Source: Sorex araneus (lineage: Eukaryota; Chordata; Mammalia; Eulipotyphla; Soricidae). Taken from it: a stretch of 64,000 nucleotides of DNA. Positions 1-64,000 of the stretch are shown in pieces. The notes under the pieces were generated by a model. That model saw only the letters and a program-made list of their open reading frames with translations, did no database searches and was not told the origin of the DNA. The translations under genes and the position numbers were made by a program. The first letter of the stretch is position 1, and each line of letters starts with the position of its first letter. The stretch lies in the NCBI RefSeq assembly GCF_027595985.1, contig NC_073307.1, positions 45,672,594 to 45,736,593 on the forward strand, in the 5' to 3' direction.

Positions 1-3000
1 CAAACCAGTATGTGCTTCAGATGGGAATACTTACAGTAATGAATGCATGCTTTGTATGAAAAACCAGTAAGTATAATTCTCAATTTGGAATACCTCACCC
101 TCACTTCAAAAATGGTCACCAAGCCCATACTGGCCAAAAACTGCTATGTTTTTTAAAAAATGGCTTTATTAATCCCACCTTTTGTTATAGTCTGCCAATA
201 AATTTTAGGTATGTTTTACCAAAACAACAGTAGCAAGTCTCACAATGGAGACATTACTGGTGCCCGCTCGAGCAAATCGATGAGCAATAGGATAACAGTG
301 ATACAGTGATACAGTGATTACCAACACAAAAATTGTAATAAATGTAATTATGTCTAAGGATATATACTACAATATAGTCAAATATTAATATTTATACTCT
401 TGGATTTTAGGTACTAAATATAAACATTTTTGTTTCCATATTGTACTTAAGAAGCTGGTTCTCATAATATGTATTTTGGACAAAATTTTATAAATTTCTG
501 CCCTTGCATTTTTCTTGCTCGATGGTGAAAACTCAAAGGATCATTTAGGCTGTTAGTCATGGACACAAAACTTTTAACAATAAACTTCATACTCTAGAGA
601 AAATCCATGTTGTTTCTATCAGAGAACGTGGAGTCCCAGCTATCACAAAACTTACAAATTAGTAAAATACTAAGTCCTCACAATGCACACAGCCTCAGCT
701 TCTAGGAGAATGGAAGAAAAGTAATTACCTTTATATTTTGGAAATCTGAATTCACTACTTCATGATTTGTGGTTAGAATTCTGTGCTCAGGGCATATGGA
801 TTAGATTCTAGTTAGCACTTAGTATGTCTAAGATATTAGTTAAGTACCTTATTCACTAAAATTTTCAGTGTTCTGATCTGTATGAGAGAAGTTACAGTAG
901 TATCTTGGATTTACTGTGATAAAAATGTGTCAAATTTATATAAACCTCTGACACAATGTGAATACTCAGAATAAAGTCTTTCTTCCTATCACTTTCCTCA
1001 TTTATGCTATTATTTTTATATAGGATTTCTAAAAAATTTAATTATAACATTAAACATTATTAGAATAAAATTTCTAAGAAAATGCAAATTTTGTGACAAA
1101 TAATCTCAAATGCCACAATTGGATTTAAGCATATATTTCTTTTCCTATGGTACAAAAATGTTTCCACACTATACTACATCTTTCATTTTCATCTGAACAC
1201 TCATAAACTATTTTCCAAGATTATCAACCTCCTTTTAGTGCTAATCTTATTGTTTTTTGTTTTTTGCAAGTAGCTCATGTATCAAAATTTTGATTGTAAG
1301 TATCAGTCAAATTGTATTCTGTTAATTAGAACTCATTCTCATTTCACATCAGACAGTACAAAATTACACGAGTTTCGGTGTTTTATTATGATATACAAAG
1401 AAACTACATTCTTATTTAACAATTTTTTTTCTTTCAGACAATTGAAAAACATTGTTCTCAGAAAGATGAATGATGGTGAATGTGTAAGTATTTGCAGAAA
1501 AATAGACATAAGAAAAATTTTCTTAATGTAAAATATGCAATCATTTCTCACTTTCAAAGAGAGAAGCCCCGCAAGCTACTGAGAGTATCCCACTCCCACA
1601 GCAGAGCCTGGCAAGCTACCTGTGGTATATTTCATATGCCCAAAACAGTAACAACAATTCTCACAATGGAGATGTTACTGGTGCCCGTGCAAGCAAATCG
1701 ATGAGCAATGGGATGACAGTGATAGTGATTATACTTTGGTGTATTATATTTGTATGAGGGCTATCAAAGAATATAAACAATAAATTGGCCCTTCTGTTGA
1801 TAATTGGCTTTCTGTAGTAGAGAGCTTTTATTACTACTTATTAGATATGACAAATACATGTCAAGAGTGGTGTATGTATGTTAAAAAGTGTGAAAATTGG
1901 GGCTGGAGTGATAGCACAGCAGGTAGGGCATTTGCCTTGCCTGCAGCTGACCCGGATTCAATTCCCAGCATCCCATATGGTCCCCTGAGCACCTCCAGGA
2001 GTAATTCCTGAGTGCAGAGCAAGGAGTAACCCCTGTGCATTGCCAGGTGCGGCCCAAAAAGCAAAAAAAAAAAAAAAAAGGAAGAGTGATAATTAATTTT
2101 AGAAAGAGAAAATGAAATAGGAAACCATATTCTATGCAGTTAGTGCTTTTCATGTAGGAAATCATGTATATACTTTCTGTACGGTGCTTATTTATAGAGC
2201 TTAGTATTATTAACACCATTATCTGTCAGGTTTTTTTTTCAACTCTTTTTGTTTGGTTTCAGAGCCTCATCTAGCAGTTTTCAGGAGTTACTCCTGGCTC
2301 TGTTTAGAAACCATTTTATTCACCATACTATTGCTCCTGCCCTTCAATTTCCACTAGGGGATTACTGGAAAAAAATTTTTATACTGTACTTACTCCTTTG
2401 GGCTGGAGTGATAGCATAGCAGGTAGGGCATTTGCTTTGCACTTGGCTGACCTAGGTTTGATTCCTCCGCCCCTCTCTGAGAGCCTGGCAAGCTACTGAG
2501 AGTATCCCACCCACACAGCAGAGCCTGGCAAGCTACCCGTGGCATGGTGTATTTGATATGCCAAAAACAGTAACAAGTCTCACAATGGAGAGGTTACTGG
2601 CGCCCGCTCGAGAAAATCTATGAGCAATGAGATGACAAGTGATGACAAGTGATTCTAGAAATTATCTGTAAGCATATATAGTCATAAAGAGGACATCTTA
2701 TCAGTCTAAAGAGAAGACCTGAAGTATATGATTATTGGATTTACCATAGGAAGACTCCACAAACTTTACTTGGTGAAGTTGGTTTACAGGTGTTTTTTTT
2801 TTTTCCCGAGACTGTCGAAATTGTCAGATTAAGAAAGAGGTTGCAAGGAACATCAGGTACTCAAATGCATGCTCATTGTAACTAAAAGTTATAAAGGAAA
2901 AGGAGAAAGTAACACAAAGATGAAACAAAAGAAAGAACTATGTGAATGGAATGCCAATAATTTTGATAGTGTTTAAAATTTTATAAAAGGGGCTGGAGAG

Positions 3001-5117
3001 CTGGTACGGAAGGTAGAGCACTTAACATGCATATGACAGACTTGGTTTTTATTCCCTGCATTGAATATGGTTCCCTGAGCACCACCAGGAGTGATGATAC
3101 AAAGCCAGGTTTTACTCCTGGGCAAATCTGGGTGTGGCCTCACCCCTCCAAAAAAATGTTATACAAGATATTTGTGAAAAAAAGATTATAAAAGACATAA
3201 TTTTAAGATGAGGTGTCTAGCCCAGTTTAATAGATGAACGAAAATGTCACGATGAAATGGTCATGAAAATAGCTTAAATACTCATTAAAAGTATCAGGGA
3301 TAAATCTGATGCAGCCATATGAAATACAGGAGAACATCATAAGCAAAGGTATCAGGATGTGCAAAACAGTAACTACTCCAGGAAGTCGGTCATTCACTTT
3401 AGCTAGAATACAAGGCAGATACATTTTGACTGCTAGAATGCAAGGCAGACAAGTCTGGAGATGCTATATGAGTCACACAGGAAATTATTTGATGCGTAGA
3501 GTATTTTAAGAGCAAGATCTAATATGTTTTTACAAAGATAGGTGGCAGGTGACTAAACTCTCTGACACATATGAAGTAAGTAAATCTCTGATACAGTCAA
3601 TAAATTGACTGACATAAGCAATTGTGTATGTTAGACATATTAGGAGCTTGAATAAGGTGGATGACAGTATGGAAATTTGGAAATTAAGAACAAGATAGGA
3701 TCTCTAGGATATAGTTGTCACCCAGATGCAGGGAATGCGTTAGACTGAGGCCTTGATGGGGACTTGTTATCCTGGCCCGGCTTATAGAAACGGCAGGGGA
3801 TGTGTCTTCCCATATATGAGATTTTGGGATAAATGATTTATTCCTTATGGTTATCTGAAAACTCATTTTTCAAATGATCTAATGTTTTAAATCATCAAAT
3901 CTTTTTTTCTATTTTTAGGCTACTGCTCAATCTGCTGTAAAACAACCTACTGCACAACAGAATGAACTTGGTTGCTCTGGGTATTCTGCAGCTTGTACCA
4001 TGGAGTATAAGCCTCTCTGTGGATCTGATGGAAATGTATATTCCAACAGATGTATGTTTTGCAATGCTGTTTGGTAAGTGCTAAAGTTAATATTTTAGTT
4101 GTAAAAGTAGCATCTCTCAGAGATCCAGAAGTCATCTTAGTTCTATCCAACAAACTAGATACTTCTAAGAAACTGAAGATAGAAATGGTTCACTGATTAT
4201 CACAGTTTCTCCCCCTAAATGGGAAAGAAAATACGTAGAAAGAATAATTTGGAATGGACGAGAAAAAAGAAACTTGTTAGTATATATTATTAAGTGATGT
4301 ATAAAAGAAATTTACAGATTTTTTCTTTTAGCAAACTGAAGCTCAGTATTTAAATGTTCATCTTAGATACTATATGCTCATTAAAAAAAACTGACTTACG
4401 AATAAGAACAGGATGCTTTCAGTCACATTTTTAAGAAAGTTTGCATCCAAGACTTTCAAAGCCTTTCTTTTTTTTTTTTCTTTTTGGGTCACACCCAGCA
4501 ATGCACAAGGGTTACTTCTGACTCTGCACTCAGGAATTACTCCTGGCGGTGCTCAGGGAACCATATGGGATGCTGGGAATCGAAACCAGGTGGGCCGCGT
4601 GCAAGGCAAACGCCCTACCCTCTGTGCTATTGCTCCAGCCCCTCAAAGCCTTTCTTTAAAAAGAAACTAGGTTTGGGGCTGGAGCGATAGCATAGCGAGT
4701 AGGGCATTTGCCTTCCAGCGGCCAACCTGGGTTCGATTCCCAGCATCCCATATGATCCCCTGAGGGCCGCCGGAGGTAATTCTTGAGTGCAAAGCCAGGA
4801 ATAACCCCTGAACATTGCCGGGTGTGACCCAAAAGGAAAAAAAAAACAACCAGGCATACCCAAGTTATCCTATGAATATGTATCTCACTTGCTTGTCTCT
4901 CCTTTGCTTGCTTATTTCCACCCTGGAGAAGTCTGGGTTCTGTCTTGAACACATTGCTCTCTCTCCTCTCACATGTTTCTAAGCAAGTTTTGTTCAACAA
5001 AAAATACCTTGCTTCACACGCAAAAAAAAATATCTGCAATAACTTGTTTTCTTTTGTAGGAGGAGCCGTGGTGCACTGACTCTCAGAAACCAGGGAGAGT
5101 GTGTGTCTTCCCAGTGA
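1..5117 (+). CDS. Double-headed Kazal protease inhibitor, copy A (5' end outside window)
   Basis: Last four coding exons of a secreted two-domain Kazal inhibitor. Exon 3 (from before the window to 66, donor GTAAGT at 67) holds the second half of domain I from the Tyr before Cys3. Exon 4 is 1438-1483, exon 5 is 3919-4073 and exon 6 is 5060-5117 with stop TGA. All junctions are GT-AG and phases are continuous. Domain II shows C-x6-C-x7-C-x10-C-x2-C-x17-C with the reactive-site motif C-T-M-E, so P1 is Met (chymotrypsin/elastase-type by family rule). Unlike copies B and C, exon 4 carries one extra codon (Cys5-Cys6 spacing 18 instead of 17) and exon 5 carries five extra codons in the inter-domain linker (18 residues instead of 13). 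No frameshift or stop is visible. The visible reading frame is intact, so a working gene is likely, but the signal peptide and P1 of domain I are off the left edge. Confidence 0.85.
223..317 (+). mobile_element. 5'-truncated RTE-tailed SINE in copy A intron 3
   Basis: Carries only the 3' part of the RTE-tailed SINE, ending in GATACAGTGAT repeats. The 7-bp direct repeat TTACCAA (216-222 and 318-324) flanks it. Arms B and C read straight through this site, so the insertion followed the duplication. Confidence 0.75.
1558..1738 (+). mobile_element. RTE-tailed SINE, head missing
   Basis: Body with the GCAGAGCCTGGCAAGCTAC motif and a tail ending in GATGACAGTGATAGTGATT. The tRNA-like head is absent. 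It lies in intron 4 of copy A. Confidence 0.7.
1899..2080 (+). mobile_element. A-tailed tRNA-headed SINE
   Basis: Starts GGGGCTGGAGTGATAGCACA. It has an A-box-like TAGCACAGCAGG and a degenerate B box, then the body ending in GTGCGGCCCAAAAAGC and a poly(A) run. The tail implies LINE-1-type mobilisation. Confidence 0.8.
2230..2341 (-). mobile_element. Degenerate antisense SINE fragment
   Basis: T-rich start followed by weak matches to the antisense SINE body (CAGGAGTTACTCCTGGCTCTG) and head (TATTGCTCCTGCCC). Confidence 0.4.
2400..2655 (+). mobile_element. RTE-tailed SINE, full length
   Basis: tRNA-like head (TAGCATAGCAGGTAGGGC), body, then the RTE-type tail (GTTACTGGCGCCCGCTCGAG) and a GATGACAAGT tandem end with no poly(A). 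Confidence 0.8.
2990..3160 (+). mobile_element. Older A-tailed SINE shared by all three arms
   Basis: Diverged head and body ending in a short A run. Counterparts in the expected opposite orientation lie at 22975-23112 and 45525-45690, so it predates the duplications. Confidence 0.65.
4468..4642 (-). mobile_element. A-tailed SINE, antisense
   Basis: Poly(T) then GGGTCACACCCAGCAATG through TTGCTCCAGCCCC. Direct repeats of about 15 bp (TCAAAGCCTTTCTTT) flank it, and arms B and C lack it. Confidence 0.8.
4675..4850 (+). mobile_element. A-tailed SINE
   Basis: Starts GGGGCTGGAGCGATAGCATA, has a good B box (GGTTCGATTCC) and ends in an A-rich tail. It lies 32 bases from an oppositely oriented SINE, forming an inverted pair in intron 5 of copy A. 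Confidence 0.8.
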
Positions 5118-5214
5118 ATACGGCAACAGCTTCCTGCCTCCAGCAGTCGCCACACAGAGACTAATTTCTCTCGAAAGGCTGGGGGTCAGGGGGGACATAC
5201 GGATTTGATTCTTC

Positions 5215-5220
5215 AATAAA
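5215..5220 (+). promoter_or_regulatory. Poly(A) signal of inhibitor copy A
   Basis: AATAAA lies 98 bases after the stop codon of copy A. The same motif is conserved at the matching place in copies B and C. Confidence 0.75.
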
Positions 5221-6013
5221 CGTTTATCAGCAGACACCTGGCTGGCTGGTCTCTGTGCATGTGATTCCCGTCTTAAGGAGACTCTTGTAGTCATTCTCTA
5301 AACAGGAAGGCAAAGGGAAAGGTTTCTTCTGTTTCTACCCAGGTTGGGAGCTGGAGAGATTATAAATGAGCTGCTGGGGGATGCGTCTACTCAAAACATT
5401 CCACATTTTCATATAAAAGAATAAACTTTTAAAAATATGGCCTGCCCCAAGTGGTCTTGGGGGTTTCTGGGGCCACTTCCTGCTTGGTTTCTGATGAGTG
5501 ATGCAGTGCCGCTCTGCATGGGGCCCACCAGCAGGTGAAGAACCAGGAACCTCACTCAGGACCTCAAATCCCTGTGAATTTTCACCCTGACCCTCATAAC
5601 AGCCCACTTAGAAAAGATTCAGTATTTGGTTTTTTGGTTGTTGTTTTTCTTTACATTAACATAGATCAAAAAGTAGATATGATCAATACTTACATTATCT
5701 TTAACTACACTAATGAAAAGTGGAAAATTCTAGACTTGGCATGAAGATAGAGCAAGAATCCACAATCTTATAAATTAGTCAAAATAGACATATATGTTTT
5801 TTAATCTTACCACTTAAAGAGAATTCTGACTTAGAAAACAACTCTATGAGAAGGCCTTTGTGATCATTTTGGGGAGAGATTATAAACAATACGGCAAGAT
5901 TAAATGTGCAGCCAGCAAAAATGTCTGAGGAAGCATAAGGTAACTGGGAAGGATGAGGACATAGTATGGCCTGTCATGAACAGGGAAAGCAGAATCTTCT
6001 CAAGATTCCAGAG

Positions 6014-6140
6014 AGAGGGAAAGAGAGAGAAAAAGGGGAGAGAGAGAGAAAGAGAGAGAGAGAGAAGCAAACAGACAGACAGACATATACACACAGAAAG
6101 ACAGACAGACAGAGACAGAGAAAGACAGAGAGAAAGACAG
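6014..6140 (+). repeat. (AG)n/(ACAG)n simple repeat
   Basis: Purine-rich low-complexity tract. Homologous tracts lie at 18970-19008 (truncated) and 42870-42980. The ORFs through it are low-complexity artefacts. Confidence 0.85.
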
Positions 6141-6927
6141 AATACTCAGATTGTTCATGTACCATGTAGATATAGGAATTTAACTTTAGTAAAAGAATTC
6201 TCTAATAATGAGTTTGAAAAAGATAAGATATATATGACCAATAGGTCCATCTGCCAAAAGAACAGGGCAATTTATTCCATGGAGTAGTCTTTAAGAAGCA
6301 GCCTCTACCCAGGAAAGAAATGTCATTTCACTTTTTGAGAAATCTAGATATATTCTCTGGAGTTAAGGGAACTAAACTATTCATCAGTGATCTGTAGTTT
6401 GGAAACTAATGAGATTCTCTCTGGGAGGACCCATCTTATTCTAATTTGACTCAGTCTAAAGTTTTGGTTAAAGTCTTTACGGATTCCAATAACAAAAATC
6501 AACTCACTATGGCAGGGCCCCTTCCTTGTGCTTCTCTCTACTCCAACAGCTGGAGTCATTGTTCCCTGGTGGATTCTTGACAAAAAAGGGCCCCATGAGC
6601 CTGAACTGGAATGTCCAGCAGTTCTGTGAGACTGCCAGGATCCCTATTCCTGATCTCTCTAGGAGGATCTCAAATGTGTGGCCTCCAGGATATTTCCCTT
6701 CTGAGTGTGTCCCCTAACTGCCCTGCCCTCTTCACCCCTGGTCAGCATGGTGCTCTGGATAAGTCAGAGCTCACATCTCCCTCAAGGCTGTTATGATCCC
6801 CATTTGTGAGGTGAAATTGAGACATGACATTAAAACACGCTGGACAGAAACAAATAAAATGTGGAGGGGGAGGAGAGGGCATAGGGGGTGGGGAGGGGGC
6901 CTTCAAAACCAGGCCTCCACACCTTTT

Positions 6928-7560
6928 TTTTTTGGTGTTTTTAATATTTTTTTCTGTTATTGAATCACCATGAGATACAGTTACAAAGCTTTCATGTTTG
7001 AGTTTTAATCATACAATAATCAAACACCCATCCCTCCACCAGTGCACATTTTTCTACCACTATTGTCCCCAGTATGCTCCCGCTATTTCATCTGTCCCCC
7101 TGCCTCTATGACAGACCCTTTCCCCCATACTCTCTCTCTCTCTCTCTCTACTTTGGGGCATTATGGTTTGCAATACAGATACTGAGAGACTATCACATTT
7201 GGTGCTTTATCTACTTTCAGCACACATTTCCCATCTGGAATGATCCTTCCAACCATCATTGACTTAGTGATCCCTTCTCTATTCCAGCTGCCATCTCCCC
7301 CAGCTCATGAAGCAGGCTTCCAACTATGGAGAAATATTAAATATTCTTGGCTCTTGTCTCTACTGTCCTTGGGTGTCAGTCGTATATTGTTATTTTATAA
7401 CCCACAAATGAGTGCAGTCATTCTATGCTATATAGCAAAGATTCCTTAACCAGTCGTTTGTTCTCTGGCACTTGGGTTGTTTCCAGATTCTGGCTATTGA
7501 CTGCACATCTCTAATCACTTATCACCTAACATGTACTCTTGACAGAAGTTCTTAGCCAAC
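6928..7560 (-). mobile_element. LINE-1 3' end, antisense
   Basis: Starts with T-rich sequence then the antisense of the LINE-1 3' end (TGAATCACCATGAGATACAG) and runs into the antisense of the ORF2 C-terminal region (CTTTAACCAGTCGTTTGTTC-type). Counterparts are at 17495-18150 and 40720-41360, so it predates the duplications. Confidence 0.75.
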
Positions 7561-8599
7561 CTTCCTGATATCTGTGTATCTCAAAAACTACAGAACCAAA
7601 GAAACCCCAGACAGCCCCAAAGTTTCATTTCACAGCAGTGATACAGACCCTAATGTGACCTGGAAGTCAAAAGGCAGGAGTGAGAAACTCCTTTTTGTGA
7701 ATATGCTGTATAAGAGAATCCCAGTTCCATCCCAACTGCAAGCCTTCTGGGCTCCTGCCCTTTGGGAGCTTCTTTTGGACTCTAAAATTTCTTGTTTCTG
7801 ATTTAGAATTAAATTTTCCCTACTCTTCCACTCTCATGTCTTGTGTTCTAGCCTTTGTATCCAGACGCAAGAAAACACACTAACACTTAACTTGAAGTGT
7901 TTTGCTTCACTTTTACTTATTTAACATACTGGATTGGTGAAATTTATTGGATTTCTCAGTGGCACGATGGTTAAGAAAATGGAGTCCTTCACTGATTCCT
8001 GAATTTAGATTGAGAAAGTTCATATGTTGGCTATCGCTTCCTCTGGTTGTTTTCCATGCCTAAGTACTTGGTATGTGACTTTTCCCTGGCATGATATAAG
8101 CTACATTAAGATAGGATGTGCCCTTCTACTCTTGGAGGTAGACAGAGGGGTTTTCTGATGCTGAATACTGAGTTGCTGTACAAATAAAGGGACACTGAAG
8201 ACCCCACGGATAACGCTTACACTCATTAGCCTGCATCTGCTATCACATCTCGGCGGCCCTGAGTGCTATCCCCCTCTCCAGTTCCATTTCAACCTCCTTG
8301 AGCAGGCTCTTGGGTTTGCACCAGGCTGAGTGGGGTCCTCTGAGGCTCAACGTGCACGTGGTGCCACCTACTGGAGAGCAAGGCGCAATGCCTAAGATGT
8401 GGGGTGGCTCATGACTGCCACCCCAGGAAGGTCCTACAGAGGACTAGTGGCATTTTTTCCAAAATGAAGAAATTTATCTATATCTATCTCTCTATCATAT
8501 TAAGGCACAGTGATGTTCAAAATTGTCCATGGTAGAGTTTCAGGTCTAGAACTTTCCAACACCGATTCTGCTACCTGTTGCTTCCCTCAGCCAACATCT

Positions 8600-10277
8600 C
8601 TACATTACATCCCACCCCACAGCCTGCCTCCTTCATGGGCACTTTTTAAATTTTTTTGGTTCTTGTGGTTTTGGATTCAGGCGTGTGCTGCTGTCAGTTC
8701 TGTGGTTCAGACACATAGATAAGCCACACCCCTATACCACCACTAAGCTTAGGCACCCTGCCTGCTGCCCCTGGTATCTTTTGTTCACCTCTTCTTATCA
8801 CCCCCTTTGATTTTTTTCCTTCCTGGCCCTCATTTCTATAATCCAGGATCCATTGTAATTTAGGCATCCTTCCAGTGCTCTTTCTTTCAATAAACCCTTT
8901 TTGCTCTGACTCAACCATCTTGCATTTAATACATTTTTTCACCACCCTGTAGCTTGGACCCCATGAGCCCTGGGTTCTAACGCCTCCTTCAAACCCTTCA
9001 GACACTGTCTCCATTTATTGAAGTGAGTTTTCTGATTGCTTAAAAGCCTCTGGGGTCCATAAACTCCCTGCTTCTGAGACAGGCTGCTGGGCTTTCTTGG
9101 AGCATGGACCAAGCTGGATGCAGCCTTGGAAATTCTTCCCACTTTCAGCCCCTTCCTTTGTCTCCTAGATCTCTGTTAACCTGTCCTGACCTCTTGCTTT
9201 ATGCCTGTGGCTCAAGTGTCTGTGGAAACCTGTGAGTTGGTGCTTTTTCTGGAGCATCTTTGTGATGCTCAATTTTAAGCAATATATATTTGGTTGTGCA
9301 GGAGAACAACAAAGACATATTTCTTATGTATATTTGGTCATTGACCACAGTTCTTGGTTCCAGGTCCCTAAAGCTGGGCGATTTTCAAAGGGTTCAGGGT
9401 GATGGTGGTTATTGCCATGCTAATGAAGACAGCTTGGAAAATACCTGTGCTGGTCATCAGGGAAACCAAGGTGAATAGACTAAATGTTCCTCAGACTAGG
9501 GGTTGGGAAGGGCATGGAGATGAAGTTCAGTTGCAGGTAACCAGTGATTTAATCAACTGGGTCTAAGTCAAGATATCCCGTTAAAAACCCCAAACAGGAG
9601 AGGCTCAAACTCCAGGACAGGAACTTGAGATCTGGGGAGAATGAGGTACCAGCAAGGGACAGGGAAGATCCACACCTGCCCTCATACCTGTCTGATGTGT
9701 CATTTCTGTCTGGTTCTTAGTTGTACCCTTTGTTCTAATTAAGTAACTTAGATATTGCTCCAGGTTCAAGAACCCTCAGCAAGAACCACTATCTATATCT
9801 CAGAGTCACGGAGTCTCAGAAATGGTCCATGGGGTGACACCAAAGGGCTATAAGGACTGAGCCCTCCGAGTAATCCCATCAGACTCAAGACACTTGTCTC
9901 GAATGAGGCCGACCCAGGTTCAATGCTTGGCACCACGCATGGTCCCCAAGGCCTGCTAGGAGTGATGGCCATGGTGAGCTGCCCTTCTCACCCCTGTGGG
10001 TGCAGACCTCTTCCGTTTGTCCTTCTGGTTATTGCAGTGCTCTTACATGTGTTGTTCATTTCCATTTCTGCCCTAAACTGGAAATGTGCATCTCCAATCA
10101 TGTATTTGACAAAGAAAAATATTTGAAAACCATTTTACGGCTATCTAAGTATTTAAGACATATAAGGAAGTTATGTGTTATTATAAATGACAAGAGGAGA
10201 ACAAAGATTTTAAAGAAGCCATTCATAAATAAGATCTCTATAAACAAACTTTGAAATGCTGTCTTTTAAGTAAAATT
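8600..10277. other. Spacer between inverted arms A and B; possible LTR remnant, no gene
   Basis: About 1.7 kb of sequence between the arms. Around 8880-8900 a CTTTCTTTCAATAAACCC motif looks like an LTR R/U5 region, but I cannot define ends. A worn SINE-like piece lies at 9885-9975. Short ORFs (up to 106 codons) show no recognisable domain. Confidence 0.35.
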
Positions 10278-10484
10278 AAGCTAATTTTATTTTATTTTTT
10301 ATTTTTATTTTTATTTTTTTGCTTTTTAGGTCACACTCAGTGATGCTCAGGGGTCACTCCTGGTTCTGCACTCAGGAATTACCCCTGACCATGCACAGGG
10401 GACCATATGGGATACTGAGAATCAAACCCGGGTCAACCACATGCAAGGCAAACGCCCTACCCGCTGTGCTCTCACTCCAGCCCA
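10278..10484 (-). mobile_element. A-tailed SINE, antisense
   Basis: T-rich tail then GGTCACACTCAGTGATGCTC through CTCTCACTCCAGCCC. It lies just outside the start of arm B. Confidence 0.75.
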
Positions 10485-10731
10485 AAATTAATCTAAATTT
10501 AAATTAAACTAAATTTAAGCTAAAATTTTGTTCAAAGGAAAGATTTTAAGTTATATATAAATATATTTTTAAATGAAAATTAACAACAAATGTAAGAGCA
10601 CCATATGGGCACTGGTGACAGAACTGGTGTTAGAAGATTGTATGCCTGAAACTCTATCAAGAACAATTTTGAACATCACTGTGCCATAATATGATAGAGA
10701 GTTAGATAAGTATAAAATTTCTTCAGCTGGA

Positions 10732-10910
10732 GGGCCGGAGCGATAGCACAGCGGGTAGGGCGTTTGCCTTGCACGCGGCCGACCCGGTTCAATTCCCGGC
10801 ATCCCATATGGTCCCCCAAGCACTGCCAGGAGCAATTCCTGAGTGCAAAGCCAGGAGTAACCCCTGAGCATCGCTGGGTGTGACCCAAAAAAAAAGCAAA
10901 AAAAAAAAAT
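10732..10910 (+). mobile_element. Young A-tailed SINE with 14-bp target-site duplication
   Basis: Near-consensus head (GCGATAGCACAGCGGGTAGG) with the A box intact and a B box lacking one G. The tail is A-rich. Perfect direct repeats TTTCTTCAGCTGGA at 10718-10731 and 10911-10924. The matching site in arm C (near 39905) has a single copy and no SINE. Confidence 0.88.
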
Positions 10911-11633
10911 TTTCTTCAGCTGGAAAAAAAAGCCACTAGTCCTCCATAGGACCTTCCTGGGGTGGCAGTCATGAGCCACCCCACATCTTTTAGCCATGTA
11001 GCTTGCTGTCTGGTAGGTGGCACCACTTGTATAAAAACTCCAGTGTTCAGCACCAGAAAACCCCTCTGTCTACCTCCAAGAGTGAAAGGGCACATTCCTA
11101 TCTTAATGGAGCTTATATCATGCCAGGGAAAAGTTACATACCAATACTTATGCATGAAAAACAATCGAGATGGCCCCCGCGTCCCGTGCCCGCCCGCGGC
11201 AGCGGGACAGCTCGGAGCACCCTCTCCCCGCCGGGCAGGTCCCAGTCATTCGCCCACCGCGCCTGATCCCGCCCTCCCGTGTCCGAAAAGGTTAGGGGCG
11301 TGTCCTGTCATTTGGGGGCGTGGCCTTAAAGTGGGCGTGGCCTGTTTCCAGAGCGGCGGCCGCTAATGCGGCCGCAGATATTTTTCTTACCATTCCACGC
11401 ATTGTCCTTTGGCTACAATTGATTGAACCCATTTCTCCGAAGAACTCCCTCATCATCTTAGTTACTATATGTTGATACTCAACTAACCTAGCCTATCCTA
11501 ACTTCACAAAAACTGTCAATGAACACATCAACTTGCATGGAAAAGTACTTTGTCAAAAGAGCATAACCAAAAATCTTTAGTCGAGGTTCCTCCCAAGTTA
11601 ACGAGAGCTCCAGATAGTAAAGCCCATAACAAC

Positions 11634-12587
11634 ATGAAGAAACTGAGAAAATCCCCACCACTAGGAGAGAGCCAAGAAAATATCTCACTAACCTCAGCAG
11701 CGACCTCCCAGAAATACACCCTCCTCTCAGATAGAGAATTCAGAGAGGAAATTGTGAGGATGATTCATGAACTCAACACAACTATGGAACGAACATCCAA
11801 TAAATTAAGGGAGGATATGGATGCTGCGTTGGAACGCTCCACCAAGATAATCCAGGAAGAAATGAGAGCAGAAATTTCAAAGCTACGAACAGAAGTCACA
11901 CAACTAAAAGAATCAGTAGACGAAATGAAAATCTCCGTAGGAGCCCTCAATAGTAGAATGACTACAGCCGAAGACAGAATCAGTGAACTTGAAGATGAGC
12001 TGCACAAAGCATATAGACAACAGCAAATAATGGCAAAAGACCTCAAAATGGCTCTAGAGCGAGTTAGAGTCCTAGGGGACGACCTCAGGAGAAACAACAT
12101 AAGAATCATGGGAGTGCCGGAACCACACGGAACCAATCCCAATGAAAAAAACACCATTAAAGACATCATTGCTAAAAAATTCCCAGAGTTAGAGAATGTG
12201 GACATCCAGATACAAGGAGTCCGAAGGGTGCCAGCTAAAAGGGACCCAAATAGAAAATCCCCAAGGCATATCATAGTCAGAATGATGGATGCCGTGGATA
12301 GAGACACAATACTGCAAGCAGCAAGATCAAAGAAGGAGATCATATACAAAGGCGCACCCCTTAGATTCACAGCAGACCTATCAGAAGAAACCCTCCAAGC
12401 CCGAAGACAATGGTGGGATATAGTGAAAAAACTTCATGAAATGAATGCCTCACCAAGAATACTCTACCCGGCTAAACTCTCAGTTAAACTTGAAGGAACC
12501 ATACATTATTTCATCGACAAGCAACAGCTCAGGAACTTCATAGACTCAAGACCAAATTTAAAAGAAGGACTCAAAGGGCTACTATAA
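11634..12587 (+). CDS. LINE-1 ORF1 protein (RNA-binding chaperone)
   Basis: Encodes the LINE-1 nucleic-acid chaperone that coats its own RNA as a trimer. The open frame extends back to 11523 but has no ATG before 11634, so I place the start there (317 residues). The upstream TTG at 11550 is not a credible eukaryotic start. The N-terminal half is a heptad-rich coiled coil (about residues 35-145). The centre carries an RRM-like region with the conserved R-R-N-N-I-R-I-M-G motif, and the C-terminal domain follows with R-F-T-A-D-L-S. There is no internal stop or frameshift. The stop TAA is 43 bp before the ATG of ORF2. Confidence 0.9.
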
Positions 12588-12630
12588 GACAAGGAAAAAG
12601 ACCTATAAGAACAACAAACCCTACAGAAAA

Positions 12631-15600
12631 ATGGCACAAAATCCAATGACAATAATCTCTCTTAATGTTAACGGGCTAAATGCACCAATCAAGAGGCATA
12701 GAGTGGCAAAATGGATTCGGAAACTAAACCCAACCTTCTGCTGTCTACAAGAAACACATCTGAATAGCCGGAACAAACACAGACTAAAAATCAAAGGATG
12801 GAAAACAATCCTGCAAGCAAACAGCCCCCTCAAAAAAAAAAAAGCAGGGGTGGCCATACTAGTATCCGATAGCATTGATTTCAGGCTGAAAAAGATCAGA
12901 AGAGACAGCAAAGGTCATTTTATATTCATCAAGGGATATGTGCAACAGGAAGAAATCACACTCCTAAATGTATACGCACCTAATGAACGACCAGCGAAAT
13001 ACTTAAAAGAACTCCTAACAGAATTTAAGGAGGACATAACTAGCACCACGATAGTAGTTGGAGATTTCAACACTGCCTTATCACCTCTGGATAGATCGAC
13101 AAGAACAACACTCAGCAAGGAAACGAAGGCCCTGAAGGAAGAAATGGAGGAGACAGGGCTAATAGACCTATACAGGGCTATATACCCCCAAAAGAAAGAA
13201 TACACATTCTTTTCCAGTGCACACGGAACATTTTCCAAAATAGACCATGTTCTGGGCCACAAGTTATACCTTAATAGAATTGGAAAGATAGAAATTGTAT
13301 CAACTATCTTTTCAGACCATGATGCACTGAAGATGGAAGTTAATCATGCACAGACTCGGAGAACCAAATCAAACACTTGGAAATTAAACAACTCACTATT
13401 GAACAATGAGTGGGTCACGGAGGAAATCAAGAAAGAAATTAAGAGATACCTCGAAACAAATGAGAATGAAGACACAAGCTACCAGAACCTATGGGACGCA
13501 GCTAAAGCTGTGTTAAGGGGAAAATTTATAGCTCTGCAAGCCTTCCTCAGAAAGGAAGAAAGGGCCTATATAGATAGTTTGACTTCGCAGCTCAAGATCT
13601 TAGAAGAGGACCAGCAAAAGGAACCCAAACCAGATCGAAGGAAAGAAATAATAAAACTTAGAGCAGAAATTAACGATATGGAAACCCGAAAAACAATCCA
13701 TAAGATCAATGAAACAAAGAGCTGGTTCTTCGAGAAAATAAATAAGATTGATAAACCGCTAGCAAGACTCACAAAGAAAGAAAGAGAGAAAACCCTAATA
13801 AACCGAATCAGAAATGAAAAGGGGGACATCACAACAGAAACCAAGGAGATTCAAAGGATCATCAGAGACTACTTTGAAAGTCTGTATGCCACAAAACAAG
13901 AGAACCTAAAAGAAATGGATGAATTCCTTGACTCCTACAACCTCCCAAGACTGAGCCAAGAAGACGTGAAATACCTGAATAGGCCCATAAATATCAAGGA
14001 AATCGAAACGGTAATCAAAAGTCTCCCCAAAAACAAAAGCCCAGGTCCAGACGGATTCACTGGCGAATTCTTCCAAACATTCAAAGAAGACTTGTTGCCA
14101 GTTCTCCTTAAGCTTTTCCAGGAAATCGAAAAGACAGGAACCCTTCCGAACAGTTTCTATGAGGCACATATCTCCCTAATACCAAAAGCAAACAAAGACA
14201 CCACTAACAAAGAAAACTATAGACCAATATCCTTGATGAATACCGATGCAAAGATTCTCAACAAAATACTAGCAAATAGAATCCAACAACTCATCAAAAA
14301 GATCATACACCATGACCAAGTGGGATTCATCCCAGGGATGCAAGGTTGGTTTAACATTCGGAAATCAATCAACATAATCCATCACATCAACAAAAGTAAA
14401 GATAAAAACCATATGATCATATCCATAGATGCAGAAAAAGCATTTGACAAGATCCAACACCCATTCATGATAAAAACTCTCACCAAAATGGGTTTTGGAG
14501 GAACTTTTCTCAAGATAATCAAAGCCATCTACCATGAACCTATGGCGAGCATTATCATCAATGGAGAAAAACTAAGGGCTTTTCCTCTGAGATCGGGGAC
14601 AAGACAAGGATGTCCACTCTCACCACTTCTCTTTAATATAGTACTGGAAGTATTAGCAATAGCCATCAGGCAAGAAAAAGATATTAAGGGGATTCAGATT
14701 GGAAAGGAAGAAATCAAGCTCTCACTATTCGCAGACGATATGATACTATACCTAGAGAAACCTAAAATCTCTAGTAAGAAACTCTTAGAAACAATTGACC
14801 TATACAGTAAAGTCGCAGGCTATAAAATCAATACCCAAAAATCCATGGCCTTCCTATATGCAAACAATGAGACAGAGGAAAGGGACATGAAAAAAGCAAT
14901 CCCATTCACAATTGTGCCCCAGAAAATCAAATACCTTGGAATCAGCTTAACTAAAGAAGTAAAGGACCTCTACAAAGAAAACTATAAAACGCTACTTCAT
15001 GAAATAAAAGAGGACATGAGGAAATGGAAAAATATCCCCTGCTCATGGATAGGGAGAATAAACATTGTCAAAATGGCAATACTCCCCAAAGCATTATACA
15101 GATTTAACGCGATCCCTATGGGGATACCCATGGCATTCTTCAAAGAAGCGGAGCAAGCAATCCTGAAATTTATATGGAACAATAAACGCCCACGGATAGC
15201 TAAAACAATTCTTGGGAAAAAGATGATGGGAGGCATCACCCTTCCCAACCTTAAACTCTACTACAAAGCGGTAACAATTAAAACAGCATGGTACTGGAAC
15301 AAAAGCAGAACTGCAGACCAATGGAACAGGGTGGAATATCCCCACACACAACCTCAAATGTATGATCATCTAATCTTTGATAAAGGTGCAAGAGATGTGA
15401 AGTGGAGCAAGGAAAGTCTCTTTAACAAATGGTGCTGGCACAACTGGACAACCACATGCAAAAAAATGGGCTTAGAACTCGATCTGTCACCATGCACAAA
15501 AGTCAGATCAAAATGGATTAAAGACCTCAACATCAGACCACAAACCATAAGGTACATTGAAGACAAGGTAGGCAAAACCCTCCAGGATATTGAAGATAAA

Positions 15601-16491
15601 GGTATCTTCAAAGATGACACGGAACTAAGCAATCTAGTAAAAACAGAGATCAACAAATGGGACTACATTAAACTAAAAAGCTTCTGCACCGCAAAAGAAA
15701 CAGCGACCAGAATACAAAGACTATCTACAGAATGGGAAAGGATATTTACACAATACCCATCAGATAAGGGGTTGATATCAATGGTATATAAAGCACTGGT
15801 TGAACTCTACAAGAAGAAAACATCCAACCCCATCAAAAAATGGGGCGAAGAAATGAACAGAAACTTTACCAAGGAAGAGATACGAATGGCCAAAAGACAC
15901 ATGAAAAAGTGCTCTACATCACTAATCGTCAGAGAGATGCAGATCAAAACAACCATGAGATACCACCTCACACCACAGAGGCTAGCACACATCCAAAAGA
16001 ACAAAAGCAACCGCTGTTGGAGAGGATGTGGGGAGAAAGGGACCCTTCTACACTGCTGGTGGGAATGCCGGCTAGTTCAGCCCTTTTGGAAAACAGTATG
16101 GACGACTCTCAAAAAACTTGAGGTTGAGCTCCCATTTGACCCAGCAATACCACTGCTGGGAATATATCCCAGAAAAGCCAAAAAGTATAGTCGAAGTGAC
16201 ATATGCACTTATATGTTCACCGCAGCACTGTTTACAATAGGCAGAATCTGGAAAAAACCCGAGTGCCCTAGAACAGATGACTGGTTGAAGAAACTTTGGT
16301 ACATATATACAATGGAATACTATGCAGCTGTTAGAAAAAATGAGGTCATGACGTTTGCATATAAGTGGATCTACATGGAAAGTATCATGCTAAGTGAAAT
16401 GAGTCAGAAAGAGAGAGAGACAGACATAGAAAGATTGCACTCATCTGTGGAATATAGAATAATAGACTATAAGACGAACACCCAAGAATAG
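12631..16491 (+). CDS. LINE-1 ORF2 protein (endonuclease and reverse transcriptase)
   Basis: 1286 residues, the usual length for mammalian LINE-1 ORF2p. The N-terminal APE-type endonuclease shows S-L-N-V-N-G-L-N near the start, G-D-F-N at 144-147 and S-D-H at 228-230. The reverse transcriptase shows P-G-P-D-G-F, the motif A region D-A-E-K-A-F-D and the catalytic box F-A-D-D at 700-703. The C-terminal CCHC cysteine motif is C1129/C1133/H1141/C1146. All key motifs are intact in one frame. The enzyme nicks target DNA and reverse-transcribes LINE-1 RNA, and in family terms also mobilises A-tailed SINEs such as those here. Confidence 0.94.
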
Positions 16492-17494
16492 TAGAAATAA
16501 GTACCAGGAGGTTGTCACCATGGCTTGGAGGCTGTTCTCTCATTCTGGGCAACTCAGAGAAGGGAACAGCAAGTAAAATGTGGTTGTTGGTCATGTGGGG
16601 GAAAGATGATGCGGGCCAAATATAGACTAGAGACTGAACGCAATGGCCACTCAACACCGTTATTGCAAACCACAACACCTAACCAGAGAGAGAGAACAAA
16701 AGGGAATACCCTGCCATAGTGGCAGGGTGGGGTGGGGGGAGACGGGACTGGGAAGGGGGGGTGGGATGTTGGGTTTACTGGTGGTGGAGAATGGGCACTG
16801 GTGAAGGGATGGGTTATCAAACTTTGTAAGGGAGAAACATGAGCACAAAAATGTATACATCTGTAACTGTACCCTCACGTTGACTCACTAATTAAAAATA
16901 AACTATAAAAAAAAAAAAAGAAAAACAATCGAGATGAAGCGATAGCCAACAAGACAACATACGAACTTTCTCAATCTAAATTCAACAATCAGTGGAGGCC
17001 CCTATTTTCTCAACCATATTGCCACTGAGAAATTCAATTTCACCAATCCAGTATGTTAAATAAATAAAAGTGAAGCAAACCACTCCAAGCTAAGTGTTAG
17101 TGTGTTTTCTTGTGTCTGGATACAAAGACTAGAACACAAGACATGAGAGTGGAAGAATAGGGAGAAATTTAATTCTAAATCAGAGACAAGAAATCTAAGA
17201 GTGTAAAAGAAGCTCCCAAAGGGCAGGGGCCCAGAGGGCTTGCAGTTGGGATGGAACTGGGCTTCTCTTATACAGCATATTCACAAAAAGGAGTTTCTCA
17301 CTCCTGCCTTTTGACCTCCAGGTCACATTAGGGTCTGTATAGCTGCTGTAAAATGAAACTTTGGGGCTGTCTGGGTTTCTTTGGTTCTGTAGTTTTTGAG
17401 ATACACAGATATCAGGGAGGGTGGCTAAGAACTTCTGTCAGGAGTACATGTTAGGTGATAAATGATTAGAGGTGTGCAGTCAATAGTCTGAAAC

Positions 17495-18150
17495 TGGAAA
17501 CAACCAAAGTGCTGAGAACAGACGACTGGTTAAAGAATCTTTGGTACATCTACACAATGGAATACTATGCAGCTGTTAGGAAAAATGAAGTCATGAAATT
17601 TGCTGATAAATGGATGGTCATGAACAGTATTAGGCTAAGTAAAATGAGTCAGAAAGAGAGGAACAGATATGGAATGACTGCATTCATTTGTGAAATATAA
17701 AATAACATAATATGAGACTGACACCCAAGGAAAACAGAATAAAGAGCCAAGAATATTTCTCCATAGTTGGAAGCCTGTCTCATGAGCTGGAGGAGAAGGC
17801 AGCTGGAATAGAGAAGGGATCACTAAGTCAATGATGGTTGGAGGGATCGTTCAAGATGGGAAATGTGTGCTGAAAGTAGATAAAGCACCAAAGGTGATAG
17901 CCGCTCAGAATCTGTATTATAAACCATAATGCCCATAAGTAGAGAGAGTTTATGGGGGAAATGTTCTGCCATAGAGGCAGGGACAGGGGTGTGATAAGGA
18001 GAGGATTCTGGGGACATTGGTGGTAGAAAATGTGCACTGCTAGAGGGATGGGTGTTAAATCATTGCATGACTAAACTCAAACATGAAAGCTTTGTAACTG
18101 TATCTCATGGTGATTCAATAAAATACAAAATTAAAAACAACAAAAGAAAA
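17495..18150 (+). mobile_element. LINE-1 3' end (5'-truncated)
   Basis: Sense copy of the ORF2 C-terminal region (from the GACGACTGGTTAAAGAATCT segment) plus 3' UTR, ending in an A-rich stretch. Paralogous to 6928-7560 and 40720-41360. Confidence 0.75.
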
Positions 18151-18676
18151 TAAAAGGTGTGGAGGCCTGGTTTTGAAGACACCGTCCCCATCCCCTCTGC
18201 CCTTTCTGCCCCCCTTCCATATTTAATTTGTTTCTGTCCAGTGTGTTTTAATGTCCTGTCTCAATTTCACCTCACAAATGGGGATCATAACAGCCTTGAA
18301 GGAGATGTGAGCTCTGACTTATCCAGAGCATCAAGCTGACCAGGGGTGAAGAGGGTAGGGCAGTTAGGGGGCACACTCAGAGGGGAAACATCCTAGAGGC
18401 CACACGTTTGAGATCCTCCTAGAGAGATCAGGAATAGGGATCCTGGCAATCTCACAGAAGTGCTGGACATTCCAGTTCAGGCTCACAGGGCCTTTTTGTC
18501 AAGAATCCACCAGGGAACAATGACTCCAGCTGTTGGAGTAGAGAGAAGCACGGGAAAGGGGCCTTGCCATAGTTAGTTCATTTTTGTTATTGGAATCCAT
18601 AAAGACTTTAACCAAAACTTTAGACTGAGTCAAATTAGAATAAGATAGGTCATTCTAAAACTATAGTTTCTATAGT

Positions 18677-18720
18677 TTTAGAAACTATAAACTAAAAATC
18701 TGTAGTTTATAGTTTCTAAA
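18677..18720. repeat. 17-bp perfect inverted repeat (hairpin), arm B only
   Basis: Arms 18677-18693 and 18704-18720 are exact reverse complements with a 10-nt loop. Arms A and C have a short unrelated sequence at this position. Confidence 0.75.
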
Positions 18721-19011
18721 CTACAGATCACGGATGGATCATTAAGTTCAGTTAAACGAGTATGCCTAGATCTCTCAAAAAGTGAAATGACTTTTTTATT
18801 CCTGGTTAGAGGCTGCTTCTTAAAGACCAATTCATGAAATAAAAAGCCCTGTTCTTTTCGCAGATGGATCTGTAGGTCATATATTTCTTATCTTTTTAAA
18901 ACTTATTATTAGAGAATTCTTTTATTAAAGTGAAATCCCTATATCTGCATGATGACATGAACAAACTGAGTACTCTGTCTTTCTCTGTCTTTCTGTCTGT
19001 CTGTCTTTGTG

Positions 19012-20610
19012 TTGTTCTTGTGGGGTTCTTCCTTGTCTTACAATAGCCCCTTTATTCCTTCTTTTAAGTTTAGTTTTGAGTCTATGAAGTTCCTGAGCTG
19101 TTATTTATTTGAGAAATAGTGTATAGTTCCTTCAAGTTTGAGTGAGAGTTTAACTGGATAAAGTATTCTTGGTGATGAATTCATTTTGTTGAGTTTTTTC
19201 ACTATGTCCTGCCATTAACTTCGGGCTTGGAGGGTCTGCTGATAGGTCTGCTGTAAATCTGAGGGGTGCTCCTTTGTATGTGATTTCCTTCTTTGACCTT
19301 GCTGCTTGCAGTATTGTGTCTCTATCCACAGCATCCATCATTCTGACTATGATGTGCCTTGGAATCTTTTTATTCGGGTCTCTTTTTGCTGGTACTCCTC
19401 GGGCTCCTTGAATCTGGATGCCTGCCTCCTCCAGCTCTGGGAATTTCTTAGCAATTATGTCTTTCACTGTGTTTTTTTTCATTGGGGTTACTACCCTGTG
19501 TTTCTTGTACTCCAATGATTCTTATGTTGTTCCTCTTGAGGTCATCCCCAAGGACTCTGATTCGCTCTAGGGCCATTTAGAGGTCTTTTGACATTATTTG
19601 TTGTTGCCTGCAAGACTTGTGCAGCTCATCTTCGAGCTCACTGATTCTGTCTTCAGCTGTAGTCATTCTACTGTTGAGGGCTCCTACTGAGATTTTTAAT
19701 TCATCTACTGATTCCTTGAATTGTGTGACTTCTGTTCATAGGTTTGAAATTTCTGCTCTCATGTCTTCCTGCATTTTCTTGGTGGACCACTCCAATGCCT
19801 CATTTATATCCTCCCTTAGTTTATTGGATGTCTGTTCCATGGTTGCTTGGAGTACATCTACTTTCCTCAAGATTTCCTCTCTGAATTCTTTTTCTGAAAG
19901 GTCGTATAGGTGGGTAGCCCCTTTTGAGGCCTCTGGAATCTTTTCTTCATCCTCTCTTTGTGGAGGGGATTTTCACTGTTTCTTCATATTGGTATGGAAG
20001 TATAGAGTTGAAATGTTCTAGTTGTCTATCTTTATTCCCTCTTGCTAAGTGAGGAGGGGCTGTGTTTGCTCTAAATTGATAATGTAGCCTTGCTCCTATT
20101 CTAGAATTCTTCCTTATGCTCAGGCATTGATCCTGATTTATGTGGGGCCTCTAGTGAAGATTTAAGGCTATGCTCTCCTTGTAAAGTTTCTATTTTTCAC
20201 GGATAGTTTTTGTGAAGTTACAATAGGCTAATATACTGCTGACATAGAGTGCTTGAGATGGTCAGGGTATTTTTCAAAGGAACAGGTTATACAGATTATA
20301 CTAAAAAAGTAAAAATAACTGTGGCAGGAGGCCATGCCCCTTTTGAAACCACGCCCCCTGAGATACAGGCCACACCCACAGTAACCACTTGAGACACTGG
20401 CAGTGCTCAGTGCAGGACAGGGGTGATGCAGTTGGGGAGTGAGTAGAGAGGCGTAGCGATGGGGACAGGGTCTGCAGGGTCGTGGGGGAGCCGGGAGGGG
20501 CAGGCCCACCAGAGAGCCAACCAAACCCTGGTGGGAGGAGTTCACGGTGGGCTTATTACCTGCAGGACAGGGGTGACACAGCTGGGGAGCGAGCAGTGAG
20601 GGTGGCCACA
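19012..20610 (-). mobile_element. 3'-truncated LINE-1 (5' UTR and ORF1 only)
   Basis: Minus-strand LINE-1 piece running from a 5' UTR (20610 to about 20000) through ORF1 to just past its stop. The ORF1 frame is broken into pieces (including 19515-19150 with [13 protein letters not shown]). The 5' UTR holds two diverged tandem units with the GACAGGGGTGA motif (near 20416 and 20566) followed by GGGGCGTGG-type boxes. The ORF2 and 3' parts are absent, which is the reverse of normal LINE-1 truncation. In arm C the equivalent position has about 190 bp of ordinary flank instead. Confidence 0.75.
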
Positions 20611-21235
20611 CAGGCCTTCTTATATAGTTGTCTTCTAAGTCAGGTGGTAAGAGTAAAAAACATAGATGTCTATTTTGGTTAATTTATACAATTGTGCATT
20701 CTTGCTCTATCTTCATGACAAGTCTAGAATTCTCCACTTTTCATTAGTGTAGTTAAAGATAATGTGACTAATGATCATGTCCACATTTTGAATTATGTGT
20801 ATGTAAAGAAAAACAACAACCAAAAAACCAAATACTGAAACTTTTCTAAGTGGACTGTTAGAGGATCAGGGTGAAAATTCACAGGGATTTGAGGTCCCGA
20901 GTGAGGTTCCTGGTTCTTCACCTGCTGGTGGTCCCCATGCAGAGCAGCACTGCATCACTCATCAGAAACCAAGCAGGAAGTGGCCCCAGAAACCCCCAAG
21001 ACCACTTGGGGCAGGCCATATTTTTAAAAGTGGAATCTTTTACATAAAATAGTGGGATGTTATGAGTAGACGCATCCCCCAGCAGCTCATTTATAACCTC
21101 TCCAGCTCCCAACCTGGGTGGAAACAGAAGAAACCTTTCCCTTTGTCTTCCTGTTTAGAGAATGACTACAACAGTCTCCTTAAGACGGGAATCACATGCA
21201 CAGAGGCCAGCCAGCCAGGTGTCTGCTGATAGACG

Positions 21236-21241
21236 TTTATT
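21236..21241 (-). promoter_or_regulatory. Poly(A) signal of inhibitor copy B
   Basis: AATAAA on the minus strand, 98 bases after the stop of copy B, at the same spacing as in copies A and C. Confidence 0.75.
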
Positions 21242-21339
21242 GAAGAATCAAACCCATATGTCCCCCCTGACCCCCAGCCTTTCGAGAGAAATTAGTTCTC
21301 TGAGTGGCGACTGCTGAAAGGAGGAAGCTGGTGCCATGT

Positions 21340-24300
21340 TCATTGGGAAGACACACACTCTCCCTGGTTTCTGAGAGTCAGCGCACCACGGCTCCTCCTA
21401 CAAAAGAAAAAAGGTTATTGCAGATATTTATTTTTTGTGTGAATCAAGGTAGCTTTTATTGAATAAAACTTGCTTGGAAACATGTGAAAGGAGAGAAAGA
21501 GAGCAATGTGTTCAAGGCAGAACCCCGACATCTCCAGAGGGGAAAGAAGCAAGCAAAGAAAAAGACAAGCAAGTGAGATACATAATCAAAGGAGAACTTG
21601 GGTAAACCTGGTTTGTTTTTAAAGAAAGGCTTTGAAAGTCTTGAATGAAAGCTTTCTTAAAACTGTAAATAAAAAAAAAGCTGTCCTTATTCTTATGTCT
21701 ATTTTTTATAAATGAGCATATGGCATTTAATATGAACATATAACTACTGAGCTTCAGTTTAGAAAAAAAATCTGTAAATTTTTTTATACATCACTTAATA
21801 ATATAAACGGACAAGTTTCTTTTTTCTCACTTCACTCCAGAGTCTTCTCACTACTTATTTTCTCTTCCTCTCTCTCCCCTTCCTCTCTTTTGTCCTCTTC
21901 CTGCTCTTCCCATTTAGGGGGAGAAACTGTGATAATCAGTGAACCATTTCTATCTTCAGTTTCTTAGATGTATTAGTTTGTTAGCTAGAACTAAGAGGTC
22001 TTCTTGATCTCTGAGAGATGCTACTTTCAAAACTCATATATTAGCTCTAGCACTTACCAGACAGCGTTGCAAAACATACATTTGTTGGAATATACTTTTT
22101 CATCAGATCCACAGAGAGGCCTATACTCCATGGTACAAGCTTCAGAATACCCAGAGCAACTAATTTCATCCTGTTGAACAATAGATTGAGCAGTAGACTG
22201 AAAATAGAAAAAAAAGAATTAATGATCCAATTAAAACATTGGATCATTTAAAAATGAATTTTCAAATTACCATAAGGAATAGATCATTCATCCCAAAATC
22301 TCATATATGGGAAGACACATCCCCTGCTGTTTGTATAAGCCGGGCCAGGATAACAAGTCCCCATCGAGGCCTCAGTCTAACTCATTCCCTGCATCTGGGT
22401 GACAACTATATCCTAGAGATCCTATCTTGTTCTTAATTTCCAAATTACTCCTCTCATCACCATACTGTCATCCACTTTATTCAAGCTTTTAATATGTCTT
22501 AGATACACAATTGTATATGTCAGTCAATTTACTGACTGTATCAGATTTCCTTACTACTTTATCTGTATCTGAGATTTTAGGCATCTGACATCTATCTTTA
22601 AAAATATAAAACAAATTAGATCTTGCTCTTAATATACTCTACTCATCAAAAATGCTCCTCATATAGTACCTCCAGACTTGTCTGTCTTGCATTCTAGCAA
22701 GTCAAAATGTATCTGTCTTGTATTTTAGCTAAAGTGAATGACTGACTTCCTGGAGTACTTTATTTTTTGCACATTCTGATACCTTTGCTTATGATGTTCT
22801 CCTGTATTTCATTATGGCTGCATCAGATTCATGCCTGATTCTTTTAATGCCAATTTAAGCTATTATCATGTCACTATTTTCATCATGCCATTTTCTTTCA
22901 TCCATTAAATTGGGCTAGGCACCTCACCTTAAAATTATGTCTATTATAATCTTTTTTTCACAAATATCTTGTATAGCATTTTTTTGAGGGGCGAGGCCGC
23001 ACCTAGAAATGCCCAGGAGTAAACTTGGCATTGTGCTCCTCACTCCTGGTGGTGCTCAGGGAACCATAGTCAATGCTGGAGATGAAACCCAAGACAGCCA
23101 CATGCAAGTTAAGTAACTTCCTGATTTCTATGTTTCTGCAAATACTTACACATTCACCATCGTACATTTTTCTGAGAATCATTTTTAATTGTCTGAAAGA
23201 GAAAATTTTGTTAAATAGGAATGTAGTTTTTTGATATTTATGATATCACAAAAATTCATGTCATTTTCTGTTGTCTGATGTGAAAAAAGAATAAGTTCTA
23301 GTTAATAGAATACAGTTTGACTGATACTGACCACCGAAATCTTTGATATGTGAGCTTCTTGCAAGGAACAAAAAATAATAAAACAAGCACTAAAATAAGG
23401 TTGATAATTTTTAAAAATAGTTTGTAAATGTTCACATGAAAATGAAAGTTGTAATGATAGCGTGGAAATATTTTTGTACCATACAAAAAGAAAACTATGC
23501 TTAAATCCAATTGTGGCATTTGAGGTTTTGTCACAAAAAATTTACATGTTCTTAGAAAAGTTATTCTAATTACATTCACGATTTTTGTTGACTACAAATT
23601 TTTAGAAACACTATTTTAAAAATAATAGCATAAAAGAGGAAAAGATTGGTAGAAAGACTTAATTCTGAGTATTCACATTGTGTCAGAGGCTTATATAAAT
23701 TGGACAGATTTTTATCACAGTGAATCCAACATACTACTGTAACTTTTATCATACAGATCAGAATGCTGAAAATTGTAGTGGATAAGGTGTTTAGCTAATA
23801 TCTTAGATATCCTAAGTGCTTTTAGGATATCTAAAAGCAAGCTCCCAGAAGCACGCGGCCACACGATATCTTTAGCCTACTTCTTCCTCTAGGAGAAACT
23901 GGTAATCTTCTGAGAGTTTCCAGCCCACATGGGACAGCCTTGCAAGCTTCCCATGATGTATTCATATGCAAAATCCAGTAAGGAACTGGATCTTATTCCC
24001 CTGACCCTGAAGAGCCCCCAGTGCAACATCATTAGAGGGCCAACTTGAGATAGACTTCTAAGATCACAGGGGAAGGACGAAACGAGATGTTACTGAGCCT
24101 GCTCGAGAAATTGGTGATTAACGGGATATTGTGATTGTTGTGTGATCCTAAGTGCTAACTAGAATTTAATCCATTTGCCCTAAGCACAGAATTCTAACCA
24201 CAAATCATGAAGCAGTGAATTCAGACTTCCAGAATATGAAGGTAATTACTTTTCTTCCATTCTCCTAGAAGCTTAGTCTGTGGAATTGTGAGCACTTAGT

Positions 24301-26158
24301 ATTTTACTAATTTGTGGGTTTTGTGATAGCTGGGACTCCACATTCTCTGATAGAAACAACATGGATTTCCTCAGGAGTATGAAGTTTATTGTTAAAGTTT
24401 TATAGTGACTAACATGACTAACAGCCTAATAGTGCTCTGAGTTTTCATCATGGAACAAGAAAAATGCAAGGGCAAAAATTTATAAAATTTTGTCCAAAAT
24501 GCATAATTAAGAAGAACCAACTTCCTAAGTACAATATGGAAACAAAAATGTCTATATTTAGCACCTAAAACCCAAGAGTATAAATATTAATATTTGACCA
24601 TATAATAGTATATATCCTTAGACATAGCTGCATTTATTATAATTTTTGTGTTGGTAAAACATACCCAAAATTTATTTAACAAAAGGTGGGTTTTATAAAA
24701 CCATGTTTTAAAAAAACCTAGCCATTTTTGACCAGCATGGGCTTGGTAATGTCTTTTAAAGTGAGGGTGGGGCATTCTAAATTGAGAGTTATACTTACTG
24801 GCTTTTCATACAAAGCATGCATTCATTACTGTAAGTATTCCCATCTGAAGCACATACTGGTTTGTATATTCTTGTGCATGCCATCCCGGAACCTTTCCCA
24901 CTGTACCTAGAGCAATCCACCTATAATTGGGAAAAAAGCAAGCAACAAACAGTGTCCTGGATTATCTTGCTGCAAATTTTCAGTTGTTCTAATCTTGAAA
25001 TGGTCAACAGAAAAGTGGGAAGAGCCCTAGACACTTAAACTTTTCTGCAAATAAGTATGAAAGACCATTTACCAATCAGAGACTGTGCAAGTTACACAAA
25101 TATTTCAGACCTAGAAAATACTTTAAATAAAACAAAATTTGTAGTCTAGGAAAGAAATATTAATGTCTCCTTTCAAGAAACATGAATAATAACCAACTGA
25201 ATAATGATTGTGAAAAATCCCTACAAAAGGTTCTGAAGAATTGGTATGGTTCTTGCTTTAAACACAGCTGGACTGGATTCAATTCCTGGCACTCCAAATT
25301 ATTTCATAAGACCATCTGGAATAATCCCAAAAATTTAAATTCCTGAATATCTCCAGGTATTTCCCCAATATACATACACACACATTTTATGAAAACTTAA
25401 AATGCTACTCGAAAGTAAAAGTTCACTTCAGGAGTAGCTTCACTTCCTAAGGAAATGATTTCATTGCTCAAATCTCTTCCTGCCAAGAGGCAGATCAACT
25501 CAACATGGAAAGTATCATGCTAAGTGAAATGAACCAGAAAGAGAGGGACTGACATAGAAAGATTGCACTCATCTGTGGAATATAAAATGGCAGAGTAGGA
25601 GACTAATACTCAAGAATATTAGTATATAATACCAGGAGGTTGGCCCCATGGCTTGGAAGCTGGCCTCACACGCTGGGGGAAAGTCATTTCAGATAGAGAA
25701 GGGGACACCAAGTAAAATGTGATTGGAAATCCCAAGCGGGGAGGGAGATGCAGGCTGAAAGTAGACTAGAGACTGTACATGATGGCCACTCAATACCCCT
25801 ATTGCAAACCACAACTCCCAAAAGGAGAGAGAGAGAAAAAATTGGAATGCTCTGCCACAGAGGTGGAGCGAGGTGGGGGGATGGGATAGGGGGGTGGGAG
25901 GGATACTGGGTTCATAAGTGGTGAAGAATGGACACTGGTGGAGGGATGGGCTCTCAAACATTGCATGACAGAAAACAAGCACAAAAATGTGTGAATCTGT
26001 AACTGTACCCTCACTGTGACTCACCAATTAAAAAATGAATAAACTATATAAAAAAGAATATTTTAACATTAAAAAAGAGGTAGTTGATCTCAATTACTTC
26101 TCCAGTAATATTCACCCAATAGCTCTGATTTAATTTTTGCATCTTTCAATTTTCATCT

Positions 26159-26227
<69 letters not shown>

Positions 26228-26837
26228 GAGAGAGAGAGTAGGTTGTACTCACCCATGACCCCCGTGCTTCATTATCAGAAGAAAGCAATACAAGATGCAA
26301 TTGGGAAAAAAAAAACACAAGTTCCACAGTTAGAAATCAAAACAGGATTCATCATTTACAATCACTGAAAACCATTTTCCTATCCCTGGCTCAGCCTAGA
26401 CCTAAAAAGGATCACTTATTTATTCAGAAGAAACTCATAATGAAGACTGAGAAATGCATGAGCCTGATGAGAGAAATCCCAAAGGAGGGAAATCCCTGAT
26501 AGCTGGATAAAGTCCCCTGGACATTTTCAGAGTTCAGTTAGGCAATGATTTTGGAGTTTCAGATGTTCTGGAAGGACAAGTCAGAAACCTGAGTAGAGCA
26601 CCATAATCCTTTAATTATTCTTTCCATTATCTCTTCCCTTTTTCCCTGAATATCTCACTTACATGACTTCTTTAGTCAGGCCATTCCAAATGCACAGCTC
26701 CTATTTTTAAAGGTTGAATATATTGCAATCAATATAAAAGCATGGATTTCAGAGGGTAATTGAAACTCACCAGTAGGAGAAACAGCCCAGGCAGAAGTTG
26801 CCAGAGCAAGGATGGCACAAACAGTGATGCTCTTCAT
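21340..26837 (-). CDS. Double-headed Kazal protease inhibitor, copy B (complete, 6 coding exons)
   Basis: Secreted serine-protease inhibitor of 147 residues. Coding exons on the minus strand are 26837-26771 (signal peptide), 26266-26253 (14-nt microexon), 24920-24799, 23192-23150, 22197-22058 and 21397-21340 (stop TGA). Splice sites are GT-AG, phases join without a break and the sum is 444 nt. Residues 1 to about 19 form a hydrophobic signal peptide starting [13 protein letters not shown]. Domain I has Cys at 30, 42, 50, 61, 64 and 82, with reactive-site C-T-R-I and P1 Arg44. Domain II has Cys at 96, 103, 111, 122, 125 and 143, with C-T-M-E and P1 Met105. Both have the Kazal spacing x7-x10-x2-x17 after Cys2. 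This matches the carnivore submandibular double-headed inhibitor as I remember it (domain I against trypsin, domain II against chymotrypsin and elastase). Odd points: the usual Gly in the C-G-S-D-G loop of domain II is Glu115, and the linker has 13 residues. The family is clear; orthology and salivary expression are inferred. Confidence 0.88.
22975..23112 (-). mobile_element. Older SINE, antisense (arm B)
   Basis: Antisense body and head matching the SINE at 2990-3160 in arm A. Its head end is lost in a deletion of about 430 bp relative to arm C, which brings it close to exon 4 of copy B. Confidence 0.6.
23821..24144 (+). mobile_element. 324-bp long-form RTE-tailed SINE with 12-bp target-site duplication
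   Basis: Inserted in intron 3 of copy B between perfect repeats ATCCTAAGTGCT (23809-23820 and 24145-24156). Arm C has one copy of the repeat and no insert. The end matches the RTE-type tail (GAGATGTTACTGAGCCTGCTCGAG). The middle carries an extra segment with CTTATTCCCCTGACCCTGAA, also present in the elements at 34340 and 60088. The 5' end differs from the standard tRNA head. Confidence 0.75.
25235..25385 (+). mobile_element. Old SINE fragment (arm B)
   Basis: Worn tRNA-like head (GATTCAATTCCTGGCACTCC) and body ending in a short (CA) stretch. Paralogous to 47870-48040. Confidence 0.5.
25497..26080 (+). mobile_element. LINE-1 3' end in intron 2 of copy B
   Basis: Starts CAACATGGAAAGTATCATGC, runs through the 3' UTR with its G-rich tract and ends in an A-rich tail. 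Arm C reads through the site, so this insertion is specific to arm B. Confidence 0.75.
26160..26238. repeat. (TA)n(GA)n microsatellite next to exon 2 of copy B
   Basis: TA dinucleotides then GA dinucleotides, ending within about 15 bases of the exon 2 donor. Arm C has a much shorter version at 48230-48264. Confidence 0.9.
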
Positions 26838-26906
26838 GGTGACAGTGAGTGAGGTTGGAAGGAACAGAGAGAAAAAGTGGAGTGAGGAATGCACATACAC
26901 CCCTTC

Positions 26907-26913
26907 TTATATA
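26907..26913 (-). promoter_or_regulatory. TATA box of inhibitor copy B
   Basis: TATATAA on the minus strand, about 70 bases before the ATG of copy B, leaves room for a 5' UTR of about 40 bases. The same box is conserved upstream of copy C. Confidence 0.7.
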
Positions 26914-27454
26914 CCCAGCACACCAACACCCAAGGAAGGGGCCCCCCCCTCATTAGGAATTGACATTTTTAGTGTTGATTGGCTGTTAACCCCAGTTATT
27001 AGATTTATTTCAAGGAAATACTGTCAAGGAAAGTTTCCTTATTGTCTTGATTTGTAGACATTTGGAACAGTTGCAACTCTGAAATCTCTGCCAAATACAC
27101 TTTTGCGTAATGATTCCCTGATCTCTCAGCAAATACAGTGCCATGACTGTGTTTCAGGAAAAAAATAGCATCATAGGTATTCTAAAGAGCACGCCATGTA
27201 TCAAGGATATTGCAGTTTATGTCAAATGTGAAAATGCTGAAGCAAAAATTAGAATAATGAAGATATAACTGTAAAATGCATCAGAGTAGGCAAATTTATT
27301 GACGAATCCAAAATAGACTATGGAGTTACTTTATGAAGTCCAATGGAAAGCTTATTAACTGGTTCAATTTATATATACTGATAAGTATTACTGGTGTTTA
27401 GTTGACATTTTTAACTTTAAAGAGAGTCCCATTAGCACCTTTAAACTTCTTTCT

Positions 27455-27590
27455 TGTTTGTTTTGGGGCCACACTAGGCAGTACTCGGATATTACTCCTG
27501 GATCTGTGCTCCGAAGCCCCTCCTGGCAGGGATCAGGTGTAGCAGGCAAGCACCTTACTGGCTATATTATCTCTTAGCCCCAGTACTTTC
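27455..27590 (-). mobile_element. Old antisense SINE
   Basis: Antisense body (GGGGCCACACTAGGCAGTAC) and remains of the head (TCTCTTAGCCCC). Confidence 0.5.
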
Positions 27591-27912
27591 AATTGTCCAT
27601 TTCCTTCTTGTTTTTCTTGGAATTCTATGTTTAGCTTACACTATTTTGAAAATTCATTTTAAATATTTATGCCTTGCCCATATTTCAGTATTTCATCATC
27701 ATCTGAAATGCAGATAATAAAATTAAATGTCCTCCAGATGCTTTTCTGAAGAGGATCAGTGGTCTCCTTCCCAAGTTTTATGGTGAAGAATTTGATTATT
27801 CCGGACATGTTTGAAGTAGCTTGCTGAAATTAGAACAATGACTTGTAGGAGATTGGGACTGGTAGAGTCCAAAATACATACTGTAGTTTTCAACTTTTTG
27901 TCCTTGATAATT
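27591..27912. other. Unassigned sequence upstream of copy B
   Basis: AT-rich DNA without a recognisable gene or repeat. Confidence 0.3.
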
Positions 27913-29100
27913 TAGAAATCAATTTATTTCATCCCACAAATAATTATTATAAGGAAAGCAAGTAAAGGCAACATATTTTTTAAGTCAAAGTCAAATAAAT
28001 ATTGTGGAAGTTTCTGGCTGCCTGGAAGTGGGTCCCTTGGGGAGGGGAGGGCTCTCACTTGTCCCATTCTGGGGTGCCCCATGTGAAGCAGCCTGGTACA
28101 CAGTCTGGTGGCATGGTTATGAGGGACTCATGTTATGATCCCTTTCTGGAGAAGCAGCTATGTAATCCGGACGGTGGTCCATGGTGAGATTATAGCAGGA
28201 AGTGGCTTATGGGCGTGACCCCATGGGTCACCAGAGACTGGGAAAAGTGGCCAGGGGATCTCCGCTCCTGGTTCCATTGAGCCCAGAGTCCAAGCTCACA
28301 AAGTTCTGCATTACCTGGGTTCTGTAGGACTTCACTCATGTACTCAGTGAGGCTCAGACTGAGTACATGATAGTGGCCTTGAGCGTGGGGCGGTTGGGAT
28401 ATGGAGATTTTTGGTGCTGAAGCTGAGTTTCTTGGGGGTAGAAAGGACTTTCACGCGCCCCCTCGCTGGAGTGCCCCAGTGAAGACAGCCTGGCATGGGG
28501 TCAGAATGTTCTGCGGCGCTCTCTTTTGGGGGTTTTAGTTTATAGTCCCTGGGTCTTGGCCATTGATGAGATTACATGGTGCAGGGGACAGTTTGTGGTT
28601 GTGACTGCCAAGCTACTGGAAAACTGGGGACCTGGGGGGAGGAGGCCCAGTCCTGATCGAAGCAGGCCTAGAGCTCTCAGTCACGAGTTCTTACCTACCT
28701 CTGCGCTACAGGCCCTAACTGCATCTTTTGATCTCTTTTGATATTTATGATCTCTGAAATATGGCCGATAAATGAGCTCATATAGCTGAGCAGAGGTGGT
28801 TTGTGAGTGTGTCTCCCACATACTTAACTTTTTGCCATTTAATTTATTGGTAAACTTGGCCCCAAATTGTTAGGGTCTGGTCAAAGGCACAGCAGCAATT
28901 TGGGGGTATCTGGAAGTCTGAAGGCACCATCAGGCTGCTGATGCACTTGCCCCACAGGTACAGGTTGACCTGCTGGCAGCACCATATCCCCTTTTTGCTC
29001 TAGTTTAATTAAGAAATAATTTTCTTTCCTCCCACAAGTAATTATTATAGAGAAAATGAAAAATGCAACATATTTTTAAAGTCAAAGTCAAGTAAATATT
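27913..29100. repeat. About 1 kb GC-richer segment between 90-bp direct repeats
   Basis: Diverged direct repeats at 27913-28003 and 29011-29100 (shared CAACATATTTTT and AAGTCAAAGTCAA motifs) flank a segment with two loosely similar internal units of about 370 bp (near 28010 and 28400). Those units share the CTCTCAC/CTTTCAC...GTGCCCCA...CAGCCTGG pattern. No clear ORF. It could be LTR-derived, a LINE-1 5' UTR array or a local duplication. Confidence 0.45.
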
Positions 29101-29127
29101 TTTTCTATCACTTATGCAAGATTAACA

Positions 29128-29575
<448 letters not shown>

Positions 29576-30439
29576 GAAGGGTGAAAAAGGCAGGGGGACA
29601 GAAAATGAAGAGGAGAAAGAAGGAAAGGATGGAAAGAAAGAAAAAGACCAAAAGAAAGAAAAGAAGAGGAAAGAAAGAATAGAAAGAGAAAAGAAAATAA
29701 AGAGAGAAAGTTATGAAATTATTCATGGTAGAAGGAAAGAGGGCAAAGCAAAATTTGTGTTAAAGGGCTAACTTGAATGTCAGAGTAGAAGCTTATCTTA
29801 GGAAATAGAGGAAACCACTTAAAAGGTTTTAACATAGTACCATCAAATGTGGACTTCAGCTCATTACTCTGCCTACAGTAAATGCCATGGGAGAGACAAG
29901 ACTGAAATCAGAAGATGACTGTTGTGGCCAGTTATGAAAGAATGTAGATAGCTTGAACCAAAGAATTTTTAACTCTGGAGGTTTAAAGAGGAAGGGGAAG
30001 ATGATAGCTAGATTTCAGGCTTATCTAGTTTTACTTTGTTCAAATGTAATATGGCTGATTAGTAGAAGTTTTAAAATATAAAATTAAATATACCAATGTT
30101 TAAAAGAGAGTACTTGAAAATGAGAAAGAGAGAACTATTGTAAAAGAGGGAGGCAGTCAAGTTCATTACAAATCTATTGAATAAATCTACAGAAAGGGAA
30201 AACAAATTAAATAAAGGAGGACCAAGAATAAAAGAACAAAAGTTAAAACACACTGGCATCAGTAATATTAACATGTGCCATAACAGATAGAGATGGAACA
30301 TAGAATGTCCTGCCAGAAAACAAGTCATTTTTCATAATAATATATGTTGCATGGCTAAATAAAAATTCCATCAAGGAAGACAAATATTTGGTGTTCCTCT
30401 AACTGGATGACTTATGTAAAGCAGGGAAAAGAAATATGG

Positions 30440-31150
30440 TCACTTTTTCCCTATCCACCTCTGCCACCCGGGACCCAGGGCTATTGGGTTCTTGTCTCAC
30501 TTTGCAGAAAGGAACTTCAGGAGTATACAACCAGTGAAGTAAAACAGATTTTATTTGGAGAGTTTTGAAGGACAGAGGGAGAGAAAAGTGGGAGAGAGAG
30601 TAACGCTCTCAAGAGAGAATGTGGGCTTCTCCAAGGGCGGAGAGAGCCCCTACACGAATCCTAGTATTAGATATGGAAGCAGGAAAGCACACATCTCAAG
30701 AGGGGAAATGCAGGCAACACATGTGCTCAGGGAACACATGTGCTCGGCCACTTGGGCACAAGCAGCAAATGGGCTCAGGCAGCATATGCATGCCCTTCCT
30801 TTGTTCAAGATGGCCTTTATAGGGTGATTCTGCAATCTGTCCCCACTTGGGACTTCGACCTAGGTAAAAGTCCATTGCGAGGGGGTTGTCAAGGGTGGTG
30901 GGTTTGGGAGTGGTGATGGTCTTCTTTGAAGTTCCTCTCCTAGCCTTTTGTCTCTGCAGGAGCTTCTCTGGGAGGTGGGTGTCCAGCCCTGTCTGGGCCT
31001 GTTGCTGTCACCAAGTGAGGGTCTTTTCAGGCCTCAGTTCCTGTGTTCTGCAAGGTTGGCTTTTGCAACTTCAGGGCTATCACTTCTAGGAAATTGACTG
31101 ACATTGCCTTGGGAGGGGGCCTTCCCTCCCTGCCTGCCTGCCTACATCAG
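30440..31150 (-). mobile_element. Solo-LTR-like segment, D1
   Basis: On the minus strand a CCTATAAAGG TATA-like box (30816-30821) lies about 260 bases before an AATAAA (30550-30555) and a pyrimidine/T-rich stretch, an arrangement like an LTR. No retroviral internal region adjoins it. Ends are approximate. It could also be an unrelated retroposed or host sequence. Confidence 0.4.
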
Positions 31151-31467
31151 GGGCACCTTCAGTGCCAGTACTCTGTATGCCTAAAACCCAACTATGAATA
31201 ACATTGTAAATCGTGGCGCTTTAATTTTAAAGAATCCCCAGTATGGCCGCTGAGATGTCGCCTCATCCAAACATGTTAAATCTATTGTTCCTTGTTACTT
31301 TTATTTTGATCCAGATTTCTATTTTACATACTAGAGTTCACCCCTGAAAATCACCTTTCAAATGATCAGATTCACTTACTCTTGGTTTTTCTTATTACTA
31401 TGGAGTCAACTCATGGTATCTATAAACAGTTTTCTCCTTTTTATGATTTCCTTTTTGTTGTTATCTT

Positions 31468-31630
31468 TGTTCTGGGCCATACCCATTGGTGCTCAGGGCT
31501 TGCTACAGGGCTCTGTGCTCAGGGATCACTCCTGGAGTGCTGGGGGATCATATGGGAAACTAGGGGTCAAAAGCAGATCGCCACGTGCAAGACAAATACC
31601 CTACACACTGCACTATTCCTCCAGTTCTGC
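31468..31630 (-). mobile_element. Antisense SINE, D1
   Basis: Antisense body (CTCAGGGATCACTCCTGG) and head (CTATTCCTCCAG). Shared with 56945-57105. Confidence 0.65.
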
Positions 31631-31709
31631 CTTGTGATTTTCTTAATGACAGTTTCTTGTTTCTAGCTTATTTTGTTATAAGGGTATATCATCTATTCTA
31701 GATCTGTAT

Positions 31710-31955
31710 GCATGAGCGATAGCATAGCAGGTAGGGTGTTTGCCTTACATGCTGCCAACCTGGATTTGATTCCTCCGTCCCTCTCAGAGAGCCCAGTAAG
31801 ATACCGAGAGTATCCCGCCTGCATGGCAGAGCCTGGTATGTTACCTGTAGTGTATTCCGTCTGCCAAAAACGTAACAACAAGTGTCACAACAGAGACGTT
31901 ACTGGTGCCCACTCGAGCAAATTGATGAACAACGGGACAACAGTGCTATAGTGCA
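31710..31955 (+). mobile_element. RTE-tailed SINE, D1
   Basis: Head GCGATAGCATAGCAGGTAGG, body with GCAGAGCCTGG, and tail GACGTTACTGGTGCCCACTC followed by ACAGTGCTATAGTG. Confidence 0.8.
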
Positions 31956-32365
31956 TGTATGCATGTAATGAAACAAACCTCTGACTCTGAGCCATTAAGT
32001 CCCACATTGTAGGTTGCCCGATTCCTAGCTGTCCCCCTGGCTGTTGTAGCTGATTTGGATGGGAGACCTCATACTTGACTCAGTTAGTTCTCCCAGAGAA
32101 GTGCCTTGTGGAAGTATTAGGTCTTCTAAAGTCTATGGATGCAAATATTTCACCAGCCCCAATGGGCAACTGTTCCAGCTGCCTCTGAGGCCCGTCTGAT
32201 CTTCACAGTGCAGGAACTGGTTCCCAGAATCCAAGTTCTCTTTGAGTTGTGGTCTCAGACTGGTGCAAGGAATTATTTTTAACAGCTAAAAGAAAGCTAG
32301 TTGTAACCCCCTGCTGAGATTTCTAGGCCCATTGACTACCCTAATAGAAAAGAATTTTAGGAGGT

Positions 32366-32628
32366 CAAATGGACTGGAGTGATAGCACAGCGGGTAGGAT
32401 ATTTGCCTTGTATGGGGCCAACCCAGGTTCGATTCATCCGTCCCTCTCGGAGAGCCCGGCAAGCTATAGAGAGTATCCCACCCACAAAGCAGAGCCTGGC
32501 GAGCTACCTGTAGCGCATTTGATATGCCAAAAACAGTAACAACAAGTGCCACAATAGAGCTGTCACTGGTTCCCACTAGAGCAAATTGATGAAAACGGGA
32601 CAACAGTGCTATGACAATAGTGCTATGA
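32366..32628 (+). mobile_element. RTE-tailed SINE, D1
   Basis: Near-consensus head (GTGATAGCACAGCGGGTAGG) with B box GGTTCGATTC and a diverged tail (GCTGTCACTGGTTCCCACTA). Counterpart at 57844. Confidence 0.8.
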
Positions 32629-32892
32629 TAAATATCAAAATAGTTTTGTTTTCTTTCTTGGGAATATGAAGAAGGAAAGAAACAGACAGACAAAAAGAGA
32701 CAGAGAGAGATTATGGTGAATCTCAGAATTAAGAATGTGTCACTTGCCTTTGCAGAGAGCATCCCCCAAACTTCTTCCTCTTGGGCCTTTCTGTGTAGAC
32801 AGGAGTTTGCTGCTAGAAGATTGTCCTAAGGGGAAGACCTTGTTCTTACACAACTTTCTGTTTCAAGAAAAGAACACCAAATGCTCAAAAAC

Positions 32893-33070
32893 AGGGCTGG
32901 AGACATAATGTAAGGTTAGGACGTACATCTTGCACATATCCAAACCCAATTCTATCCATGTTATTACACTAAGTCCCCAAATGCTGCCAGGAATGATCCC
33001 TGAGTATAGAGACAGGAGTAAGCCCTGTTCATTGATGGGTATGGTCCAAAATAAAACCGCAACCAAAAAA
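32893..33070 (+). mobile_element. Old A-tailed SINE, D1
   Basis: Starts ACAGGGCTGGAGACATAATG and ends with a GGGTATGGTCCAAAATAAAA-type junction. Counterpart at 58372. Confidence 0.6.
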
Positions 33071-34339
33071 CCCCTTATGAACAGCAAAACTGAGCTCAAA
33101 GAGAGGCAAAGAGAGGGTGAAATATTGGGATGTAGAAGGAACACTGCAACTGGCTTCCAGGGATGAAAAAAAAATTAAAAAATAGAATCAAAGTGTTCCA
33201 ATAGCTTATATTCTCATGTATTATCCTCTCTTTTCTTTCTCCTTTCTTATCTTTACCAACCATGTCAAGAATCAAGGACAGTAAGGGACTTGACTGAATA
33301 TCATCTTTGTAAACAGCTCCTAAGGCATAGCTTCTGCATCAGAATAGTCAGTAAACCAGGTAAAGAACCTGGTGCTGTTTCATGGACAAATTATGGCCCC
33401 CCCATTTAAAAAAATTAGGCACCATGATTTCTAATATTGATAAAGGCAGATTTTGTTCATAAAATATTCCAACACTATACTCTATCCCAGTGTCAGCTGA
33501 CCTCCACCATTGCCCCCAAACTTCCCAATCCTATTCTCCCCCCATCCCCCTATAGTAATACACATTCTGTCCTTTGGTCTTAGATTCTTTAGTCAAAATC
33601 CTTTCCAGAATTCCACTAAATTTCAGGGGACTTCAAAGATGCATCTCATTCAGACACAATTTTTTGAAAGGAACTTTATTCTCCAGGTAAGAATTTTCCT
33701 CAAAATAAAAACATATTCAACAACCTGATTTAATATCTACAAACCTTGTTACTTCAACCCTCGTCCAATAATTCGTTCCCTTTCACCCTTCTTTCCAAAC
33801 ATTAGAGACATTTGCAGATGTTTGACAAATACTTTTCTTCCCACATTCATGACTGGAGGAATTAATTCTGTCCTCTTTGGAAATAGATCTTTAACTGAGC
33901 AAAAATTATGGAGCACTTACTCTGTTCCAGGAAGTGTACCGGGTACTTTATAGAAAATACTTTATCTTACTAACAATCCTACAAAGCAGGTTGTAATAGC
34001 CTTGTTTCGTAGATTTGATAACTGAGGCTCAACAAAAATGAAAAAATTGCCAGTATCCTCCATATGGTAAGTGGCAATATCAGAATGTCAGCTTAAAGCA
34101 TTTTTCTGTAGCTTTATAAGTTATCATAACTTTTAAACTAACTTTTAGTACATGTAATTCATGTATTTTTATTCATGTTGACAGTAGGATTGTCTTCCCC
34201 ATACTAGGCTATTTCAATATAACCTTTTTCTAATTTTAAGTATCATTTTTAAAGCTTTTCATTTAAAATATTTTTATATTTCAATTTAGAAGTATACATT
34301 TTTTCATTTAATGACATATCATCATAAAGGGATGGATAT

Positions 34340-34612
34340 ATGCCTCTCAGAGAGCCCAGTAAGCTACCAGGAGTATCCCACTCACACAGAAGAGCCTGGC
34401 ATGTTCCGCGTGGAATATTCTATATGCCAAATACAATAACAGTAATAGGTCTCATTCTACTGACTCTGAGAAGAGCCTCCATTCGTTGGGAAAAACGAGT
34501 AAGGAAAGGCTGCTAAAATCTCAGGGCTGGGAAGAATGGAGATGTTACTGGCGCTCACTTGAGTAAATTGATGAACAACGAGATGACAGTGATACAGTGG
34601 TTGTGATTATAT
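34340..34612 (+). mobile_element. Long-form RTE-tailed SINE, D1
   Basis: Lacks the tRNA head. The body contains the extra middle segment (near GAAGAGCCTCCATTCGTTGG) and ends with the RTE-type tail and GATGACAGTGATACAGTGG. Confidence 0.7.
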
Positions 34613-34689
34613 GATATAATATATTTATAACTATTAATATCATGTATATGTTGTTATGCTCTGATTCCAACTTTTTCCTGGCTTATCTG

Positions 34690-35425
34690 TTAATTCTGTA
34701 GCTCTTCATTATGTTCTGTGATTTCTTGCCACTCATTTCCAAGGTTTCATGGACTTGAGCCTCAGATTTATGCCCTTGTTGCTGATATTGCAACTGGAGT
34801 TGAGACCCAAAATTTGTGTTACTGATTTCTCCGGCAGTAGTGGTGAGTAGAGGTATGTGGGAAATTGTATCCTCAAGGTCACCCATGAGGGGCCTCACGG
34901 ATTGGGAGGGTGGAACCAGCCCCTGTCCCTGCCCCAACATGGCCCAAGTTGCCATGTAAGGCTCCTGGCTCCTGAACGGCAATGATCCCAGAGGCACACA
35001 AATCAATCTCGGAACCCAGAGGCTTTGGGCAGAAATCCCTCCAGACTTAGTACTAAAATATCAGAAATCCAAAATCAAGTGCGACATCATATGCTCTTCA
35101 TTATCAGCAATAGTAAACAAAGTATCTAATGATGTTTTTTCGGCAGGTCTGATTGATGGGGAAAATTCCAAATAATAATGGTGGGTCTTTTGGTCTAAAT
35201 ATTGAATGTGATCAAAGTGGAGAGAGAGTAAAGTGGAAATCACCGGCCACATAGGCAGGGGGAGGGGTGGGATAGGGGGGTATACTGGGGTTTTTGGTTG
35301 TGTGAAATGTGCACTGGTGAAGGGATGGGTGTGGGTGTTTGATCATTGGAAGACCAAGATATAAACTGGAAAGCTTTGTAACTGTTCTCATGGTGATTCA
35401 AAAAATAGAAATAAATCTAAAAAAA
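34690..35425 (+). mobile_element. A-tailed LINE-like retroposon (family of four)
   Basis: Sense copy ending in GGTGATTCAAAAAATAGAAA after a G-rich tract, like a LINE-1 3' UTR, with an upstream segment (CTTCATTATCAGCAATAG-type) shared with 37990, 41640 and 49437. No ORF with a domain. Confidence 0.5.
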
Positions 35426-35865
35426 ATAATAACCCCAAGGTTAGAATAATGCTGTGAGTAAAACAAGGCAAGAATAGACTGCCATAAGGGAAGCAGACGT
35501 GAGACCAGGAAAGAAAAGAATAGAAAATCACCATGACTGTGATGCTACGTTTGAAAGGTGATTGCTAACTATGTATCACCCTAAAGTCACAGCCATTTAA
35601 ACCTTTGCCCTCGTTTAAATCAACTTGTCATTGGCATCAATTATAGAGCCTATGGAAACCCCTGCATCTTGTGCTTTTACAACTGTGAGTCCAATTACTG
35701 AGAGAAAGGAAACAATTTCTGAAAAGCTTAATCAAGAAAAGAACACTATAGTACCATTTCTATGCCCCGGCTCTAACAAACACTCTCGGTTCTTTACCCA
35801 TTTTCACCTTCTTCCCTATTCTGGAAGATGATTTTTAATTTTTAAATTTCTTTCTTTATCTTATA

Positions 35866-36117
35866 CAGACTGGAGTGATAGCACAGCGGGTAGGGCGTTT
35901 GCCTTGCATGTGGCTGACCCGGGTTTGATTCCTCCATCCCTCTTGGAGAGCCTGGAAATCTACTGAGAGTATTCCGCCCTCAGGGCAGAGCCCAGCAAGC
36001 TACCCGTGGCATATTCGATATGCCAAAAACAGCAACAACAAGTCTCACAATGGAGACGTTAGTGGTGCCTGCTTGAGCAAATCGAAGAAAAATGGGATGA
36101 CAGTGCTACAGTGCTAT
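35866..36117 (+). mobile_element. RTE-tailed SINE
   Basis: Good head (GATAGCACAGCGGGTAGGGC), full body, tail AGACGTTAGTGGTGCCTGCT and an ACAGTGCTACAGTGCTA end. Confidence 0.8.
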
Positions 36118-36177
36118 CTTGTTATACATCTATTTTGTCTTCTAGTTACAGGTCATTCTGAGATTTTTCTTATCACT

Positions 36178-37170
36178 ATTTTTTAAAAATTTTTATTAGT
36201 GAATCACCGTGAGGTACAGTTACAAACTTATGAACTTTCATGTTTGCATTTCAGTCACACAGTGATCAGTGATCATTGTTTACATGCCTCTACCAGTGTC
36301 CATTCTCCTCCACCAATGTTCCCAGTACCCCTCCACCAACCCCACCCCAACCCCGACCACCCCACCCTGCCTCTGTGTCAGGGCATTCCCTTTTGCTCTC
36401 TCTCCTGTTGTATGTTGTAGTTTGCAATAGAGGCACTGAGTGGCCATCACGCTCAGTCTATAGTCTACTTTCGGCATACAGCTTTCAACCCGAGTGGGTT
36501 CCCCAACATCCTCTACTAGGTGTTCCCTTCTCTATCTCAGCTGCTTTTGCCCAGCATGTGAGGCCAGTTTCCAAGAAGTGGGGCAGACCTCCTGGTTCTG
36601 ATCTCTACTACTCCTGGGTGTTAGTCTCCCATTCTGCTACTTTATATTCCACAGATGAGTGTGATCTTTCTGTCTGTCTCTCTTTCTGACACATTTCACT
36701 TAACATGATACAATCCATATCGACCCACATATATGCAAATTTCTTGACTTCATCTTTTCTAACAGCTGCATAGTATTTCACTGTGTAGATGTACCAAAGT
36801 TTCTTTAACCAGTCATCTGTTTTTGGGCACTCTGGTGTTTTCCAGATTTTGGCTATTGTAACAGTGCTGCATGAACATAGAAATGGAGATGTCATTTCTA
36901 CTATACCTTTTTGCCTCTCCTGGATATATTCCCACGAGTGGTACTGCTGGGTCAAATGGGAGCTCAATTTCTATTTTTTTGAGAATCATCTATATTGTTT
37001 TCCAAAAGGGCTGAACCAGTCTGCATTCCCACCAACAGTGAAGGAGGGTCCCTTTCTCCCCACATCCATGCCAACACCGCTTGTTTTTGTTTTTTGAGAT
37101 GTGGGCTAGTCTCTGTGGTGTGAGATGTTATCTCATTGTTGTTTTGATCTGCATCTACCTGATGATTTTA
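36178..37170 (-). mobile_element. LINE-1 3' end, antisense
   Basis: From the antisense poly(A)/3' UTR (GTGAATCACCGTGAGGTACA) to the ORF2 C-terminal cysteine region. On the minus strand 36967-36608 reads [12 protein letters not shown], as in LINE-1 ORF2. 5'-truncated. Confidence 0.85.
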
Positions 37171-37989
37171 TCACTATCTTTTTTTCTAACTTCTTTCTTC
37201 TTTGAATATTCCACCCATATCTATAATTTCTCCATTGCTTATATGCAAAATTCACAAAACCATACCATCAGCCCATACCCAGATTTTAGAATATGGACTT
37301 TGATTCATTGACACAAGACTCTTTAAAATAAATCTAAGCCGTAATTTTTCTTTGTCCTGCATACGCTTTGATTTTTTGAAAGTCAATACCGCTGTTCTCT
37401 GAGTCCTTATCAATCAAATTTAATTTTGTTATATAATTCTCTGTAGCCCTGGTTTAATTTTAAGGTGAAATTAAATACATGAAAATTTATTTACTCTGAA
37501 TCATCATGATTTAATTAGTTATTTTGATATCTTTCTTGTATGATACCTCAACATCCATTTTATTCTTCCAGCCACAGTCACATGCTGATAATATCAGTCT
37601 TGTTTACTATACTAAAATCTGCTCACTAAACTGAAACAACTAGCTGTTGTGAATCATAGTACAGCCAAATATTTAATTTCATCTACTATAACCCCTTTTT
37701 AAAGTTTAACTTCATAATGAGCTCTTGTGGCAATTGTCTTGAACTCTGTTTATCCACAAGGAGGCAGCGAAACACAGCTCACCAAACCAATAGCATCGCC
37801 AGCTAGTGAGCTTGTCACATAGCAACAATATAGCTTTCTGCTGGCAAGTTACTCCATTCGCTGCACATTAAGCATCACTTTAAAACGAGGATGAGGGACA
37901 CATGGGTAGTCTCGGGCCAGGGGCAATACCAGAGCACGCTCCGCCGAGATTCGACCCTGGTGGCTACACTTTGATGCGGCCACTCTGCT
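37171..37989. other. Unassigned sequence
   Basis: AT-rich, then GC-richer from about 37740. No gene recognised. The last 200 bases may belong to the retroposon that follows. Confidence 0.3.
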
Positions 37990-38515
37990 GCTGGTTGACC
38001 ACGATCTGGAGGCCAGCTAGACTACTTTTGATCCCAGCAACTGCTTGCAGCCATGTCTCTAGACTGTGAACTAAGCCATAGCCCATGCTGCCCCAGGAAG
38101 GGAAATAATGCAATTTCTAACATAAATCTCCCTGGACTTAATTAAAAAAATACTAAAATGCAGAAATCCTAAATCTTCATGTCTCTTCATTCTCAGCAAT
38201 GGAAAACTAATTATCAAATGTTTCCTTGTCAGTAGGGCTGTTTTTTTTGGGGTGGGGGGGAACTCCAACAACAATAGTGAGTTTTGTGTTGAAATATGGA
38301 ATGTAATCAAGGTAAAGAGAAAATGAAGTGAAATTTATCAGCTACTCAGGCGGAAGTGGGGGGGTGGTGAAGTGGGAGGTATACTGGGGTTTTTGGTGAT
38401 GGAATATGGGCACTGGTGAAGGAACGGGTGTTTGAGCATTGTATAACTGAGACATTAGCCTGAGAACTGTGTAACTGTCCACATGGTGATTCAATAAAAT
38501 AAATAAATTTTTTTA
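37990..38515 (+). mobile_element. A-tailed LINE-like retroposon (family of four)
   Basis: Contains AGCCATGTCTCTAGACTGTG and TTCTCAGCAATGGAAAACTA, a G-rich tract, and ends GTGATTCAATAAAATAAATA. Related to 34690, 41640 and 49437. Confidence 0.55.
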
Positions 38516-38539
38516 AAAAGTAAGATAAAAATAAGAAGA

Positions 38540-38985
38540 CCTACTTTAATACCAGGAGGTTGACTCCATGGCTTCGAGGCTGGCCTCACGTTCCGGGGAA
38601 AGGTCAACTCAGAGAAGCGATCACCAACTACATTGTAGTCGAAGGCCATGTGGGGGAAGGGAGTTGCGGGCTGAATGAGGGCTAGAGACTGAGCACAGCG
38701 GCCACTCAACACCTTTATTGCAAACCACAACAGCTAATTAGAGAGAGAAAACAGAAGGGAATGCCTTGCCACAGTGGCAGGGTGGGGTGGGGGGGGAGAT
38801 GGGATTGGGGAGGGTGGGAGGGACACTGGGTTTACGGGTGGTGGAGAATGGGCACTGGTGAAGGGATGGGTTCCAAACTTTGTATGAGGGAAGTATAAGC
38901 ACAAAAGTGTATAAATCTGTAACTGTACCCTCACGGTGATTCTCTAATTAAAAATAAATAAATTTTAAAAAAAAAAAAACAAAGA
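38540..38985 (+). mobile_element. LINE-1 3' UTR, 5'-truncated
   Basis: From AATACCAGGAGGTTGACTCC to the poly(A) run. It matches the 3' UTR of the full-length element, including the G-rich tract and the CTGTAACTGTACCCTCACGG end. Confidence 0.85.
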
Positions 38986-39695
38986 AGACCTACTTTAAGC
39001 AACAATTATTGAGAATTTCCCCTAAACAGTCCTAGAGAAACACACTATATCAGGGATTAAATTTGGATTGGCCACATGCAAGACAACTGCCTTAATTTTC
39101 TAATGCAGAAAATAATAATCAATAATTCTGGTAGGAATGTTAATGGAAGACTTGAATGAGAGTTTGTGGGATTTTTCAAAATCAGTCTCTTCCCATACAA
39201 TCTGGCCATAGCACTTCTTGACTTTCATTCAAATGAGTTAGAAATTTGTGTTCACACAAAAATGTAAAAAGGGATTCTTAGGACAATTTTTTTCATAATG
39301 AACACAACTGGGAAACAGCCAAAGTATTTTCATTAGGTGAATTGATACATAAACTGTAGACAATAAGATATCTTTCACTTTTAAAAATATATCTATGAAA
39401 ACTGTGAAAATATATAACTAAATAAAATGAATCAATCTGAAAAAAATAAAATGGTGATGATAATAATAGTCTATACAAAGTAATTAATTAATTCTGATAT
39501 TCAGTCAATGAATGTAATTCAGATAGTAATTCAGATAATACAAATCTAGCTTTTGATCACATGTTATGATTAATCCTGGTCTTAATCTGTTCTTATATGT
39601 TTTTCCCCTATAGTTTAGCTAACATAGTTACAATGGTGCTAATGTTTATACCATGATGTATACAATTATTATATGCAAACTAAAGTATTATATTT
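38986..39695. other. Unassigned AT-rich sequence before arm C
   Basis: No gene, clear repeat or conserved motif seen. Confidence 0.3.
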
Positions 39696-40719
39696 AAACT
39701 AAATTTAAGCTAAAATTTTGTTCAAAGGAAAGAGTTTTAGTTATATATATATTTTTTTAAAATGGAAATGAACAACAAATGTCAAAGCACCATACTGGCA
39801 CTGGTGACAGAACTGGTGTTAGAAGATTGTATGCCTGAAGCTCTATCAAGAACAATTTTGAACATCACTGTGCCATAATATGATAGAGAGTTAGATAAGT
39901 ATAAATTTCTTCAGCTGGAAAAAAAAACCACTAGTCCTCCATAGGACCTTCCTGGGGTGGCAGTCATGAGCCACCCCACATCTTAGCTATGTAGCTTGCT
40001 CTCCAGTAGGTGGCACCACTTGTATAGAAACTCCATTGTTCAGCACTAGAAAAATCCTCTGTCTACCTCCAAGACTGAAAGGGCACATTCCTATCTTAAT
40101 GGAGCTTATATCATGCCAGGGAAAAGTTACATACCAAGTACTTAGGCATGAAAAACAACCAGAGGAAGCCATAGTCAACATATGAACTTTTTCTATCAAA
40201 TTCAGGAATCAGTGGAGGCCCTCATTTGCTCATCCATATTGCCACTGAGAAATACAATAAATTTCACCAACCCAGTATGTTAAATAAGTAAAAGTGAAGC
40301 AAAACTCTCCAAGTTAAGTGTTATTGTGTTTTCTTGTGTCTGGATACAAAGGCTAGAACACAAGACATGAGAGTGGAAGAGTAGGGAGAAATTTAATCCT
40401 AAATCAAAAACAAGAAATGTAAGAGTGTAAAAGAAGCTTCTAAAGACCAGGGGCCCAGAGGCTTGCAGTTGGGATGGAACTGGGCATCTCTTATACAGCA
40501 TATTCACAAAAAGGAGTTTCTCACTCCTGCCTTTTGACTTCCGGGTCACATTAGGGTCTGTATCGCAGCTGTGAAATGAACTCTTAGGGCTGTCTGGGGT
40601 TTCTTTGATTCTGTATTTCTTGAGATACACAGATGTCAGGGAGGGTGGCTAAGAACTTCTGTCTGGAGGACATGTTAGGTGATAAATGACTAGAGGTGTA
40701 TAGTCAGTTGGCTGAATCT

Positions 40720-41360
40720 GGAAACAACTGAAGTGCCAAGAACAGACGACTAGTAAAAGAATCTTTGGTACATCTACACAATGACAACTATGCAGCTGTT
40801 AGGAAAGATGAAGTCATGAAATTTGCTGATAAATGGATGGTCATGGAGAGTATCATACTAGTGAAATGAGTCAGATAGAGAGGGACAGACATGGAATGAC
40901 TGCACTCATTTGTGGAATATAAAATAACATAATATGAGACTGAAAACCAAGGACAATAGAAACAAGAGCCAGGAATATTTCTCCATAGTTGGAAGCCTCT
41001 CTCATGAGCTGGGGGAGAAGGCAGCTGGAATAGAGAAGGGATCACTAAGTCAATGATGGTTGGAGGGATCGTTCAAGATGGGAAATGTGTGCTGAAAGTA
41101 GATAAAGCACCAAAGGTGATAGCCTCTCAGAATCTGTATTGTAAACCATAATGCCCATAAGTAGAGAGAGATTATGGGGGAAATGTTCTGCCATAGGGGC
41201 AGGGATAGGGGTGAAATAAGGAGAGGATACTGTGGACTTTGGTGGTAGAAAATGTGCACTGCTGGAGGGACGGACGTTAAATCACTGTATGACTAAAACT
41301 AAAACATGAAAGCTTTGTAACTGTCCCACAGTGATTCAATAAAAAGCAAAATTAAAAACA
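40720..41360 (+). mobile_element. LINE-1 3' end (arm C)
   Basis: Paralogue of 6928-7560 and 17495-18150, ending in an A-rich tail. Confidence 0.75.
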
Positions 41361-41364
41361 GCAA

Positions 41365-41612
41365 AAGATTCCCAGGAGTGGTATTTCTGGGTCAAATGGA
41401 AGCTCAATTTCTAATTTTTTGAGAATCATCCATATTGTTTTCCAAAAGGTCTGAACCAGTCAGCATTCCCACCAGCAGTGAAGAAGAGTCCCTTTCTCCC
41501 CACATCCACGCCAACCTCAGTTGTTTTTGTTTTTTGGGATGTGGGCCAGTGTCTGTGGTGTGAGATGGTATCTCATTGTGATTTTGTTCTGCTTCTCCCT
41601 GATGATTAGAGA
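41365..41612 (-). mobile_element. LINE-1 ORF2 C-terminal fragment, antisense
   Basis: Minus-strand match to the ORF2 cysteine-motif region (reads ...[17 protein letters not shown] in one frame). Found only in arm C. Confidence 0.7.
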
Positions 41613-41639
41613 AGTACAAGTTGGCAGTGATGTAATTTC

Positions 41640-42065
41640 TGGCAGATATTTCTCTGGACTTAGTTACTAAAATACTAAAATACAGAAACCCAAAACCGTG
41701 AGGTGGCTAAGTGCGGTCACTCGACCTCATATCTCTTCATTCTCAGCAATGGAAAACAAATTATCAAATGTTTCCTTTCCAGCAGGTCCAACTTTAGCGG
41801 GGAGACACTCCAAACAATAATAGTGAGTTTTGTTGAAATATTGAATGTAATCAAAGTGAAAGTAAAGTAAAATTTATCAGTTACACAGGTGGGGGGGCAG
41901 GGGAGGGGGGAGCTAGTGGTGGGGGCGGGTGGAGTTATACTGTGATTCTTGGTGGTGGAATAAGTGCACTGATGAAGGGACGGGTGTTCGAGCATTGTAT
42001 AACTGAGACTTAAACCTGAAAACTTTGTAACTTTCCACATGGTGACTCAATAAAAAATTTAAAAA
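41640..42065 (+). mobile_element. A-tailed LINE-like retroposon (family of four)
   Basis: Shares TTCTCAGCAATGGAAAACAA, the G-rich tract and the ACATGGTGACTCAATAAAAA end with its relatives. Found only in arm C. Confidence 0.55.
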
Positions 42066-42869
42066 AATAAAAACAACAAAAGAAAAAAACGCTGTGGATG
42101 TCTGGTTTTGACCAGACCTCCCCACCCCCTATGCCCTCTCCTCCCCCCTCCACATTGTATTTGTTTCTGTCCAGTGTGTTTTAATGTCCTGTCGCAATTT
42201 CACCTCACAAATGGGGATCATAACAGCCTTGAGGGAGATGTGAGCTCTGACTTATCCAGAGCATCAAGCTGACCAGGGGTGAAGAGGGCAGGGCAGTTAG
42301 GGGGCACACTCAGAGGGAAAACATCCTAGAGGCCACACATTTGAGATCCTCCTAGAGAGATCAGGAATAGGGATCCTGGCAGTCTCACAGAACTGCTGGA
42401 CATTCCAGTTCAGGCTCAAGGGGCCTTTTTGTCAAGAATCCACCAGGGAACAATGACTTGAGCTTTTGGAGTAGAGAGAAGCACAAGGAAGGGGCCCTGC
42501 CATAGTTAGTTGATTTTTGTTATTGGAAACCATAAAGACTTTAACCAAAACTTTAGATTGAGTTAAATTAGAAGAAGATAGGTCCTACCAGAGAGAATCT
42601 TGTTATAGTTTCCAAACTACAGATTACTGATGGATCATTTAGTTCAATTAACCCCAGAGAGTATGCCTAGATCTCTCAAAAAGTGAAGTGACTTTTTTTT
42701 TCCTGGTTAGAGGCTGCTTCTTAAAGACCTATTCAGGCAGTAAAAAGCCCTGTTCTTTTCGCAGATGGATCTGTAGGTCATATATTTCTATCTTTTTTAA
42801 ACTTATTATTAGAGAATTATTTTACTAAAGTGAAATTCCTATATCTGCATGGTGCATGAACAATTTGAG

Positions 42870-42980
42870 TACTCTTCCTCTCTGTCTTTCTCTCTTTGTC
42901 TCTGTCTCTCTTTCTGTTGGCTGTCTGTCTGTTTGCATCTCTCTCTCTCTTTTTCTCTCTCTCTTTCCCTCTCTCTGGAA
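42870..42980. repeat. (CT)n/(CTGT)n simple repeat (arm C)
   Basis: Low-complexity pyrimidine tract, the reverse complement of the arm A tract at 6014-6140. Confidence 0.8.
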
Positions 42981-43774
42981 TCTTGAGAAAATTCTACTTT
43001 CCCTGTTCATGACAGCCTGTACTATGCCCTCATACTTCCCAGTTACCTTATGCTTCCTCAGGCATTCTTACTGACTGCAACATTTAATTTTACCATATTG
43101 TTTATAATCTCCCCCCAAAGTGATCACAAAGCCTTCTTTTATAGTTGTCTTCTAAGTCAGAATTCTCTTTAAGTGGTAAGAGAAAAAATATATAGATGTC
43201 TATTTTGACTAATTTATAGATTTTGTGGATTGTTGATTCTTGCTCTATCTTTATGCCAAGTCTAGAATTTTCCACTTTTCATTAGTGTAGTTAAAGATAA
43301 TGTGACTAATGATCATATCCACTTTTTGATCTATGTTTATGTAAAGAAAAATAACAACCAAAATACCAAATACTGAATCTTTTCTAAGTGGGCTGTTATG
43401 AGGGTCAGGGTGAAAATTCACAGGGATTTGGGGTCCTGAGTGAGGTTCCTGGTTCTTCACCTGCTGGTGGTCCCCATGCAGAGCGGCACTGCATCACTCA
43501 TCAGAAACCAAATAGGAAGTGACCCCAGAAACCCCCAAGACCACTTGGGACAGGCCCTATTTTTAAAAGTTGAATGTTTTACATTAAAAGTGGGATGTTA
43601 TGAGTAGACGCATCCCCCAGCAGCTCATTTATAATCTCTCCAGCTCCCACCCAGGGTAGAAATAGAAGAAACCTTTCCCTTTGCCTTCCTGTTTAGAGAA
43701 ATGACTACAATAGTCTCCTTAAGATGGGGATCACATGCACAGAGGCCAGCCAGCCAGGTGTCTGCTGATAAACG

Positions 43775-43780
43775 TTTATT
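43775..43780 (-). promoter_or_regulatory. Poly(A) signal of inhibitor copy C
   Basis: AATAAA on the minus strand, 98 bases after the stop of copy C. Confidence 0.75.
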
Positions 43781-43878
43781 GAAGAATCAAACCCATATGT
43801 CCCCCCTGACCCCCAGCCTTTCGAGAGAAATTAGTTCTCTGAGTGGCGACTGCTGAAAGGAAGATGCTGGTGCCATGT

Positions 43879-46800
43879 TCATTGGGAAGACACACACTCT
43901 CCCTGGTTTCTGAGAGTCAGCGCACCACGGCTCCTCCTACAAAAGAAAAAAGGTTATTGCAGATATTTATTTTTTGTGTGAATCAAGGTAGCTTTTATTG
44001 AATAAAACTTGCTTGGAAACATGTGAAAGGAGAGAAAGAGAGCAATGTGTTCAAGGCAGAACCCCGACATCTCCAGAGGGGAAAGAAGCAAGCAAAGAAA
44101 AAGACAAGCAAATGAGATACATAATCAAAGGAGAACTTGGGTAAACCTGGTTTGTTTTTAAAGAAAGGCTTTAAAGTCTTGAATGAAAGCTTTCTTAAAA
44201 GTGTAAATGAAAGAATTCTGTCCTTATTCTTTTGTCAATTTTTTAAAAAATGAGTATATGGTATTTAAGTTGAACATATAACTACTGAGCTTCAGTTTAG
44301 AAAAAAGATCTGTATTTTTCTTTTATACACCAATTAATAATATATACTAACAAGCTTCTTTTTCTCACTTCACTCCAGATTTTTCTCACTACTTATTTTC
44401 TCTTCCTCTCTCTCTCTTTGCTCTCTTTCGTCTTCCTCCTGCTCTTCCCATTTAGGGGGAGAAACTGTGATAATCAGTGAACCATTTCTATCTTCATTTT
44501 CTAAGAAGTATTTAGTTTGTTAGCTAGAACTAAGAGGTCTTCTTGATCTCTGAGAGATGCTACTTTCAAAACTCATATATTAGCTCTAGCACCTACCAGA
44601 CAGCGTTGCAAAACATACATCTGTTGGAATATACATTTCCATCGGATCCACAGAGAGGCCTATACTCCATGGTACAAGCTTCAGAATACCCAGAGCAACT
44701 AATTTCATCCTGTTGAACAGTAGATTGAGCAGTAGACTGAAAATAGAAAAAAAAGAATTAATGATCCAATTAAAACATTGGATCATTTAAAAATGAATTT
44801 TCAAATTACCATAAGGAATAGATCATTTATCCCAAAACCTCATATGTGCAAAGACACATCCTCTGCCATTTCTATAAGCCGGGCCAGGATAACAAGTCCC
44901 CATCCAGGCCTCAGTCTAACTCATTCCCTGCATCTGGGTGACAACTATATCCTCGAGATCCAATCTTGTTCTTAATTTCCAAATTACTCCTCTCATCACC
45001 ATACTGTCATCCACTTTATTCAAGCTCTTAATATGTCTTAGATACACATTTGCATATGTCAGTCAATTTACTGACTGTATCAGATTTCCTTACTACTTTA
45101 TCTGTATCTGAGATTTTAGGCATCTGACATCTATCTTTAAAAATATAAAACAAATTAGATCTTGCTCTTAATATACTCTACTCATCAAAAATGCTCCTCA
45201 TATAGTACCTCCAGACTTGTCTGTCTTGCATTCTAGCAAGTCAAAATGTATCTGTCTTGTATTTTAGCTAAAGTGAATGACTGACTTCCTGGAGAACTTA
45301 CTGTTTTGCACATCCTGATACCTTTGCTTATGATGTTCTCCTGTACTTCATTATGGCTGCATCAGATTTATCCCTGATCTTTTTAATGTTAATTTAAGCT
45401 ATTATCATGTCACTATTTTCATCATGCCATTTTCTTTCGTCCATTAAATTGGTCTAGACACATCACCTTAAAATTCTGTCTTTTATAATCTTATTTTCAC
45501 AAATATCTTGTATAACATTTTTTGGAGGGCCAAGGCCACACTGAGAAATGCCCAGGAGTAAAGCCTACTATTGTACTCCTCGCTCCTGGTGGTGCTCAGG
45601 GAACCATAGTCAATGCTGGGAATAAAACCCAGGTCAGCAACCCCATGTTAAGTGCCCTATCCTCTCTACTAGCTCTTCAGCCCCTTTTTATAATATTTTA
45701 AACACTATCAAATTTATTGGCATTCCATTCACATAATTCTTTCTTCTGGCCCATCTTTGTATTACTTTCTGCTTTTCCTTTATTACTTTAAGTTACTATT
45801 AGAATGCATTTGAGTACCTAATGTTCCTTGAAATCCTTTCTTAATCTGATAATTAGTGACAGTCTTGGGGAAAACACACACACACACACATAAACCACTT
45901 AACTATTTAAAGGCTATAAGTAAAGTTTTTGCAGTCTTCCTATGGTAAATCCAGTAATCATACTTGAACTCTTCTGTTTAGACTGATAAGATGGCCTCTT
46001 AATGACCATATATGCTTAAAGATAATTTCTAGAATATTCATTTAAAAATAGCATCTTTATTTGAAAATCGCGAAATGATTGCATCTTTTATATTAAGAAA
46101 AAATTATTATTTCTATATTTCTGCAAATACTTACACATTCACCATCATACATTTTTCTGAGAATCATTTTTAATTCTCTGAAAGAGAAAAGTTTGTTAAA
46201 TAGGAATACAGTTTCTTGGTATTCATAATAACTCAGAAATTCATGTCATTTTCTGTTGTCTGATGTGAAATAAGAATAAGTTCTAGTTAATAGAATACAG
46301 TTTGACTGATACTGACCATCAAAATCTTTGATATGTGAGCTTCTTGCAAAGAAACAAAAAATAATAAAACTAGCACTAAAATAAAGTTTATAATTTTTAA
46401 AAAGAGATTATGCATATTCACATGAAAATGAAAGATGTAATATAGTGTGGAAACATTTTGGTAGCATAGGAAAAGAAATATATGCTTAAATCCAATTGTG
46501 GCATTTGAGGTTTTGTCACAAAAATTTACATGTTCTTAGAAAATTTATTCTAATTACATTCATGATTTTTGTTGACTGTAAAGTTTTTGAAACACTTTTA
46601 AAAATAGTAGCATAAAAGACAAAAAGATTGGTAGAAAGACCTAATTCTGAGTATTCACATTGTGTCTGAGGCTTATATAAATTTGACACATTTTTATCAC
46701 AGTCAATCCAACATACTACCGTAACTTCTATCGTACAGATCAGAATACTGAAAATTGTAGTGGATAAGATATTTAGCTAATATCTTAGATATCCTAAGTG

Positions 46801-48003
46801 CTAACTAGAATCTAATCCATAAGCCCCTAAGTACAGAATTCTAACCACAAATTATGAAGCAGTGGATTCAGATTTCCAGAATGTGAAGGTAATTACTTTT
46901 CTTCCATTCTCCTAGAAACTGAGTCTGTGGAATTGTGAGGACTCAGTATTTTACTAATTCTTGAGTTTTGTGATAGCTGGGACTCCATATTCTCTGATAG
47001 AAACAACATGGATTTCCTCAGGAGTACGAAGTTTATTGTTAAAGTTTTATAGTGACTAACATGACTAACAGCCTAATGGTGCTATGAGTTTTCATCATGG
47101 AACAAGAAAAATGCAAGAGCAGAAATTTATAAAATTTTGTCCAAAATACATAATTAAGAAGAACTAACTTTCTAAGTACAATATGGCACAAAAATGCCTA
47201 TATTTAGAATCTAAAATCCGAGTATAAATATTAATATTTGACCATATTATAGAATATATCCTTAGACATAGCTGCATTTATTATAATTTTTGTGTTGGTA
47301 AAACATACCCAAAATTAATTTAACAAAAGGTGGGATTTATAAAACCATGTTTTAAAAAAAACCAAGCCATTTTTGACCAGTATGGGCTTGGTAATGTCTT
47401 TTAAAGTGAGGGTGGGGCATTCTAAATTGAGAGTTATACTTACTGGCTTTTCATACAAAGCATGCATTCATTACTGTAAGTATTCCCATCTGAAGCACAT
47501 ACTGGTTTGTATATTCTTGTGCATGCCATCCCGGAACCTTTCCCACTGTACGTAGAGCAATCCACCTATAATTGGGAAAAAAGCAAGCAACAAACAGTGT
47601 CCTGGATTATCTTCCTCCAAATTTTCAGTTACTCTAATCTTGAAATGGTCAACGGAAAAGTGGGAAGACACATAAACTTTTCTGCAAATAAATATAAAAG
47701 ACCGTTTATGAATCAGAGACTGTGCAAGTTGCACAAATAATTCAGACCTAGAAAATACTTTAAATAAAACAAAATGTGTAGTCTAGGAAAGAAATATTAA
47801 TGTCTCCTTTCAAGGGACATGAACAATGTCCAACTGAATAATGATTGTGAAAAATCCCTACAAAAGTTTCTGAAGAATTGGTACGGTTCTTGCTTTGAAC
47901 ACGGCTGGACGGGGTTCAATTTCTGGCACTCCAAATTCTCTCTTGAGCCCATCTGGAATAATCCCTAAATTTAAATTCCTGAGTATCTCCAGGTATTTCC
48001 CAA

Positions 48004-48039
<36 letters not shown>

Positions 48040-48865
48040 CACACACATTTTACGAAAACTTAAAATGCTACTCGACAGTAAAAGTTCACTTCAGGAATAG
48101 CTTCACTTCCAAAGGAAATGATTTCAATGCTCAAATCTCTCCTGCCAAGAGCCAGATCAACTACTTCCCCAGTAACATTCACCCAAAGCTCTGATTTAAT
48201 TTTTGCATCTTTCATTTTTCATCTCCATGTATATATACAGAGAGAGAGAGAAAGAGAGAGAGAGTAGGTTGTACTCACCCATGACCCCCGTGCTTCATTA
48301 TCAGAAGAAAGCAATATACGATGTAAATGGAAAAAAAAACACAAGTTCCACAGTTAGAAATGAAAACAGGATTCATTATTTACAATCACTGAAAACCATT
48401 TTCCTATCCCTGGCTCAGCCTAGACCTAAGAAGGATCACTTATTTATTCAGAAGAAACTCATAATGAAGACTGGGAAATGCATGAGCCTGATGAGAGAAA
48501 TCCCAAAGGAGGGAAATCCCTGGTAGCTGGAGAAAGTCCCCTGGACATTTTCAGAGTTCATTTAGGCAATGATTTTGGAGTCTCAGATGTTGATTCTGGA
48601 AGGACAAATCAGAAACCTGAGTAGAGCATCATAATCCTTTAATTATTCTTTCCATTATCTCTTCCTTTTTACCCTGAATATCTCACTTACATGACTTCTT
48701 TAGTGAGGCCATTCCAAATGCACAGCTCCTATTTTTAAAGTTTGAATATATTGCAATCAATATAAAAGCATGGAATTCAGAGGGTAATTGGAACTCACCA
48801 GGAGGAGAAACAGCCCAGGCAGAAGCTGCCAGAGCAAGGATGGCACAAACAGTGATGCTCTTCAT
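43879..48865 (-). CDS. Double-headed Kazal protease inhibitor, copy C (complete, 6 coding exons)
   Basis: A 147-residue paralogue of copy B in the same orientation. Coding exons on the minus strand are 48865-48799, 48292-48279 (14-nt microexon), 47565-47444, 46177-46135, 44736-44597 and 43936-43879 (stop TGA). Splice sites are GT-AG, phases are consistent and the sum is 444 nt. It has a signal peptide, Kazal domain I with P1 Arg44 and Kazal domain II with P1 Met105. Against copy B I count eight amino-acid changes (T14A, T22P, R32T, Q69E, I88T, E115G, K116N, K121R) and two silent changes. Exon 6 is identical. Copy C keeps the normal C-G-S-D-G loop in domain II. A secreted salivary-type inhibitor is the best reading from family resemblance; the tissue is not shown by sequence. 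Confidence 0.88.
45525..45690 (-). mobile_element. Older SINE, antisense (arm C)
   Basis: Complete counterpart of the arm A element at 2990 and the arm B element at 22975. Confidence 0.65.
47870..48045 (+). mobile_element. Old SINE fragment with (CA)n expansion (arm C)
   Basis: As the arm B copy, but the tail is expanded into a (CA)n microsatellite at 48007-48037. Confidence 0.55.
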
Positions 48866-48930
48866 GGTGACAGTGAGTGAGGTAGGAAGGAACAGAGAAA
48901 GTGGAGTGAGGAATGCACATACACCCCTTC

Positions 48931-48937
48931 TTATATA
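48931..48937 (-). promoter_or_regulatory. TATA box of inhibitor copy C
   Basis: TATATAA on the minus strand, about 70 bases before the ATG of copy C. The flanking sequence is nearly identical to the copy B promoter. Confidence 0.7.
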
Positions 48938-49436
48938 CCCAGCACACCAACACCCAAGGAAGGGCCCCCCCCCATTAGGAATTGACATCTTTAGTGTTGA
49001 TTGGCTGTTAACCCAGTAATCAGATTTAGTTCAAGGAAATACTGTCAAGGAAATTTTCCTTATTGTTTTGATTTGTAGACATTTGGAACAGTTGCAACTC
49101 TGAAATCTCTGCCAAATACACTTTTGCGTAATGATTCCCTGATCTCTCAGCAAATACAGTGCCATGTCTGTGTTTCAGGAAAAAAATAGCATGATAGGTA
49201 TTCTAAAGAGCACGCCATGTATCAAGGATATTGCAGTTATGCCAAATGTGAAAATGCTGAAGCAAAAATTAGAATAATGCAGATATAACTGTAAAATGTA
49301 TCGGAGTAGGCAAATTTATTGACTTATCCAAAATAGTCTATGGAGTTACTTTATAAAGATCAATGGAAAGCTTATTAACTGGTTCAAATTATATATACTG
49401 ATAAGTATTATTGGTGTTTAGTAGACATTTTTAACT

Positions 49437-49990
49437 TTTTTTTATTTTAATTCATTTCATTGAATCACCATGTGGAAAGTTACAAAGTTCTCAGGCTTAT
49501 GTCTGTTATACAATGCTCAAACACCCGTCCTTTCACCAGTGCCCATATTTGACCACCAAAAAAAAGAAAAAAGAAACAGTATACCTCCCTCCCCCCCCAC
49601 TCAACCCTCCACCCCCACATGCATAACTGATAAATTTCACTTCATTTTCTCTTTACCTTGATTACATTCCATATTTCAACACAAAATTCACTATTGTTGT
49701 TGGAGTTTCAACACAGAACTCACTATTCTTGTTGGAGTTTATCCCTCAAAAATATGGCCCTATTGACAAGGAAATATTTGATAATTAGTTTTCCACTGAT
49801 GAGAATTAAGAGATGTACTGGGGCCGTGCGGTTTAGGATTTCTGTATTCTAGCAATCAAGTCCAGGGAGATTTAAGTTGGAAATTGCATCATTTCTCTTC
49901 CAAGGGCAGCTTGGAGCAAAAGCTTAGTTCACAGTCTGGAGACATGGCTGCACCACTTGCTGGGGCCAGAAGTAATATAGCTGTCTCTGG
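49437..49990 (-). mobile_element. A-tailed LINE-like retroposon, antisense
   Basis: T-rich start, TTGAATCACCATGTGGAAAG, then the antisense of the family including a local 33-bp tandem duplication (49680-49745). It marks the end of homology between arms B and C. Confidence 0.55.
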
Positions 49991-50204
49991 ATCCTGGTCG
50001 TTCTTAACAGTGTATACAGATGTTAAATTAAATGTTCTGTATCCTAAATGTACATAATAACATAAATTGATATCCTCATCATGCAAATTTATAAAAATCA
50101 AAAAGAGAGCTATAATGATAGTCATTATTCACCTTCCATAACCCTTCCTTTCAGGAATTCTCATAAAAGAAAATAATCCTATGAAGGAATTGAAGGAACT
50201 CCTT

Positions 50205-50392
50205 TTTTTTTTTCTGGGTCACACTCAGCTATGCTCAGGGGTTGCTCCTGATTCTGCATTCAGGAATTACTCCTGGATGGAGTACCATATGGAGGACCAT
50301 ATGGAGGACCATATGGGATGCCAGGAATTGAACCTGGGTGGGCTGCATGCAAGGTAAATGCCCTACTTGCTGTACTATCACACCAGCTCCCT
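50205..50392 (-). mobile_element. A-tailed SINE, antisense, with internal triplication
   Basis: Antisense SINE from poly(T) to ATCACACCAGCTCCC. A 13-base unit (GGACCATATGGAG) is repeated three times at about 50281-50318, where the family has one. Confidence 0.8.
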
Positions 50393-52969
50393 ATGAAGGA
50401 ACTCTAGTAAGAATAAGTTTTTATCTCTTTTGCCCTGATCCTGTACCTGTCTGAAGACTGAAAAACCATGCGTAGAATTACATTCAGTTTGATACTCTCA
50501 GATAATCTACATTCTTTTCTCCCATCAGTTCTTTCATAGTCTGTGTTTCACTGAAATGAGTTACTTTGATTCCAGATAACCAGCTCTACATGTGGATATG
50601 CATTGCACAAGAACTCTCAAAACACCACACGTAGTGGAGGTGATACTTGATCAATTATTATAAACACATAAAGTTAGAATATCTTCTTTTACTCCAAATT
50701 AAATAAAAATTGACTCTAAATCCTCTGTTCTGTCTACATTGAGGGCAACTTGATCTGGTTCATTATTAGCGTTTATGAGGATATCTGATCCTTATGTACA
50801 GAAAAGGGAGCAGACCCTTAGTCTCTGCACATCACAGACACTACAGTGAAGCCAGCCATTAATGTCTCTTTACTGGGGTTATTTTACATACTATGCCATA
50901 CACATAAGAGAAATTGAAGAAAAACATTTTTAAAGTAACATTGGCTTATAATATTATATAGGTTTCATGTATATAGCTTTATAAATCAACACCTGTATAT
51001 GCCATATTAACCTCATCACTGAAATCTAGATTTCATCCCTTTTATATTCGTGTTAAACTATATTTAATTTATATTAAAACAGCTCTTCAGAATATTTGGT
51101 CACTGAAGAATCTTGGAGATTCTTCAGGAACTCTGTTAAGGTCAAGAGCTGAAGAGGTAATTATTTAGGGGAAGTTTCACTGTGCTTTTGTATACTTGTA
51201 ATTTTGTTAATGCTAATATATTTCTAGCCTGCTAGTGACTTTGGCAAAGATGCTGGTGCTATGCACTATTCTCAGAACTCTGGTTAACTGCCTAAATATT
51301 AGTATCTTCTTTAGGCTACAGTTTTAATTCTTAAGCATACAATTACTAATGTTTTGAGTTTAAATGGGAATATTTTGAGTTAAAAGGGCAGATCTATAAT
51401 AGCTTGACATACAAATGCTAATGATCTGCATTAAACTGGCAATGTTTCCAGTTAAATGGGGAAATGAAAGTTTATCAGGGAGACTTATACTTTCTTCTAT
51501 TGTTTCTTAAAAGGTCTGCACCAAAATTTCATTCCTCCAGAATTTTACTGAGTTTTCAGGGTGTTAAAATGGGCACAAGTAACTCTACCAGCCAGCATTC
51601 TATGGTAACAGAACTGCACCTCATCCAACTGCCGGCTTGGCTTCTGAGTACATAACGGAATAGCCTCTAGGCTATGAAGGTCATGGCATTTCCTACTAGA
51701 TTGTTCAGTACTTGGGTACTGGGAACAAAGCCCAGTACCCAAGTAAATATCCTTTGTGGACACAACTGATAAATGGTTGATTTTCAGAAACATTGGTAAA
51801 AGGCACTGAACAACTTCCTTTCTAAAACAGCTTAGTGGACAATGGCTCAGCAAATTAGAATATAATAGTTGGTAACTTTTCATTTATTTCACGCAGGATT
51901 TCTTTCATGTAAGTCTAGTCAATGTAATTAACATTTTATTGATATTCTGACTACCATATGCTAAACAAATGCATGTGTACTTTTTCCTCCAACATGTTCT
52001 ATAAATTTAAGATTGAAAGTGTTTCACAAATAAACCAAAGTGATCAATTTTCAAATGACTAATTTTTTTAGAACTATGGTTATAAAATCTATTCTTGTTG
52101 TCTGAAGTTCATGAAGTCAGATCCACAAGAAATTCGAGGTAAAAGTCAAAATAATTGAATTTCTATAAATACCAGATGATTTCACTATCTGTAGCTTATA
52201 CAGCAACAAAACAAAGGAATAGTTAGCAAAGAATGATGAGACATCCTTAACTTTTGAATACAGAAGTTGAGATTAGCAAACAGTGGTAGAAAAAAGTGGT
52301 GGTAAGGAAGAGGTAGACAGAAGTAACACAAAGACAATGGAGGAAGGTCTTAGATCTTTAGTGGTCTTGAAGAGAGAGTAATTTTGTATAGCAAAACAAT
52401 AAATATTAATACTATTGTAACTGTGTTATAACTTTATATCGCAAATGAAAATAATTCAAAAGGAACATTATGACTAACTAGAATAACTTGAAAAAATAAT
52501 TTTTCCTAATTGAGCTTTTTATCACTATATATCACATATTTACTTGGTAAAAACTGGTGAAATTTAATAGAGTTTTGTCACATAATACAGTTCAAACATA
52601 TTTTTCTAGTATATACTACTATTTTGCATTCCCCTTAGCTGTAGCTTTTGCCAATATTCTATGGAACGAAACTTCATAACATAAGAGTAAGGATAAGGCA
52701 GTTCATAAGTCTATATTTTTATGGAAGTAACTTTTTCCAAACCACTATTACAGAAATCTTTCACTTGTGTCTGAAAATAAATGTAGAATCTGTAAGGCAA
52801 AGATAATGATATCAGTAAGAATTATATCACTGACCAAAGATTGTGAATCCTTAATTTCATTTTAAAATTTGTCTTGTGATTTAATGGTAGAAAATGGAAT
52901 TCAAAATTTATTGGCAAAATAACATGCAATTTTTACAGTTTCTAATTTGTCTCTATATTTTATTAAAAC
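50393..52969. other. Unassigned AT-rich sequence
   Basis: About 2.6 kb with only short ORFs (longest 112 codons, 51883-51545 minus, no domain recognised). Not shared with the matching place after arm B. Confidence 0.35.
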
Positions 52970-53088
52970 ATTTCTTTTTGGTTGGTTTGTTTGGGGGCCA
53001 CACCTGACAATACTCAGGGGTTACTCCTAATTCTCCACTCAAAGCTCATTCTTGGCAGTGCTTGGGAACCATATGGGATTCCAGGGGT
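52970..53088 (-). mobile_element. Old antisense SINE
   Basis: GGGGGCCACACCTGACAATA through GGGAACCATATGGGATTCCA. The head is missing. Confidence 0.6.
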
Positions 53089-53219
53089 CATAACAGTGCT
53101 TATAAAAGATAGTGAAACATGGTTTATCATAGTGGTAATGTTGACTTCCTCCTTAGCGTTCTAACTTACTGTGACCTTCCCCAGGGACCTACGCTTCGGT
53201 AAGTTCAATTTTACTGTCA

Positions 53220-53580
53220 GCATACAAGTTTTATTTTCTCTTTGGGTATTATCAATTTCTTTGATTCGTGCATATACCATTTAAGAGATCACATAGCATT
53301 CATGAATATACTATTTAAGAGTGGGATCACATAGCATTTGCCTTTCTCCCTCTGATTTACTTTTTCTAAATATGATACCCTCTAGCCCCATACGACTTTC
53401 AGCAAAAGATAACATTTCAACTATTCGCATAGCACTGCAGTATCCCATTGTCTCTATGTTCAGTTTCTTTATCCACTCCTCTGTCTTTAGGCAGTTGGGT
53501 TGTTTACAGATCTTGGGTATTGTACAGTGATGTGATGGACATAGCTGTGCCCCTATCTTTTTGAATTAATTTCAAACTTC
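53220..53580 (-). mobile_element. Old LINE-1 fragment, antisense
   Basis: Antisense of a mammalian LINE-1 3' region (TCCACTCCTCTGTCTTTAGG ... TTGGGTTGTTTACAGATCTT), more diverged than the other copies. Confidence 0.55.
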
Positions 53581-53618
53581 ATTTTAGGTTTAGACAACAT
53601 CGTTTTTTCTGTGTTTGT

Positions 53619-53791
53619 TTTTCTTTTTGGGATCACACCCAGCAATGTTCAAGGCTTATTCTGACTCTACACTCAGGTATTTCTCCTGGCAGTGCTTGGG
53701 GAACCATGTGGGATGCTGGGGATTGAAATTCTTACAATTTCGGCGGCTTACAAGGCAAATGCCTCACCTGCTGTACTATAGCTCTGATCCC
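53619..53791 (-). mobile_element. A-tailed SINE, antisense
   Basis: GGGATCACACCCAGCAATGT through CTATAGCTCTGATCCCC, covering body and head. Confidence 0.7.
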
Positions 53792-54204
53792 CTAGACAAC
53801 ATCTTGTAATGAGGAAATGTTTCATACAAAATGTTGTACTAGATACTGGAAATATAAATAAAAGCATAAGTTTTTATCTCGTTGGCAGTTAGAGACTACT
53901 GAAAGAGATAGATTTATGAAAAACCAATTATAATATAATGTCATAAGGTAATACAGGTGTACAAACAAGAAGTTATGGGAGCATAAATATATAAAATTTC
54001 TATTCTGAGAGTAAGAGGTCATGTATGATTTCTGAAAATAAGCTTTGCCTTTATTGACATAACAAATTAGTATAGTGATGTAAGAACAAACAAGGGTAGA
54101 CTTTGTAGAAATGAAAGAAAAGAAGAAAGATAATTGTAGAGTAGATAGAGACAGTGTATTAGGACAAAACAAAAATACATGAAGGAACAAGTTCAAAAAA
54201 ATGA
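53792..54204. other. Unassigned AT-rich sequence before D2
   Basis: No gene recognised. A minus-strand ORF of 124 codons (54196-53822) has no recognisable domain. Confidence 0.3.
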
Positions 54205-55075
<871 letters not shown>

Positions 55076-55929
55076 GGTGAAAGAAAATGAAGGGAAGAAA
55101 GAAGTAAAGGATGGAGAGAAGGAAGAAAAGAAAAGAAGAAAAAAACAAAATGAGAAGGAAAGAAAGAGTAGAAAGAAAATAAAGAGAGAAAGGAAATTAT
55201 TCTTGTTACGAGGAAAGAGGGCAAAGCAAAAGTTGTTGTTAAAGGGCTAAATTGAATGTCAGAGTTAGTATCTTATCTTAGGAAATAGAGGAAACCACTT
55301 AAAAGGTTTTAACATAGTACCATCAAATGTGGACTTCAGCTCATTACTCTGCCTACAGTAAATGCCATGGGAGAGACAAGACTGAAATCAGAAGATGACT
55401 GTTGTGGCCAGTTATGAAAGAATGCAGATGGCTTGAACCAAAGAATTTTTAACTCTGGAGGATTAAATAAGAAGGGGAAGATGATAACTAGATTTCAGGC
55501 TTATCTAGTTTTATTTTGTTCAAGTATAATATGGCTGATTAGTAGAAGTTTTTTAATATAAAATTAAATATACCAATATTTAAAAGAGGATACTTGGTAA
55601 TGAGAAAGAGAGAACTGTTGTAAAGGAGGGAGGCAGTCAAGTTCATCAGAAATCTGTTGAATAAATCTACAGAAAAGGATCACTAATTAAATAAAAGATC
55701 AAGGATGAAAGAACAAAAATTAAAACACATTGGCATGAGTAATATTAACATGTGCCATAACAGATAGGGATGGAACATAGAATGTCCTGCCAGAAAACAA
55801 GTCATTTTCATAATAATATATGTTGCATGGCTAAATAAAAATTCCAACAAGGAAGACAAATATTTGGTGTTCCTCTAACTGGATGACTTATGTAAAGCAG
55901 GGAAAAGAAATATGGTCACTTTTTCCCTA

Positions 55930-56620
55930 TCCACCTCTGCCACCCGGGACCCAGGGCTATTGGGTTCTTGTCTCACCTTGCAGAAAGGAACTTCAGGAGT
56001 AGACAACCAGTGAAGTAAAACAGATTTTATTTGGAGGGTTTTAAAGGGCAGAGGGAGGGAAAAGTGGGAGAGAGAGTAACGCTCTCAAGAGAGAATGTGG
56101 GCTTCTCCAAGGGCGGAGAGAGCCCCTACATACATCCTAGTATTAGATATGGAAGCAGGAAAGCACACATCTCAAGAGGGGAAATGCAGGCAACACATGT
56201 GCTCAGGGAACACATGTGCTCGGCCACTTGGGCACAAGCAGCAAATGGGCTCAGGCAGCATATGCATGCCCTTCCTTTGCTCAAGACGGCTTTTATAGGG
56301 TGGTTTTGCAATCTGTCCCCACTTGGGACTTCGACCTAGGTAAAAGTCCATTGCGAGGGGGGTTGCCAAGGGTGGTGGGTTTGGGAGTGGTGATGGTCTT
56401 CTTTGAAGTTCCTTTCCTGGCCTTTTGTCTCTGCAGGAGCTTCTCTGGGAGGGGAGTGTCCAGCCCTGTCTGGGCCTGTTGCTGTCACCAAGTGAGGGTC
56501 TTTTCAGGCCTCAGTTCCTGTGTTCTGCAAGGTTGGCTTTTGCAACTTCAGGGCTATCACTTCCCAGGAAATTGACTGACATTGCCTTGGGAGGGGCCCT
56601 TCCCTCCCTGCCTGCCTGCC
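55930..56620 (-). mobile_element. Solo-LTR-like segment, D2
   Basis: Paralogue of the D1 segment with TATA-like box at 56292-56297 and AATAAA at 56026-56031. The two copies are highly similar. ORFs of about 100 codons are present in both but start and end differently. Confidence 0.4.
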
Positions 56621-56944
56621 TTCATCAGGGGCACCTTCAGTGCCAGTCCTCTGTATGTCTAAAACCCAACTATGAATAACATTGTAAATCATGGCGCTTT
56701 AGTTAAAAAGTATCCCCAGTATGGCCGCTGAGATATCGTTTTCTCAAAACATGTTAAATCTATCGTTCCTTATTACTTTTACTTTGATCCAGATTTCTAT
56801 TTTACATAGTAGAGTTCACCCCTAAAAATCACCTTTCAAATAATCAGACCCACTTACTCTTGTTTTTTCTTATTACTATGGAGTCAACTCAAGGTATCTA
56901 TAAACAGTTTTCTCTTCCTTATGATTTCCTTTTTGTTGTTGCCT

Positions 56945-57105
56945 TTGATCTGGGCTATACGTATTGGTACTCAGAGCTTACTACAGGGCTCTGTGCTCAG
57001 GGATCACTCCTGGAGAGCTGAGGGATCATACAGGATGCCAGGATTAAAACCAGATCGCCATGTGCAAGACAAATACCTACCCATTGCACTATTGCTCCAG
57101 TTCTG
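56945..57105 (-). mobile_element. Antisense SINE, D2
   Basis: Counterpart of the D1 element at 31468. Confidence 0.65.
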
Positions 57106-57182
57106 CCTTGTGATTTTCTTAATGAGTTTCTTGTCTCTAGCTTATTTTGTTGTAACGATATGTCATTTGTTCTAAATATATA

Positions 57183-57435
57183 TGCATAGAGCAATAGCAC
57201 AGAGAGTTGGGCATTTGCCTCGAATGCAGCCAACCTGGGTTCAATTCCTCCATCCTTCTCAGAGAGCCCAGTAAGATACTGAGAGTATCTCGCCTGCATG
57301 GCAGAGCCTGGCAAGTTACCTGTAGCATATTCGGTATGACAAAAACAATAACAACAAGTGTCACAACAGAGACGTTACTGGTGCCCGCTCGAGCAAATCG
57401 ATAAACAATTGGGACAACAGAGCTATAGTGCATAT
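57183..57435 (+). mobile_element. RTE-tailed SINE, D2
   Basis: Counterpart of 31710. The tail reads GACGTTACTGGTGCCCGCTC. Confidence 0.8.
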
Positions 57436-57843
57436 ATGCATGTAATGAATCAAACCTCTGACTCTGAGCCATTAAGGCCCACATTGTAGGTTGCCCAATT
57501 CCTACCTGTCCCCCTGGCTGTTGTAGCTGATTTGGATGGGAGACCTCATACTTGACTCAGTTAGTTCTCCCAGAGAAGTGCCTTGTGCAAATATTAGGTC
57601 TTCTAAAGTCTATGGATGCAAATATTTCACCAGCCCCAATGGACAACTGTTCCAGCTGCCTCTGAGGTCCGTTTGATGTTCACAGTGCAGGAACTGGTTC
57701 CCAGAATCCAAGTTCTCTTTGAGTTGTGGTCTCAGACTGGTGCAAGGAATTATTGTTAACATGTAAAAGAAAGCTAGTTGTAACCCCCTGCTGAGATCTA
57801 GGCCCATTGACTACCCTAATAGAAAAGAATTTTAGGAGGTCAA

Positions 57844-58110
57844 ATGGACTTGAGTGATAGCACAGCAGGTAGGGCATTTGCCTTGTATGGGGCCAACCCA
57901 GGTTCGATTTATCCGTCCCTCTCGGAGAGCCCGGCAAGCTATAGAGAGTATCCCGCCCACAAAGCAGAGCCTGGCGAGCTCCCTGTAGCGCATTTGATAT
58001 GCCAAAAACAGTAACAACAAGTGCCACATTAGAGCTGTCACTGGTTCCCCCTAGAGCAAATCAATGAACAATGGGGACAACAGTGCTATGACAATAGTGC
58101 TATGATAAAT
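57844..58110 (+). mobile_element. RTE-tailed SINE, D2
   Basis: Counterpart of 32366. It shares the diagnostic GCTGTCACTGGTTCCC tail. Confidence 0.8.
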
Positions 58111-58371
58111 ATCAAGATAGTTTTGTTTTGTTTTTTGGGAATATGAAGAAGGAAAGAATCAGACAGATAGACAAAAAGAGACAGAGAGATTATGGTCACT
58201 CTCGGAATTAAGAATGTGTCACTCGCCTTTGCAGAGAGCATCCCCCAAACTTCTCCTTCTTGGGCCTTTCTGTGTAGACAGGAGTTTGCTGCTAGGGGAT
58301 TGTCCTAAAGGGAAGACCTTGTTCGTATCACAATTTTCTGTTTCAAGAAAAGAACACCAAATGCTCAAAAA

Positions 58372-58560
58372 CAGGGCTGGGGACATACTATAGAGTTAAG
58401 ATGCACATTTTACACACACCCAAACCCAATTATAGCCATGTTATTGCATAAAGTCCCCAAATGCTGCCAGGAGTGATCCCTGAGCACAGAGCTAGGAGTA
58501 AGCCCTGATCATTGCTGGGTATGTCCCCAAATAAAATAACAACCCAACCCCCCCTCAAAA
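58372..58560 (+). mobile_element. Old A-tailed SINE, D2
   Basis: Counterpart of 32893. Confidence 0.6.
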
Positions 58561-58952
58561 ACATCAAAACTGAGCTCCAGGAGGGGCAAAGAGAGGGTGA
58601 AGTATTGGGATGTAAAAGGAACACTGCAAGTGGCTTCCAGGGATGAAAAAAAATGAAAAAATTGAATCTAAGTGTTCCAATAGCTTATCTTCTCATGTAA
58701 CATCCTCTCTTTTCTTTCTCCTTCCTTATCTTTACCAACCATGTCAAGAACCAAGGAGAGTAAGGGACTTGGCTGAATACCATCTTTGTAAACAGCTCCT
58801 AAGGCATAGCTTCTGCATCAAAATAGTCAGTAAACTAGATTAAGAAACTGGTGCTGTTTCATGGACAAATTATGCCCCCCCCATTAAAAAAATAGGCCCC
58901 ATGATTTCTAATATTGATAAGGCAGATAAAATATTACAACAATATACCCTGT

Positions 58953-59199
58953 GGCCTGGAGCAATAGCACAGCTGTAGGGCGTTCGTCTTTCAAGTGGCC
59001 AACCCGTGTTCGATTCCTCCATGCCTCTCAGAGAGCCCGGCAAGCTACCGAGAGTATCTCGCCCGCATGGCAGAGCCTGGCAAGCTACCTGTGGCGTATT
59101 TGATATGACAAAAACAGTAACAATAAGTCTCACAATGAGAGACGTTACTGGTGCCCCTTTTGAGCAGATCGATGAGCAAGGGAAGACAGTGACAGTGAC
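58953..59199 (+). mobile_element. RTE-tailed SINE specific to D2
   Basis: Head, body and RTE-type tail (GACGTTACTGGTGCCCCTTT) ending in GACAGTGACAGTGAC. The 7-bp repeat ACCCTGT (58946-58952 and 59200-59206) flanks it. D1 lacks the insert near 33470. Confidence 0.82.
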
Positions 59200-60087
59200 A
59201 CCCTGTACCAGTGTCAGCTGACCTCCACCATTGCACCAATACTTCCCAATCCTATTCTCCCCACAGCCCCCTACAGTAATACACATTCTGTCCTTTGGTC
59301 TTAGATTCTTTAGTCGAAATCCTTTCCAGAATTCCACTAAATTTCAGGGGACTTCAAAAGATGCACCTCATTTGGACCCAATTCTTTGAAAGGAACTTTA
59401 TTCTCCAGGTAAGAATTTTCCTCAAAATAAAAATCTATTCAGCAACCTGATTTAATACCTACAAATCTTGTTATTTCAACCCTTGTCCAGTAATTCATTT
59501 CCTTTTACAATTCTTTCCAAGCATGAGAGACATTTGCAGATGTTTGACAAATACCGTTCTTCCCACATTCATGACTGGGGAAATTAATTCTGTCCTCTTT
59601 GGAAATAGATCTCTAACTGAGCAAAAATTTATGGAGCACTTACTCTGTTCCAGGAAGTGTACCGGGTACTTTATAGAAAATACTTTATCTTACTAACAAT
59701 CCTACAAAGCAGGTTGTAATAGCCTTGTTTCGTAGATTAGATAATTGAGGCTCACCAAAAGTGAAAAAATTGCCAGTATCCTCCATATGGTAAGTGGCAA
59801 TATCAGAATGTCAGCTTAAAGCATTTTGCTGTAGCTTTAAAAGTTATCATAATTTTTAAACGAACTTTTAGTACTTGTAATTCATGTATTTTCATTCATG
59901 TCAACAGTAGGATTATGTCTTTTTCATACTAGGCTATTATTATATAACCCCTTTTTAATTTTAAATATCATTTTTAAGGCTTTTCATTTAAATATTTTAT
60001 ATTGAATTTGGAAGTATACATTTTTTCACTTAATTACACATCATTATAAAGGGAAACATATATACATATATATATATATATTTATAT

Positions 60088-60320
60088 ATACCACCTGCAC
60101 AGAAGAACCTGGCAAACTCCCCGGGGCATATTCAATATGCCAAATACAGTAAAATTGCAGGACTTATTCCCCTGACCCTGAAAAGAGCCTCCAATTGTTG
60201 GGGAAAATTAGTAAAGAAAGGCTGCTAATATATCAGGGCTGGGACAAATGGAGATGTTACTGGCGCCTGCTTGAGTAAATCCATGGACAGGATGACAGTG
60301 ATACAGTGATACGGTGATTG
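60088..60320 (+). mobile_element. Long-form RTE-tailed SINE, D2
   Basis: Counterpart of 34340 with GGGACAAATGGAGATGTTAC leading into the RTE-type tail. It abuts an RTE element in the opposite orientation. Confidence 0.7.
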
Positions 60321-62767
60321 TGATTATATCACTTGTATCACCTGTAGTCCCATTGATCTTCGATTTGCTCGAGCGGGCGCCAGTAACGTCTCCATTTGTC
60401 CCTATCGCGAGCCAGTGCAGCCCAATGATATCTGCTCACTCCAGGAACAGGAAGAGCGTCAAATCGTTCATTCAGGGATTTGACAAAGAAATCTGACCAT
60501 CTAGCTGGTGGGCAGCCGCGAGGTCTTCTGACGTCCTGTGGAATCCAGTTGGTAACAGCTCTAGTCTAACGGTCATCTCTGAATCGCATTACATGATCGG
60601 CCCATCTGATTTCTGATGCTTTGGCAAACGAGACAGCATCCCTGAATTTTAACCGTAGACAGAGGTCAGAACTCCAGATTCCTTCTCTCACCTGAGTGAG
60701 ATATGATATTCCCAGCATAGCTATTTCAATTCCTCTTTGGGATACCCTAATAGCATTCTCATCCTGTTTGCGTAGGGCCCAGGTCTCTGAAGCATATGTT
60801 AGTGCAGGAAGAACGGTGGAATCGAAAAGATGTGCCCGGAGTCGAAGGTTCTTTGTTCTCTTAACCACCTCTTTGATGCTCTTGAATGCATTCCACGCTG
60901 CTCTCTTCCTCCTTTGCAGTTCTGGCACCAAGTAGTTCCTCATATTGATTTCTCCACCCAGGTACACATAGCTGCTGCATTCGGAGATGATCGTTCCATT
61001 GAGAGCAAATGGAGCTTCAGGGATCAGTTCATTTTTCATGAGCTTTCCACACTCAAGGTCAAAGTCGGCCAGCATTTGTGCGGCTTGGCTAATGTTTGGT
61101 GTTATGAGAACGATGTCTTCAGCGAAGCAGAGGTGGTGTAATTGCCGACCGTCTATCTTCACTCCCATTTCTTCCCATTGCAGTCGATGCATGATGTTCT
61201 CAAGGGTGGCACTGAAGAGTTTTAGTGAAATGGTATCACCCTGCTGCACCCCTCTCTTTACATCAATGATCACTTCCTTGTAGAATGGTGAGATCCTGGT
61301 GGTGAATCCACAATACAGCTCAAGGAGGATTTTGATATACTGAGTTTGAACGCCCTGTTTGGCCAGGGCTTTGATGACTGCCTCAGTCTCAACAGAATCG
61401 AAGGCCTTCTTTAAGTCGGTGAATGTTAGACAGAGCGGCATCTTGAACTCTCGAGAAACTTTAATGAGTTTGGTCACTGTGTGGATATGGTCTATCGTGC
61501 TGAATCCCCTTTGGAACCCGGCTTGCTCACGTGGTTGTCCTTCGTCTAGTGTTCTGCCTATTCTATTCAGGATGACACGAGTGAACAACTTGTAGACGAC
61601 AGACAGCAGGCAGATTGGGCGATAGTTGCCGATGTCCTGGATGTCTCCCTTCTTGTACAACAGAACGGTCCTACTGGTTTTCCACTGATATGGAACCTTG
61701 CATTCAGACAGGTAGCATGTGAAGCGTCGGGCCAGTGTATTGGTGAGTACTGGTGGTAGATTCTTCAGGTGCTCAGGTCTGGCCTTGTCGAGACCAGATG
61801 CTGTTTGCGTCTTTACCAGCGAAATCCGGATTTCAGAAGGGAGAACGTTGAGAACAACATATCCATCCTGCGAAATTTGGTATGTGGGCAGGTGGACATG
61901 GCTGTCAAAGAGATCCGAGTAGAAGTCGTGAATAATTTTCTCCATTGCCTTTCTGGAGGATGTGATAGATCCATCGAGATGTTGGAGGGCAGTCATCTTG
62001 GTCTTGTAGTTGGCTAAGGGCAGGGGAGCGTTGCGAATACTTTTCCCGGCTTCTGCTGCACTGGCCAACACTGCTGCTCTTCTCTCTTTGAGGTCTTCCT
62101 TTATCACATCTCTGCACAGCTTTGTGAGCTCGGACATTAGCTTGTGGTTGCCTGAGGCTCGCGCCAAACAACATTGACGAATCAGCTCAAGAGTTTCCGA
62201 AGACAGGCGTCTGTTTGTGGCCTTCTCACTCTCAGCATTCTTCACACAGACATGGAGGTGCTAAACCAGTGGATAGTATTCCTCGTCGATGTTGTCAAGG
62301 ATGGCATCTTCCCGTCTTTGGCACTATTGTTGCTACAATAGTGCCAAAGAGTTCCCAGTTGGTGGTCATTCTGGGAGTTATCTTCTTAGACTTAAATTTT
62401 GCAGACTTTTCTCCCCACTCTGTGAAGTAGAATTTTGCACGAAGGAGATGATGGTCTGATCCCATTTGGAATTTTGTTTGGGACAACAGCGACATCGGTC
62501 AGGCAAAACCTTCGATTGAATATGATGTGGTCAATTTTACTGTGGAACTGTCCACCGGGAGACTCCCATGTCCAACGTTTAGATTCGGCTTTCTGGAACT
62601 TCGAGTTACCATGGGTGTCTTGGTTGACATGATGAATTCAGACAGTCTCTCACTCTTATTGTTCCATTCTAGGCCATGTGTCCCAATGTGGAATTCTTCG
62701 GGCGACCTTCTCTTGGCATTAAAATCACCAACAATGATCTTGTAGAAGGTGTGGTCTTCTTTATAGA
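60321..62767 (-). pseudogene. 5'-truncated RTE-clade LINE (endonuclease and reverse transcriptase), decayed
   Basis: Minus-strand retrotransposon. A partial APE-type endonuclease lies at its 5' end (V-G-D-F-N-A-K near 62720 and S-D-H-H-L-L-R-A-K-F near 62450), broken by at least two frameshifts. A reverse-transcriptase frame of 559 codons (62245-60566) shows N-Y-R-P-I-C-L-L, Q-A-G-F-Q-R-G-F-S-T-I-D-H-I and L-K-K-A-F-D-S. After the TAG at 60566-60568 the same frame continues to a TGA at 60338-60340, through R-W-S-D-F-F and D-K-W-R-R-Y-W-R-P-L-E-Q-I. The open frame has no ATG at 62245 (it begins with GTG), and an upstream in-frame TAG is visible. The catalytic box reads F-A-E-D instead of F-A-D-D (E near residue 376), so this copy should be inactive. 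The protein resembles RTE elements of nematodes as I remember them. Confidence 0.88.
62316..62349. repeat. Perfect short-loop hairpin inside the RTE element
   Basis: Arms CTTTGGCACTATTGT and its exact reverse complement are separated by TGCT; adding one more flanking pair gives 16 bp. It sits where the endonuclease and RT coding parts meet and where the reading frame shifts. Confidence 0.8.
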
Positions 62768-62828
62768 ACTATAAAAATATATTATATAAAAATATAAATA
62801 TATAATAAATATAAATAATATATTTATA
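62768..62828. repeat. AT-rich low-complexity tract
   Basis: A/T-only stretch between the truncated RTE and the truncated LINE-1. Confidence 0.7.
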
Positions 62829-64000
62829 AGACAAGGTCAGCAAAACCCTTCACGATATTGAAGCGAAAGGTATCTTCAAAGATGACATGGAACTAAGCAA
62901 TCAAATAAAAACAGAGTTAAACAAATGGAACTACATTAAACTAAGAAGATTCTGCACCGCAAAAGACACAGGGACCAGAATACAAAAGCAATCTACAGAA
63001 TGGGAAAGGATATTCACCCAATACCCATCTGATAAAGGATTGATATCAAGAGTATACAAAGCACTGGTTGAACTCTACAAAAAGAAAACATCCAACCCCA
63101 TCAGAAAATGGGCCAAAGAAATGAACAGAAACTTTTCCGAGAAAGAGATATGAATGGCTAAAAGGTACATGAACAAATGCTCTACATCACTAATCATCAG
63201 GGAGATGCAGATCAAAACAACCATGAGATATCACCTCGCACCACAGAGAATGGCACACATCCAAAAGAGCAAAAGCAACTGCTGTTGGAGAGGATGTGGA
63301 GAGAAAGGGCCCTTCTACACTGCTAATGGGAATGCCGACTGGTCCAGCCAGCCCCTTTGGAAAACAATATGGATGATTCTTAAAAAATTAGAAATTGAGC
63401 TTCCATTTGATCCAGCAATATCACTGTTGGGAATATATCCTGGAGAAACAAAAAAGTATAGTCGAAATGACATCTGCACTTATATGTTCATCGCGGCACT
63501 GTTCACAATAGCCAAAATCTGGAAAAAACTTGAGTGCCCTAGAACAGATGACTGGTTAAAGAAACTGGTACATCTATACAATGGAATACTATGCAGCTGT
63601 TAGAAAATATGAAGTCATGAACTTTGCATATAAGTGGATCAACATGGAAAGTATCATGCTAAGTGAAATGAGCCAGAAAAAGAGGGACAGGCATAGAAAG
63701 ATTGCACTCATCTGTGGAATATAAAATAACAGAGTAGAAGACTTACATCCAAGAATAGTAGTATATAATGCCAGGAGGTTGGCTCCATAACTTGGAAGTG
63801 GGCCTCTCATGTTGGTGGAAAGTCATCCCAGATAGAGAAGGGAACACCAAGTAAAATGTGATTGGAGATCCTGCGCGGGGAGCAAAATGTGTGCTGAAAA
63901 TAAACTAGAGACTGAACACTATGGTCATTCAATGCCCCTGTTGCAAACCACAACACCCAAAAGGAGGGAGAGAGAACAAATGGGAATGCCCTGCCACAGA
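62829..64000 (+). pseudogene. 5'-truncated LINE-1 (ORF2 C-terminus and 3' UTR), cut by window edge
   Basis: Begins inside ORF2 and keeps the [15 protein letters not shown] segment and the region of the CCHC motif. An in-frame TGA lies at 63151-63153 where the intact element has Arg, and further frameshifts fall near 63330 and 63565. The 3' UTR continues to the window end. Non-functional. Confidence 0.9.

Follow-up and report, generated by a model that had tools for sequence, protein, structure and literature searches.

A shrew SINE composed of a tRNA-like head and both ends of an RTE LINE related to strongylid nematode elements

The architecture of the shrew SINE analysed here is already known from Bov-tA, the AviRTE SINEs and the hagfish SINEs (PMC3747384, PMC4844689, PMC7245038). 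Bov-tA and Bov-A likewise join a tRNA head to parts of an RTE-clade LINE, BovB, although both LINE and head differ from those of the shrew SINE (PMC3747384), and BovB, too, is described as a horizontally moving LINE (PMC13295347). The AviRTE SINEs of birds are alike in carrying a promoter-bearing head on a bipartite tail of LINE 5′ and 3′ sequence, after a transfer involving nematodes, but their 3′ part is the whole ∼40 bp 3′ UTR, whereas that of the shrew SINE is nearly all coding (PMC4844689). The hagfish SINE2/SINE1 families with RTE tails also combine an internal RTE deletion with a small-RNA head, though with another head and LINE and, in the accessible text, no tie to a parasite (PMC7245038). 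On the LINE side, a horizontal transfer of RTE1_Sar between strongylid nematodes and Sorex araneus has been published (PMC6542046). The accessible text of that paper contains no occurrence of SINE, tRNA, UTR or tail, and the one other paper mentioning RTE1_Sar in the literature searched does no more than cite it. The accessible parts of that literature give no account of the present SINE, for which an entry in repeat databases may exist. The present SINE has a nearly all-coding tail and a partner LINE that is horizontally transferred and linked to a parasite.

The window, a 64-kb stretch of the S. araneus genome, contains an RTE LINE copy on the minus strand at 60328–62770, which has an RVT_1 domain (E 2.1e-22) and one in-frame stop (60566–60568) and breaks off within the endonuclease region at about 62770. 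Judged by its relatives and by the published description, this copy fits the RTE1_Sar type. L1-like reading frames at 62828–63996 (+) adjoin its truncated end and match window 15560–16716 at 85.5%. At three other RTE loci (L013, L015 and L023), the 5′ segment is inverted relative to the reverse transcriptase, as after 5′ inversion during insertion.

A preliminary description of the window had noticed that the end of this RTE matches the 3′ end of a SINE over ∼70 nt and had proposed a partnership of the two. The match was borne out: window 60327–60396 (minus strand), which comprises the last codons of the RTE, its stop codon (60338–60340) and the terminal repeat, aligns with SINE consensus 184–251 at 88.6% over 70 nt. 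Loss of the similarity in consensus sequences would have spoken against the partnership, but it persists there, with a local score of 54 between the two consensus 3′ ends compared with a mean of 10.2 and a maximum of 18 in 1000 dinucleotide shuffles. This consensus alignment, which includes five substitutions and two one-base gaps, runs from AATGGAGACGTTACTGG to GTGATA, and the RTE parts that match the SINE 3′ end are the last 56 coding nt, the stop codon and the 10-nt tail repeat. The RTE C-terminus reads ...DKWRRYWRPLEQIEDQRDYK-stop in the consensus.

It had also been claimed that the shared segment is mostly coding because the RTE nearly lacks a 3′ UTR, and this holds across copies. The first in-frame stop, a TGA inside the terminal repeat, has the same position in 35 of 46 RTE-class tails; 3′ of it, nine bases are conserved at 0.86 or more and the tenth at 0.74, with values of at most 0.49 beyond. 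The shared segment is therefore essentially coding, and the RTE is practically without a 3′ UTR. RTE-clade elements are known for unusually short 3′ UTRs (PMC1291365), and the overlap with coding sequence is a consequence of this feature. We also considered, and rejected, the idea that the shared 3′ end has a conserved fold: the two consensus ends fold alike, yet their predicted folds are no better than those of shuffles (z 0.24 and −1.0), so that no structural recognition element is shown for the 3′ end, and RNAalifold found no structure in the pooled tails.

To compare individual tails we used five reliable diagnostic sites, leaving out two misaligned gap sites. Only one of the 46 sampled RTE tails (L010) is SINE-like at all five, and two further tails of the RTE-class set are partly so (L003 2899, which belongs to a headless derivative as described below, and L029 4226); the exact donor of the SINE tail is thus probably missing from the sample. 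The L010 copy carries its SINE-type 3′ end at 3404–3471, 95% identical to the SINE tail over 60 nt, and is possibly an RTE subfamily or a recombinant.

The relation between the two elements extends to the other end of the LINE. SINE consensus 66–176 is identical to the RTE 5′ consensus at 105 of 111 nt without gaps (score 99, shuffle maximum 25), and the RTE counterpart of this segment sits upstream of the endonuclease domain (for example at loci L010, L012, L019 and L035), with RTE sequence extending on both sides of it. The SINE is accordingly laid out as a head (nt 1–67), an RTE 5′ part and an RTE 3′ part, with ∼180 of its ∼250 nt derived from the RTE; on this sequence comparison, it is a tRNA-Ala-like head joined to both RTE ends. 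Because the SINE also holds 111 nt of the RTE 5′ end, the partnership is more strongly supported than the preliminary description had claimed. The 5′ part had escaped that description, as had the fit to RTE1_Sar and the headless nature of the neighbouring element at 60087–60318.

This neighbour belongs to a class of elements that have the RTE 5′ and 3′ ends but no tRNA head, and which account for seven of the tails (window 34343–34599 and 60087–60318, L002, L003, L018, L026 and L045). The copy at 60087–60318 (+) is 5′ truncated and stands tail to tail with the RTE, while its duplicate at 34343–34599 (+), in a stretch where 33487–34599 matches 59208–60308 at 88.0%, has no RTE after it. Among them, the L003 element (3081–2825) differs in its inner junction and seems to represent a second type of deletion, which suggests that internal deletions of the RTE arose more than once.

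The headless derivatives could be intermediates on the way to the SINE or a side branch. That the SINE formed straight from a full RTE, its 5′ and 3′ ends joined with a head, and that the headless derivatives are a separate branch, is possible but doubtful. In favour of this reading, the match of the SINE to the RTE 5′ consensus runs ungapped through its 111 nt, and the inner part retained by the headless derivatives is missing from the SINE. Against it, similarity of the SINE to the headless consensus extends beyond that to the RTE by a few bases, to about position 182, and headless derivatives have part of the tail states of the SINE, with one tail site in the shared state in 5 of 7 headless tails and 41 of 42 SINEs compared with 4 of 46 RTEs. 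They are also more diverged from their own consensus, with a median non-CpG K2P distance of 0.181 (n = 7), than the SINEs, at 0.118 (n = 20, duplicated window copies included and two outlying values of 0.37 and 0.43 kept). RTE-class tails have a median of 0.060 (n = 46, three values of 0.41–0.64 kept), but most of these were selected for their resemblance to the window copy, and they include at least one headless derivative (L003 2899); owing to this selection, RTE and SINE ages are not ranked.

The head has a second carrier in the same genome. ARAGORN calls a tRNA-Ala(tgc) in the consensus heads of both this SINE and a second family, while the Rfam tRNA model gave 15.8 bits, under its 29-bit threshold, for the one copy tried, and the window's own SINE copies yielded no tRNA calls. 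By eye, the head contains box-like TAGCACAGCGGG and GGTTCGATTCC, in keeping with the Pol III box consensus. Among 100 heads in 307,524 bases of the window and loci, a non-random sample because loci had been selected for RTE or SINE matches, 30 run into the RTE-derived body and 70 into another body, most of the latter, by eye, into one common body that we take to be that of the SOR SINE. An example in the window at 10732–10796 (+) is 93.9% identical to the consensus head and stands on this other, presumably SOR-type, body. The SOR-type copies have a median K2P distance of 0.138 (n = 68, range 0.014–0.63), and since this range brackets the SINE, the tRNA-like head was probably available throughout the SINE's time. 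The two families share nt 1–67, the SOR body having no RTE parts and the present SINE having an RTE-derived body instead of the SOR body. Sor is named as a SINE of the shrew genome (PMC11240701).

The SINE is abundant. With up to 2 mismatches allowed in 32 bases, its junction has 89,993 matches in the 2.4-Gb genome, with 0 for the reversed control. By comparison, a 22-mer from the RTE 3′ coding region has 17,540 matches, a headless-type 28-mer has 39,397, which may include old full-length RTEs, and the RTE-type end has 1,453; as the stringencies of the junction, 22-mer and 28-mer counts differ, the ∼5 to 1 ratio of SINE junction to RTE 22-mer matches is a rough one. Direct repeats flank some of the copies: a score of at least 9 was reached by 6 of 24 full-length SINEs but by 0 of 69 mismatched pairs, and for 10 of the 24 no repeat was found. 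The tRNA-like head, the lack of poly(A) and the ACAGTGATACAGTGAT-like tails previously ascribed to these SINEs were all confirmed. It is very unlikely that the RTE-derived tail is incidental and that L1 mobilises the SINE, since the copies end in RTE-type repeats instead of a poly(A) tail and the SINE junction recurs about 90,000 times; what this explanation has in its favour is the L1-like sequence in the window and a plausible L1 client in the SOR-type SINE, which shares the head.

In several loci (L004, L005, L007, L028 and window 60303–60336), the tails of a SINE or headless element and of an RTE face each other across a short AT-rich spacer. By eye, this spacer is about one direct-repeat copy in L004, L005, L007 and L028; loci L002–L008 were retrieved with a query for the tail-to-tail arrangement and so form a biased set. 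Such pairs were considered as a special mode of insertion, but the genome holds 73 inverted tail pairs at a spacing of 65–95 compared with 60 at 365–395, and the strict SINE–RTE tail-to-tail pattern occurs three times. Given no clear genome-wide excess, we treat them as ordinary neighbouring insertions.

Within the window, 12 tails are of the shared type: eight with a SINE body, two of headless RTE derivatives (34535 and 60247), one unclassified (244) and that of the RTE itself. At the unclassified tail, SINE consensus 161–258 aligns at 89.8%, and we annotate a SINE 3′ fragment at 221–318 (+). Full-length SINEs, all on the plus strand, lie at 2400–2653 (85.2% to the consensus), 35870–36116 (89.9%), 58953–59201 and, as two pairs of duplicates, at 31714–31953 and 57184–57430 and at 32371–32611 and 57846–58088; a SINE without head (consensus 84–250) lies at 1565–1729 (+). 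The duplicates arise from a segmental duplication of 29284–34599 and 54770–60308 (88–91% in two blocks), which makes 31714/57184, 32371/57846 and the headless pair 34343/60087 duplicated insertions. A wider, interrupted direct duplication relates 16952–34599 to 40173–60308 in blocks of 88–95% at offsets of about 22–26 kb, so that many repeats of the window are duplicated insertions. The earlier count of at least ten SINE copies in the window therefore stands only if headless copies are included, and it overstated their independence.

The same duplication provides a natural empty site: at 58953, one of its copies holds a SINE, located by consensus alignment, that is missing from the other copy. 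This SINE is flanked by a 7-bp ACCCTGT direct repeat by eye, where the automatic repeat finder scored 0. Likewise, the RTE follows the headless element in the second duplication copy only, with an AT-rich far flank that has no confident match. Most simply, both this SINE and the RTE inserted after the duplication.

The direction in which the shared sequence passed is indicated by relatives of the LINE. A search with the natural open frame of L015 yielded 1209 passing proteins, and every species-named one among the best 120 listed is strongylid (Necator, Ancylostoma, Haemonchus, Nippostrongylus and Heligmosomoides). The list includes relatives with RVT_1 and endonuclease domains, and its top eleven proteins are 69–74% identical to the L015 frame. 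The present RTE is in this respect like RTE1_Sar, described as an RTE LINE abundant in the shrew with strongylid relatives (PMC6542046), its own strongylid relatives being the named proteins among the best 120. In a tree of 26 proteins, the three shrew copies group together (100/100) within the strongylid set, and three more distant nematode-type sequences stand apart from that set; the exact place of the shrew branch is without resolution. Of the best 120 of the 1209, 36 carry the C-terminal motif no more than 60 residues from their end (Nippostrongylus P0040, for instance, has WRRYWRPLEQIDDQRDDR), which argues that the shared segment passed from LINE to SINE. The opposite direction, with the LINE acquiring its 3′ end or 5′ segment from the SINE, is scarcely credible. 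The shared sequence is by itself symmetric, and a SINE-type end does occur on one RTE copy (L010), but the motif stands near the end in relatives whose named members are strongylid, 35 of 46 LINE copies have the segment as coding sequence, and the Haemonchus protein P0018 has a related N-terminal stretch.

With transfer from LINE to SINE preferred, some residues may point to the age of the captured parts. Read in the RTE frame over 17 residues, the SINE differs from P0040 at 2 and from the shrew RTE consensus at 4, and the headless derivative reads KERLLKSQG and HSPDPE where Haemonchus P0018 has RERLLKSQG and HSPEPE and the shrew RTEs have KERLKKS[WR]G and HSPVTE. This is only suggestive of capture from an older form of the RTE: one nematode protein (P0027) likewise has the DY state, the ED state is seen in Necator, and the 5′ comparison depends on P0018, with Necator extensions differing there.

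Taken together, the comparisons make it very probable that the SINE is a chimera mobilised by an RTE of the RTE1_Sar type, most likely in trans. The process would have begun with the arrival of this LINE, horizontally shared with strongylid nematodes, and internal deletion of the RTE would have left derivatives with 5′ and 3′ ends only. One such shortened derivative would then have been joined, near nt 66, to the tRNA-Ala-like head also carried by the host's SOR-type SINE, most simply through template switching during reverse transcription, and the head would supply a Pol III-type promoter. The RTE reverse transcriptase would accept the resulting SINE RNA through the last 56 coding nt and the terminal repeat and would insert it by target-primed reverse transcription. 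The order of these steps is inferred, as is recognition of the RNA through its coding stretch; in that case a tail of about 68 nt, of which 56 are LINE-coding, would suffice for mobilisation in trans.

The wider reading, which we favour somewhat, is that a LINE which passed between parasitic worms and a mammal gave rise, by way of headless derivatives and with a captured host SINE head, to a SINE family of ∼90,000 copies or more whose recognition element would be the LINE's coding end, so that each SINE would carry codons of the reverse transcriptase that mobilises it, and SINE and headless copies would preserve older, nematode-like states. The SINE ties the published worm–shrew retrotransposon transfer to a large secondary amplification and shows how an invading LINE can come to carry the head of a host SINE. 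Because the RTE is almost without a 3′ UTR, the RNA element seen by its enzyme would, if recognition is sequence-specific, lie largely in codons, and the SINE would bound that element to about 68 nt. Finally, the SINE and headless copies may keep fossil states that would be useful to date the transfer.
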